From Populus alba (lineage: Eukaryota > Streptophyta > Magnoliopsida > Malpighiales > Salicaceae): DNA of 64,000 bases. The position numbers and the translations under genes were made by a program. This document shows, in pieces, positions 1 to 64,000 of this stretch. Every line of letters starts with the position of its first letter. Position 1 is the stretch's first letter. The notes below the pieces were generated by a model. The model saw only the letters and a list, made by a program, of their open reading frames with translations. It was not told where the DNA came from and did no database searches. The stretch is from assembly GCF_005239225.2 (NCBI RefSeq), contig NC_133299.1:6514967-6578966 (forward strand), given 5' to 3'.

Positions 1-857
1 GTGGTCTGATTTTTTACGTTAAGTAGTAGTGAGTCTTGTCATCAATATACAAAGAAAAAGAAGGACAAGACACACTTATTCACCCTTGCATAATGAAAGG
101 ATAAAAGCACTATGGAATTTCTTTAGAGATTTAGCAAGGAAAAGCTCAACATGATGAATCTATTATAACTCATTACCACTAAAACATTAGTATAGTCTAA
201 AGTCTAAAACCACTTATTATAGGAATGATGTATACTTTTCTTGACATAAATCTCCTCAATATGAAACAAGCAATGAAGAATCATATTTTAGTAGAAGAAT
301 TAAGTGTTACCAAATAGGGACATTTTTATTTTCAAATAGTAGAATCTCTACAATGCTATCATTCTCCCACTAGAACATCCAAAAGAATCACCAAAAGACA
401 CATTTGTGATTGCTTAACATTCCTTGAGCTATTAATCATGCATCTAATCACCACACATACTAAAGTGCTAGATGCAATTAAAATGAAATAATTTATATAA
501 TATCCTCCTTTCAAGAAAAACAATATGAACATGAGGAACTCTAATAATTTCTGCCTTTTCACTGTGACCATATATGTAACATTAAGAAGTGTCATGCACT
601 TAATAAAGAGATAAGAAAAAAAAAAAGATTGATTGTTGGAGGCCACCTCTAATAATTTGTGAGAAAGAAAAAGGAAATCAAATAATAAAAAAAAAGTTTA
701 CACACTTGATGAGTTATTTAAGATCACATAATCTCCAGATTATCTCTCAAAATTATAGTTTTATCTTTTGAATTTTTTAATAAAATAGTAGTGTTTCTCC
801 ATGAAAATCTCTGTGAAAATTTTTTCATATCTCCATTCAAATCTTTTGGGTTCCTGT
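1..857. other. AT-rich intergenic DNA, nothing recognised
   Basis: No open frame here resembles a known protein. The stretch is AT-rich with short A and T runs and no tRNA or splice pattern I can support. It may be the outer part of the repeat-bearing sequence that follows. Confidence 0.4.
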
Positions 858-1108
858 GACCATTTACCTCTAAAATGATTAGAGATCTTTCTCCAGGTCA
901 CTGCCAAAAGGATTAGGAATCCTTTTCTAAGACTTCACGACTACTTACCTTTAAAAAGATTAGAGATTCCTCTCCATATCTCTTTCAAAAGTATAAAAAA
1001 TCCTTCTCCAAGTCCCTATGACCACTTATATCTAATAGGATTAAGACCTTTCTCCATATCTCTATGAATAGTTATCTGCAAAATGATTGGGGATTCTTCT
1101 CTAGTCTT
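858..1108. repeat. 81-bp tandem repeat, three degenerate copies
   Basis: The motif GACCACTTACCTCTAAAA followed by GATTAGAGATTCCTCTCC recurs at 858, 939 and 1020, exactly 81 bp apart both times. Copies differ by scattered substitutions, so the duplication is not recent. The downstream sequence to about 1,350 resembles an LTR (TATA-like and pyrimidine-rich stretches), but I cannot assign a family. Confidence 0.6.
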
Positions 1109-1985
1109 TATGACTCCTCATAGACACTTCTTGCTAAAATGCGTTCTTAAACGCATAAAGAGACCATATTATTTACTTTTATACTCACTTCTTATTATTA
1201 AACTGCTTTTTTTAAAATAAGCAAGACAATTAAACCCTTATCTCTCTTGTATAAATATTAAAAAAAATTACAAGAAGACATCCCATGTAGGCATTTAAAC
1301 AAGAGTAATAAAAATGTAACATCCTCTATATAAAATAAGTTTTCTTCCCTCTACATATGTTAGATAAGTCTTCCAAACATACATATTTAAAAGACTTAGA
1401 ATGGAAAATGATGGTGCATGATTTTTCAAAAAATAATAATAGTAATTCCTTATTATTTAGGCATAAAGTCCAAATGGTCATTTTCCATTATCTCCTTTCT
1501 CTCTTTCTTCTTCTCACATATGGACTTGAGTATACATCACAATGTATTTGCGAGTTTTGATAAGTCAGGAAACAACGCAACGCACCACCTACATGCACCT
1601 AAAATTTTCTATACAGAACAGTCATCTTTCTTCTTGCCAATGGTTATTTCTTACCTACATGTCACCTTATGTGCACTAACTATCACCAACCTTTTCATCG
1701 ATGGCTGAGCCAAACACCACAATCAATGATGAACATCAACCTCTTCATTAATCATTTGTACTATAACTCCATTCACCTTGATATAACTATAACACCAGTC
1801 TTCATGCCTCTATCATATAAGCTGAAATAATTAAGATCTATAAATTTTTTATTAATTCAAAAATGCATATATTTTTTTCTCATTTCTCTCATATATTATT
1901 TCATTTTTAATATTTATTAACTTAATTATCGGATGATTTCTCGTTCTATATAAAAAAAAAAACTTGTTTTTTCAAGAACAATCAA

Positions 1986-2032
<47 letters not shown>

Positions 2033-2514
2033 GTTCACAGCCCATAAAAAGCATGATATATGTCTCAAGTTTTTCACAACTTAATAAGAAAAAACTTGAA
2101 CAAAGAAATGTTTTACCAAAAATCATGCCGTTAAATGCATCAAAATAAAGGAGACCTCGTAAGTCATGGCGGGGTCTCTTCTTGCAATTTGCGAACATTT
2201 TCTACATAATTATCTAATAGTTAATTGAATTCTAGCTCTCAAAATTCTCAATCCTCACCAAATTCCTGAATTCTCAAATGAGCCAAAAACCTGCCCACTT
2301 CATGATAACGCACTAGATGCTAGAGTTAGGCATGCAACCAAGGTCCCACAGCTTAGATCCCACGTACCACACCCTAAAAAAAGCACTTTTGTTAATTTTG
2401 CACACTGGACCCCACCTTTCTTTTTAAAAAAAGGAGTTTGGTTTGGACTCTAGCTAAAAATTTCAGAAATGGACCCTGCTTCCCAGCCTCCTGTACACGC
2501 GTCGGGCAAACGAA
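1109..2514. other. Intergenic DNA without recognisable gene
   Basis: This is AT-rich sequence with several short frames of fewer than 100 codons that lack any recognisable motif. A long TA microsatellite lies inside it. Frames running through the microsatellite translate to Ile-Tyr repeats and are not genes. Confidence 0.4.
1988..2029. repeat. (TA)n microsatellite
   Basis: Uninterrupted TA dinucleotide run of about 42 bp. Confidence 0.95.
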
Positions 2515-2698
2515 ATATGGAAAATTAGTTGTTTTTTAAACTATTTTTTATTTAAAAATTTATAAAAATAGTATTTTTTATTTTTTAAAATTTATTTTTA
2601 ATATTAAGTCATAAAAATTTAAAAATATTCCAAAAAAAATTAAATTCAACTAAAAAGATTTTTTAAAATTTTTATAAAATACAATTTTTAACACAGAC
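2515..2698. repeat. AT-rich MITE-like dispersed repeat, copy 1
   Basis: T/A-rich block containing the family signature: TTTATTTAAAAAT, then a run of TTTTTAAAATTTATTTTTAATAT, then a segment of the type 'aagtcataaaaatttaaaaatattcc'. The same layout recurs at about 3.2, 3.7, 12.2, 34.6, 35.1 and 37.6 kb in either orientation. Similar sequences are abundant in poplar intergenic DNA (from memory). Boundaries are approximate. Confidence 0.5.
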
Positions 2699-3199
2699 GA
2701 ACAGTTGCTGAGCCTTGAGTTCTCTCTATTTTCTTCTTCCAAATAGATTCGCCTCCCCTTGTTTTTAGAAAAAAAAAAAAAAAAAAAAACTCCTCTTTTT
2801 CCTCGTCATGGCCCCCACCACTCAATAAAACGTCCAAGAATTGAAGGGACCCACGTGTTAAGAAAAGGAGCCAATAGGAGCAGAGTCTGGGTCTCTTGGG
2901 CAACTACTGCTTTGCCTTTATCTTTAACTGCTATTGCTATATATCTCTTATCTCCAAGCTTGTCTTTGTCGGCTTTTATGATGGATTGAGCGAAGACACT
3001 TGTCCAACGCTGATAGCATTTCGCCTATTTGTCCCTTCCTGGCTTTTGTCTTGCCACGTCAGCATCGTATGTCTTTCTATCCAAATTGACCGCGTAGCCC
3101 TCCTACAGATTCTTTTTCATAGAGCTTTACGAAGTTATTATGTGTCAATTGTCGGCACTTTTGAGTCATTTTCGGGCAGTACAGGTTTTTATGGTTAAT
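2699..3199. other. Locally GC-richer single-copy-looking stretch, possible promoter remnant
   Basis: The base composition is more balanced than in the flanks. It contains a G-box-like CCACGTGT at 2851-2858 and a CCAAT at 2871. A 100-codon open frame at 2896-3198 on the plus strand has no motif I recognise. It could be a host promoter or an untranslated exon fragment. MITE-like repeats flank it on both sides. Confidence 0.25.
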
Positions 3200-3395
3200 T
3201 GGTGTTTAAAATTGTGTTGGTTGGTTATTTTTTTAAATATTTTTTATTTAAAAATATATTAAAATAATATTTTTAATTTTTTTTATATTAGCATGTAAAA
3301 CAATCCAAAGCTATATAAAAAAATTAATTTTTTTTAAAAAAATTAAAATTTTAAAAATACTTTAGAATAAAAAAACAAACATTTAGAACTTATAA
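3200..3395. repeat. AT-rich MITE-like dispersed repeat, copy 2
   Basis: Same signature as copy 1: 'tttaaatattttttatttaaaaa', then 'atattaaaataatatttttaa', then 'agcatgtaaaacaatcc'. Boundaries are approximate. Confidence 0.55.
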
Positions 3396-3675
3396 TATTA
3401 AGGCAGAAGGCCGACGTGGAATGATATGTATGAAATAAAAAATTTATTTTTAAAAAAATAGCTAAGGGGGTCTAATTTTACTTTCTCAATTTCGTTAGAA
3501 AGCAAATAATTCCTTGAAAAATCATGTTTTCTTAGGAAATTATATTTTTATGACATAAAATCTCCCAAAACTAAGTTGCAACTCCATATTCTTCTATTGA
3601 GTAAACACCATATAACATGTAAAATTTCATGAAAGAACTACAATTTAATCGAGTTGAAATTGCTAGAACAAAATA

Positions 3676-3890
3676 TGGTGTTTAAAACCCTGTTTGTTTT
3701 TGTATTTTAAAAATATTTTTTTAAAAAAATAAAAAAATTATATTTTTTTTACTTTAAATTAATATTTTTTTTAATGTTTTCAGATAATTTGATATACTGA
3801 TATCAAAAATAATTTTAAAATATAAAAATATTATTTTAATATATTTTTCACATAAAAAATATTTTAAAAATTACTTTCTCAAAAATCTCT
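3676..3890. repeat. AT-rich MITE-like dispersed repeat, copy 3 (inverted)
   Basis: Reverse-oriented family member, recognised by 'gatatactgatatcaaaaa', 'taattttaaaatataaaaat' and 'attattttaatatatttttc'. Confidence 0.6.
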
Positions 3891-4810
3891 AAGCCATTCT
3901 CCTCAATGAGAAGAGTTGCAAAATTCTGGGCTCTAATCTCACCTCTAGTGCCTGAAAGTCAAAAGAAAAAAAGAGGTAACGTGTTGCAAGTATGGCATAA
4001 GGAATAGGGGCAACAAGCTCAATTCTTGCTACCAATTATTCTTGTACGCTTAATTAATTAGCTGATGTCATACAAGTGTATATTAACAAATAATTAATTT
4101 ATGAAATAATTAATAGTTTTCACACATTTACTTTGTCTGCCCAAGTCGTCTTCCCGGATCAGGATCACCGGTCAAACTCTTATTACAAAACAATCTTTGT
4201 TTACAAGGTTCAACAATATCAACGGTGGAGATTCGATGAGTTGGAGAAGACGTGCACGGATGAGTTGCTGATGATTGCTTCTTCGGATGGGTGTTAGTAC
4301 GTGATTGGATGATGACGTGATACGCACGCAGTATCAGCATCCTTTACAAGCGACAAAAAAATCCATTGTGAAATCATTTATTTTTTTGAATATATAAGCT
4401 ATCGAGAGATATCCACGCAGAGATGTGGAGCGTCCCAAACACGGTCCATTTGAAAGGGATAGAAGTGGTGCTGTCAAAGATTTTGACATTTCGGCGAGTA
4501 CAAGCTTGTGCACGGGAGTCACAGATGATCCTCCCAATAACGTGACTATCACACTGAACGTAGCAGAGCACAGGATCTTCTGTGTGAAAGTGATTTTCTA
4601 ATACATGAGAATGCCCTCGAAATTCCAGAGTTTTTTTTTTTTAAAAACAAAAAAACAAAATCAACACAATAACAACAACAACAACTAAATTTAAAAAAAT
4701 AACACAATTTAGTGAGTTGCATGTTAAATTTTGAATCAAATACTCCTTTATAGCATCCTAACACCATCCAAATATTGGGATGATTTTGATTTGATGAGCG
4801 CCATATTCTC
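3891..4810. other. Intergenic stretch with a GC-richer core (about 4130-4600)
   Basis: The core is GC-richer and low in simple repeats. Read on the minus strand it holds ACGT-core elements (ATCACGTCA, ATCACGTAC) and a TATATATTC, which is compatible with a host promoter. Three short overlapping minus-strand frames at 4128-4815 have no recognisable domain. No exon or intron pair could be supported. Confidence 0.25.
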
Positions 4811-7100
4811 CCCACAAGTTAGGATGATTTTAGTACAGGTCCAACCATAAGTTAAGGGGATTTTTAGATATAGTTAAATGATATGCTTTAATATTATGAG
4901 ACTTATAAATTTAGTGTAAGTTAAATTAAATTACAATGTTATGTTAATTATGAATTAAGAGTAATTATGAATTATGAATTTTGATGAATTGTGAATTAAA
5001 AAGTGTGTTAAATTGTGAATTGTGTTGAGTATTGAATTGTTGGGCTATTTTTTCATAGCAGGAAGTTAAGAGACTGGTACAACAACCCAGTTGTATTTTT
5101 TTATTATAAGCTTTATGGTGCTTCTCATATTTTGTATATACTCTTTGGGGTATGTTAATCCATCATAATTATCTAGGCTAGATTTTGCAAGGATATAATC
5201 TTTAAAAAGAAAAGCGTGTAATATTCTATGATAAGGTAGAGTTTCTTCTAGTTGATAGGGATTGTGCCTATTCTCAAGAACTCATAGAGTTATTAATCTA
5301 TTTTCATGTTGAAGTCTTTTTTTTTTTAAGAAGTGTTTGAGTTAGATACAGATGGAGATCGATGGATATAACTAAATATTCATTTAGAGCATCCAATATG
5401 GAAACACTTTCTATGGTGAGTGCAACTCGAGCTAAGGTGATTTTAGTCTTAACACTCTACAAGTGTCACATTTTGTCCACAAGTTGGGATGATTTTGGTG
5501 CAGGCCCATCCATAAGCTAAGAGGATTCTTAGATGTAGTAAAATGATATGCTTTAATGTTATGGGACTTATGAATTTAGTTTAAGTTAAATTTATGTTAA
5601 TTATGAATTGAGCTTAATTATAAATTATGAATTTTGATGAATTGTGAATTAAAAAGGGTGTTGAATTGTGAATTGTGTTGAGTATTGAATTGTTGGATTG
5701 TTTTTTCATGGCAAAGAATTGTCTAGGCTAGATTTTAAGAAGATATAATCTTTGGAAGGATAAGTGTGCAATATTCTATGATAATGTAAAGATTCTTCTA
5801 GTTGATGGGGATTGTATTTATTCTCAAGAATCATAGAGTTACTAATCTATTTTCATGTTTAGATATTTTTTTTAAGAAGTGTTTGAGTTAGATTCAGATG
5901 GAGATCGATGAATATAACTAGATATTTATTTAAAGCATCCAATATGGGAACACTTTGTATGGTGAGTGCAACTTGAGCTGGGGTGATTTTAGTTTTGACA
6001 CCTCTAAAAACGTTACATTTTGTCCACAAGTTGGGATGATTTTAGTGCAAGCTCGTTCATAAGCTAAGGAGATTTTTAGATGTAGTTAAATGATATGCTT
6101 AAATGTCATGGGACTTATGAATTTAGTCTAAGTTAAATTAAATTACAATGTTATGTTAATTATGAATTGAGCTTAATTATAAATTGTGAATTTTGATGAA
6201 TTGTGAATTAAAAAGGGTGTTAATTGTGAATTGTGTTAAGTATTGAATTGTTGGATTGTTTTTTCATGGCAAGGAATTGTCTAGGCTAGATTTTACGAAG
6301 TATAATATTTGGAAAGAGAAGTGTGAAATATTCTATGATAAGGTAAAGATTCTTCTAGTTGATGGAGATTGTACTTATTCTTAAGAATACATAGAGTTAT
6401 TAATCTATTTTCATGTTTAGATATTTTTTTTTAAATGTTTGAGTTAGATTCAGATGGAGATCGATGGATATAATTGGATCTTTAATTAGAGCATCCAATA
6501 GGGGAACACTTTTTATAGTGAGTGCAACTCGAGTTGGGGTGATTTTAGTTTTGACACCTTTAAGAGCGCTACATTTTATCAAGAAGTTGAGATGATTTTG
6601 GTGTAGGCCTGTCCATAAACTAGGGGGATTTTTAGATGTAGTTAAATGATATGCTTTAATATTATAGGACTTATGAATTTAGTTTAAGTTAAATTAAATT
6701 ACAATGTTATGTTAATTATGAATTGAGCTTAATTATGAATTGTGAATTTTGATGAATTGTGAATTAAAAAGTGCTAAATTGTGAATTGTGTTTAGTATTG
6801 AATTGTTGGGTTGTTTTTTCATGGAAATAAATTGTCTAGGCTAGATTTTACAAAGATATAATCTTTGAAAAGAGAAATGTGCAATATTTTATGATGAGGT
6901 AGAAATTCTTCTAGTTGATGGGGATTGTACTTATTCTCGAGAACTCATAGAGTTATTAATCTATTTTCATGTTTAGGTCTTTTTTTTTTTGTTGAAGAAG
7001 TGTATGAGTTAGATTTAGAGGAGATTGATGGATATAGCTGGATCTTTATTTAGAGCATCCAATTTAAGAACACTTTTTATGATGAGTGCAACTCATTTTG
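4811..7100. repeat. Tandem array of about 550-bp units, four copies
   Basis: The landmark CCACAAGTTGGGATGATTTT recurs at about 4811, 5477, 6024 and 6579, giving spacings of 666, 547 and 555 bp; the last unit decays near 7100. Each unit carries the same ordered landmarks: 'aaatgatatgctttaatgt', a block of repeated 'gaattgtgaatt', 'ttgtctaggctagatttta', 'attcttctagttgatgggga', and 'gttagattcagatggagatc'. The first unit has about 110 extra bases around 5060-5165. Units look roughly 85-90 percent alike. Short minus-strand frames of about 60 codons recur in the units but carry stops. I do not recognise the family; it could be a small satellite or tandem duplicates of a retroelement segment. Confidence 0.8.
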
Positions 7101-9118
7101 AGTGTAGAAATAAAAAAGTTTTTCTTACCTATTTGGTTCCATACCATTCTGCCTTGTTTCTTTAGGTATTAGAGTTATCTTAGTGTACTTAGTGATGCAT
7201 CAATGAAAGTTTGTTATTATGTAAGAGATACAATTGTATAGTTATAATAATATCATTGAACATCTGTACCTAATGAGAGAGTTATTGGAGACCTAGGAAA
7301 GCTAGTATACCTATTGTAAGATAGTTATTCTTTCTTATCTTGCAATTTTGTCTACTAAATGAAAGAGTTTCAATGATAATAAAAAGGAATGAAATACCTT
7401 TTGCTAACTTTTCCCTAAATGATGGTATTGATGAAGTGCATGTGAAGAGAGAGAGAGAGAGAAAGAGAGAGTACAATAAGAATAATGTAATGGAGTTTTA
7501 GGTCTAAACTAGTGTTGGTCCTTTTTAGTTTTTTTTTTCTTTGGGTTTTAACTATGATTACCTAATGAATTTATAGACCTAACTCACATCATGAAGAGTG
7601 AAGAAAACTAACATATCACTATTCAATGAGTTGGTGCTCACCATTGGTTTGTGGAGCTAGTAATTCATCAAAGGAGAAAATAGAGTTTAAATGCTAATTA
7701 ATACCTTTTGGATAAGAAAAAATCATTGGCTAGCCATAAGGCGTGTTGTGCGCATATTGCATAATGCATTTTGTTTATAGAAACTGGAAAATATTGGGTT
7801 GTGTGCCATGCTTGATGAGGAAAAAAAAGAGAAAGAGAGAGAGAGAGAAAGAGAAAAGAGAAAATCTAGGCTAGAAATCCTAAGTCTATAAATAAAAAGA
7901 GAAGAGAGAGAGAAAGAGAGAGAGAGAAAATTACAACCATCTAGGCCCGAGTTTTATATTTTTTTTATACATAGCATGGGCATTACATGTGCCATGTACG
8001 TGAGCACACCACCACTTTTAAACGGAGCATGTAGCTCACTCTGGCCTTGGATTGTGGTCTTCTTTGATGTTTTTATATTATTCTTATCATGATGATTCCA
8101 TCAATATGAGAAGTACCATCTTCATAGCTACGGTGTGTCCTTGACATCCCATTTTTTCTTTACATATTTTTCTATTCAATTTCTTCATTTTTTCCCCTCA
8201 TTCTCTTCAGCTCTGCATGTACACACAAATCCACTCGGTCATGCAATTCTAACTATCACTCCTCTGTATGTATTTTGTGACAACTCCTAATTATTTAGGT
8301 TCGTACCAAACAATTATGATTGCTAGTTGTTTCTAGTTGTTTGGGTCTGGCTCAAATGGTTGAAATTTTTTTCTTAAGAAAATATTTATGCACCATCAAA
8401 TGCTAACATAAATGTATAGATAAATCTTTTTTAGTTTTCTTTTTTTTTATTGGAAAAAAAATAAAGATTGAGGTTTATCAGGAAATAAAGAAATGTAAAT
8501 AACATTTGAGTTTGAGGAAAAAGGTTTTCATTTGTACACATTAAAGAAATAAACTGAAAAGTAGAGTTATATTTAAAAATATCCTTTAACATACAGTTTT
8601 CTTAAAATTAAAGGATTCGTTATCGGCTGTAACAATAAAGAGCTTGTTAATTTTGGAAGTTTCTATTCTATACCATCACTAGTTCTTATGAAAAAGATCT
8701 TATTAAAGTGATAGATATTTAAGAAGACCTATATACACACCAATTAACAATAAATATTATGACATGTTATGGATAATAGTTATTGAATTTTCAACAAATA
8801 CACATTTATGTGCTCGCATGATAATGCAAGCATATATGCCTCACACCCACATCCAAAATTATATGATTATATCAATCATTATTATTTGATTGCGTAACAT
8901 ACACACACACACATATTAATGGAGACATATGATATTCGTTTTCCCATTCACAAGAAAATAGCACAAGGCAAAATTAAATTTGAAACAAAAATAGGTAAAA
9001 ATATAATGACTCTAATTCTAATGCGAAAAGTTGTTGGAATTTGTTTTAATAAAATGTCATTAATGGAAATATTTAATGTCAAATTTAAAGCGAGGTCCAC
9101 TTACTTTTAAGGTTAAAA
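7101..9118. other. Intergenic DNA with GA microsatellites; possible LTR-like promoter near 7.9 kb
   Basis: No gene is recognised. Purine tracts (GA)n lie at about 7445-7471, 7829-7860 and 7900-7928. At 7888-7896 a CTATAAATA is followed by a long GA-rich leader, a layout seen in retrotransposon LTR promoters, but no matching second LTR was found. Confidence 0.3.
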
Positions 9119-11079
9119 TGTTTTTGGAAATTGTTCTCCAACAATAGCTCATTAACATGGAACATTAACATGATTAAAATAAATTATGAGTGAACGAGAA
9201 ATTAATCTCAAAGAACCATTGGTTGATATATTTTGCTAAAACCTAAGATCCTCTATCCCATAAAGAAATAAAAAAGAGATTTTCTTGTAGTTTATTTAGT
9301 GGGAAGTTGAAAAGTCATAAATTAGACTTAGTAAAGTAGTATTGGTTCACTCCATATACACGCGCTTGGTTTAACATGACTTAACTCGGGCTTGTGCATG
9401 TGCTTAGGCTCAAGGTTCTAGGTCTCAAGTTTGTTTTTTGCTGATCTCTTTTAAACTTGGATTTGAGTTTCTTATAAAATAATTATTTGTCTTATAAGAA
9501 ATTATTTTTTCTAGCCTATTAGTATTTCCAGCCCATGAACAAAGTTTGATAAGTTTTTTCAATAACCTGAAAAGTTTATGGATAGGTTTTTTTAGCTAAA
9601 AAACATTTAAATTAAAGCTAAGACTATCAAGATTAATTATTTTTTTATGATGGGTAATCAAAGATGATAATGAAAGGAGTTAATTATGGTAGTTATTAGA
9701 ATTAGTTTTTTTTTTTTTATCAATTTTGGTTCCAAAATCCACTATAAAAAAAGGGGCTAGTGAAAGAGTTTTTTGCATTATTTTTCTACATTTTACAGCT
9801 CTTCCTTATCTTAGTTTTAGTGTTATTCCATTATGTTTTTAAGCTTTATTTTCCTTCCATTCTTGAGCTTACATTTAGTTTTTGTAGAAAGATACTTGAT
9901 TCAATTTTCTTAGATTCATGGACATTATTTAAAAGTGCATCTAAACAAGGCAATGGTGTTGGAATCTTAGAAAGTTTATTGGAAATATCTTATTTTCACC
10001 ATGTGATGAGCAATAAAGCTTTAATAGTATATATATTTTTAAGTATTTTAACAAGTAAGTACCATTCTTTGTTATAGTTTATATTTTTATATATTACATG
10101 ATTAATATGGATGCTAGGATTATGTATCAATATCTTATGCAAGTTTAATTATATGATTAATATGTATATTAGAATCTTTATATGATATTTTAGTAATTTT
10201 AAATAGCAATATTAAGACTTTATTTTTAATAGACTTTGTTTAGTTTATAATGCCTCGTGAAAAACTAGATTAATTGTTAAAAATGATATTAACATCTTTA
10301 AATTTTAAATTATAGTTTGACTTCTTTTTAGTTTGCTATATTCACACATGTAGATATTCTTTTAAACTAAACAATTTAATCCACAATCTTTGTTTACTAT
10401 ATAGATTTATGACCTTTAGTTTAATTTTAAAAGGTTGTTAGATATTTTTGTTTTAAAGTTAAAGTTTATCTTCTAAACTTTGTGTACACATGTAATTTGT
10501 ATGTATTGATGCATGTTAGAATTAAACTGCTAAAAGGTTGTTTTTGTTTGGTATATATTTGTCATATTTGCAAACTTGTATGATACATGTCATGCTAATT
10601 GTTCAATTTGTTTAAACATATTATATTCATATGATACATGTAATAAGGTTAATATATTGATATTATATTCACATGATGCATGTTATAAGTTCAATGGATT
10701 AAACTTCAAGAAATAATAATACAAGATGTTAATTTATCTGACCACCATGAACTTGACAAAGTTCTTGACCGAGAATGTGTCAAAGTTGTCAGATAATGAA
10801 TTCAATTCTACTATTGTGGTAGTTGTTGATGCATGTAATCATAGTAATTTAATGTGCAAGAACTATATCTTCAATAAATTGAAAAATATAGTATATTATA
10901 TGTATAGTTCAATTAAAAATGTTAGGGGACTGTATGAAGCTTTGAAAAAAAAATATAAGACTAAAGATGCTAGTATGAAGAAATTCAAAGTCAATAAAAT
11001 TTTGGTTTGCAAGATGTTTAATTTAAGAACATTAATGGAAAAAAATGAATGTTATAATAAGTTCGGAAGCACCTCATAA
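9119..11079 (+). mobile_element. Truncated Ty1/copia retrotransposon: LTR, leader and gag only
   Basis: An LTR-like start (TGTTTTTGGAAATTG, about 9119) is followed by 'aataaattatgag..cgagaaattaat', which matches 'aataaattacgag..agagaaattaat' near 51.77 kb. A second block around 9920-10110 ('tttaaaagtgcatctaaac', 'gatgttggaatctt'-like sequence, 'aataaagctttaatag', 'tggatgctag') aligns in the same order and orientation with 52.12-52.35 kb. A copia gag segment follows at 10.7-11.08 kb. Protease, integrase and RT are absent, so the element is 3'-truncated. Family membership rests on the gag and on the shared LTR. Confidence 0.55.
10696..11079 (+). pseudogene. Ty1/copia gag (UBN2-type) N-terminal fragment
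   Basis: Gag packages element RNA; only its N-terminal part remains here. The reading frame shows the copia gag pattern 'KMLIYLTTMNLTKFLTEN', then 'VDACNHSNLMCKNYIFNKL', then 'YSSIKNVRGLYEALKKKYKT' and 'DASMKKFKVNKIL', all in the order found in the family. Two in-frame stop codons precede the open stretch that begins at 10,726, within the Phe-Lys-rich start expected of gag. The frame ends at 11,079 where copia similarity is lost. It is non-functional. Confidence 0.7.
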
Positions 11080-12234
11080 CTTATAAAGAGAGACAATTCT
11101 GACGGCTAATTATATACTTAGTAAAATATCCCATATAAAGTTAGAAAAGATACCTCATAAATCATAAAAATATAAAAAATCTTTTTATAAATATTTTAAA
11201 GCATGGGGCTATCTTGCAAATATAATAATACCTAATCCTAAAAAGTTCAAGCGTCGGAGGCTTGGAGCATTGCCTGGGTTGCATTTATATATATCATTTG
11301 TTTTGTAAGTTGAAACTAGTGAATAAACTAATCCCACATTTATTTGGTCATTTCATTTAATTTGTACATATATAATATTGTGAGATTAAACACTATTTAC
11401 CATTGGGTTGTAAATTCTTCTATACATAAAAGAGGTTGAAAGCTGAAATCTTTCAAACAAAAAGGAGATATTAATTAATACCAACTAATCTAAACTAATT
11501 AGCTGAAAATGAGTTTTAATATTATGGGAATGTAATTAAGGAATTGTTGAGACCATAAGCGGACCTCAGCTCGCTCGTGATGCTGACAAGGGGTTCTAGA
11601 TTAATTTGGCAAAGAAATGTCTTCGTCACGAAATAGAAAATGACACAGAAATATACAATGGACGACTGAATCCAAAATATTCCATATATCGAGAAGACAA
11701 GTTCATCGTAGATAAATGATGAAAAGAACAACTAAGAGAATGATACTTGACAATATTAATATGTTATCCTGGGTTTTAGAGACATTCAAAAATTAATAAA
11801 AAAAATTAAGTACTTTTCTGTATTTTTCTAACTAATTTTACCCAATTAGTGATTTAACTTTAATTAATTTTTTTTTTTTTTTTGTGAATCATATCTTTTC
11901 TTCTAATATGGATTTATTAATATTAATTACTGTATGAATATATAAAGCTCACTAATATTAATTCATCTTTAATCATGATCGATCTCTTTGTAATGATTTT
12001 GGTATCATCATTTAGGTCGCTAATGTCATTTAAAGTCAAAAGATTAGAGATATTAATTATGAATTAATGATGAGTTTTTTCTATGCATCGAATTGGTGTT
12101 GGATTTTCTTCGAGGAGGATTAAAGTTAGAAATTAAGGGAAATGGTAAAATTTACCAAGTCAAAGACTCCGCTTCTTTCTTGCTCTCACATTATTCTTTT
12201 CCTATTTTCACGCAACTAAACTTGCTATTTTTTA
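11080..12234. other. Intergenic DNA, nothing recognised
   Basis: AT-rich sequence with a slightly GC-richer patch at 11,540-11,740. A 69-codon minus-strand frame there shows no motif. No splice or RNA structure could be supported. Confidence 0.35.
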
Positions 12235-12390
12235 TTGGAGTATATTAATTGTTATTTTTTTATTTAAAAATATATTTTTATTTTTTAAAAATTATTTTTA
12301 ATATCAACACATCAAAACAATCTAAAATTTACCTAACCTTATTTAAAAACACAATAACAAACATGAGTTAAATTTCATACTAGTTTGTTT
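12235..12390. repeat. AT-rich MITE-like dispersed repeat, copy 4
   Basis: Signature 'tttttttatttaaaaatata', 'tttttaaaaattatttttaa' and 'tatcaacacatcaaaacaat'; same orientation as copies 1 and 2. Confidence 0.6.
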
Positions 12391-13483
12391 TTGTGTTTCC
12401 ACAGCAACACTTATAAAAATATTTACTATATATATTTTGAATTGAATTTTTTTCTTCATTAATGTTTTTTTTTTTTTAAAAAAAACTTTACTTTCTTGCA
12501 TATTGCAAACGCAGACACCACTGTAATATCAAACATTATTGAACATCTGCAAACAGTGACGGCTAGAAAATATGTTTTGATTAGCTTGAGTAGTTGGTTT
12601 TAGGAGCTTCTTTATATAGGAAACGTGGCCATGCTGCGTCCACGGATGAATCAACAAGTGGCTTGTTAGGCAGAACAAGCTCGCCTGAATTCCTTTCTTT
12701 GACTATTCTTTTTCCATTATTAAAGGTGATAAGTATTAGAGGAATCTATCTCAACCCAATTAATTATTATTATTATTATTTTTTTAAATCCGACTTACCT
12801 AACCAGTCTTGCAACTATTTTAGCTACTTCAACTACTTTTTTGTGTTGACGTTCCTGTGATCTTTAAGACGAGAGTACACTGTAAAGGCAGGCTGCCATG
12901 TCCTAAAAAGACATGAATTGTGACATTTTGAAGAAGTTTTCTCCTTGTTAAAACTTGGGAACGAATAATAATTGTTCTCTAGTGAAAAAGATGGAATGCA
13001 CTCACATTTTACTTTTTGCATGTAGCAGGGACAGATCATATGATAGGACGCACTCCCTCTTCACCAATCACCATCGAATTCCTGGTGTCTGAATTGGGTT
13101 TTATTAATTAATTAATAATCTATCCGGCAATCCAAAGGCTCCCAAGCAACTCACACGTCGGCTTTGTTATATGCATGCTGTTCTACAGCTCCAACTCCGT
13201 TTTTAATTAAAAAAACGATGCTTGTTTGCCTTTTGTATTTTATGATTCTGTGATGATAGGTGTTGATTTGTTTAGGGCTAGCTTCTATGATCATAGAATG
13301 GATAGTCCTTAATTTCTGGAGGAGTTAGTGCCTCAGAAAGTAGAGGCAATCTTGTTTCTTGTATAATTCTCTTCTTTATTGTCAAGATCATGCCGTGTAT
13401 CTTTCAGTCTGTCTCCAATTCTATGCCATCCATGAAATTAATATTTAAATCAAGCTAACCTAGCTACTTTGTCACATGTTTCA

Positions 13484-13541
<58 letters not shown>

Positions 13542-14399
13542 CATGAAAATCATCCTGTTCAATTCTGAATTCTTCTGGGAAATCTAAAGCATTTATCAAT
13601 TAGTTGGCTAATTGTCTCAGGTTACTTTCTTTCTCCTCTCTAGCTAGAAAATCTATTAAAAAAGAGAGAGTAGAAATCAACAAACTTGTAATAGCGAAGC
13701 TTCAATGTATAGATATACTAATATTATTTTCCATAAGAGAGAGAGAGAGAGAGAGAGCTGAAATGAGCAAATGACAAAAAACATCCACCAGGAGGGCATG
13801 AGTAAGTCCAAAGTGGAGGCTGGCCCATATGTCAGCTTGCTGGGTTCTGAAACATTGATATTATACAGAAGGCAAGGGCCTCTGGTTCATTTTCAAAACT
13901 TTGTTTTGGTTATTGTTGTCTGCACAGTCATGAGATTAGAGGAGGAGAGTGGTATCCTACATGTTTTGATCTCTTCACAACTGTTTTCATGCCCGTTTAT
14001 GTGTTTTCATGCTTCAAGCTACTCCACATTTTATCTGGATCTCTCATGTGTGTGATATCAACAATGGGGATTGCAAGCGAGAAACTTTCAAGCACCTTTG
14101 GTTTTTGTCAGAGGATGAGAAAATGAAACAGGCGTGTCGGTTTTGAACCCCATTTCTTACAAAAATAATTCTGTCTCTAAACGGACCAGTCCATGGATCT
14201 CCCCACACTGGCCTGAAAGCAACCTCTGCTTGGACGATGAGCCGCAATCCCTTTTCGAGGAAAGCACCTAATTGTTTCATTTTAGATATACGTGCGGTGC
14301 GGAAAGTAACATTCCACGGTAAGGGGAAAGGGACAGAAACCTGTTAATAACATTGACAGAACACAATCAGGTGGGCTTGAATGTTGGGCTTGGTATTCA
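12391..14399. other. Intergenic DNA, partly of low-copy appearance
   Basis: Contains ordinary-looking, non-repetitive sequence at 12.6-13.4 and 13.77-14.33 kb with unremarkable short frames, for example 94 codons at 13,771-14,055 plus and 78 codons at 14,044-14,280 minus. None shows a domain, signal peptide pattern or convincing exon structure. Microsatellites (TA)n at 13.49 kb and (GA)n at 13.735-13.757 kb separate the two parts. It could include an unannotated non-coding transcript. Confidence 0.3.
13486..13539. repeat. (TA)n microsatellite
   Basis: Uninterrupted TA run of about 54 bp. Confidence 0.95.
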
Positions 14400-14590
14400 T
14401 GCAAAACAAGCCCCCTATTCAATTAGAAAATCCTCTGTTAATTAAGTTAGTGAATGGAGAGAAATAAAATAAAGAGAATCACATTCGAAATGGGGAGAAA
14501 CTGAATGAAGCTATAGAAAGGGTTTGCTCTTTTATGGAGGTTTTATGGGTGGTGCTATAAAGTTCACATGATTTTGTCAAGAAGTTCAGC
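14400..14590 (-). pseudogene. Ty3/gypsy integrase fragment (second copy of the block at 16.74-16.94 kb)
   Basis: About 190 bp (for example 'ttttatgggtggtgctataa', 'gattttgtcaagaagttcag') aligns with 16,742-16,935, which on the minus strand encodes the integrase part before the second catalytic Asp. It is the outer half of a tandem duplication of integrase that was then split by the LTR-like insertion at 14.6-16.5 kb. Sequence to the left is no longer element-like, so the element ends here. Confidence 0.6.
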
Positions 14591-14599
14591 TTATTTATT

Positions 14600-16510
14600 T
14601 TTTTACTTTGGTTGGTTGTTGGAATTTTCAAAAATATAATTCTAACTTTATTATCATAAACAAAATAAATTCATATTATAATTATAAAAACTAGGTCAAA
14701 TCCAAGAAATTTTTTATTTAATCTTTCTACAATATATTGAAATAAAAAAGAACGGGAGATTCAAATAAAAAATTTTAGAATCTTTAAAATGTAATTCAAA
14801 CTTTATTATCACGAACAAAATAAATTTATTGTATGATCGTAAAAACCAGGTCGAACATAAGAGAAATTTTATTTAATCTTCCTACAATAAACTGAAATAA
14901 AAAAGAATGAGATATTTGAATAAAAAATTAAAGAAAAAAATTATAAAAAAATAATAAATTGATATGTCATTAACTTAGTTCAAGGGTTCATGCATCTATT
15001 CCTATAAAAATATTGATCATCAAAGTAAAATAAATTTTCTTTCACATCAAGCAAATAAATTTGATATCTTTTAAAGCTGAGGGAAATTGGTGAGATTACG
15101 AGTAAATTAATTAAACAAAGCTCTCTAATCAATTTCTTACCATCGAGCAAATTTAATATTAAAAGCAATCTTATTCACTCGATAGTAGTCTTGGGGAGTA
15201 AATTTTATGAAATTATTCTAAGCAAACGTTTAAAAGCTTGACAATTTAACTTAGTTTATTCTTCCCTAATAAAACAAGATGAGAATTGTAGCAATCAAAT
15301 TAATTCTTTTATTTCCTACTCTAGTCATTAACAACAATTACAAATTGAAAGAAACTAGAAAGCATAAATGCCATCTTAAAATAATTCAATAAGCTTGAAT
15401 AACAATCAATAACATAATTCTGAATAAGAAAAAATAAATACACTTGAACCTGAAAGAAATATTATAATAATAACATTGCTTCTCACAACATGCTAATGGA
15501 GATGGTGTATATTTCTCTTGAACCAAAAGCCAAAGTTTTGTTCATAGCTGCTGGGAAATTGACAAAAACAGAGAAGAAGAGAATGATGTCGAGCCCTTGT
15601 ATTAGCCATGTTTTGCTCTATTTATTCTCTCCCTTGGCTGCCAAATTTCTTTAGAATTATTAGGCTAATTAGAGTCCTTGTGCTACTTAATTCCTTCCTT
15701 CTTTATCTAGTCTTTAAGGTTGGTTAAATCCTTCAAAATTTGTGTTAAAAAAGGATCTACTGTTGTCACAACTCTGTTATAATTCCAACTCTCGTGCAAC
15801 TTAGACTTTGTTTCTTGCAATATCCGATCATTCCAACTGTATTCTTTCATTCATGGCATGTTAGAGGCTTGATATGCACCTTTTTTGGGTTTTAAAGCTC
15901 ATCTTTTCTATGTTAGACTCTCAGCTGTAGTGGGATGCTCAACACTATTAGTTTCCTTATCAGATTAGGAGACCAACCTTTTTCTTTATAATGTGTCTAG
16001 AATTTTTCCTTTAAAATGATTTTATCTAACCTGGCATCCTTTATAATAGTTGTAGCCATAGATGTGTAGATGATTTTAAACTTTTGAATCACATGCTTTT
16101 GATGTATGAGGTTTAAGATATGTCAGTTTGAATCTGTAGTGTGAAAAAAACAATCCTGTTCAAGTAGGATTTCAACTCGATTTTATAGGTCTGATTAGAG
16201 ATCCAAACAAACTCGGATTTCTGCCCATAATACCTTCATGGAAAACTTGATACGTGTACTTTAACTTTGAGTTAGCCCATGTTCACATTCTGAAATTATA
16301 ACATGGTGAAAAATGTGTCCCAAGAATCAAGGTCCGAAACATAAAATACTAAAGTTCTTATCTTTTAGAAATTAATTCACAAAGTCTTTTAGGTATGCCA
16401 AATTCATAAAAATAACTTTCAATAAGCATAGATAAGCTAAAAATACATTAAAAATCATAGTGTAAAGGAATAAACACACACACACACACACACACATATA
16501 TCTTTTATCT
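14600..16510. mobile_element. LTR-like insertion inside the duplicated integrase
   Basis: The two halves of the duplicated integrase unit are adjacent at 16.74-17.11 kb but separated here by about 1.9 kb, which marks this stretch as an insertion. Flanking bases are similar ('ttatttatttttttac' left, 'ttatcttattttttaac' right), possibly a target duplication. Inside are a two-copy repeat of about 150 bp and no coding capacity. At 16.1-16.3 kb it contains, on the minus strand, 'gggcagaaatccgagtttg' and 'aaaatcgagttgaaatccta', sequences of the kind seen in plant gypsy LTRs (from memory). A CA microsatellite lies at 16,473-16,496. Exact ends are not resolved. Confidence 0.5.
14630..14930. repeat. 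Two-copy tandem repeat of about 150 bp
   Basis: 'aactttattatcataaacaa' to 'gaaataaaaaagaacgggag' is followed by a diverged copy, 'aactttattatcacgaacaa' to 'gaaataaaaaagaatgagat', in direct orientation. Confidence 0.75.
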
Positions 16511-16515
16511 TATTT

Positions 16516-17112
16516 TTTAACCCATTTAAAATAAGCATGTTTGTAATCTCTACTTATCTGTTAGTTTTTTGGGTGGGACATAAAGAAGAATGCATGTTCA
16601 ATCTAGAGTTTCTAACACTGTTTATTTTTCTATTGTCAAATCTAGTACCATTGTTAGTGATCAAAACCTTGGGAAATCCAAACCAACAAATAATATTCTT
16701 CCTTAAAAATAAAATAACTTTGTTCATTGTTATCTAAGCTAGGGCTTTGGCCTCAACCCATATAATAAAGGAAATCCTCTTACAATTAAGTAAGTAAATG
16801 GAAAGAATGAAAACAAAAAAAATCACATATGAAATAAGGAGAAGCTTAATAAATCTTTAGAAAAGGGTTTTTTCTTTTATAGAAGTTTTATGGGTGGTTT
16901 TATAAGCCCATATGATTTTGTCAAGAAGTTTAGCCCATTCTCCTTTAACTCTTTTCTTCTTTTTATGTTTCTTTAACCCATTTCAATTAAGCATGCTTGC
17001 AAGCTTTAATTGTCCATTAGTTTTTTTGGGTGGGACACAAAGAACAAATTATGTTTAATCTGAAGTTTCTAACACTGTATATTTTTCTATTGTCAAACCT
17101 AATACCATTGTA
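16516..17112 (-). pseudogene. Ty3/gypsy integrase core, internally duplicated
   Basis: On the minus strand, 16,940-16,516 reads through stops as '..IIWVEAKALA', 'NKVILFLRKNII', 'FGFPKVLITNNGTRFDNRK' and 'CPTQKTNR', matching the retroviral integrase core of Tat elements around the second catalytic Asp (here changed: ITDNG to ITNNG). A second, diverged copy of the GTRFDN..PTQKT block lies at 16,974-17,112, directly after RNase H. Repeat order on the minus strand is B-A-B-(insertion)-A, that is, a tandem duplication of a segment of about 450 bp. The integrase would join element ends into chromosomal DNA; this one cannot function. Confidence 0.7.
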
Positions 17113-17578
17113 AATCATCTAGATAAATCGTCTTGATATATCAGGTTTATAGAGAACTTGTCTAAGAGGATAGTCAATCAACACAATCACCTAGTGTACT
17201 TGGAAGTTTGGCTTCACCTTTCTCGTAGCACTAACTAAGTAAGGGTCACCGTTTTATTTTTCAAGTACCTAGCTTTTATGTTTTAGAGTATCCTACTAGT
17301 ATAATGTATTAGGTTCTAGATCCTTTTTCTCTTCTTGTACCAACACTATACTAATTACCAGGTTTGCTACCACTAGATAAAAAAAAAAGATATCCTTTTT
17401 ATTCCTTGGTTGTGATAGGACTTTTAGAGAATATAAGTGAGACTTGAGCTTTCCAAAAGCTCATTAGCATACTAGAATCCATTCAAAATTATAGGTATTT
17501 TTTAGAGTTTTAAGAAAAGACAACAAATGTTTTCTTATATAAGAGATAAACCTATTCATTATGAAAATTCTTCATATT
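17113..17578 (-). pseudogene. Ty3/gypsy RNase H fragment
   Basis: Minus-strand translation with frame changes gives 'NRFIS', 'FLKTLKNTYNFEW' and 'AFGKLKSHL', then 'VVANLVISIVLVQEEKKDLE', 'SATRKVKPNFQVH', 'VIVLIDYPLRQVL' and 'KPDISRRF'. This is the ordered RNase H signature of Tat-type gypsy elements (family pattern: NRFIS..FFKTL..FEW..LVREE..LR.YFQ..I.V.TD.PLRQIL..PDISGR). RNase H degrades the RNA template during reverse transcription. Several stops make it a pseudogene. Its N-terminal neighbour (RT) lies 11 kb away at 28.6 kb because the young element inserted exactly between them. Confidence 0.8.
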
Positions 17579-17583
17579 AGCAT
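17579..17583. other. Target-site duplication AGCAT, left copy
   Basis: AGCAT directly precedes the TGTTG start of the 5' LTR and is repeated immediately after the 3' LTR at 28,592-28,596. Five base pairs is the usual size for LTR retrotransposons. Confidence 0.9.
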
Positions 17584-17934
17584 TGTTGCTACCCAATTTT
17601 TGACCCATGTTTTTGATATATTTTCAAAAAAATCCAAAAAATAGAGAAAAACAAAGAAAATAAAAAAAAAATATGTTTTTTTAATATATTTTCGTAATTT
17701 TAGCATTTTCAACGTCGTCTAAAAAAGAATTTAAATTTTTAAGGGTCTTTCGAATGCGTTCGACTTTTCACGCGTCATCTTTTAAATCATTGATTTTCCG
17801 CATTTGAGTCGACGTTGATATTGCTCGTTTTTTTTTTTAAAAATACAAAAAAAAAAAAAAACAACAAGAAAAATCAAATTTTACAAAAAAAAGAAAGTTG
17901 ACCAATTTTTGAAAACTTGGCAATATTTTTTGCC

Positions 17935-17942
17935 TATAAATA
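17935..17942 (+). promoter_or_regulatory. Probable TATA box of the 5' LTR promoter
   Basis: TATAAATA in the context 'tttgcctataaatactgg', unique in the upstream LTR. Transcription would start about 30 bp downstream, defining U3 as roughly the first 380 bp and leaving an unusually long R-U5. The same box occurs in the 3' LTR at 26,722. Confidence 0.65.
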
Positions 17943-19039
17943 CTGGTCTTAAACTCACATTTAAGGGGGTTTTTCATTTTTTGCAAGGGGGTTAATTTTG
18001 GAAACACCAGAAAAATAAAAAAAAAAAAAAAAAACCTAAAACTATCTTCTCCCCCCATTTTTTTTCAAACAGCCGCTGGCCCCCCCTGGTCCAAGACCGT
18101 TATTTTTCCAGCTGAAAATCAGCAACTCAGGCCCCACCCCCTTGGTAATTAATTTTTTCCTCTCTTTCCCCTGATAAAAAGCCAGCCACACACTCTCCCT
18201 GGGAAGAAGAAAAAAAAAAAACGAAGGCACCCCCCCGGTGGATTTCATTTTTTTCTCCGGGCAGCCACCATCAGAAAATCAAGGCAGCCGCCCCCGCCCT
18301 TGACATTTTTGTTTTTCTTTCAACACCGGAACCAGCCCCCTTCCCCGGTTTGAAATTTTTTTTTTTTTACTCCCACAACCTCCTGATTTTCAGCTCAATC
18401 TCAGCCGGTTTTTCCCCCCATCTTCTTCCCCTTCAACCAAAATTCAAGGCCTGCACAGGGAAGCCACAAAAATCCTCTCCCTTCTCCTTCAAAACCGAAC
18501 AGCCCCCTCCCCGTTTTCATTTTCTTTTCTTCCCCAAACCAGCACCACCCACAACACCGATCGACCTCTCCCTTTCCCCAAGACTAGCAGCTTCATTTTC
18601 CTTTCCAGCAACACGCCGAACACTCCCCTCTTTCGGCCATTCCTTCTTCCCAGCTCTCATCGCCGGACACGGCGACGCCTCCTCCAACAAGCAACACGCC
18701 GGACAGAAGCCAGAGCAGTTCCCCTTCGCTGTACCATCTCGCCGTTTGCATCGCCATCTTCCCCGACCTCTCCTCTCCGTCCAGCCTCCGACAGCAGCAG
18801 CGACCACCACAGCAAACCCCAGCAGCGCCGTCCACAGATCGGCAGCCACCACCACAGACCAGCCACAACTCCGCCGTCCGAAGATCCAGCAACCAGCAGA
18901 GGAACGAAGACAGAGGCGAGATCGATCTGAAGAAGGAAAAGAACCGATCTGTTTCTGCAGATCAAAAAGAAGCAGATCTGTAACGGGAAGAAAAATAAAA
19001 ACCGATTGCTGTTTGTGAGTTTTTTTTGTTGTTGCAGGT

Positions 19040-19170
19040 GGCGGTGATCTTCACCGCCGGCGAGGAAAGGAAGAGGAGAAGGAGCCGCTCCAGCCCCCCT
19101 CTGTTTTTCAGGTTTCCATCGGCGGGTTCACGCGCCGCCAGTGACGGTGGCGCGTGGGAAGACGCGCCAC
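19040..19170 (+). other. Two GC-rich perfect hairpins in the LTR
   Basis: Hairpin 1 is GGCGGTGA-TCT-TCACCGCC at 19,040-19,058. Hairpin 2 is GTGGCGCGT-GGGAAG-ACGCGCCAC at 19,147-19,170. Both are intact in the 3' LTR (hairpin 1 at 27,823-27,841). They would lie in the transcribed leader, where such structures can act in packaging, dimerisation or translation control; the role here is unknown. Confidence 0.75.
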
Positions 19171-19807
19171 CACTGCTCCGAACACTGTTCCTGCGTATTC
19201 CAGAAGCCTATGGATGTTTACGGACTATTTCTGTAAATTTTAAATTAATTAATGTAATTTTTGTTCATTTGTTTGGAATTTAGATTGTATAAATGTGATA
19301 AAAAAAAAAATAATAATAATAAAAAAGTTGTGTGTGTTTGTTTTTATTTATTTATTTATGTTATTGAAGTATAAAAATAAAAAAAAACATAAAAAGAATT
19401 ATTTATAAATTTAAATATGGTTAAATATCTCAAGGACAAATAAAATCAAGTTGTATTTTCCATGAAAATGTAAGAACAAGTTTTTACATATATTCGGGGA
19501 TTTAATGACTGATTTATTCAAGCCTTAGAATTTAATTAATATTTTAAATTTTCAAACCACATTAGAACACAAAGCAGCTTACCTCAGGTAGGGTGTGTTA
19601 GGGGTGCTAATACCTTCCCTAGCCACAACCAGTCCCTTACCCGCGATCTCTGACAAGACCAGTACATCAGGTTTCCTAGTAGCCCGAAATCAATTACTAG
19701 GTGGCGACTCCAACGAATCAAATTCAAGCAAATGCAATAAACGAGATTTAAATCGCCAGCCGATGCCGCGCGCGCGCCTGGAGGATTTTTTTTGGGGTGC
19801 GACAGGA

Positions 19808-19825
19808 TGGCGACTCCACTGGGGA
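19808..19825 (+). other. Primer binding site of the 11-kb element
   Basis: TGGCGACTCCACTGGGGA begins three bases after the LTR end. Its 5' TGG pairs with the CCA end of a tRNA. From memory this sequence class is typical of Ogre/Tat elements and is assigned to tRNA-Arg; I could not check it against tRNA sequences. Confidence 0.85.
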
Positions 19826-20839
19826 AGGTATTGTTTTCAACTTTATCGGACTAAGCTTTGTGTTTTGATGTGTTCAATTTTATTTTTTTCTGTTGTGCTT
19901 TGTTTTATTTATTTGTGTTTTATTCATGCATTGTATATAATTCTCTCATGCATCACAAGTTTTAATTTTTGTTAAGCACACACCTGCTTTAAGTTAGGTG
20001 GGGGACTAGCAGCTTACCTTATGACTTGAGTCAAGGTTGAAGTTTGTGTAAACCCCAACTCTTCGTTGAGTGCTTAGACTGGTAATAGTTGGACACGTGC
20101 CAACCAATTACCTGCTGGGCCCCTATATTGCCTTTACGAAGGCGATCACTGGGACAACAAGAGACCCTTTTAGAAACCAAGTAGCAAACCTACCTTGTCT
20201 CCCGTAAAATGAATAGAGCCTGTCTTTAGGATGTATGTGCTATCGTTGTTTGCATCTGGGCAAAATCACGATTCTTGTTCCATCATACAAGAGTTACGAC
20301 CATATTGTCACCTCTCGAAGGGCGAGTTGATCATATAGATTACATATTCATACATTTATCATGCATGTACCGGTTTGAAAAATAGGTTCCCCCGCACAAG
20401 CTGTGCTGCAAGTGATTGAAGAAAGGATGAAAGTGAAGAAATGTGTCAGATAGAGGCTCATTATCAGATTAAGGTTGAGAGCATTGAAGGTGAAGTAGCT
20501 AGACTCAGATATGCTCGAACAAGTGTTGAGCATCAAATGGAAAGAGAATGTCTGCACAGTCTTCTGTGGGAACACTGCTTGTCCACGTCCAATTGAAGCT
20601 GCCTCTCCTTTTCAGTCATGAACAACAGCAGCAATGCCTTCAGTCATCAACTAATGACAACCCTGTTTCTTGTCCAGTTGCACTGTTAAGTGTTCATCGC
20701 CTCCACATCATCTAATGGAACCAAACGACTACTAGCCTCCTGTTCATGGTGCATTAGTCTGTTTTGAAGTTACCCCGATTATGAGCTCAATTCCAGCTCA
20801 GCAGCAGAAGATGGTCTAAAAAAACCATGATTAAACACT

Positions 20840-21260
20840 GAACTTCAATGTGGCAGAGCTCTCTCTACAAAAATCAATTTATGGCTTTGCAAATTGGGAA
20901 TGCAAGAGGGGATTTATAAGTTGCATATGCTACAAATATTTTTCTCATCAATTTCAGCACGAAGACATCTTAGTAGGTTGAAGAGCCAGACCTGGTCTGG
21001 AAAATATGAGCAGACATCAAACTTCAACGTAGCAGAGCTCTCTCGGCAGGAATCTGTTTGTGGATCCGCAAGTGGGAAATCCAAGAAGGAATACAGTAGT
21101 TTCAAATCATCTATGATTTTCCTCCAACAATGTCGGCATTAAAACTCAAAAGTAGAGAGAAGAGACATGCCTAGACTAAAAAAAACATGAAGGATACTGA
21201 AACTTCAATAGAGCAGGACTTCCTCTATAGGTGTTTGTTTGCTGCATTGTCAGTGAGAAA
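20840..21260 (+). repeat. Three diverged copies of a block of about 170 bp in the element interior
   Basis: 'aacttcaatgtggcagagct' (20,841), 'aacttcaacgtagcagagct' (21,020) and 'aacttcaatagagcaggact' (21,201) each start a stretch continuing with a 'ctct..gg..tctgtttgt' segment, 'gcaagtgggaaatccaaga' and 'agggga'-like sequence. This is tandem structure inside the non-coding interior. Confidence 0.65.
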
Positions 21261-23879
21261 TCGAAGAGGGGACAAATGAGTTTTATATTCATTAGGTGCT
21301 TCTCCCATAAAAGAGATAAGGCATGATTCCACACGTCGGTAGTGGCGATAATACAAGTTTCTGGGTGCTGCCAAGATTACCAAGCTGTTGGAAAGTTTTC
21401 TAACAATCCGCAACCAACCACAACAACATTGGAAGATTGAAATGATGTTGTGAGGATTTGCCGAAGAATTGAACAAGCTATGAAGAGAGAAAAGAGTGAT
21501 GGTTCTGTCAAGGATTCTAGAACAATGATGAGAGGTGAATCAAGAGATGACTTCGACGGTGTGAACCCTTAATTGTGGGGTATAGCCAGGTCTCACGGTA
21601 GCATCAATTGCTCAAATGTATTTGCCAAGATGGGACATTCCTCTGCCGTTTAAGTTTGTCGACCAGCATCTGCCAGATTCCAGAATTTTGCTTGACTCCG
21701 ACAAATCCCATGCAACCACCAATTTCTAGTTGGTATAATCCAGAAAAGAGATGTGATGTCATGGTGGGGTCCTCAACCATTTCAAGTGAACAGTTTCAAG
21801 AATTGCAAGAATTGAGTCTGAAAGTTGGTGAGCAAGAGACAAGTGGAGTCGGTGAAGAAGGGTGTCATTGGCTATATTGTCCCCCGAACATTTTCAGAAT
21901 GACATGTTGATCGAAAGTGCTTGGCAAAACACAAATATTTCCAGAAAAGCTGATTCAAGAATGGTGATGAACAGTCAATCATATTGTTTTGGAATTCTGC
22001 ATTTTGTTTTGGGATCACATCTCATCCTTCAACGAAACATGCCTTGCTTTTATCTTTTTGTTGTTTTGAAATCAACAGATGTTTAACATTTTATTCTGAC
22101 AAAATATTTTGATCCAACTCCAACATGCGATAAAGGTTAATCAATTTGGAAGATTAAAAGTGTTTTGATTGCAGAAATGACTCGATTCTTGTTTGAAATG
22201 ACATGAGGTGACTAAACAATTTTGAACTCATACCTCCTGAAACTGAACCACACACCATATAGCTAAGTTTTAACAGTATGCATAATGACATGTAGTGGAT
22301 TCGGTAGTTATGGACTCGTGAATCATGATTCTTACAAGTCCCAATCATTACACTGGATGAGGTCAAAATTTATCGGTTCTAACCGACCTTGCTTGAAATG
22401 AGAAAAGGCCATCTTTGATATTCCCTTCACTTTCTAAAGATTATATCCCTTGTAGTCCCATTTTAAGCTGGATAAAATATCTTTTCATGAAAACCCTGAC
22501 TAGGATCACACCCCACACTGGGGGCAAATGAGAAATATTTTGGAGACACGGATAAAATCAATGGATCAAAGAAAAGCTTAGAACAAAAGTCCAATGTTTG
22601 AGAAAGGGCTAGAAGAAGAAAATCCATAGATTGAGGGTCATCCAAGAAAAACTTTAAGGAAGGCTATGCAAAAAAATGGAAAGGAAATGAAAAGAAAATG
22701 CCTACCAATTCTAAGAGAGGCAAGACAACTTTCAAATGAGAAAAGACAATAAATGCCAAAAGACAACACTAGAAAAATCGATGCTTCATATCTTTTGGTG
22801 TGTCTAGGATAAAGCCTCTAATGTCTTCAAAAAATTTTAGATTGGTTATTCATCAAAGAAAAAGTTGGATTTGCATTATGACCTATGTTAAGAAAATTCT
22901 GATATTTGAGATTAACAAGGTTATATGTCACTTTCTCTACAATGACGACAAGAGAAAGATAATCGATGAATAGTTAATGTTGATCCTAAGTCGTTGAAAC
23001 CCTCAAACACCTTTTGAGCCTTTGAAATTCTTTTCTTTCATAGCCACGAACCATAGCCTGCATTACGTGCTTTTAAAAGCCCTTTTTAATCAAGCAAGCA
23101 ATCTGAACCGATAAATGGCGCTCTCAAAACTTAAAGAGCTTTTCCATAAGGGTCGTGACTTCATAAATTAAGCTACTGGTTATTATGCATGCTGATAAAA
23201 TAAATGCTAAGAAAAGAAACAACTTTTCTTGATAAAGCCTCAGCATCTTGTTTTTGAAATTCATAAAAATGTCACCTCATCACAGACCATCAAATGATAT
23301 ACCCAATATCAAGGATTCAAATTGATACAAAGAACCATGGAAAAAGCCATTTTAATCCTACAACGGGTCGATTTCTGTTTTCAAAATACAAGACAATCAA
23401 AAGACTGTGTATTTCGAATAACGTGTGTTGGGTCTTTGATCAAAAAGCTTGATTTTCAAAAGATTTCCAAAAAAGGACATCTCTGATTTCATTTCAACAA
23501 ACTAGACTTTGAATAGACATGATCTTTGAAATATGAGAGTTGATTCCAGAACAAGGAAGATTATCAAACACAGAAGAACATTGATTGAGTATGCAAAATC
23601 GTTGATAGAAATGACATTGAAGTCCTCGACACTCCTTGAAAAGTTGAGCAGCTGGGGGCAATACAGTGAACCTTAAGAAGGAAAACAAACAGTATCCAGA
23701 TCAACTGGGGGCAAAGAAAGAATCACATGATGAGTCATCAAAGTCCATCAAAGTCATTCCTGGCATTCACAAAAGCCATTTGGTTGTAAACAGAAGAATG
23801 AGCATGTTCAGATCAACTAGGGGCAATGTTGTTCAAAGACAATCCATGATTTAGTGAACTTCAGCAGCAATTGATGATC

Positions 23880-24150
23880 AACACTGCACTTGAAGGATAT
23901 TTTCATATCTTCATCTTGGGTAACCCTCTGAAACATGGCTATGACTCCTGACAGATGTTATCGGGTGAGTGCATTTGAATGAACATCGAACATATGTACA
24001 CCACCAAGACTGAATGTGGAACAATGCTGCACTTGAAGGATAATCTCATATTGTCATCCTTTGAAACATGGTTATCGACAGACGTTACCACGCAACTGCA
24101 TTGAATGAATGTCAGAAAGGCACCCACCCCGAAGACTGACTGTGTGAGAC
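23880..24150 (+). repeat. Two-copy repeat of about 150 bp in the element interior
   Basis: 'cactgcacttgaaggatatt' near 23,881 and 'gctgcacttgaaggataatc' near 24,028 each continue with 'tcat..tgaaacatggctatga' and 'gacagatgttatc', then 'tgcatttgaatgaa'-type sequence and 'aagactga', in the same order. Confidence 0.7.
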
Positions 24151-25117
24151 AATTTGTTTTAAGCCAGATGAGCACTTCACCGCATGAGTATGGGTGATAG
24201 AAGTAGCATCATTGATGAGGCCGAGGCATTTCTTTTCACAATCTGATTAGAAGAGTTGAAAGGAGTCCATGAGAAGAGCACTGAGCATACAACCATGAGC
24301 CTTTGTACTGCAAGCTATGAGATGCATGATTGGATGACTGAATGAGTTCCAAGAAGGCTGATGATAACATGTACTTGAAGAGTACTGTTTCAAATAGAGG
24401 CAAGTTCATGACTGATTAACAATTTTGATGGGTATTGGCATGATGCACACAATCAATCAGAGGATAATTCTCAGAAGAAGCCAGGAGAAAATCCTTCATG
24501 ATGAATCAAGCAGTACCACACTTGGGGGCAGGGTCAAGCTTGATGAACGATGCAAGCAGTAATTGTCGAAGACAGCCCGGGTTGGGCACTACATTTACAG
24601 CTGAGTGGATGGCTTGCACATGAATGAGCCAATGCATCGGAAGAACAAAGAAAGCTTTGGGATGCAAACAAGGGCACCCTATGACGATGGAGCATCAAGG
24701 AGGGGGGGACCTATATTTCAAATCAGGTAAGGATGCATGCATATCATCTAACCTAAAAAAAAAAAAAAAAAAACCATTTGCACATATTTTTGAATTGTTA
24801 CAGGAAAATCCTTAATGATGTCCAGCAAGATGGTGGAAAGAGAAAGAAACATTGTGGTGATGATAATAAAGAATCGGTTTTGATCATGGAATAAAAGGAC
24901 AATGGGATGAACCTTACCATTAGGAAAATCCCAAAGAAATGGAAAGATCAACCTTGCAATCGGGAAGCCTCGAGTTTTCAACCCTTGCAGTCAGGAAACA
25001 CCGAGTTTTTCAAACCCTATGATCGGGAATTATCAGGAAGCACCAAGTTTTCCAACCCTTCTTCTGTCATCCCTTCAGGACTTCGCCAGGTAAGTCCTAT
25101 TTTTCACACTTGTCTTC

Positions 25118-26105
25118 ACATTTTTTCCATCTGGGTAGGTCACCCATCATAATAAGACCGTTTTTCACATTTTTTCCATCCGGGTAGGTCACCCATGACA
25201 ATGAGACCGCAGTTTTCCACATTTTTTCTATCTGGGTAGGTCACCCATTACAATGAGACCGCACTTCACATTCTTTCTATCTGGGTAGGTCGCCCATCAC
25301 AACGAGACCACTTCATCATATTTTTTCCATCTGGGTAGGTCACCCATTACAATGAGACCACACTTCATATTTTTTTCCATCTGGGTAGGTCACCCATTAC
25401 AATGAGACCACACTTCATATTTTTTTCCATCTGGGTAGGTCACCCATTACAATGAGACCACACTTCACATTTTTTCCATCTTGGGTAGGTCACCCATCAC
25501 AATGAGACCATCATCTTTTCTGGGTAGGTCACCCAAAGAATGAGACCATTCTCCATTTTTTTTACCTGGGTAGGTCACCCATAAGAATGAGGCCATTCCT
25601 CCCCCTGGGTAGGTCACCCAAAGAATGAGACCACTCTTCCTTTTACCACTTGGGTAGGTCACCCATCACAATGAGACCACCATTTCCCCTGGGTAGGTCA
25701 CCCAAAGAATGAGACCATTCTCCATTTTTTTTTACCTGGGTAGGTCACCCATAAGAATGAGGTCATTCCTTCCCCTAGGTAGGTCACCCAAAGAATGAGA
25801 CCACTCTTTCCCCTTTCCACTTGGGTAGGTCACCCATCACAATGAGACCACCATTTTTTCTGGGTAGGTCACCCATTAGAATGAGACCATTCTCCATCTT
25901 TTTTTTTTTACCTGGGTAGGTCACCCATAAGAATGAGGCCATTCTTCCCCCTGGGTAGGTCACCCAAAGAATGAGACCACTCTTCCTCCTTTCCATTGGG
26001 GTTCGTCACCCATACAATGAGACCATCATTTTTCTGGGGTTCGTCACCCATACAATGAGACCATCATTTTTCTGGGGTTCGTCACCCATACAATGAGACC
26101 ATTTT
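25118..26105 (+). repeat. 22-unit minisatellite with TGGGTAGGTCACCCA core, in the element's 3'UTR
   Basis: The core TGGGTAGGTCACCCA (arms TGGGT/ACCCA around AGGTC) followed by 'aatgagacca' occurs about 22 times. Starts are near 25,132, 25,182, 25,234, 25,283, 25,333, 25,383, 25,433 and 25,483 (period about 50 bp), then at irregular 31-52 bp spacing. From about 25,510 a higher-order unit of roughly 170 bp, made of four subunit types, appears twice fully and a third time partly. The last three units are a variant with GGGGTTCGTCACCCA at 38-39 bp spacing. The array lies 260 bp upstream of the polypurine tract. Confidence 0.95.
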
Positions 26106-26260
26106 TCACACATTCGTTTGTTTTGATTAAATGAGGTCGCCAGATGGGATCTCATGTAGCTTTGGTTAAAGGGGATCTCCATATGGGATTTCAGGTTGAC
26201 CGAGTTACACACATTCTTTGGTTTTGGTTAAAGGAGGTCGCCAGATGGGATCTCAAGATA
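26105..26260 (+). repeat. Short repeats between minisatellite and polypurine tract
   Basis: 'gaggtcgccagatgggatct' occurs at about 26,134 and 26,236, with a related 'ggggatctccatatgggatt' between them, each linked to 'ttggttaaa'. This is a second, distinct tandem family abutting the 22-unit array. Confidence 0.75.
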
Positions 26261-26360
26261 ATAAAAAAGAAAAAAAAAGTTTTTTTTAAGCAGAAAGACA
26301 AGTTTTTCTTTACAAAGCTTACTATGCAAAACATCGAGGATTTTTGCTTCGTAAGCATTG

Positions 26361-26375
26361 TAAAGAGGGGGCATC
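26361..26375 (+). other. Polypurine tract of the 11-kb element
   Basis: TAAAGAGGGGGCATC sits directly before the TGTTG start of the 3' LTR. It primes plus-strand DNA synthesis. The G-rich tract followed by CATC resembles that of Ogre elements (from memory). Confidence 0.85.
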
Positions 26376-28591
26376 TGTTGCTACCCAATTTTTGACCCAT
26401 GTTTTTGATATATTTTCAAAAAAATCCAAAAAATAGAGAAAAACAAAGAAAATCCAAAAAAAATATGTTTTTTTAATATATTTTCGTAATTTTAGCATTT
26501 TCAACGTCGTCTAAAAAAGAATTTAAATTTTTAAGGGTCTTTCGAATGCGTTCGACTTTTCACGCGTCATCTTTTAAATCATTGATTTTCCGCATTTGAG
26601 TCGACGTTGATATTGCTCGTTTTTTTTTAAAAAATACAAAAAAAAAAAACAACAAGAAAAATCAAATTTTACAAAAAAAGAAAGTTGACCAATTTTTGAA
26701 AACTTGGCAATATTTTTTGCCTATAAATACTGGTCTTAAACTCACATTTAAGGGGGTTTTTCTTTTTGCAAGGGGGTTAATTTTGGAAACACCAGAAAAA
26801 AAAAAAAAAAAAAAAACCTAAAACTATCTTCTCCCCCCATTTTTTTTCAAACAGCCGCTGGCCCCCCCTGGTCCAAGACCGTTATTTTTCCAGCTGAAAA
26901 TCAGCAACTCAGGCCCCACCCCCTTGGTAATTAATTTTTTCCTCTCTTTCCCCTGATAAAAAGCCAGCCACACACTCTCCCTGGGAAGAAGAAAAAAAAA
27001 AACGAAGGCACCCCCCCGGTGGATTTCATTTTTTCTCCCGGGCAGCCACCATCAGAAAATCAAGGCAGCCGCCCCCGCCCTTGACATTTTTGTTTTTCTT
27101 TCAACACCGGAACCAGCCCCCTTCCCCGGTTTGAAATTTATTTTTTTTTTACTCCCACAACCTCCTGATTTTCAGCTCAATCTCAGCCGGTTTTTCCCCC
27201 CATCTTCTTCCCCTTCAACCAAAATTCAAGGCCTGCACAGGGAAGCCACAAAAATCCTCTCCCTTCTCCTTCAAAACCGAACAGCCCCCTCCCCGTTTTC
27301 ATTTTCTTTTCTTCCCCAAACCAGCACCACCCACAACACCGATCGACCTCTCCCTTTCCCCAAGACTAGCAGCTTCATTTTCCTTTCCAGCAACACGCCG
27401 AACACTCCCCTCTTTCGGCCATTCCTTCTTCCCAGCTCTCATCGCCGGACACGGCGACGCCTCCTCCAACAAGCAACACGCCGGACAGAAGCCAGAGCAG
27501 TTCCCCTTCGCTGTACCATCTCGCCGTTTGCATCGCCATCTTCCCCGACCTCTCCTCTCCGTCCAGCCTCCGACAGCAGCAGCGACCACCACAGCAAACC
27601 CCAGCAGCGCCGTCCACAGATCGGCAGCCACCACCACAGACCAGCCACAACTCCGCCGTCCGAAGATCCAGCAACCAGCAGAGGAACGAAGACAGAGGCG
27701 AGATCGATCTGAAGAAGGAAAAGAACCGATCTGTTTCTGCAGATCAAAAAGAAGCAGATCTGTAACGGGAAGAAAAATAAAAACCGATTGCTGTTTGTGA
27801 GTTTTTTTTTGTTGTTGCAGGTGGCGGTGATCTTCACCGCCGGCGAGGAAAGGAAGAGGAGAAGGAGCCGCTCCAGCCCCCCTCTATTTTTCAGGTTTCC
27901 ATCGGCGGGTTCACGCGCCGCCAGTGACGGTGGCGCGTGGGAAGACGCGCCACCACTGCTCCGAACACTGTTCCTGCGTATTCCAGAAGCCTATGGATGT
28001 TTACGGACTATTTCTGTAAATTTTAAATTAATTAATGTAATTTTTGTTCATTTGTTTGGAATTTAGATTGTATAAATGTGATAAAAAAAAAAAATAATAA
28101 TAATAAAAAAGTTTGTGTGTGTGTTTGTTTTTATTTATTTATTTATGTTATTGAAGTATAAAAATAAAAAAAAACATAAAAAGAATTATTTATAAATTTA
28201 AATATGGTTAAATATCTCAAGGACAAATAAAATCAAGTTGTATTTTCCATGAAAATGTAAGAACAAGTTTTTACATATATTCGGGGATTTAATGACTGAT
28301 TTATTCAAGCCTTAGAATTTAATTAATATTTTAAATTTTCAAACCACATTAGAACACAAAGCAGCTTACCTCAGGTAGGGTGTGTTAGGGGTGCTAATAC
28401 CTTCCCTAGCCACAACCAGTCCCTTACCCGCGATCTCTGACAAGACCAGTACATCAGGTTTCCTAGTAGCCCGAAATCAATTACTAGGTGGCGACTCCAA
28501 CGAATCAAATTCAAGCAAATGCAATAAACGAGATTTAAATCGCCAGCCGATGCCGCGCACGCGCCTGGAGGATTTTTTTTGGGGTGCGACA
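26376..28591 (+). repeat. 3' LTR of the 11-kb element
   Basis: 2,216 bp, aligned end to end with the 5' LTR. Differences seen by eye outside pure homopolymers are AA to CC in an A-run near the start, a T to A in the T-run near 27,131, a shifted C in 'tctcccggg', G to A in 'cctctatttttc', and G to A in 'gccgcgcacgcgcc', plus homopolymer and TG-repeat length changes. Near-identity implies recent insertion. Confidence 0.93.
26722..26729 (+). promoter_or_regulatory. TATA box in the 3' LTR
   Basis: TATAAATA at the position equivalent to 17,935 in the 5' LTR. It could drive read-out transcription to the right of the element. Confidence 0.55.
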
Positions 28592-28596
28592 AGCAT
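28592..28596. other. Target-site duplication AGCAT, right copy
   Basis: Directly follows the ...GCGACA end of the 3' LTR and matches 17,579-17,583. Confidence 0.9.
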
Positions 28597-29180
28597 CTGG
28601 ATATCCTTTTCATATATTTGGAAAAGATCATGTCTAAGATGACCTATTCTTATGATTATGATCAATTTCATTACTAGTAACTAATAACCTAAAAAATTTT
28701 CCTCTCTTTATGGAAAAGGAATACTTAAAGGGTTTTAACTTAATTTGGTGATGGTGTAGAATAAAGGAGACTTTTTATAAATTTAGAAAGTGTTCCTTAA
28801 AATCCATGCTTTTAACTAGTATATTGTCAATATAAGCCTTCATGTTCTTACCCAATTGATCTTTGAAAACCTTGTTCACTATTCATTGTTAAATAGCTTG
28901 AACATTTTTTAGACCAAAATACATGACTCAATAATGTAAACTTTTTTGGTTAAAATGATGAATGCAATTTTATCCTCATCATTAAAATATATAAGTATCT
29001 AGTGATAACTTGAATTAGCATTCAATGGGCTTAAATAGTTAAAATCAATTGTGAAGTCAATTAATTAATCTAGTTTAGGTAGGGAAAAACTATATTTGGA
29101 CAAGTTATGGAGGTTGGTTAAGTTCACACATATACACCATTTCTCTGTTTTTTTTTTTTCATCATAACCACGTTGACCAT
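28597..29180 (-). pseudogene. Ty3/gypsy (Tat-type) reverse transcriptase, decayed
   Basis: The minus strand, read through stops and frame changes, starts with 'VVMMKKKKTEKWCICVNLTN' and 'SLPKL' (family: VVLVKK.NGKWRMCVDFTDLN..FPLPRID). It continues with 'YFGLKNVQAI', 'NKVFKDQLGKNMKAYIDNI' and 'LVKSMDFKEHFLNL' (family: FGLKNAGATYQRLVNKMFKDQIG.NMEVYVDDMLVKS), and ends in 'GKFFRLL'. The catalytic YVDD is YIDN here (28,823-28,834), and internal stops disrupt the frame. RT copies element RNA into DNA; this copy is dead. RNase H, which should follow directly, continues at 17.58 kb beyond the young insertion. Confidence 0.85.
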
Positions 29181-29199
29181 TTATTCTGGGTATATCATT

Positions 29200-29370
29200 T
29201 CATGAAGAATTCAACCACTAGCATCAACTTAGATAAATCAACACTTATTTTTATCATCATAAATTTTAAGATAATATTGATAACACTTTCATCGTCAACA
29301 AATGCCTTGTGCACTTTGCATTTAGAGATGATTGGTATAATTGCCAACACATCACTGTGAGGGAAAAATC
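29200..29370 (-). pseudogene. Ty3/gypsy aspartic protease fragment
   Basis: Minus-strand reading 'SDVLAIIPIISKCKVHKAFV' followed by DDESVINIIL corresponds to the Tat-type protease segment '(H)NDALVI...I....VHRVLVDNGSSVNIL'. The catalytic DNGSS motif reads DDESV, so it is inactive. It lies between the gag linker and RT as expected. Confidence 0.65.
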
Positions 29371-29639
29371 ACTCCGTATGAATATTATAAAGTGAAAATG
29401 ATAGGCTCATGCTAACAGTTTTGTAGCCATGGAAAGAATAACACTATCTTTTCATAATCTTTTAACTTGTGTTGGAGTTTTCTCCCGCAGGGAGTTCTCT
29501 TAAAATTAATCAGGTCTCTAGTAATGTCTTATGCTCTTTATTCTCTTTAATTCTCATGTTTTTCTCTCTTTTTTTATTTTTTTTTATTTTTTATGAATTA
29601 CTAGAGATATCTCTTAGCAATGTTTCAATTTATCTCTTT

Positions 29640-30203
29640 TTTAAAAGTGTAGTATTCCTCTATATCATGTCCCCTATCTTTATGGAATTTTTTTTTCTTG
29701 AGATTGAATTTGTTAGTGTCTCCATTTATTGGTGGAGGTGGGTACAAAAAACATTCTTTTCCTATGATAGATGTCACCACTTCTATTTTGTAGTGTAAAA
29801 TGAGTGGTTATCGATTTAAGATATACAAGTCTATCTATACTAGATCTTTGGGGTTACTTCTAAATGTTTGGGAGCTACTAGAAAGGCGTTTGTGATTTGG
29901 ATATTCCTCTTTCTATGTCTATAAAAATAAAAATGTTTTTTTAGTTTAATTTCCTTCTTTTAGACAAATATGGCTCTCTATGGCTTACTTGACTTGTAAA
30001 AGAGTTCTTTTATAGGAGAGAGTATAATTGCTCTCACAAAGAATAGTTGTGCACCCCACTGATTAAGGCCTTAATAGTGATAGACTCAAGTAAACCTTCT
30101 ACCTTAAGCATCTCCTCACCAAATTTCTTTATATAGGTCTTGGTACTTTCACTTTCCCGTTAAAAGATGCGGAAGAGTTTAGTTAAATTTTTTTTTTTGT
30201 AGG
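29640..30203 (-). pseudogene. Ty3/gypsy gag C-terminal part and Cys/His linker, decayed
   Basis: On the minus strand, 'STKTYIKKFGEEMLKVEGL' and 'ITIKALISGVHNYSL' at about 30.15-30.03 kb match the gag segment 'ESLRDYV.RFNEE...V....D..A..A...GV'. Further on, 'KFHKDRGHDIEEYYTFKKEI' near 29.69-29.63 kb matches the linker '[21 protein letters not shown]'. Stops and frame shifts are frequent. The N-terminal half of gag is 2 kb to the right, beyond the LTR-like insertion. Confidence 0.75.
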
Positions 30204-30208
30204 TATAC

Positions 30209-32248
30209 TGATGCAACTATATTATTTGATAGTTTTACCTACATTTACCTAGTGTTTTGCCTCTGTTTTATATATAAAATGCCTTGATATTTTTTGTTTT
30301 ATGTTTTGAAGGCACTTTTGGATGAAATATTAAAAAAGAAGTAAATTGAAGATAATTGACAAATTTGATCTCTAATTGATTTTTTATGCAGAACTTGAGC
30401 TCTAGAAGTCGAAAAAAAGTGATTCTAGTGGCATTATAAAGCTAACATCCATACCTTTGTGTACATATATGGCAAGAAACATAAAAAGAAAAAAAGCATG
30501 GAGATCACAACCTTTAAAGTTAAATCTCGTATTTTGCTAATGTTGACCTTCAGCCATTTTGACTTAAATATCTTGAGCTAAAGAAGTTCATTTGATGCAA
30601 ACTCAATTTTGTTGGATTCCTGACTTGAGGGCCTATCAACTTATAAATTTTAGCAAAAAAAGATCTCATATAAGAGAGATATGAGTTTGTTAAGATGAGA
30701 CATGAATTCTGTCAACATACAAGTTTTGTAAAGAAACAAGTCAAAAGTACTTCTCAAAGCATCCAAACCATCATCCAAGTGTTTAGTTCAACAATTTAGC
30801 TCCTATAAGTCAAAGGTCAAAGCTTGAATATTTTATGTAAGGTTATTTCTTATTTTTTAGGAAAATAGTTGCTGAAAGACTTAAATGTAAATTATCTACT
30901 TAGAAAAGTACTATTTTGTAGAAAAAATAAATTTAGCTCAATTTTGTTGGATTCTGTAAATTATGTACTTAGAAAAGTACTATTTTGTAAATTATCTATT
31001 TGATGCAAACTCAATTTTGTTGGATTCCTGACTTGAGGGCCTATCAACTTATAAATTTTAGCAAAAAAAGATCTCATATAAGAGAGATATGAGTTTATTA
31101 AGATGAGACATGAATTCTGTCAACATACAAGTTTTGTAAAGAGACAAGTCAAAAGTACTTCTCAAAGCATCCAAACCATCATCCAAGTGTTTAGTTCAAC
31201 AATTTAGCTCCTATAAGTCAAAGGTCAAAGCTTGAATATTTTATGTACGGTTATTTCTTATTTTTTAGGAAAATTGTTGCTGAAAGACTTAAATGTAAAT
31301 TATCTACTTAGAAAAGTACTATTTTGTAGAAAAAGAGATTGGAGTTTCCTAGGATATAAAAAGAAAAAGAGAAAGGAAAAAAAAGAGGGTCAGCCAAGAG
31401 AGAAAAAACCACCATTTCCTTAAAAAACCCGTAATCATGTTTTCTTCCTTCTTTCTAATTAATTGTTCAGTAGACATGCAAGGCTAAACTCTTTTAATTT
31501 GTTGCAAGGACACGGAAACCTTTGGATTTTAAGAACTATGAGATTTATTTTACCTTTTCTTTTTAGTTTATATGATGAATATGTTTGTTCTACTATGCTT
31601 ATTTTTCCTATGATTATTTTTTTTAACTGCTAGAGCGGACTCTAAGTTATTATTATAGATAATTTATTGCTAAGTTATATCAAAACTGGAGTTGTGGTAT
31701 ATGAACTTGTAAAGCAACTGAGTTTAATAATAATGGCGGATCTATGTTATTAACCTTAAGGAGAACATTCAAATAAATCAAACATGGATGCGGACAATCA
31801 TGTTGTCAAGATTAATCAATTTATTATGTTTTTAATGTTGTCATTCAATTAAATTACTAGTGCGAACACTATAATTATTTGATGGTTAGAGTTAGTTATA
31901 TAGAGGATCTGTTAATTAACTAGTGTTAAGCAAGGATAAATATTCAGAATATAAAATTGATGTATCGTTTCAGTGATCAGTTCTGATTTCTGTAAGTGGA
32001 TGTTTACTTGAAACCAAGGTTTGTTCTCTTGATAATTATTTGATTTTATTTAATTTCACTTGATAGTTTTCTGTTTTTTTTTGCTTTAACCTAGATAACT
32101 TCCAAACCCCCCCAAATTGCATATCATATAGCATAAAAATCCGAACTAGACCTTCCTCTTGAGATCGATCCCTTGCTTGTTCTATACTATCTTACGTGTT
32201 ATGTTTTAAGCTAGGATAATTCATTTGTTTGACCGTGACATCGCAATA
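30209..32248. mobile_element. LTR-like insertion in gag (family shared with 54.7-56.3 kb)
   Basis: The gag reading is broken at 30.2 and 32.25 kb, and TATAC occurs at both junctions (30,204-30,208 and 32,249-32,253), consistent with a target duplication. The stretch starts TGATGCAACTATATTATTTG. It is homologous in inverse orientation to 54,716-56,340, with which it shares 'tgatgcaac', 'ttatatataaaatgccttga', 'ttttgaaggcacttttggat', 'tcattttgtt'-type sequence and 'agatagtata..aagcaa..gatcgatc'. Its right end is less clear. It has no coding capacity and could be a solo LTR. It contains a recent 333-bp duplication. Confidence 0.6.
30594..31334. repeat. Near-identical 333-bp direct duplication
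   Basis: 30,594-30,926 and 31,002-31,334 are direct copies differing at about four sites, for example 'gagtttgttaaga' versus 'gagtttattaaga' and 'tgtaaggtt' versus 'tgtacggtt'. A 75-bp spacer between them is itself made of short copies of the unit ends. The other family member at 54.7-56.3 kb has a single copy, so the duplication arose after dispersal. Confidence 0.9.
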
Positions 32249-32560
32249 TATACTTATGCTAAAATATGCAATAAGCTTACTATATAAGTCACAGAAGTTT
32301 GGGATGGAACTAGGTCCTAAATTATAGTAACAAGTCCGTGCATATCCATGAAATATAATGGGAATGATTTTATATATAGTGTTGTTGTCTTGTATGATCA
32401 GCTCAAAACTACTCATAACATTCATACTTATTTTTTAGGGTCAGTGAGCTTGTCATAATTGTTTAGATTCATCTTCGTGGTGATAACCTTTTTGGGGAGA
32501 TTAATGCTTAATACATTATAACATATCGAGAAATCTCTTATTTGATGATTAAGACCTTTG
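32249..32560 (-). pseudogene. Ty3/gypsy gag N-terminal part
   Basis: The minus strand encodes 'MNLNNYDKLTDPKK' and then an open stretch (to 32,192) with 'TIYKIIPIIFHGYARTCYYN' and 'LGPSSIPNFCDLYSKLIAYF'. This fits the retrotransposon gag domain, whose core is '..F..FP.TFKG.A..W...L.P.SI.SF.EL...F...F'. The frame continues as gag after the insertion at 30.2 kb. Gag forms the virus-like particle of such elements. It is decayed and interrupted. Confidence 0.75.
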
Positions 32561-33400
32561 TTTTCATACTTTCATCATTTTTTTTTAGGACAACTTAAAA
32601 GGATCGTATAGGGGGAGATGGTGGTGGTGATTCTTATAGTTATTTCCATAACTTGCTATTGCTTTTTCCTTTTGATCCATGAAGATCATATTTTAAAGAC
32701 CCAGTCTAAGAGCACTTATCATGTTGATGGCTTTTTAGCATGATAGAGGTGTGATGGTTCAATCTACTTTTTTACATGTCATTTTATCCAATCCTCTCTC
32801 ATAAGTGAAGTTATTTATGTATAGATGGGGCAGGTTACAAGTGATTAGTTCTATGAAATGTGGTGGAAATATAGTGGCTCTAAGCTATTCATTAGTGGTT
32901 ATAACTACATCAGTCAATGCTCTTATATGATAAGCCAGGTGGTGATATCTATGAGAATTGTTGTTGCAGTGATACTCACTTTCCCTCTTGGAGTTTATAT
33001 TTTGTTCGTTATGAAATCTTTTTTAGAAAATTAGTAATGAGAGGGTAATTAGCTAGCTTTTGTTTAATTTTTCAAAAACAATGTCATTGATAAAAGTTAC
33101 TAAAACTTCAAATAGATATGAGCTTTTTTCACGACTTTTTTCAGGCTTAAATAAGCATAGTTGTTATACCTAACCAATCTGTTTGGGGTTATCTACTATT
33201 GATCTTGGGTTGTGGATGCTAGTATAGAAAATAATATTTTATTGCGACTCCTAAGAAATAAATGTGGCGTCACCTAATTACCTGTTTTAAAAGCAATTAT
33301 AGTTTGTTATATGCATAAGTATCTAAATTGGGCCTTGTTTTAATGGTAAGAATATTCTCCTAACTACATACGAGACCAAATCAATTTTATTGGTTGTATG
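32561..33400 (-). other. Probable leader and LTR side of the old gypsy element
   Basis: Upstream of gag on the minus strand no open frame remains. At about 33,290-33,250 the minus strand reads 'ggtaattaggtgacgcc' and '..ttaggagtcgc', recalling the 'ctaggtggcgactcc' zone at the LTR end of the young element. This suggests the old element's 5' LTR/PBS lay here. The boundary is not resolved. Confidence 0.3.
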
Positions 33401-34074
33401 CATGGTCTTTGCTATTTTTAGTCACGAAGGCATGAAAACAATTATGATGTAACTTCCCTGCCCTAACTTCCCCTACTTTTCATTACGTAGGCTATCCTAT
33501 TATTGCTCTACACTTCTTATCAGGTAACTTATGTGATCTTCAGGGGTCATGGTATATTAACACCCTAGACCACTCATATAATGGGGTAGAAGAACACACC
33601 TTCTCTACAACTTTATTAAATCTTTCTCTATTTCATACATGATTTTGTTTATTTTCCTCCACTTTATTTACTAAATTAATTATAAGAGAGTCCCTTGATT
33701 GAACATGATACTTATTTTACAAGAAATATATAGCCAAAAATTCAAGTCTAAATACTCAAGTTTAAGAGCAGTTATAAAAAACTCGATATGTATTTGAAGT
33801 TTTAATAACTTTACCAATAACATTGTAAAAAATTTTAAGTCCGATCTTTTTCTTTCTTCATAGGTTACAATAATAATAATAATACAAGACCTGCTAATTA
33901 TTTTATCCAATATTATTGATATATGAGGAATTGCAACATGTTTAATTCCTTAGTTTGTCATGTTTATTTTTATATTCAATGGAAAAAAAAAAACAAAAAC
34001 TTGTCTAGTTTTAAAAAACATATATAAGTTTTAAAGGAGTTTGGTTCTCTCCAATAAAAATAATGCCTCAAGAA

Positions 34075-34109
<35 letters not shown>

Positions 34110-34589
34110 ATTTTGTTTCTTGAGAATTTTGTTAATAATATAATAGTACACATGTAGAAAATTAATTAATATTTTTATAACTTTTTTAACCAATATTTAT
34201 TTTGACATTGCATGTTATCTTTTTAAATTTATGTTTTTTTTCTTCAATATATATTTACAAAACATAAAATTAACATTCCGACCCTGGTTCGTGGTCAAAC
34301 GACATCAACCAAATCAGAAAGAAGCCATTGACATGGGCTTTTATTTGTTTGTTGTAAATTGAAATCTCTATCTAGGCCCATCAAATATTGACAGCTTCCA
34401 TTGTTTAGGCAGTGGCCTTATCACGGATGCAGATCAAGATTTTCAGATTTCAATATTGCCACACAGAACATTTGTTTTTCCTTTTGTTTCCGATAAAAAA
34501 AAAATTCGTTGAAGGAATTTCAACTAAGTAATGTGAGGGAATTTCTTAGCTAGCTAAACATATGAAAGGATATGTTTGGAATTGTGATA
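33401..34589. other. AT-rich intergenic DNA
   Basis: Nothing recognised except a (TA)n microsatellite at 34,078-34,106. A 76-codon minus-strand frame at 33,680-33,910 has no motif. Confidence 0.35.
34078..34106. repeat. (TA)n microsatellite
   Basis: TA run of about 29 bp. Confidence 0.9.
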
Positions 34590-34790
34590 GCGGTGATGAT
34601 TCAAAGTGTTTTACGTTTGGAAATATATTAAAATAATTTTTTTTTATTTTTTAAAATTATTTTTAGTATCAGCATAACAAAATGATCTAAAAATGTAAAA
34701 TTATTTTTTATTTTAATTTTTTTTTAAAATTAAAAAAAAAAAAACACATTTTGCATCACCTTTCAAAAGACACCCTAAATAGTAATAAGC
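34590..34790. repeat. AT-rich MITE-like dispersed repeat, copy 5
   Basis: 'tttggaaatatattaaaata', 'ttaaaattatttttagtatc' and 'agcataacaaaatgatctaa' are present. The ends 'gtgatagcggtgatgattc' and 'ttgcatcacctttcaaaag' are partly inverted to one another (GGTGATG/CATCACC), the best terminal inverted repeat evidence for this family in the window. Confidence 0.65.
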
Positions 34791-35099
34791 AAATTAGAAT
34801 CCTTACAAGAAGTTGCGACCTCAAAACTCAACGTTATTAGGTGGTTAAAATGCCGACTGTGAATAACACCTGAGTTCCAGCACAAAAAAATGAAGCCCAT
34901 TTATATATATATGAAGCATAACTATAGCCCATCATAAATTTGGAAGCTCAACCGAAAGGAGGTAAGGTAATCATTAACAAAGCCTAACTATATGAAAAAT
35001 AACTTTTGATTTCATGATTTAAAGTTAAAAGGTTTTTTTTTACATGTCAAATAAATTATAACTTATGTCCTAGTCAAGGCACCTTCTTCTTATTAGGAT

Positions 35100-35320
35100 T
35101 CTAAATGCATGTTTGATTTTGCTGCATACACAATGGTTTCAAAAATCTAATTTGTTTTTTGCTTGAAATTATAATTTTAAGTGTTTTTGAATTGTTTTGA
35201 TGTGCTGATATTAAAAATAAAATTTTAAAAATAAAAAAATATTTTAATATATTTATAAGTAAGAAATATTTTAAAAAACAATCGATATTACAACATTAAA
35301 CCAGCTCTAAAACACGTGTA
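35100..35320. repeat. AT-rich MITE-like dispersed repeat, copy 6 (inverted)
   Basis: 'ttttgatgtgctgatattaa', 'aaataaaattttaaaaataa' and 'atattttaatatatttataa', in opposite orientation to copy 5. Confidence 0.65.
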
Positions 35321-35439
35321 AGGCAAGAAACCGTTGGTTAGTTTGTTCATTTGATGTCCCTGTTTTCCTATTATATTTGGTTCAAAAAGAGAAAAAAAAT
35401 AACAAGGAGATGAAGAAAGTTGCAGGCAAAAAGTACTAA

Positions 35440-36440
35440 CACGAGACCAAGACGAAATCCCAAATGAGATATTGTCACTTTCATGATTTTTACATCTAAA
35501 GTGTTACGTGGTTAGCGCTATGACCCAGACTCAGTTAAATGTTTTCTAACATTAAAAAATGTCCGAATAATGATAGAGGTAACCTAGTTTAATTTGAACA
35601 ATACACGATTTCAGATATAAAATCAGGATAATTTTGTAAAAATTAAAATAAAAAAATCACAAAGTTTAAAGATCAATAACTTAATATCAAATAATGAAAG
35701 TAAAAAATATCAGTTTTTTTTAAAAGGAACGTCAACGAAAAATACCTGAGTCATCCCGGATTAACTCTACTAACCCGCAAAGCGCAATATGAGATTTAGA
35801 TTAAAAACTTAATTTTTTTTTTAAAAGGACCTAGAAAAAAAGACCAAACTTAAATCAGTAATAATAATAATAAATGATGGTAAAACACTTGAGCCAACAT
35901 GTGTTAACTTGATTAATTCACACCTGGTAGAACCCCGCAAAAAGGTAAGTAAGAAAAATCATAAAACTCAAGGTCTAATAACTCAATGTCGAATGATAAA
36001 ATATAAAAATAATCAATTTTTAAAAAGGAGTTAAAAAAGGCTAAATTGCCATTATCTTCAAAATTGGTGGCTCAGGTCACGAGACCGGGATTGTAGAAGA
36101 CATATAAGAAAAAAATAACAAAACAAAATTCTCAATTATAAAAAAAATTAAAAATTAAAACAAATAACAATCAAAACAATAAAGACTAAATCTTGTAAAA
36201 AAAATAAATAGAAAAATAATTAGGAATTAAATTGAAAAACAAAATAAATGGAAAAACAGATTAAAAAATAGCAATAAGATAAATGAGGACTAAAACTGCA
36301 TACAAAATAAATAAAATGATGTAGGAGAAAATTGAAAAAAATAATCTAACAAAGGATAAGAAAATAACAATAAAAATAATGAGAACTAAATTGGATTAAA
36401 AAAATCAATTGAAATAAAATGCTGAGAAATGAAATTAAAA
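35440..36440. repeat. Degenerate dispersed repeat with recurring 'aactcaatgtc' and 'ttaacttgattaa' motifs
   Basis: Three or four poorly conserved blocks of roughly 190 bp share an order of motifs: an acc/gacc-rich 'gactcagttaa..ttaactcta..aacccgcaa' part, then 'aaaatcacaaagtttaaag', 'atcaataacttaatatcaaa' and 'taatgaaagtaaaaa'. The part after 36,100 is dominated by 'actaaattgaaaaacaaa' variants. No coding capacity. Low-complexity drift makes unit limits uncertain. Confidence 0.4.
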
Positions 36441-37045
36441 AAATAATAAATTTCAAAAAGCATTAAAAAACAAAAATGATGACCAAATGTAAGATAAACG
36501 CAAACTAATGTATACAATTGAATTTTTTAAGGCTTGACGAGAATATCGATGCTCAAGAGAGAAAAAAGAGAGGAAGGAGCAAAAAAAATTCAGTGTCACA
36601 TAACCGCCGTAAATCGAATTACAATGTGCCACCTTATTAGCTATGTTGTCACTATACGTGTCGTATGACATAATGATAGGTAGTTTTTGGCCATCATACG
36701 ACTCTGCATGCACTGTTAGAAAGTCGCTGGAGATGACTAAGCATTCACACATGTTTGCAAAATTTTTTATTAATATTTTAATATGTGAAATTACTAAATA
36801 ACCACTAAGAGCATCTGAATATTATAGAAAAACCATATTGTAATTATGAAAATCTAATTTCAAATTTGCTTTAGTTTTTTTTTTTTTTTAAAAAAAAGGT
36901 ATAAACTATCATTTCACTGTGATAAAATATGAAAAGACAAAAAACCCTCTATTCAAGTTCAATATTTTTTAACTTTTAAGGGTATTTAAGTCATCTTGTT
37001 GTGCAAAGAAAATAGAAAAAAAGACAAGAAAGCCCTTAAATAAAA

Positions 37046-37091
<46 letters not shown>

Positions 37092-37320
37092 CTTTTAAGA
37101 ACAACAAAGTGATTTTACTATAAAAAAAAAAATAAACAAATAAAATTATCTCTAATCAATATACTAATAATCATTGGAATATCCCATAGAAAAGATATTT
37201 TATCATCGTTAGCTAAGGGGTAAAACAATAAATACATGGTGTGTTGTTTCTTAGGTTACATTACATCACCTATCTTTTTAATTAGGTTATCTTATAATAC
37301 TAACATCACTTGTAGTTTGG
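36441..37320. other. Intergenic DNA with (TA)n
   Basis: A 99-codon minus-strand frame at 36,453-36,752 has no recognisable domain. Otherwise AT-rich. Confidence 0.35.
37050..37088. repeat. (TA)n microsatellite
   Basis: TA run of about 39 bp. Confidence 0.95.
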
Positions 37321-37384
37321 CAAGTACCAAAGCCGCACGATTCTTCACCAAACTCTCTATCAACAAAAGAAACTAGTATGGGAC

Positions 37385-37515
37385 TAAAGCTATTTCCTTC
37401 AAAGATGGCATGCATGAAAATCCAAAAGAACTTGCACGAGGAATCGATTATCTCCACCGGCCCTCTCCTATATTATAACATTTGCAAGATAATTCAGTTT
37501 AATATAAGGCAGTTA
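37385..37515 (+). pseudogene. Possible scrap of a receptor-like kinase catalytic domain
   Basis: The plus strand reads 'ELARGIDYLHR' followed by 'PSPIL' and, after a frame change, 'YYNICKIIQFNI'. In plant LRK10-like receptor kinases the region before and across the catalytic loop is 'IARGIEYLHRGC..RILHFDIKPHNILL'. The eight-residue ARGIDYLH match is good, but everything around it is decayed, with stops and no exon continuity. The scrap could be an ancient gene fragment or chance similarity. Confidence 0.25.
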
Positions 37516-37589
37516 AATTTCCTTGATGTGGCTTGATCAAATACCTCAAGTGTACCGTGTCTTGATATTTCTTTCGCTTTGTAGAGCAA

Positions 37590-37800
37590 GATAGTTTTTA
37601 TGTTTTAAAAATATTTATAAAAAAAATTTATATTTTTTTTATTTTAAAATAATATTTGTTAGTGTTTTTTAATTATTTTAATACGCTAATATAAAAAATA
37701 ATTTTTTTAAAATAAAAAAATATATATTTTTAATACTTTTATAAGTGAAAAAGCATTTTAAAAAGTTATCACAACTAAATTTTCAAAACACAATTCCAAG
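37590..37800. repeat. AT-rich MITE-like dispersed repeat, copy 7 (inverted)
   Basis: 'tattttaaaataatatttg', 'attattttaatacgctaata' and 'taaaaaataattttttttaa'; related to copies 3 and 6. Confidence 0.55.
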
Positions 37801-37835
37801 ATTATTTTAATAAACTAATTAAGCTGGCAACCATT

Positions 37836-37838
<3 letters not shown>

Positions 37839-37893
<55 letters not shown>
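37839..37893. repeat. (TA)n microsatellite
   Basis: TA run of about 55 bp. It produces an artificial Ile-Tyr frame in translation. Confidence 0.95.
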
Positions 37894-37895
<2 letters not shown>

Positions 37896-38990
37896 CATTG
37901 GTGTCACTTTCATTTTCAGGATGAGATATCATAAAATATACATGATCAACCCTATCTACAGCTGTTTAAACAGTCTTCTCTGTGATCCACACAAGACTTC
38001 CCCAAGTGATAAAAGTCCCTATAGGAAAGAGAGATCTATATTGCTTTGAAAAGGTGGGGATGGCAATGGTCATTGAAGTGCGAAGCCATGTCCTTGGCAA
38101 GGACAGTCAAAACTAGGTTTTTTTTTTTGCTTTTGCGAGTCATAATCTAGCATATTAGTGGTTAATCACGAGCTTGAGTCACTTGAAGCTCATTATTTTC
38201 TTTGCAAAAACAGAAAACCCTAATATATTATTTGAATCATTTGTCATCAACCTTGTTTGCTGGCTTAATTAGATGGTTAAAGATATAATGGAGGTAGCTC
38301 TTTTTTTTAAAAGGACAAATAACCTTTTTTTCAAAAAAAAAAAAAAACATGAGTCAAGCACGCGCGCCTCCATCAGCCCATTTGCCTGGTTTTTTGGGAC
38401 TAAATTAGTGTTGATACTATACCGGTACCGATAGCGATAGGACTAAATCAAAATTTGGTATTTGCATTCTAATATGGCACTCAAGAGAGAACTAAATGAC
38501 AAACGCTCGCCGGCGACAATGTCCACCTCAAGCAACAGGATAATGGGGTATGATTTTAAATTCGTAGAGCATGGCCTTGTTATTATATTCCATATATTTT
38601 GTCATGATCTAATAAACTATTTTTTCTAATCGAGTGATCAACTCATTTCATCAATTAACTACAAAAACACCATTCACCTGATGAATACAGTATACATTAT
38701 ACAAAAAGAGAGACTAGATCAGAGACAACTCAATTTCTGCCAGTATTTGTTCACCTCTTGATTCCATCTGAGTTTCTGACGAAATCGCGTCCTGTGTACA
38801 CAAAATTTTTGTCCAAGAATTTAACCCAGTTTGCAACTCTAAAGAATATCAGAGAGAGAAATGTATACTGCATGCTTTGCAATTAAAGATGTCATTCTCA
38901 GGTAACGAAATGGATGATAAAGAACCAAGAACCACTGATTCTACAGCATTTTTCCATGAGCATGCGCGCATGCTCCACTGCTGAAATAGA
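37894..38990. other. Intergenic DNA; right part may be a 3'UTR on the minus strand
   Basis: 38,690-38,990 is more complex in sequence than the surroundings and lies directly downstream, on the minus strand, of the candidate terminal exon at 38,991. No other gene evidence. Confidence 0.3.
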
Positions 38991-39339
38991 TCATCTACTG
39001 ACTAGGCATCCCCCACAAGTTTCCTCACCGATGAGAGGTTCCTGAAAAAACCACAAGATGAAGTTATTTTTAAAGTGGAGTGGGCTGAAAGGTTGAGAAT
39101 GAACTAATGGACTCGAGAATCACAAACACTTGTAAAACAAGTCTCATATTCATCTTAGAAGGCTCTCTAATGCTTAAATTATCATAGATATAGGAGTAAA
39201 GAAGCGTTGGAGGCTATGTAGTATGTTTTTAAAGTTTAAAAGTGATGCAACAAAATATATGATTAAAAGAAGAAGAAAAAAAAAAGGTTTGGAATTCCTT
39301 ACCTGTGATTCATGGACGTTGATATTACCATGAACTATG
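38991..39339 (-). pseudogene. Candidate terminal exons of a host gene fragment
   Basis: On the minus strand a strong acceptor (TTTTTTCAG) precedes 39,041-38,991, which reads EPLIGEETCGGCLVSR and then TGA. Upstream, a donor CAG/GTAAGG at 39,302-39,297 closes a short stretch starting after an AG at 39,334 or 39,339. Spliced, they stay in frame as INVHESQ-EPLIGEE. I do not recognise the protein, and no further upstream exons are visible before repeat-like DNA starts near 39.4 kb. It may be a broken gene end, or coincidence. Confidence 0.22.
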
Positions 39340-40178
39340 CTAAATTGCATAAAGACAAGAGTAGAAGGGTAAAAAATATGGTGGTACCTATTTTAGAGAT
39401 AACCATTTAGGATAATAACTCTGAATGGTTGGTGATTCTTTATTAAATGAAAATGTCACTAAAATCATCTATTAGGAATATGCATAGCCTAATATAGTTC
39501 TTGGAGCCTAGTTATTGAAAAAAAAATATGTGAGAATTAATACTTGGTACCACTTATATAGAGTGTAGAAGGAGTAGTTCAAGATCGTGGTATGTTTGTC
39601 TAGCATTAAGCCTTTGAGGTGTGTCTTTTTGGGCTATATGGACACCCGAAACCCAATTTAGAGACTAGTGTGTTATGGGTTTGTGCGGTCAACAAGTTTT
39701 TTAAAGAGAAGATCGATCTTTTCTAGGTTTAATGGAGCAATAAGTTGTTTTATGTTCCCAAACCTAAAGAGGTATACTTCGCGCTCTAGCCTTGAGCCTT
39801 AAGATAAGCATCATAACCCATTAGGGTTTTTAGCTAGTGTTTCTTTTGGGCCCTTTCTTGTATTTTATATCATGGACTTAGTGATCAAGAGTGCAAATCC
39901 CGAGTCCATCAATGGGGTAAAAATAGTAGCCTGTCAATTACTCTTAATATTTTATTACGTAAATAACATAAAGACTTTACTTAGTATATGTCTTACACGC
40001 CTCATTTCTTATTTAGGGGTAAAGAGTGCCTTATTGTTCCTACTTAGATGCAAGAGGGATAACCACGTATGTTCTCATAGTCATGGATACCAAACATGAC
40101 CTATTATCTTTTCATTTATCTCTTTGAATGTCCCAATCATGTGTTTATGTAATCTTAGTTGTCTTTTCATTTTGATTC
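39340..40178. other. Intergenic DNA, nothing recognised
   Basis: Moderately complex sequence with scattered short frames. A 75-codon plus-strand frame at 39,872-40,099 shows no motif. It may be an old transposon fragment. Confidence 0.3.
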
Positions 40179-40531
40179 TATTGAAAGTAAATTGCTTTCT
40201 GTAAATTAGTTGAATCGGTCAACCGCTCAGGATAGAGAAACCAGGTGAAATAAGTTGAAGTGGCCGACCGAATCAGTTGACAAAATACAATTGCTTTTCA
40301 GATTAGGATCTACTTGTATTTATTTAATTCCATGATTGTTTAAGACTTTATGCTTATAAAAGGCTAGTAATTCAATATTATTAACAAAGCATAAAAAGAG
40401 AGAATAACTAAGAGAACTTAAAAAGAAACGCATAATAAAAATATATCTTCCTCTCAATATTCTTTTTGTTCTTGAGTTTTTTGACTTTGCATTACTATTT
40501 TTTATTATCTACCACACCTATCCATTTTCCA
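40179..40531 (+). repeat. 5' LTR of the copia element
   Basis: Aligns with 44,483-44,867: 'ttgaaagtaaa..tttctg', 'cagattaggatct', 'ataaaaggctagtaattcaa', 'tattattaa', 'gagttttttgactttgcatt' and 'ctatcc..cttcca' occur in order. TATAAAAGGC-like promoter sequence ('gcttataaaaggctag') lies near 40,352. Both LTRs contain imperfect inverted 'gttgaccggttgaac'-like motifs. Confidence 0.8.
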
Positions 40532-40536
40532 AAAAG

Positions 40537-40549
40537 TGATATAGAGGTT
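40537..40549 (+). other. Degenerate primer binding site of the copia element
   Basis: TGATATAGAGGTT, a mutated form of TGGTATCAGAGC(T), the initiator-tRNA-Met primer site typical of plant copia elements, lies a few bases after the LTR end. Confidence 0.65.
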
Positions 40550-40565
40550 GTTTTGATTGTTTATC

Positions 40566-41300
40566 ATGGCCAATCCAAACTTTTCACTTTAATGTCCTAG
40601 GTTGACAAATGACAACTATGAAACTTGGTGTATTCATGTAAAAGCTTGGCTAGATTCCCAAGATATATAAGGGATAATTAAAAGAGGCTTTGAAAAGCAT
40701 ATAGATAAAGTAACATTGATTTCATCCAAAATAGAGGTTGTGGAAAATGCACGATGGAAGGATCAACAATGTTTGATGATACTACTTTTAAGCTAGTGGT
40801 AAACACAACCACCACCAAACAAGCATTAAAGGTTTTGCAACAATCAAACCAAGGTGCTGACAATATAAGACAGATACATCTAAAAAAGCTATCTGGTGAC
40901 TTTGAAAAGTTACATATGTTTAAATCGAAGAATATTTTAGAATACTTTGCAAGAGAATTAGCCATATACAATCAAATGAAGAGATATGAGGAGAAGATAG
41001 AAGAGACATATGTGGTAGAGAAGATAATATGCTCGTTGCAAAAAAAGTTATGTTATATGATGGTTGTGATAGAGGAGTCATAAAATATAGATGTTCTTTT
41101 AATACAAGGTCTTATGGGAAAATTACAAGCTCATGGGGAAAGAGTCAATGAAATTTAAAAAGATGTGGGTGCATAAGCACTTTTTTCAAAGTAAGATGGT
41201 TCTAAATATTCCTACAGGGGTAGAAGACTTGGGCAAGGAAGAGGAAGATGAGGTAGATACATACTTAGAAGAGAAGGCCTTAACAGCCTTAACAGGTTCA
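40566..41300 (+). pseudogene. Copia gag (UBN2 domain), disrupted
   Basis: Starts 'MANPNFSL', stop, then 'PRLTNDNYETWCIHVKAWL', matching the copia gag start. The longest open part (40,754-41,083) contains 'QALKVLQQSNQGADNIRQIH' and 'LKKLSGDFEKLHM', then 'YFARELAIYNQMKRYEEKI' and 'KIICSLQKKL', the UBN2 pattern 'LQ..Y.G...V....L..L...FE.L.M..ESI.EY......I.N.....GE...D..VV.K.L.SL...'. Further similarity ('LQAHGERVNE') continues to about 41.3 kb. No intact reading frame spans it. Confidence 0.8.
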
Positions 41301-41379
41301 CCGGTCGATCGCATGAAGCAAATCGTCTTGTTACGAAAAAAGAAAAAAAAGGCAACCTATTACTAGTCCATCTTGAACA

Positions 41380-42480
41380 AAAGCAAGCTATGGAAAACAT
41401 GTGGTATCTAGATAATGGTGCCAGCAATCACATGTATGGAGATAAAGACAAGTTTATGGAACTTGATGAATCAATTAAAGGTAATGTCACATTTGCAAAT
41501 CATTCGAAGGTTTCCATCAAAGGAAAATGTATAATTCTTATAAAAATTAAAAAATGAAAGTCATCAATTTATTGGTGATGTCTATTATATCCTTACTATA
41601 AAAAATCAATATATCAAGTTTTGGACAATTGTTGGAGAAGGGTTATGAGAATAAGATGAAAGATTGTACTTTGACATTATTTAATACTCATAGAGCTATG
41701 ATTGTAAAGGTAACCATGAAAAAGAACATTATGTTTTTGCTAAACATAGAGACAAATGTGCCTAAACACTTAAAGACATGTGTAAAATATGAGACTTGGA
41801 TTTTGCATATGAGACTTGGGCATGTAAACTTTGATAGCTTGAAGATGATAACATAAAAAGAGATGTTAAAGGGTTTACCATCCATTATATATCCAAATCA
41901 ATTGTGTGAAGGATGTTTAGTGGGTAAACAATTTCATAAAAGCTTTTCCAAAGGAGTCTACATAAAAAGAAAGTCAACCTTTACAAGAAATACATGCTGA
42001 TGTTTGTGGTCCTACCAAACCATGTTTGTTTGATAAAAATCTATATTTTCTACTTTTTATTGATGTTTATAGTAAAAAAATTAGGTATACTTATTAAAAG
42101 AAAAGTTTAATATGTTTAGTTATTTCAAAAAGTTTAAGGCACTAGTTGAAAAAGAAAATGAGTATTCTATAAAATCACTTATGATGGATAGGGGGTGATT
42201 TTTTTTTTTCCTAGTGATTTTAATAAGTTTTGTGAAGATCATGATATAAAAAGACTCCTAACAGTGCTTAGATCTTTATAACAAAATAGCATAGTGGAGA
42301 GAAAAAAATAGAAGCACCTCAATATGGTAAGAAATATGCTTAAAACCAAGTAGATGCCTAAAGAGTTTTGGGTCAAAGTTATAAATTGTGCAATGCAATT
42401 GTCAAGTAGGTGTCATGCTAAAGGCTTGAATGACATAACTCCCTAAGAAACATAGAGTGGAAGAAAGCCAAATGTTTTTC
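41380..42480 (+). pseudogene. Copia protease, pre-integrase and integrase region, disrupted
   Basis: 'WYLDNGASNHMYGDKDKF' at about 41,403-41,460 is the protease active-site region (D-S/N-G-A-S-NHM), which cleaves the polyprotein. 'ILHMRLGHVNFDSLKMI' (about 41,800-41,852) is the gag-pre-integrase zinc-binding motif. 'CEGCLVGKQFHKSF' near 41.9 kb completes the HHCC finger. The integrase core follows to about 42.48 kb with stops and a T-run at 42,198-42,211. Confidence 0.8.
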
Positions 42481-42959
42481 ACTTTAGAGGTTTTGAAAGC
42501 ATTGATTATGTGCACGTGGATGATCAAGTAAGGACCAAGCTAAATGACAATAGCAAAATGACAATCTTTGTAGGCTATGACTAAAAGTTCAAAGAATATA
42601 AGCTTTACAACCCCTAATGAAGGAAATATGGTGATTATTAGGGATGTTGAGTATGATAAAGAAGGAGTATGGGATTGAGAGGTAGATGATGTTAAGAAAT
42701 ATGATTTTCTATCGGTTCTTAATAAAAGGGAGGAGAGCTATAAAGATCATCAAGATCAAGCCACATCTCTACAATCCCTAATGGTGTTATCTTTACCTTT
42801 ATCTTATTGTTTTAATGGAAGTGCGAGTAGTGGCAACCTATCAAATCCACCAGAAAGAATAAGAAATCTTAATGAGTTATATGAGGTAACTACTTTTATT
42901 GATGACGATGTACCCTTATAGTGTCACCTTGTTATATGTGATCCTATAGTGTTTGAAGA

Positions 42960-43076
42960 AGTAATAAAAGATGCAAAATAAATAATTTATATGGATAAAA
43001 AGATTGCATTAATTAAAAAGAATGAAACATGGAAATTGGTTCCTAGACTAAGTGGAAAGAATTCAATTAGTGTCAA

Positions 43077-43112
<36 letters not shown>

Positions 43113-43570
43113 AATGCCAAAAAAAAGAGGTAAAGAGATACAAGGCAATGTTAGTGGCAAAAGGCTATAGTAAAAAATATGAGATTGATTATGATGAAGT
43201 ATTTGCTCTAATTTCTAGATTGGAGACTATTCAATTAATCATTGTCACCACTGCCCAATATAGATAGAAAATCTATCAAATAGATGTAAAATCAGTCTTT
43301 CTAAATGGTTTTTTTGAGGATGAGTTCTACATTAAGCAACTTATGAGTTATGAAGTGAAAGAACATAAAAACAAAAGTTTAAAGTTGAATAAAGCCTTAT
43401 ATGAATTGAAACAAGCCCCAAAAGCTTGGTATAGTCACATTGATGACTATTTTTTAAATAATATATTTGTAAAATACCCCTATGAATATGCTAACTAGTA
43501 AAGATAACAGAGAGTGGTGATACTTTTATTGTATGCTTGTATGTGGATGACTTGATCTTTACATGAAATA
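42960..43570 (+). pseudogene. Copia reverse transcriptase, disrupted by a (TA)n expansion
   Basis: 'KNETWKLVPRLSGKNSI' leads into the segment normally reading WVYK.K, where a TA microsatellite now sits. Then come 'VKRYKAMLVAKGYSKKYEID' and 'YDEVFALISRLETI', 'VKSVFLNGFFEDEFYIKQ', 'LNKALYELKQAPKAWYS' and 'CLYVDDLIFT'. The catalytic YVDD is intact, but stops and the microsatellite destroy the frame. RT synthesises the element's DNA. Confidence 0.85.
43078..43109. repeat. (TA)n microsatellite inside the copia RT
   Basis: A TA run of about 32 bp between the codons for KNSISVK and those for ECQKKEVKRYKAML. It appears to have grown from the TAT/GTATAT codons of the conserved WVYK motif. Confidence 0.9.
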
Positions 43571-43684
43571 ATTCGAAGATGTTTAAAGACTTCAAGTAAG
43601 TGATGATCAAGGAGTTTAAGATGAAGGATATTTGTCTTATACTTCTTAGGGATTAAGATAAAAAAAGAAAAAGATGAAATTTTT

Positions 43685-44450
43685 GTGATTCATGAGAAGT
43701 TTGTAAGGGAGGTTCCCAAGAAGTTTAAGATAGAGAATTGCACAAAAGTAAATACTCCGATTGAGTATGGAGTAAAGATGTCAAATAATAATGAAGAAGA
43801 GAAGATAAAGTCTACAACATTCAAAAGCTTAGTTGGGATTTTAAGGTATTTGAAATGCATTTATTCGAACATTTTTTTTAGAGTAGGACTTATAAGTAGA
43901 TTTATGGAGACACCAATTATGACACACTACAAATAATTGAAGTGAATTCTTTGATATATCAAAGGTATTGTTAATTTTAGTTTATTATAATTGCTTTGAA
44001 CTTGTGGTTTATAGTAATAATGATTGAGCTGGAGATATGAATGATAGAAAGAGCACCATGAGTTTTGTTTTTTATATGGGAGACATAACGTTCACATAGA
44101 GTTTAAAAAAGCAATATATAGTCATTTTATTAACATGTGAAGCTGAATATGTAGTTACTACATCATGAGTTTATTATTCCATATGGCTAAAGAGATTATT
44201 AAAGGAATTGTGAATGCCACAAGAGAAGCCTATTTAAATTTATTTGGATAACTCACTAGTCATTGCATTAGTAAAGAATCCAGTATTTCTTGACAGAAGT
44301 AAACATATTGACACAAGATTTCACTACCTATAAGATTGCATTGCAAATAAGAAATTTAAAGTCAAGTATGTGAAGACACAAGACCAAGTCGTGAATATCT
44401 TCACAAAGCCACTCAAATATTATGTTTTTATCAAGATGAGAGATATGTAA
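43685..44450 (+). pseudogene. Copia RT C-terminus and RNase H, disrupted
   Basis: 'CTKVNTPIEYGVKMSNN' and 'TTFKSLVGILRYL' form the RT-connection region. RNase H follows: 'GDMNDRKSTMSFVFYMGD', 'LLTCEAEYV', 'IYLDNSLVIALVKNPVF' and 'DRSKHIDTRFHYL'. Several stops interrupt them. The final 'TKPLKYYVF' near 44.41 kb marks the end of pol just before the purine tract and the 3' LTR. Confidence 0.85.
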
Positions 44451-44482
44451 GGAGTTATAAAAAAATCAAGTTTAAATGGAGA

Positions 44483-44867
44483 TGTTGAAAGTAAACTGAT
44501 TTCTGAAAACTAGTTGAACTGATCAACTGGTTGTGAATAGGTTGACCGGTTGAGACAGAGTAATAGGGTAAAATAAGTTAAAGTGGTTGACTAGTTAAGA
44601 AATAATCAACTGGTTCAACCAACAAAAAACAATTTATGTTTAGATTAGGATCTTGTTTTTAATTCCTTAATTGTCTAGGACTTTATTCCTATAAAAGACT
44701 AGTAATTCAATATTATTAATATTACACAAAAAAAGAGAATAAGTAAGAGAGTTTAAAGAGAAACACTTAATAAAACTATATATTCCTCTCAATCATCTTC
44801 TTCTTCTTGAGTTTTTTGACTTTGCATTATTGTTTTTTTATCTTCTACAACACCTATCCCTCTTCCA
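44483..44867 (+). repeat. 3' LTR of the copia element
   Basis: Begins TGTTGAAAGTAAAC after the purine-rich 'aaatggaga', contains 'tataaaagactagtaattca', and ends near '..tatccctcttcca'. About 385 bp, diverged from the 5' LTR. Confidence 0.8.
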
Positions 44868-44899
44868 ATAGTTTCCTTATGAATTTCATTATGATAGAG

Positions 44900-46789
44900 C
44901 ACATGGAGAAATCTAGGGGTTGATGCATGGGTTTGTGAGTTGGGGGCGAAAAGTTACACCTTTTGGAACTTAAATTGATAATTGAGGGCCATCACATGTT
45001 TATTTAGTGGAACACATTCCTAGAGACAATTGAACATCATTAATAAGGCCTTAAATCTATATAAGGCTAATAATAGACCTTTATTCTCACTTTTAGTGAA
45101 ATTTAACAGTTTTAATTTTTTTTTTTTCTTTAGCGATTATGATGGGTCTTTACCACTGTGAACACCTCAAAACAATCTTGAATCCATCATATAACTATGA
45201 TGAAAACCTTTGTTTTCGTTTTTTAGTCAATATAAAGGTGTTTTGGAGACATTTTATGACCCTAAATCTACATTTGGAGAAGTTTCAAGTTGTTTTGTAG
45301 GTGTTAGTTTTGAGTTTTGCTATAATTTGACGAACAACACTATGTAAAGTTAGAAGTCTTTCCTTGCAAAATCCTCTCCCAAGTATGATAGACATGGACA
45401 AATTAACCAAAGAAATCTAGCTCTACCCCTAGTTGGAATACCAATAGAGATTCTGATGTTAGGATTAGGAAATATAGTTTTGTTCACTATATTTTTACTC
45501 TTATATCAGCTTATAGTAAATAATACTAGTCGTATTATTATTCTACGTTGCATGTAGAATGCAAGCTGAATTGAAAAATAACAAGATAATGTGTTAATGT
45601 TATAAATGCATTTTCAAAGACCATGATTTTTTTAATTGGCAAATGCAAACATGTTATTTACAATTAATAAAACAAATTGAAATAACATGTGAATCAATAA
45701 ATTCAATTTTGTGATTTTTTCTTTTGACTGGCAGCAGTGCATGGGTCAATACGCTAGTATTAATGGTGGTGCGTGGAACCCTATGCCCTATTATTTTTGA
45801 ACTTCGAATAAATCCCGAAAACTTCTCTAACTATTTAGACCTTGCATAGGAGGTGTTATGCAAGTTTTGGATAATTTTATGTTTATGATGTAAATTGAAA
45901 ATATGTGTACTTGTTACGTGTGTGTCTGTGTGAATTAGTGAAATATATGTGTGTTTCATGATTTTTAAATTTTTGCATTTGTTAAAAAAAATAACATAAA
46001 AATAGAAAAAATAAAAATACCATAAAATTCATTTTCTTAAAAATTGTACATGGCCAAGCTAAAAAAAAAAAAAAAAAATCCCTTTTTTGCATAATTTAGA
46101 ATAAAAAAAAATACCATGATTTGCATAAACAAAGATAAAAACAAAAAAAAAAAAAGAAATCATTTTGTGTTTTTAGCATTAAAAAATGTATTGTTTTTGC
46201 ATGTATGTTTTGGGATTGATAACAAGTTTATCAAGTCTATTAAAAGCTTAGCCCAAATATAATGACCTATTAAGCCTTTATACAAAATACAAAAAACTCA
46301 TTTCTTTAAAAGGATTCAAAGCCCACTTTTGTCATTTTTTAGGGGTCCAATGACTATTTTAAAACTCAATCCAGAAGTGTTCGAGGTAAGTGGATTCCCA
46401 ATAAGTATTAATTCTAGTATTTATTAATGTTAGAGTCAGAAATATCAACTTTAATATTTATTGAAATCAGAGTCACAAATATTAACCCCTACCTAGAGTT
46501 AAAATATTATAGGCACCACATTAATAGCATAACACAACAAACCTTTAGTAATTTAAGACAAAGCTAACAATGCAGTCTACCTCAGGTAGGACGCTTTAGG
46601 AGTGATAGTATATTTCTTTTAACGTAACAAGTCCTGAACCATAGAATCTCTCTTGACCAGTTAATTTTCTCAGTGATTATAATACTAGTGACAACTTTTT
46701 AAATAAAACATTCCCCTATAAGAACAAGATGTCAAATATATGTTCTTTTTGCATAATTTTTAAGGGTCATCGTGATGTCGGGAGTGACA
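44900..46789 (+). mobile_element. Relic of a Tat/Ogre-type LTR
   Basis: At 46,575-46,720 'ctacctcaggtaggacgctt', 'taggagtgatagtata', 'aacaagtcctgaacc' and 'atctctcttgaccagt' align in order with the end part of the young element's LTR ('ttacctcaggtagggtgtgt', 'taggggtgctaatacc', 'aaccagtcccttacc', 'atctctgacaagacc'). A possible LTR end is GGGAGTGACA at 46,780-46,789. The upstream part, back to about 44.9 kb ('gggggcgaaaagttacacct'), is probably the same LTR but I cannot prove it. No primer site follows. Confidence 0.5.
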
Positions 46790-49170
46790 ATACACATTAC
46801 CCAATCATAAAAGGGTTTCTGAAGAGATTCCAACTATGCCTCAAAAGCCCACACTGCACAATGTCAATTGCCTTTTTGTTTTTCCTAATAATATTTATAT
46901 TTATTAAATTACCAAAACACCTCTCAATCCACTTATTTATAACAAAAAAAAAAAGCCATAATAAGAAGACAAAAAACACCTAGTAATTTTTTTTATTTTA
47001 TGTGTAATTTAGTCATGTTACTAATTAGAAAAAAAATGAAAAGGCCAAGAAGCCCCTAGATGCCAAGCTAAATTTTTTTTTTAAGGTAGTTAAATCTTCT
47101 TACAATGCTAAAAAAGTGAAAACACCAATTTTAGCCCAATCAATTTATCAATGCTAATTGAATCCCGTGAAATGATCATTTTCCCTTTAATTTACACTTC
47201 ATTTGATTGTAATGTGCTGGGAAAAAATATCATTATACTATAGCAATTTATAATACATGGAGTCTTGATGAACATAAAAACATCAAGCCTTAGTATATAT
47301 ATATATATATATATATATTACACTAAAAAAGTTTAGTATTTTTTGTACTTTATTATGAGTTGTGCATTTTCTCATTTCACTATTAAAGACCTTTTTAATT
47401 GAATAATTTTTTATTTTATTTTAATCATTGTTTTTTTTTTTTTTAACTATATCCTCTTACATGATGTTTGTGATATTTTATGTATTGATATTATTTTTCA
47501 TGGTATTTTCTTAACAATTCAATGTGTTTGGCAAGATTTCAGAATTGATTTGGAAGCCATTTTCATGAAATAAGATTTAAATTTGTAGTGTTAATAAAAT
47601 TTGCAGTGTTAATAAAATCAGACAATTACTTTTAGTCACTTTTAATAGCTAGAATCCTTATAAGTAGATAACTCATTATCTATTGTTATATATGGTTTGT
47701 TATCTACTTATTTTTAAAATAAAGTGACAACACATTGTCCACCCTATTAAACAAAAAAAAAATGCGAGAATAGTAGGTGAGCAAACCTAGCTCTACGAGG
47801 TAACATACGCTCGGGCTTTATCTATTAGGCCAGGCGTGAGGACTAACCATCCAAGCCTAAATGTCTGATCTCTTTTTAAATGGCTATTTGTTTTGTTTTG
47901 AATTTGTTTTTTTTTTTTAAAATTTAATTAAAATTTGTTATAAATATAATAATAAAAATTATATTAAATATATTATTTCACTAAATACCATTTGATTTTG
48001 CATTTGTTTACAAATAAAATTATAGTATTTGTTTTGATAATATTAGAAATCAGCTCATGAATTATTATATGTGAAACTAATTTGCAAAAGTTGTTTAAGT
48101 TTGTGATCACGACAAATCAATAAAAATAAAATTTATAATGTTATTTTTTTTAATAATTTTTAATGAATTTTTCTTAGGTTAATTAAATTTTTATTCAATT
48201 TCATACAAAATACTAAGACATGATTTTTATTTTAATTCTTTTTAAAAAACATTACTTTTCAGATCATGGTAAGTTTTTTAATTTATAAACAATACATATG
48301 ATAAAAACATGTTTTCATTAAAATATGAAATATATTAATAAGAAAATAAGTTTAGATCAAATAGATGCTTTTTTTGCTTATTTACAATTATTTAAATAAA
48401 AAATTATTTTAATAATATTTACTATTAATTAAAGAAAACATTCTACTAATAAAAAACTATTTTAATAAAAAATAATGCCTGAATAAAAATTATTTATGTA
48501 TGTATCATTTAAATCATAATCTTTCATAAGAATATTTATTTCAATTATAAAAATTGAAATAAAAAAAAATTGAAAACTATCCGCAAATAACTAATTAAAT
48601 TCTGAAAGAGATGAGTTATTTGATGGAAATTACCCTTAAAATCCTTAATGGGTCTTAAAGCAGTAGTGGGCTAAACTTTTATTTTTTTTATTTTTGTTCT
48701 GTGTGGAGTGGGGAGTGGACTCAACTCCGAAATATCAATGACAGCTAACTTATGAGCTGCTCACTGCTGTGTCTTTTTTCTTAAAGGTACCTTGGATCCA
48801 AGTTTTTAAATGTATTTTCTTATTCAAAATAATGGGTGGACTTGAAATTGTGATGCATCAAAATAACTGTTTACTTAAGAGCTAAGACTATATTAAAGTA
48901 TTAATTTAATTTATTTTTAATTTTCAACATAAACATATTAAAAATACTAGAAAAACTATGAATTTAATATTTTTTAAAGCTAAAAATATTTTTTAAAAAT
49001 ACATAAAAATAATAATAAATAAAAAGAAGGCATGCGAAACACCGCCTAAACCCATCAACGACTTAGGGGCGAATGTGGTTTTTTTTAATAAACAAAAGAA
49101 AAGTGTTATCTCATCCTACAAAGGACACTAACACTTGTATCAATTTAATATTCTTGAGCCTAATTTCCGT
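46790..49170. other. AT-rich intergenic DNA upstream of ALMT
   Basis: No gene recognised. Contains (TA)n at 47,293-47,319 and a stretch at 47,765-47,875 ('gctctacgaggtaacatac', 'gctcgggctttatctatta', 'ggccaggcgtgaggact') of retroelement-like composition. AT-rich repeat DNA resembling the MITE family is at about 48,840-49,050. The last 120 bp before 49,170 would be the proximal ALMT promoter. Confidence 0.4.
47293..47319. repeat. (TA)n microsatellite
   Basis: TA run of about 27 bp. Confidence 0.9.
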
Positions 49171-49173
49171 TCT

Positions 49174-49180
49174 TATAAAA
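49174..49180 (+). promoter_or_regulatory. Probable TATA box of ALMT
   Basis: TATAAAA, 182 bp upstream of the chosen ATG, in the context 'cgttcttataaaaacagg'. It implies a 5'UTR of about 150 bp with no upstream ATG clearly in a long frame. Confidence 0.55.
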
Positions 49181-49355
49181 ACAGGCTAGAGAGTGACGTT
49201 GTCCTGAACAATTTTTTCTCGAGCAACTGAATATTGCTTTGAAGAAAAAAAGAACCAATTTCTGAAGGCTCAAGCCTTGGTCCCTTGACCCTTCGTAATA
49301 TCCATTTCTATCATTAGTGCATGTAGTTGGCACCCTACAAAATATACCTCAAGGC

Positions 49356-51726
49356 ATGGAGATTGATCAGTCAGCAATGCAAGAGAAGGCCGGACCTTTA
49401 ACGCGTGCATGGGGCTTGCTCAAGGCTTTGCCTGGTATGGCCGAGGCCGAGATTTTAAGGGTTGCAAAGAGCATAAAAAAACTTGGAAAGGATGATCCAA
49501 GAAGAATCATCCACTCCCTAAAAGTGGGACTAGCTCTCACGCTGTTGTCCTTGATATATTACTTGAGGCCTCTCTATGATGGCTTTGGGACTGCCGGAAT
49601 CTGGGCAGTGCTAACTGTGGTGGTAGTTTTCGAATTCACCGTCGGTAAGTTGATCGGTAAGGCTGGAGTATTGCTTATAATAGCTCAAAAGGATTCCAAA
49701 AGTTCTTATATAACTTATTTACATCTGTTTGTTGTTCAGGTGGAACCGTGAGCAAGAGTTTGAATAGAGGTTTTGCAACATTAGTAGCTGGTGCTCTAGG
49801 GCTTGGAGCTCAACAATTGGCCAGTCTCTTTGGAGACAAAGGGGATCCCATTGTCCTTGGAATCCTTGTCTTCTTGTTAGGTATATTGCTTATAGACAGA
49901 CAAAAGCAGCATACAATAAGTAATTTGCTATTTGTCTGTTTCGGCAAAAGAAGTAATTTCAAACATTAAAAATGATTAAAGGGGCAATTAAATCCTTTTA
50001 ACCAATGACCATACTGACATAAGCACTACTGTTTAGGAAATCTCTCTCTCTCTCTCTCTCTCCCCCCTCTCTACACACACACATAGCTTAATAATCCAAG
50101 TCACTTTGGTTGCATGCAGCTGCAGTATCTACTTTCATGCGATTCTTCCCTCAAATCAAAGCTAGATATGATTATGGAGTCTTGATATTCATATTAACAT
50201 TCAGTTTGATAGCTATTTCGGGGTTTCGAGTTGAAGAACTCTTACAAATGGCACGTCAAAGGCTATCAACAATAATAGTCGGTGGAGCAACATGCATAGT
50301 GGTATCCATCTGTATCTGTCCTGTTTGGGCTGGTGAAACTCTTCATAACTCGGTTGCTGCCAATATAGAAAAGCTTGCAAGCTACCTAGAAGGTGTCAAA
50401 ATCATTAACTTAATTCCTTATGTTTGTTCATTTCATCTAGATATAATATTTTAACCTGAAAGGTCACTAAACAAATAAAAATAAATAAATTCACAGGTTT
50501 TGGAGGTGAATATTTTCAGTCCTGTGAGCGTTCCATTAGCGACAAATCATTTCTTCAAGGATATAAAAATGTCCTCAATTCAAAATCCACTGAAGAATCC
50601 ATGGTAAGGACAGTCTCCACTAACTTGCACTTTTGTCTTGCATGAATGCCACTACCTTCTACGCTTTTGTTGGGCTCGCTGAACTCTCTTTATATATACA
50701 GATAGTTGCCAGCTTGCTGTACACTTTCAGCTGGCTGTGCTAAAGTACTAATAAATTAGCGCTCCTGACCTATATTGCAGGCAAATCTTGCTAGATGGGA
50801 ACCTGGACACGGCCGCTTTCGTTCCCGGCATCCATGGAAACAATACTTGAAGATTGGAGCGCTCACACGTCAATGTGCTTGCCATATTGAAACTCTTAAT
50901 GGCTACATCAACACTGACATCCATGTAATCTATCATAACCCTTTCTGTGACTGTTTTCATTTAAGATAAAAGTTAAGATCTACCACCTTTAGATTGAACC
51001 ATTTCCTAACTAGAATATACAATTAAAACCCAAAATCGACCCTCTGGTTCCATTAGACTAAAATGGGTCTATCTACTTTCCTCCATTTAAATACTAACAA
51101 AATTCATGCATATGCACACCATCCATAGTGTTTTGATGAAATCACCCTACAAAGCTGCTTTAAAAGGATTATTTTTTTTCCTTTAGTTCATAGCTTATAG
51201 AATTAATGATTAATGTAAAAATACAGAAACATATTATGATACATTTTAATTCCAGGCACCACTAGAATTCCGATGTAAAGTCCAAGAACCATGTACACAG
51301 ATTAGTGCAGAATGCGGCAAAGCACTGAAATCACTGGCTTCGGCTATCAAAACCACGACTGTTCCATCCTCAGAAAATGTCAACGTTGAGAACTCCAAAA
51401 CTGCAGTCCAGGACCTCAAAATTGCTCTCAAAGCTGTCTCACTTGAGCACGATCAAGACCTTTTACAAATTCTGCCAGCTGCAACAGTTGCATCAATACT
51501 AGTTGAGATCGTTTTATGCGTGGAGAACATATCCGAATCAGTACACGGGCTCTCTAAGCTAGCACACTTTAAGAGTGTTGAACCTACTGTGTCACCCCAG
51601 AAACCGCACAGAGGAAGCATAAAACCTGTTTCAGAGGGTGACAGTCATCATGCTGTTATTACAATACATGGAACATCTCCAGATTCTCCAGGAAATGAGA
51701 CTCGTAAGGCACCAAAGCTTGGCTAA
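49356..51726 (+). CDS. ALMT: Aluminium-activated malate transporter (ALMT) family anion channel, six exons
   Basis: Exons: 49356-49644, 49740-49880, 50120-50392, 50497-50603, 50781-50924 and 51256-51726. All five introns are GT-AG and the joined frame encodes 474 residues, a normal family length. ALMT proteins are membrane anion channels that release malate or other anions at the plasma membrane or tonoplast. Residues about 51-212 hold six hydrophobic segments with the family signatures '[18 protein letters not shown]' (81-98), '[17 protein letters not shown]' (179-195) and 'PVWAGETLH' (211-219). The hydrophilic C-terminal half carries '[10 protein letters not shown]' (274-283) and '[11 protein letters not shown]'. 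The ATG at 49,356 fits the family start; an in-frame GTG at 49,317 is not needed. The frame is undamaged. Clade assignment (the Arabidopsis ALMT1/2/7/8/10 side) is a guess. LTR sequence starts 20 bp after the stop. Confidence 0.95.
50041..50084. repeat. (TC)n/(AC)n microsatellite in ALMT intron 2
   Basis: A TC run followed by C-rich and AC repeats, 36-79 bp before the exon 3 acceptor. The pyrimidine run could influence acceptor recognition. Confidence 0.9.
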
Positions 51727-51745
51727 CGAGTAGAAGCGTAAATAT

Positions 51746-52490
51746 TGTTGGAAATTTATTTTAAATAAATAAATTACGAGGGTAAGAGAAATTAATATTG
51801 AAGAACTTTTGATTTTCTCAAGCTCTTTGTTTTTTTACATTTAATTCTTAATTTATAGTGGCTAATTAATAATTGATAAAAGTAATAATTAATTCTTATT
51901 AATTCTCTAGTTTTTTAATTTCTAAAATTCATTGTAAAAAAAAAGGTGATTACAGAGTTTCTAACTAGTTTTTTTTTTTTTTCTAAGATTTTTCCACACT
52001 CTCACCTCATTTTTAGTGTTTTCATTTTTTTTTATGTTTTGATTTTCTTTTAAATTCTAGAGTTTAAGTTCATCTTGTTGAGTGATAGTTGAGGTTTCAT
52101 ATTTTTTTAGTTCAGAGAACTTATTTAAAAGTGTATCTAAACTAAGATTGTGATGTTGGAATCTTGTGTATAGTAAACATCATAATTACACAAGTAATGG
52201 ATAATAAAACTTTAATAACAAAATATTTATCTTTCACGATAACAAAAATCTCATTAATTTAAAGTTCTTCAACAAACAAGTACTCTTCTTTACTTTAATT
52301 TAAGAATATATATTTTTATTATTAGCATGCATGCTAGAACTTTGAATTAGCATCAATTGTATGTTTGGATATATGTTTAGTATGCATGCTAGTATTATAT
52401 TTGTGTTGATAACAGGTTTGTCATGAGTTATTATTTTTGCATGCTTATAGATTTAAACTTGTATAAACTCCATGTAAGATAATTTTAATA
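51746..52490 (+). mobile_element. Ty1/copia LTR and leader fragment abutting ALMT
   Basis: Starts TGTTGGAAATTTATTTTAAA, a typical copia LTR start, only 20 bp after the ALMT stop codon. It aligns in the same orientation with the truncated copia at 9.1-10.1 kb through 'aataaattacgag', 'tttaaaagtgtatctaaac', 'gatgttggaatctt', 'taataaaactttaataa' and 'gcatgcatgctag'. No gag follows; it is joined to an oppositely oriented copia 3' end. AATAAA-type signals inside could serve the ALMT transcript. Confidence 0.55.
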
Positions 52491-52499
52491 TGCCAAGCA

Positions 52500-53395
52500 A
52501 GCATATAAACACAATGAAAAATTTAATAGAATACATACCTCTTTCCATGATTGATTAATTGTTGAAGCAATTGTCTAAAAATCTTTGTACTGTAAAGAAT
52601 AAAAAATCTTCTAATCTATGCCAAACTTTAGGTTTATTTTGTGTAGATGGAAGAAATAAGACTTTTTATTAACCTCTTTTTTACTAGATTATGGACCTTT
52701 TATATATAACTTAATTTTACACCTCCATCCATCATGGATGATGTTTGACCCACTACCAGAATCCAATAGGCTTCAAGCCTTAATTGTCACTTAATTTAAA
52801 AACTATATGCACATGATCCACCTTAAGAATATATTTCTAACATTCTCCCGCTTGTCTCATTTGACACCACCTAAAAAGTGACAATATCCATATAGAATTT
52901 AAAATATTAGTAAGTAGAAATAGTCACACTTAAGGGAAGAATATAACATATGAATTATAGCGGTTACACTTTATAATCAAGTACTTCCTTCCATGTATTA
53001 TAATATATTATATCCTTAAAATAAACATTTAATGAGCAAATAAACTTTATGAATGAACTTCCAATAATTCATTCGAGTCGAACTTTATATATCCTAAAAG
53101 ATATAGAAAATAATACTTTAGATGCACAAAACATCACTTTAGTTTTTAAGAATAACATAAAAATAGCCTAGACAATCAACTAAAAGAAAATGAAGTCAAG
53201 CATCAAATGGGTTAGCTAGACCTATATTATTCACATGATCTTTATATTGCTTTGCCAACAATACTTTAGTCATAAGATCCGCAATCATTAACTTAATGCT
53301 AATATGCTCAATGAGCACTTCATATTCCTTCACTTTATCTCTCACAATGAAATACTTTAAGTTGATATGTTGTGCGCTTTGGAATGTGCTCCATC
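52500..53395 (-). mobile_element. 3' end of a second copia element: LTR, purine tract and RNase H
   Basis: On the minus strand, RNase H residues 'AQHINLKYFIVRDKVKEYEV' and 'HISIKLMIADLMTKVL' (about 53,385-53,240) match the copia C-terminus 'KHI.IKYF.VREKV......EHI.T..MLADPLTK.LP'. They are followed by the purine tract GAGACAAGCGGGAGAA (52,858-52,843) and the LTR start TGTTAGAAATATATTC at 52,842. The LTR carries 'atatataaaagg' as promoter. The other side of this element's pol is interrupted by the CACTA element from 53,396 on. Confidence 0.7.
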
Positions 53396-53736
53396 CGTTA
53401 GTGAATGCGTCGGTATATTTGTCGGTGATTGTGGTAGGGGTAGTAATTGTTTTGCAACTCTCGGTAAAATACCAACGAGTACCAGTCCGTCGGTATGACG
53501 GTCAGTAAGTGTGGCAAAATCTGTAATTTGTTTGCAACTCTCAGTAAAATACCGACGGGTCGTAAGCCGTCGGTTTATCCATTGGTAAAACTGTCAATCT
53601 TTTTGTAAGTACTGTTTGTATGCCTGTCTATCCTCCTACACAAAAGCTTGAATTGCAAGCTTACAGCACGCACAACACAATAACAAGAGTTGACAAAGTA
53701 GTATAACATGCAGAAGTTAGGAAAAATGTCAATTTT

Positions 53737-54366
53737 CTAGTATCCTAAATTGAGGGTTTTTGTCATGAACAAGGAAGAATAGAAGTTCTCTTTCAACCTA
53801 TTCCTTTCAAGTAAAATGCTTCTTGCCCATTTGATAATCTTGTCATAACTGGCCTCACTCAACCTGTAATCTGACTTGATGGTGAACACTTGTGCTACGG
53901 TCGATAATTTACTATGGTTCGTGAAACCATCCCATAATGGTTCGTCAAAATCTTTGAACAAATCAAAAAAACTTGCTGCATCTGCATTAGCTTCTTCTTC
54001 TATATTTGAACATTCACTGACATTACCTTCACTCATTCTCATTGCATCCATAATCATATTCTTGTAAGGATTATTGTTGTCATTTCCAACTTCATATATG
54101 TTGCTAACATTAGAAGTTGACCCAACCACCCTTTCTACAATGCTCTTATTAGGAACAAATAGTTCTCCGTGTGTATACCAACATATGTAATCTTTCATGA
54201 ACCCTTTGGTTAGAAGATGCATCGTTACAACATCTTGATGCAGAAACATTTTATTTTTACACTTCCTGCATAGACACCTAATACCGCCATCAGTAAAATT
54301 CATCGGGATAGATGTTGTGAAATTAATAAAACCTTGAACCCCGTTACAATAATTCATCATTCGCAA
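53737..54366 (-). pseudogene. CACTA TNP2 transposase, N-terminal associated domain only
   Basis: A 209-codon open frame. Residues about 8-68 show the transposase-associated domain 'GVQGFINF..GGIRCLCRKCKN', 'VTMHLLTKGFMKDYICW' and 'HGE'. Residues about 140-209 show 'LWDGFTNHSKLSTVAQVF', 'IKSDYRLSEASYDKIIKW', 'ENFYSSLFMTKTL' and 'LGY', the start of TNP2 (family: '..C...SKLS....L..IK....LS...FD..L......P......P..YY..KK....LGL.Y'). The catalytic remainder is absent; the frame stops right after LGY. The first exon is not visible upstream. It cannot catalyse transposition. Confidence 0.85.
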
Positions 54367-54715
54367 TCCTTGGGGTGAGTCCTAATACATCTATGACTTC
54401 TATCGAACCTCTATAAAATTATGACGACAACATGTATTAATTAACTATATTACGTAAATAAACATAACAAAAATATTGGTTGCCCCAACATTATCCAACA
54501 AAATAAAAAAAAACACATATGTTAAATATTCATTATCAATTATCAACTATCAACATACATAGAAATTTATACACATATAAATTTATGAAAATCACAACTT
54601 CACAATAGAATTGATAAAAATTAAAACGAACCCTTTAAACAAGCTATTATTTATTTCATCACAACACATCTAATTCGGTGTAATTCAAAAAAAGTTTATG
54701 TTTTGATATCGCGGC

Positions 54716-56340
54716 CACACAAATTAATTACGCTAGCTTAAAACACAACATACAAGATAGTATAGAGTAAGCAATGGGTCGATCCCACGAGAAAGACTTA
54801 GTTCAGATGCTATACGTTATGCAATTGGGGGGTTTTGATTTGTGATGATCTAAACTATGAAAGAAATTAAACTAGTAAACAAAATCAATTGAAACCGAAA
54901 TTTATCAAGAAAACAAACCTTGGTCGCAAGCACGCATACACCAACGAAAATTAGAACTGATCCTTGAAACGAAACTTCAATTTATATTCTAAATTTTTAT
55001 CTTTTCTTAACGTTGGTTAATTAACAGATTTTCTGTATAATTAACCCTAACCAAAAAATAATCATAATGTCCGCATTAATGATTTAGTTCATTGGCAACC
55101 CTAAAAACTAGATAAATTGATTGATCTCTTGGCAACCAAATTATTTGCAGCTTGTGTTCCTTTGTTTGAGTGTTCTCCTTAAGTTTAATAACGTAGTTCC
55201 ACAACAATTATCAAGCTTAATTGCTTCACAAGTTCATATATCACAACTCCGGTTTTGATATCAAACTTAGCAATAGATTGTTCACAATAATAACTTAGAG
55301 TCTGCTCTAGCAATTATCAACAACAATCATAGAAAATATGCATAGGAAAACAATCATACTCATTCATAATATAAACTGAAAATAAAAGGAAGAATAAATC
55401 TCACGGTTCATGAAATCTGAAGGTTTATTGTGTCCTTACAACCAAGAAAACAAGCTTAGCCTTGCATATCTATGGAACACCTACCCCTAAAGATAGAAGA
55501 AAGCATTATTTCTGGTTTATAGAGAGGAGAGTTTGTGTTTCTTCACTTGTGACTAATGCCCCCTTTTCTCATCTCTCTTTCCTTTTATAGGCTAAGAAAC
55601 TATAGTCTTTATTTTACAAAATAGTCATCCTTTAAGTTGACAATTTACATTTAAGTACTTTAATAACTATTTTCCTAAAAAAGAGAAATAGCTTTGGATT
55701 AAGTCTTCAAGATTTGACTTAGAGTAGCTAAATTACTGAAATAAAAACTTAGATAATTGTTTAGATGCTTTGAAACATAATTTGGACATGTTTCTTTTAC
55801 AAAACATGTTTGCTGGCAGAATTCAACTGTCATCTTTGAAAATTAATATCTCCCTCATATGACATATTTTTTGGCTGAAAATTTGAGCGTTGATACCTCT
55901 TTAAGTTAGGAATCCAAAAACATTGAGTTTGCATCAATTGGACTTCTAAAGCTCCAGATTTTGAATGGGCAAAAGTCAACATTGGCACACTGCGAGATTT
56001 TACTTTGAAGGATGTGATTTCCATGATCTTTCTCTTTTTATTTTTCTTGCATTAAATTTCTAGAAAGTTATGGATGTTAGCTTTTTACTTCCATTAGAAT
56101 CACTTCATTTTGACCTTTAGAACTCATGCTCTGCACAAAACATCGACTGAACGTCAAATCTATCAATTACCTCCAATTTAACTCCTTTTTGCATCTTTCA
56201 TCCAAAAGTGCCTTCAAAACATTAAAAAAAAAAAAAAAAAACAACAACAATATCAAGGCATTTTATATATATAACATGGGTAAAACACTAGTTAAATATG
56301 GGTGAAACTATCAAATAATATGGTTGCATCAGTTTCAACA
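54716..56340 (-). mobile_element. LTR-like insertion in the CACTA element (same family as 30.2-32.2 kb)
   Basis: Read on the minus strand it begins near TGATGCAACCATATTATTTG (about 56,335) and matches 30,209-32,248 in order, including 'ttatatataaaatgccttga', 'ttttgaaggcacttttggat', 'gcaaactcaat', 'ttggattcctaactt' and 'agatagtata'. Flanking GTTTT and GTTTC may be a diverged target duplication. A 64-codon frame at 55,830-56,024 (minus) is part of the repeat and not a gene. It is shorter than the other copy because it lacks the 333-bp duplication. Confidence 0.6.
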
Positions 56341-57087
56341 ACTTACAAACAAATATAATTTGACAAAATCTAAAACGAAATATAACAACTACAAAATTAT
56401 ACATTTATACAACAAGTTTCTTTGAAAAATAACAATCAAACAAGTACATACGTGAATAAAATACATATACTAAAAAAAACAATAAAATTCACATTTAAAT
56501 GTTAAAACTAAAAATGATAGATTTACTTACAAAAACTGATAAAATTCACAAGAATGGATGTTGTGACCACATATAAAAATATAAGAAACTTGAGTGCTTA
56601 TGTTGACAAGAGGGGGAGAGTTGCGATAGGTGGTTGGCTATAGCTTGGGAGGGGAGAGGTGGGATGGGGAAGAAGAAGGAGAAATAGAGGAAGAGAGTGT
56701 CAGTAGAGTGGGTATATTTGACTTTTACCGATGGAATCATCGACTGAAAAGTTTAGTCGATATACCCATCAGTTATTCTACCAGTGACTATGCCATGTCA
56801 CTATATAGATATCCCGATTTGAATCCCTCGATCATTCTGTCAGTAAAACCGTTTGAAAAAAATCCACGTCATCACATTGTTGCAACTTTCCAAAAAACTA
56901 TATAATCCGTTGGTGATACGGTTGGTATATATCGATAGACATTTTCCTTTCGTATATACCGATCATATCACCAATGGGTATTGTCTGTTGATATATACCA
57001 ACAGAATTGTAGACGGAATTATTTTCTCCGGTAAAAATTACTGACGAAAAAATTATGTCGGTAATTTTGTTGGTTTTCGCTGATTTT

Positions 57088-57096
57088 CTGGTAGTG
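57088..57096 (-). other. Intact CACTA terminal motif
   Basis: CTGGTAGTG on the plus strand, which is CACTACCAG inward on the minus strand. It is the cut site for a CACTA transposase. Confidence 0.8.
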
Positions 57097-57290
57097 ACCC
57101 ATTAACTTTCATTGGCTTTAGATCCTTCTTGTAATTTGATGAGGTCCTTAGCTTGATTTTTAGACATAGACTTTATTGTTTCTTCATGAAATTATACCAC
57201 AAAGTAAATTTTTCTCCATTCATGGCTTGTGAGAATAAATTTGGATCATTTTCAGGTTTATCATCAAAGTCATACTCTTAAAGTAATACA
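57097..57290 (-). pseudogene. Copia RT N-terminal fragment flanking the CACTA element
   Basis: Minus strand: 'ENDPNLFSQAMNGEKFTLWY' followed by NFMKK, then 'KIKLRTSSNYKKDLKPMKVN'. This matches the plant copia segment 'DP..F..A...... W..AM..E..S...N..WDLV.LP.G.K.I..KWV'. It is probably the same dead copia element as the RNase H at 53.0-53.4 kb. Confidence 0.6.
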
Positions 57291-57299
57291 ATTGATAAG

Positions 57300-58560
57300 A
57301 ATGCAAAATGTCATATTTTTATTGCTTAATGTTTAGTTTTTTATATTTATTTGATGCCTAAATGTACTTATTATTTTTATATTTTGATTTAGGATGCAAA
57401 TAGAGGTGTTAAGGGTAAAATAAAGCTAATTAGACAATTATAGACAATTTCAACACAACTTCATAATCTGGATATAACTCTTTCATCCAAGCTCCAAAGG
57501 AGATGATTCAAAATGCTATGGAGCCCTAAGAAACAGTCATATAACTTTCATGTTTTGAGTTAAAGAGATATTGACTGAATAGAGATTGAAATTAGGCATA
57601 GATTCGCTGCACCTATATTGCCAATGTGCTGGAATGTTATTGGGCATGCAAATTTATTACGATATGATTTATTTTTAGAAGCTTCTAGACTCGATGCATG
57701 AATTCCAGCTAAAGACATTATTTTTCTTATTATGTAAGGACTCTATTTTTTTATTTAATAATTGCATTAAATATTCAGATTTATTGGTTATTATTGGAGG
57801 ATAATATTGAGAGTATTTTTAAAAGATTTTGTAAGCTTTCAAAGAGAGAGAAAACGTGTAAAAGAGATAAAAAGAAGATCAAATCGGACCTTTGGCCTCT
57901 CTCTTCTTTCTTCCTCTTTCTCTTTTCCCTTCTCTCTTCCTTCTTTTCCTTGGAGTTTTCACAATGATATTGGGCAATTAAATTTTTATTTGGTCAAAAG
58001 AAATAAAAGCCTTTCCTCTTGAACACACATAATCAATAACTTATTGAATTTACAACATATTTCATACCCTCTAAGTTGATTTTAATTCAAAGCCCTTAAT
58101 GAAATATCATGTTTCGAACTATTTTGAGTGTCAAAAGTTGAATATCAAATTGAATTCAATATCTAAAAAGTGTATAAAACTAAATTAGAGGTCAATTCCA
58201 AAGATAGAAAATTTATGTTAAAACTAGTTGTTCCAAAAGATTCATTTACCCATGTTTTTTTTAGAGACATTTGAAGAAATAAGATAAAGATGATAAGGAT
58301 AATATCAAAAAAAATATAAATTAAAATTTATTTTTTAAAAACATGTAAGTCCAACTTATTTATGAATTGAATTCAAATAGAATTGATTCAAGTAAATTGT
58401 ATTGTCTTAATTGAGATCCAAATCATGTGTACTTCACAAACAGAAAAGGAGAATTCCTTTCTAATCTGTGGTCAACATTAAGATGAAGTACAATAAGAAG
58501 ATGACTAACCACTACTCTTTAATAACACAGCCTCCATTACAGATTGCAAATTACCTGATT
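57300..58560. other. Repeat-like DNA, perhaps an LTR relic
   Basis: No coding region. 'gttgaattg'-poor AT-rich DNA contains 'ttctttcatccaagctcca', 'gaaacagtcatataactttc' and, at 57.87-57.96 kb, a long CT-rich leader-like stretch. These features fit a plant LTR, but no second copy or termini were found. A 71-codon frame at 57,807-58,022 shows no motif. Confidence 0.3.
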
Positions 58561-58610
58561 CAGTCACTCTTAAACATCCCTTTTACCAAGTGAATTTGGG
58601 CCCCTCAAAG

Positions 58611-58826
58611 CTATTTTCCTAATACAGTCATCCATACACTTCGAAAAGCAATTAATATGGCACTAAAATCTCCTCTTAAAACCCACGGCTCTAAAATTTC
58701 TTCAGACAATTGAGCTAATTCCTTCAATAAAATATTAAGAACACGTGCACGAGAATGAGCACATACAGCTTGTAAACCGAAATTTCTTATCCCTGAATCC
58801 AACTCCAGCATGCATGAACTAGGCAT
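58611..58826 (-). pseudogene. LINE (L1-type) endonuclease fragment
   Basis: The minus-strand frame contains 'VCAHSRARVLNILLKELAQL' followed by 'SEEILEPWVLRGDFSAIL', which matches the LINE endonuclease segment 'vYa.p....R..LW.eL..l...i..PW.l.GDFN.IL', with GDFN changed to GDFS. The nuclease would nick target DNA during LINE insertion. Only about 70 codons remain and no RT is nearby. Confidence 0.65.
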
Positions 58827-60797
58827 GATTAACTAAAATGTCTAAAAAAACTTCAAATGAATATGGGTTTTTTCATGACTATTTAATGTGATTGAATTTT
58901 TTTGAGTTGGGCTTCAAGCCTGGATAGGCCTATTAGACGAGGGCTCTATTTTCTCTCTATTCTCCTCTCCTTCTTTCTTCTTCTCTCCTCTTTATTGGCC
59001 CATGATTGAGCTTATTTATCTTTCCCAGTAAGTTTTTCCCTCCAGTCTTTGAAATTATATGAGATTTTGAAGATTATAGTTTTTACTTATGGGGGCACAT
59101 TTTGATTCAAATGGAAGGTGGAGACTATGATAAATTATGAGAGAGCAAATCAAGAGTGTCCTATGTCAATTGTCTTCAGTTTGCATGAGTGGAAAAAGAC
59201 AACATATATAGTTTTTAGGTGAGTTGTCCTAAAAGAGGAGAGGAAGAAGAAATAAACTTTCAGGTGAGTTGTTTAGAGTTGTTTAGAGATGAGTGAGCAT
59301 GATTGCGTACAAATCAGATAATTTTTTGTTATAAAGTATAGCTAGAAAGAGAGCTCACATGGAGAGTTTTGACATTTAAGCTTGAATGGAGATTGTTTTG
59401 TACATATTATGCTAGCATAGATGGAAGGGCATACTTGGTGACCCTACTATGTTGGGGCTAGGTGCTCTCCTCAATCGAAGGAGAGAAACTTTTGTGCAAG
59501 TGGAGAATCTTGAGGAGAAAATAACATAATGTTTTAGGGAAATTATTATTAGATAGAGACATAGAGATATAGAGATATTATTTAGATAAAGGTGGACCAA
59601 ATCATACTAATGGGGTGTCTTTTTGTTTATGGAGATTTATTTCTTCGAAATCCTCTATAGCGTTAGTTAGTACTAGTTGATCAATCCATAACGAATTCTT
59701 ATGTTTCTAGTTTCTTATATTTTTTTAGAAATAAGAAAATATATTCTTAAGAAAAAAAGTTCTAAATAGTAAACACGTTTTTTATTACTCGGAATTGTTT
59801 TTCAAACAATTAGAAATTCTCCATATTTTTCTATAGTTTTCATATTTGATGAATTTACTGATCACGGGATTTGCTCATATATTATTTAAATATATATTTA
59901 ATATAGTTTACTAATTTTACATTGATTTGTCTAATATTAATAGTTAGAAAGTAAGACCCCATACATATTTATTATAAATCCTAAAAAAAATTTAAGAAAT
60001 TAGTATAATTTTCTTAATATAGTATTAAGAGTTTTCCTTGATTTGTCACCAAGGTCAAATAAAATAAATTTTTAATATCATGCTATTATAAAAAGGTTTC
60101 ATTACTTTATTTCAAGAAAAACAAATAGCTCAAAAGAGATATTTTTTCATTCAATTCATATAAATAATTTGTTTAATTAAAAAAATAGTGTCTTATCTTT
60201 TTTAAAAAAGAAAAAAGTAAAAATATGATACTTTTCATTGAAAATCATTTTATAAATAAAAAACTATGGTTTTGATTTATTAAATTAATATATTTTGATG
60301 TAATTTTATTATTTTTGAGGTTTTATGTATTAGCATTTTTGGCCTATTTTCAAGCATTTGTAGTATTTCATTATTCAAAATAAAGAGAAATATGATACTA
60401 TATTGATTAATATGAGTTATGAGTGATTTGAGAAACTTATTTTATATTATTCAATGTTATGTGTCATACATTAATAAATATGTAATGAAAAAACAGGGTT
60501 AATATAATTTTTTAGAAATTGTATTATTGTTTTAGTATTGTTCTTAATTTGAAATACGGTTGAATTTGCATAATAGCATTGATAAATATTTTATATTCTC
60601 ATAAAAAAAAAAAATTTGTTCCTTTTATGGAGTATAAGTCTTTTTGTAAACACCTGATAAAAAAAAATGATAAAAGTAAAACAACCCCACCATTATTGTC
60701 GATTTCTGAATGGACAGCACCACAAATATCGTTGTCGATTTTTGATTCGGCAATGGCTTTGTGCACTAAAAAATTCATGTGTTTTGTAAAACCCTGA
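58827..60797. other. AT-rich intergenic DNA, nothing recognised
   Basis: Short frames without motifs. Strongly AT-rich around 59.7-60.6 kb with no repeat family I can name. Confidence 0.4.
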
Positions 60798-62089
60798 TGA
60801 AAATTTAGTATTGCGCTGACCCATGTTAGGAAAAATTGAGGAGTGTGGATCGGCTTGCTCTAAGGGGAAGTGTGAAGGAGCAGAACCAACCTACTCTAAA
60901 TGGGAACTATGAAGGATATGACCAACCATAAGATGAGCCAAATACGTATAAGAACAAGGGTAACCAACCTTCCAAACACCCCTCCATATTTAAAGGGTAT
61001 ATAAATGTAGCAAAGGAGAGAGAATGACCTTTGCTCTCCCGAAAAACGATAAATGTCATTGCAACTGCAGTAGCCACCTCTTTGCTCTCCCAAAAAATAG
61101 CAGTTGTCATTATAGTTGCAGCAACCACCCCTTCCAAGAAGATAATTGAACCAGACAGCCTGCATGTCAATCCTATAATTGTAGAGTGAGTAGAGAGTTA
61201 GGAGAGAAGAAAGAGCCTAGATCTCTCCCCCAAAACTGGTTGCAGCTCTACTGAAACAACCTCTCTCTTTTTCAAAAAACCAACCACCAAACTCAGCTGC
61301 ATGTTATCTTCTTTGAGTACTTGAGTGAATGAGAGTTAAGGAGAAGGGTGGAGATTGAAACCATGAAAGAAAAGGGAGCCTAGGGCCAACTGGAACCAGT
61401 TAGTAGAGGAAGAAGAGCAGAAAATCAAGATTTAAGAGAATAATTATACCACCAAGACATGCTCAAAAGTTGTCTAAATAACATAAGGTGAGACTAATAT
61501 CCTTCCCTTAGCTGGTTGTTGCCCCAGATTTCAGACAAAAAGGAAGGGAAGAAAACTCGAAAATAGAAGGGGTAGTGTTCTTGCACTTAACTCAAGGAAT
61601 CTTGACTAAATGGACAGACCTAAGTAGAGAAAAGTATGAATGAACACATGCACAAATCCTTACCTAAGAAACATGAATGATTTTGAATACATGAACTTAG
61701 GGAATGGCTAGTCATAGCAAGGGCTGAACAAAATATGAATTAGAGTGACTAAATACATGGATAACGATCTTGTGAGACTTCTAGGGACATACTTGAATAA
61801 TAATAAAAAATCATACTTGTGTTAATTATATAAATTATTGATTGATGACGTTATATGGAAAGGTGTTGGAATGATGTTAAGTGCAAATTGTGTTATTAAT
61901 AAACCTTGGAAGCATGTTGCAGCTGAAACAGGAATTACACCATATAATGCTTCGGTTTTGTTCATTGATGAACGGACATGTGTGATTGTGAAGTAAGAGA
62001 TTGGATTCTGAATTGTGATTGTGATTATACTTGTTAGAAATATGATGATTTGCAGGCGTAGCTAAGTGTAAGACCATAAATGACTTAAT
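60798..62089 (+). mobile_element. LTR-like region with promoter and pyrimidine-rich leader
   Basis: A TATATAAAT at 60,998 is followed by about 400 bp rich in short direct repeats: 'tttgctctcccgaaaaacga' and 'tttgctctcccaaaaaatag', each followed by 'tgtcattgcaactgcagtag' or its variant. Frames here are short or cross the repeats. This layout resembles the R-U5 part of a plant gypsy LTR, but neither a second LTR nor a pol gene is within the window. The assignment is tentative. Confidence 0.35.
60998..61006 (+). promoter_or_regulatory. TATA-box-like element
   Basis: TATATAAAT in the context 'aaagggtatataaatgtagc', upstream of the repetitive leader-like region. Confidence 0.4.
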
Positions 62090-62345
62090 CATCGCTAACA
62101 ATTTCTGAATTGGTAGCGACATGGATTTCACTGATGATTTCATCGTCAACTATAGAAATAAATCTCTTTGATGATTTCTTGGTTAACAACGACTCAGTTT
62201 TTGGAAATGATTTTTAAGCCACCAGTAGGCTGTGAGCGTTGATGTTTTCAACATTAGTCATAGAAATGTGTTGAATTGATGATTTCTGAGTCACCAACGA
62301 CTCAGTTTTCATCAATGGTTTCCGAGTCAGCTGAAGCTTATATGC
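62090..62345 (+). repeat. Irregular repeats around 'aacgactcagtttt'
   Basis: 'aacaacgactcagtttttgg' and 'accaacgactcagttttcat' occur about 105 bp apart, with 'gatgatttc' recurring four times between 62,133 and 62,310. Higher-order unit about 100 bp. Confidence 0.55.
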
Positions 62346-62379
62346 GCTGGCGATTTATATCGAATTAGGTGTCAGCAGC

Positions 62380-62740
62380 AATCAGTCAATGCGAATCGTG
62401 GTGCATGCAGCGAATCTATTTTCCTTGTCCAAAGCTGCTGAATAATGGTGTCTACAACGAATCAGTTTTTGCTATCAAATCATGGTGTCTGCAATGAATT
62501 AGTTCTCGCTGCCGAAAGCTACCGAATAATGGTGTCTACAGTGAATCAGTTTTCACTACTGAACTGTGGTATCTACAACAAATCAATTTTCTCAGCTAAA
62601 TTGTATTATCTACAACGAATCAGTTTTCACTGTTGAATTTTGATGTCTGTAGCAAATTAGTTTTCATTGTCGAATTTTGTATCACCAGCAAATAAGTCTT
62701 CGCTACTAAATTCTAAATCACTAGCGAATCAATTTTCATT
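62380..62740 (+). repeat. Tandem repeat of about 40 bp, roughly nine copies
   Basis: Variants of 'ggtgtctacaacgaatcagt' followed by 'tttcgctgc(t/c)gaa' recur from 62,390 to 62,740. Divergence is moderate. Open frames here are by-products of the periodicity. Confidence 0.8.
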
Positions 62741-63036
62741 GCTGATTTTCTATGATAGACTCCCATAACATAAATGACTTAAATGCTTGTAATGATTTCA
62801 TTGTATGATTGTGTAAAATATGGAACACTTGAATGTGAACATATGGATTCTTGAAATAGGTACGGTGACGAATCATGTGATTTCATAATGCAAATGTGCT
62901 GACTTGTGACCATTGATGTATTAGGTGGTGCGACCAAGATTGGACCTTTCCAAGCAAGGACACCCTACGAGAGGAATAGGTAGGTGACTTCTACCCTCTT
63001 TTAACATAACATGAGTTTCTAAAGTGAATTTATTAT
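62741..63036. other. Spacer between tandem blocks
   Basis: About 300 bp of non-repetitive sequence including 'ggtggtgcgaccaagattgg' and 'ggtaggtgacttctaccctc'. The latter includes a GGTAG/CTACC inverted pair. No gene. Confidence 0.35.
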
Positions 63037-63740
63037 CAAGGATCTATTATTGTGCTATATAGAATGCTAAACTGTCATAAATGATCTTATGAGTATTATG
63101 AAGGATCTATTCTTGTATTGTAATGAACATTAACGATCATAAATAGTTGTATGAGTACTTCAAAGGATCTATCGTTGTATTATACTGAATGTAAATTTTC
63201 ATGAATGTTTGTATGAGTATTACGAAGGATCTATTGTTGAATTGTACTGAAGATTAACTATCATAAATAGTTATATGAGTATTACAAAAGATCTATCTTT
63301 GTATTATAATGAATGTTAATTGTCATAAATGTTTTTATGAATATTACAAAGGATTTATTGTTGTGTTATACAAAATGCTAAATTGTTACGAATATTTGTA
63401 TGAGTATTACGAATGATCTATTGTTGTATTGTACTGAACATTAACTATCACGAATAGTTGTATAAGTATTATGAAGGATCTATCATTGTATTATATTAAA
63501 TGTTAATTGTCACAAATGATTGTATAAGTATTACGAAGAATTTAATATTGTGTTATACAAAATGCTAAGTTGCTACGAAATGCTTGTTTGAGTATTACAA
63601 GTGATCTATTGTTATGTTATACTGAACGTTAAACTATTATGGAATGTTTGTATAAGTATTATGAAAGGTCTACTAGTATGGTATAATGAATGTTAAATTG
63701 TTATGAATCATTTGAATGAGCATTACAAAGTATATATTAT
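63037..63740 (+). repeat. Tandem repeat of about 62 bp, twelve copies with subtypes
   Basis: 'ggatctat' starts units near 63,040, 63,103, 63,164, 63,227, 63,289, 63,350, 63,413, 63,476, 63,537, 63,603, 63,667 and 63,729. Three subtypes alternate: A 'caaaatgctaa', B 'actgaacattaac' and C 'aatgaatgttaat'. Runs such as B-C-B-C and A-B-C point to higher-order duplication of dimers and trimers. Confidence 0.9.
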
Positions 63741-63790
63741 CATGTTATAGTGATTTCATGAACCGTCTACAGAACATTTGACTGGTTAAT

Positions 63791-64000
63791 GATTAATTTT
63801 GGCTAATGGCATCTTAAGTAGATGACCGAGATGAACAAATAATTAGCTTCGATTAATTTCATCCTGAGAGAATGATCGGGGTGCATAGATGATTAGCTTC
63901 GACTAATGACATCCTAAAAGGATGACCTATATCGACAAATGATTAGCTTCAAATAATGACATCCTAAGTGGATGACCAAGATGAATAAACGATTGGCTTC
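63791..64000 (+). repeat. 50-bp tandem repeat, at least four copies, continuing past the window
   Basis: 'gattagcttcgactaatgac' with 'atcctaagaggatgacc' and 'gatgaacaaat' recurs at 63,791, 63,841, 63,891, 63,941 and 63,991, exactly every 50 bp. The unit contains 'atccta..ggatgac', a short imperfect palindrome. Confidence 0.9.

Follow-up and report, generated by a model that had tools for sequence, protein, structure and literature searches.

A gene-less LTR retrotransposon family of Populus alba that probably spreads with the proteins of Tat/Ogre-type relatives

The stretch of Populus alba DNA analyzed here (64,000 nucleotides, referred to as the window) harbors a real LTR retrotransposon, correctly delimited at 17584–28591, that belongs to a structurally uniform multi-copy family, the multi-kilobase interior of which lacks protein-coding capacity in the copies compared. 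LARDs are large retrotransposon derivatives such as Sukkula of grasses. The poplar family is very likely a gene-less representative of this type that descends from a Tat/Ogre Ty3/gypsy element and would be mobilized in trans by coding Tat/Ogre relatives with the same primer binding site (PBS) and the same junction between polypurine tract (PPT) and LTR.

Structure of the element

The element is flanked by the target site duplication (TSD) AGCAT, which is read directly at 17579–17583 and 28592–28596; all further features are given for the plus strand. Both LTRs have the ends TGTTGC...GCGACA. The 5' LTR of 2,221 bp (17584–19804) is followed by the PBS TGGCGACTCCACTGGGGA (19808–19825). The interior comprises 6,571 bp (19805–26375), carries at 25113–26103 a tandem array in which repeat periods of about 50, 85 and 38 bp occur (18 GGGTAGGTCRCCC units and three GGGTTCGTCACCC units), and terminates with the PPT AAAGAGGGGGCATC (26362–26375), which abuts the 3' LTR of 2,216 bp (26376–28591). 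These features agree with a preliminary description of this DNA, which had reported paired 2.2-kb LTRs, TG/CA ends, the AGCAT duplication, a PBS and a PPT. It had also placed the LTRs about half a dozen substitutions apart, a fair estimate: BLAST gives 5 mismatches and 19–20 gap bases, and MAFFT gives 11 substitutions in 2,210 columns with nine indel events (K2P 0.005), several of these substitutions and indels adjoining homopolymer shifts.

The PBS, presumably of tRNA-Arg type, has a single match within the window at up to three mismatches (chance expectation 0.01). It is matched exactly at 803 sites of the host genome, and its reversed control at none. Likewise, the PPT-LTR junction pattern is matched 919 times in the genome and its reversed control not once. 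No tRNA gene was found within the 64-kb window. A scan of viral contigs for the PBS gave no match, a scan of bacterial contigs gave four records, estimated to be no more than chance, and no mention of its letters was found in the open-access literature. An Rfam scan yielded three matches, all of them sub-threshold.

Copies in the host genome

Using the window LTR as query, 1,495 first-look candidates were obtained in the genome, 40 of which were scored. Nine copies were chosen for full comparison by an LTR spacing of 8.4–8.9 kb, a criterion that favors like interiors; all nine have 95–100% of the interior in common with the window copy, at 87–91% identity. Among six readable loci selected without a spacing criterion, four carry nearly the whole interior, one carries part of it and the last is a divergent relative that likewise lacks genes; gag-pol was seen between the LTRs at none of the six. 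Exact TSDs were found for copies B, C, E and I, whose LTR pairs differ by K2P 0.011, 0.004, 0.002 and 0.011, respectively. Several copies with intact TSDs and such similar LTRs argue for recent activity of the gene-less form, in line with the recently active non-autonomous family proposed beforehand.

On contig C1, the distances between PBS and PPT fall into classes of 3.9–5.5, 6.4–7.2 and 9.9–13.5 kb. The 6.4–7.2 kb class, which accounts for 14 of the 47 pairs, has the length of the window family, the interior being sequence-confirmed at C1:626–633 kb alone. A pair of LTRs 17.8 kb apart at C19:233–254 kb, considered as an autonomous copy, turned out to consist of LTR and interior fragments of the family in rearranged order.

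The copies form subfamilies. The LTR ends (the first ~350–500 bp and the last 500 bp) align in all compared copies, whereas the middle is subfamily-specific. The core of the window LTR (18381–19130) differs from copies B and C by 1–3 substitutions in ~745 bp, and no alignment to copies D–K was obtained over most of it. The interior, in contrast, can be aligned across subfamilies where the LTR middle fails. Within it, the segment 23380–24500 is closest to copies H, I and K (K2P 0.014–0.036), followed by G (0.125) and B–F (0.18–0.21), and is of H/I/K origin. Judged by these alignments, the window copy is a mosaic of subfamilies.

An interior without coding capacity

A Pfam search in six frames of 19805–26375, with stops written as X, gave no family at E<=1, including any gag or pol domain; such a domain search had been suggested in the preliminary description. 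The same library detects degraded copia fragments at 40709–43936 of the window, for which open frames were supplied. By Pfam, reverse transcriptase (RT), RNase H and integrase (INT) are absent from the window interior, and the element is therefore called derived from Tat/Ogre rather than a coding member of that group. When plant Tat-type polyproteins were compared with the interior by tblastn, no pol relic rose above control level; polyprotein P0193 reached E 0.13 against 23267–23560, which equals that level. For the nine compared copies, the non-coding status rests on alignment and ORF integrity, the Pfam scan covering the window copy: among 23 interior ORFs of at least 60 aa, not one is free of stops and frameshifts across all nine.

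An eroded gag

The absence of a recognizable gag or pol, as initially described, holds for profile searches, but comparison with related gag proteins reveals an eroded Ogre/Tat-like gag at 20429–21790 that is traceable in 14 of 14 copies. Its N-terminal block (20429–20634) was recognized by protein comparison: 20429–20506 aligns to aa 18–43 of the gag of a coding relative, and the Populus gag P0145 matches 20429–20506 and 20530–20634 in two blocks. This part is found in all 14 copies, 13 times at E<=0.004 and in copy G at 0.40. The middle block (21444–21494; E 5.8 and 0.26) is not significant alone, yet collinear with the others. The C-terminal block (21656–21790) has its best match to the Populus protein P0161 (E 6.5e-6) and is detected in 13 of 14 copies at E<=0.5. 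Across copies, the blocks follow the order of gag at nearly its spacing. With reversed sequences, the gag search of the copies gave no match at E<=0.5 (best 0.96), while the plant polyproteins gave three matches at E 0.20–0.47 to the reversed interior and one at 0.003 to the reversed copies; the weak gag blocks therefore call for caution. On the strength of these comparisons, the interior is partly a decayed gag related to that of Ogre/Tat elements.

The longest invariant run of the interior, 36 nt at 20514–20549, lies just past the N-terminal gag match at 20429–20506 and is identical in the window and in 13 of 13 other copies; none of 2,000 site shuffles matched its length. This run is a candidate cis-acting RNA signal. 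More speculatively, the start of the decayed gag may have been kept as RNA, with 20514–20549 serving as a packaging or dimerization signal that admits the gene-less RNA to helper particles, and ongoing template switching inside those particles might let subfamilies swap LTR cores as well as stretches of the interior; this combined idea is offered tentatively, as the less likely case. The leader RNA folds no better than shuffled sequences (z 0.49). In a structure scan, 9 of 94 alignment windows had z<=-2.5, with column shuffling that ignored dinucleotides and mean z values of about -1.05 and -1.13, so that the scan is at most suggestive of a conserved structure.

Coding relatives and the question of the helper

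The host genome also contains a coding element whose PBS is the same and whose 19-nt PPT-LTR junction is identical. Of the 11 long pairs on contig C1 (interiors of 9.9–13.5 kb), eight have the identical junction and three differ by one base. The coding class is represented by one of these 11 elements, of which 6.1 kb were read, the PPT-LTR junction being the part over which its LTR is known to resemble that of the window family. In this 11.5-kb element, gag and protease occupy one frame of 924 aa, and an RT domain is present as well. The latter is divided between two overlapping frames, so the sampled element may itself be inactive. Relatives of its gag include Tat-type Populus proteins with PF13456, RVT_1 and rve; PF13456 in Tat-type polyproteins is an extra RNase H domain. 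The Tat/Ogre helper postulated earlier thus has a counterpart with the same PBS and PPT-LTR junction, although its RT is frame-split and mobilization in trans is what we infer. Two further candidates were discarded: the gag-pol of L045 is Athila-like in our reading and has no match to the window LTR, and at L046, where RT and INT occur, a related LTR breaks off within the pol of a gypsy element from a different lineage.

Other readings have to be weighed. The window element could be a standard Ogre whose gag-pol disappeared once it had inserted, the coding family lying elsewhere in the genome; Lathyrus has non-autonomous Ogres that lack pol through large deletions (PMC7004042, as far as the excerpted text goes). 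The check for pol in other genomic copies leaves next to no room for such a private deletion: the gene-less interior is common to the other copies read, four of them with exact TSDs and young LTRs, which makes it a property of the family. It is also very improbable, if slightly less so, that the interior encodes a fast-evolving or spliced protein missed by profiles and that the family is partly autonomous. The alignment of the interior among subfamilies with divergent LTR middles would fit such a protein, as would 23 database matches to the ORF 21602–21907. Against it stand the broken ORFs, the N-terminal gag relic, in which no third-codon-position excess is seen, and the 13 of these matches that were examined, which share one common block and then continue in differing frames, in our reading the pattern expected for gene predictions on repeat DNA.

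Unlikely, though less so than these two, is mobilization by another coding family instead of the long coding elements, for example by the sister family with the LTR start TGTCATAACCC. It shares the PPT core and has one like array unit upstream of the PPT, and in 7 of 7 TGTCA-start pairs on C1 the PBS-PPT spacing is a tight 5.2–5.5 kb. However, an interior this short and uniform might lack genes as well, and the LTR of the sister family starts with TGTCA versus TGTTG in the window family.

Taken together, the window family probably spreads with proteins from a larger gene-bearing relative. Its ancestor was very likely a Ty3/gypsy element of Tat/Ogre type, in which decay of gag and loss of pol preceded the spread of the family. 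Transcription would start from the family's own LTR, while packaging, reverse transcription and integration would be performed by coding Tat/Ogre proteins, for which the coding class with the same PBS and PPT-LTR junction may be the actual source.

Comparison with known systems

LARDs are described, in the excerpted text of PMC7215508, as LTR elements with a core domain and conserved RNA structure that are structurally uniform, lack protein products and are assumed to be trans-complemented. Measured against that excerpt, the poplar family is alike in its paired LTRs, PBS, PPT, TSD and uniform gene-less interior, and differs in its Tat/Ogre derivation, in the gag fossil that can still be seen and in the tandem array on its 3' side. 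With Ogre/Tat elements, the window element shares the related gag relic and the tandem repeats before the 3' LTR, whereas no pol, aRH or ORF1 was detected in it. The non-autonomous Ogres of Lathyrus, in the part of PMC7004042 available, carry a tandem array near the GAG region besides lacking pol; array and missing pol recur in poplar, yet the Lathyrus gag is still domain-detectable and the poplar gag has decayed past Pfam detection. Retand elements, according to a partial text (PMC11963269), have a long internal region that often holds tandem arrays, LTRs of 315–1,194 bp and an antisense TRP28 ORF in 97% of clusters, some clusters being without gag or other domains. The poplar LTRs, in contrast, measure 2.2 kb, and six frames of the window interior gave no match to TRP28 (PF04195). 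The poplar family hence clearly adds a new example to a known type of gene-less hitch-hiker and is not a new kind of system.

Significance

Annotation of transposable elements that relies on domains would label such copies unknown. Here, one genome shows the steps between a coding element of Ogre/Tat type and a young derivative without genes, in which the gag fossil can still be read. To our knowledge, the cis-requirements of plant retrotransposon packaging are poorly known. Since the PBS and the PPT-LTR junction of the gene-less family are identical to those of the coding element, comparing what both have kept could narrow these requirements down.

Structure and surroundings of the element

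The element extends from 17584 to 28591 of the window and comprises a 5′ LTR (17584–19804), a 3′ LTR (26376–28591), a primer binding site (PBS) at 19808–19825 and a polypurine tract (PPT) adjoining the 3′ LTR on its left. These features, together with the TG/CA ends of the LTRs and the AGCAT on each flank, were read directly from the sequence at the places given in the preliminary description. Between the two LTRs, BLAST gave 5 mismatches and MAFFT 11 substitutions plus 9 indel events; several of the substitutions counted by MAFFT adjoin homopolymer shifts. If substitutions accrue at 2.5e-9 to 1.5e-8 per site per year, the MAFFT count corresponds to an age of about 0.17–1.0 million years.

Elsewhere in the window, the clearest host gene seen codes for an aluminium-activated malate transporter (ALMT, PF11744) and is represented by exon frames at 49299–51726 (plus strand). 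A degraded Ty1/copia element (40323–44838, plus strand) has two 181-nt repeats, 85% alike, enclosing gag and Pol_BBD fragments and weak fragments of RT. On the minus strand, a weak gypsy integrase fragment (16530–16760; 32% over 78 aa, E 2e-5) lies within 1 kb of the element on its left side, and an ORF with a transposase-associated domain (PF13963; 53740–54381) is probably a DNA transposon remnant. Two 300-nt direct repeats at 30590–31297 are 99% identical and 408 bp apart from start to start; repeat arrays outside the element occupy 4791–6943 (units spaced by about 550 bp) and 63068–63627 (about 62 bp).

Coding capacity and origin of the interior

A six-frame Pfam scan of the 6,571-bp interior (19805–26375) gave no match at E≤1, and the same library recognised the degraded copia fragments. 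The earlier statement that no gag or pol is recognisable thus stands for Pfam profiles and for pol; it has to be amended for gag, of which decayed blocks were detected with the gag of a coding relative sampled on contig C1. These blocks lie at 20429–20506 (54% over 26 aa, E 5.6e-4), 21444–21485 (E 5.8, not significant alone) and 21668–21772 (34% over 35 aa, E 0.008). All three lie on the expected strand, follow the order of gag and together span 1,344 bp versus 1,299 in gag; the best E value among 20 shuffled interiors was 0.27. Across the copies described below, the N-terminal block was present in 14/14 (E≤0.004 in 13, 0.40 in copy G), the C-terminal block in 13/14 at E≤0.5, and reversed copy sequences gave no gag match at E≤0.5 (best 0.96). 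Other plant proteins matched at 21656–21790 with E down to 6.5e-6; in this search the reversed window gave 3 matches at E 0.20–0.47 and the reversed copies one at 0.003. A polyprotein match at 23267–23560 (E 0.13) was no better than the reversed-sequence controls, and the plant-protein search revealed no pol or ORF1 relic above control level in the interior. The interior thus consists of a decayed gag, a further stretch of sequence and a 3′ array.

Each of the 23 ORFs with 60 aa or more that lie within 19805–25112 is interrupted by a stop or frameshift in at least one of the 9 copies. In the N-terminal part of the gag relic (20405–20572, 13 copies), codon positions 1, 2 and 3 of the relic frame show 67, 44 and 38 substitutions, hence no third-position excess. 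One interior ORF matched 23 database proteins; the 13 inspected have a block in common but run on in differing frames, a pattern that we would expect when genes are predicted in repeat DNA. The family interior is not coding now.

Other copies in the genome

The first kilobase of the LTR, used as query against the 416-Mb host assembly (where the window occupies C16:6514967–6578966), yielded at least 43 LTR matches (40 of 1,495 candidates scored), many of them paired about 8.4–8.9 kb apart. Nine loci (copies B–I and K) were selected for this spacing, plus one 17.8-kb pair (C19:233100–254000), which was set aside as a rearranged array of several LTRs and interior pieces of the family. In the nine copies, 95–100% of the window interior aligned at 87–91% identity (best BLAST pieces; array positions may match paralogous units). 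Exact 5-bp target site duplications (TSDs) flank copies B, C, E and I, with LTR K2P distances of 0.011, 0.004, 0.002 and 0.011, respectively; in copy F the TSD matches at 4/5 positions (LTR K2P 0.009). Copy D looks composite, because it is without an exact TSD and its LTRs are 0.138 apart. These results cover B, C, D, E, F and I, with G, H and K outside; in copy H another PPT precedes the 5′ LTR. Just left of copy G lies a fragment of a coding relative (C1:50707180–50707317; 87% over 46 aa to the database protein P0232, E 4e-18).

The exact TSDs and low LTR distances of B, C, E and I therefore indicate that the gene-less form is one that inserted repeatedly and recently. With its interior shared by nine copies, four of them with exact TSDs, the window copy is a family member and not a private deletion, the alternative raised in the preliminary description.

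Because the nine copies had been chosen by spacing, seven loci taken from single LTR matches provide a fairer test. Nearly the whole interior is present in four of these (C1:0.63, C5:2.39, C1:32.9 and C9:10.27 Mb) and part of it, within the stretch fetched, at C14:2.44 Mb; the loci compared leave out 11 further LTR places, and the reading at C11:2.89 Mb left out the stretch with the match itself. At C19:3.18 Mb (L041/L042) a shorter, divergent relative shares LTR ends, leader and array with the family; only two small interior blocks align, and its interior holds no ORF of at least 150 aa. On C11, one fetched stretch (L045:829–7444, minus strand) carries a gag-pol that we read as Athila-like, with a lysine-decarboxylase-like (LOG-type) ORF less than 1 kb from the integrase. 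At C11:2.90 Mb (L046), a related LTR, which may be a solo LTR, has its end within the pol of a gypsy element from another lineage.

Mosaic history

At about 23.4–24.5 kb, the window copy is 90–100% identical to H, I and K versus 70–93% to B–F (200-bp bins), with K2P distances of 0.014–0.036 versus 0.18–0.21. At the 22605 bin, its identity to B, C and D is 95–97%, against 75–84% for the other six. Among 99 sites separating B–E from H, I and K, it is of the H/I/K type at 91 and of the B–E type at 8, seven of the latter being consecutive (22539–22911); the sites form 5 runs in all, a number this low being reached in 0 of 10,000 permutations. Its LTR is of the B/C type, the core being 1–3 substitutions from B and C in about 745 bp, yet the interiors differ from those of B and C by a K2P of about 0.10. 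The LTR cores form at least five types (A/B/C, D/E, F, G/H/I and K), mutually unalignable under the settings applied. This mosaic would be most naturally explained by copy-choice recombination between co-packaged RNAs, although gene conversion or unequal exchange could also have produced it.

Coding relatives and proposed mobilisation

The genome contains 803 PBS places and 919 PPT–LTR junctions of the family's kind (reversed controls 0 each). On C1, a PBS–PPT pair could be formed for 47 of the 76 PBS places considered, at distances of 3.9–5.5 kb (17), 6.4–7.2 kb (14), 9.9–13.5 kb (11) and >15 kb (5), the second class matching the family's interior length; all 7 pairs with a TGTCA start lie at 5.2–5.5 kb. 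A sister family with the LTR start TGTCATAACCC (L042:8439, minus strand; C19:3192738) has the same PPT core, in front of which a similar array unit occurs once. Of the 9.9–13.5 kb pairs, 8/11 have an identical PPT–LTR junction and 3/11 differ by one base. One long pair with an identical junction, the 11,514-bp coding relative, of which 6.1 kb was read, has a 924-aa frame that matches Retrotrans_gag (1.6e-8), and its RT matches (6.6e-7, 1.9e-20) span most of the RVT_1 profile; as the RT matches are divided between two overlapping frames, the sampled copy may be inactive. The closest relatives of its gag are in Populus, more distant ones in melon, cacao, legumes and beech. PF13456, which we take to be the extra RNase H domain of Tat elements, is carried by several of the related polyproteins. 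Such a domain marks these elements according to PMC6317226, used with PMC7004042 for Tat/Ogre features; Retand features follow PMC11963269, and the definition of LARDs follows PMC7215508. No published description of the family was found in open-access titles and abstract starts; this negative carries little weight, as its scope does not extend to TE databases or to subscription papers.

The palindromic units of the array (18 plus 3 variants) were found again in each of the 9 copies in which they were counted. A 36-nt block at 20514–20549 does not vary among 14 copies; 2,000 site shuffles yielded no run longer than 31 (relatedness and rate variation lie outside this model). The block does not occur in the 6.1 kb read from the coding relative; our guess is that it is the best candidate cis signal. 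In the proposed working, the LTR would drive a gene-less RNA whose PBS, PPT and ends are those of a coding Tat/Ogre class, and this RNA would be carried in the particles of that class.
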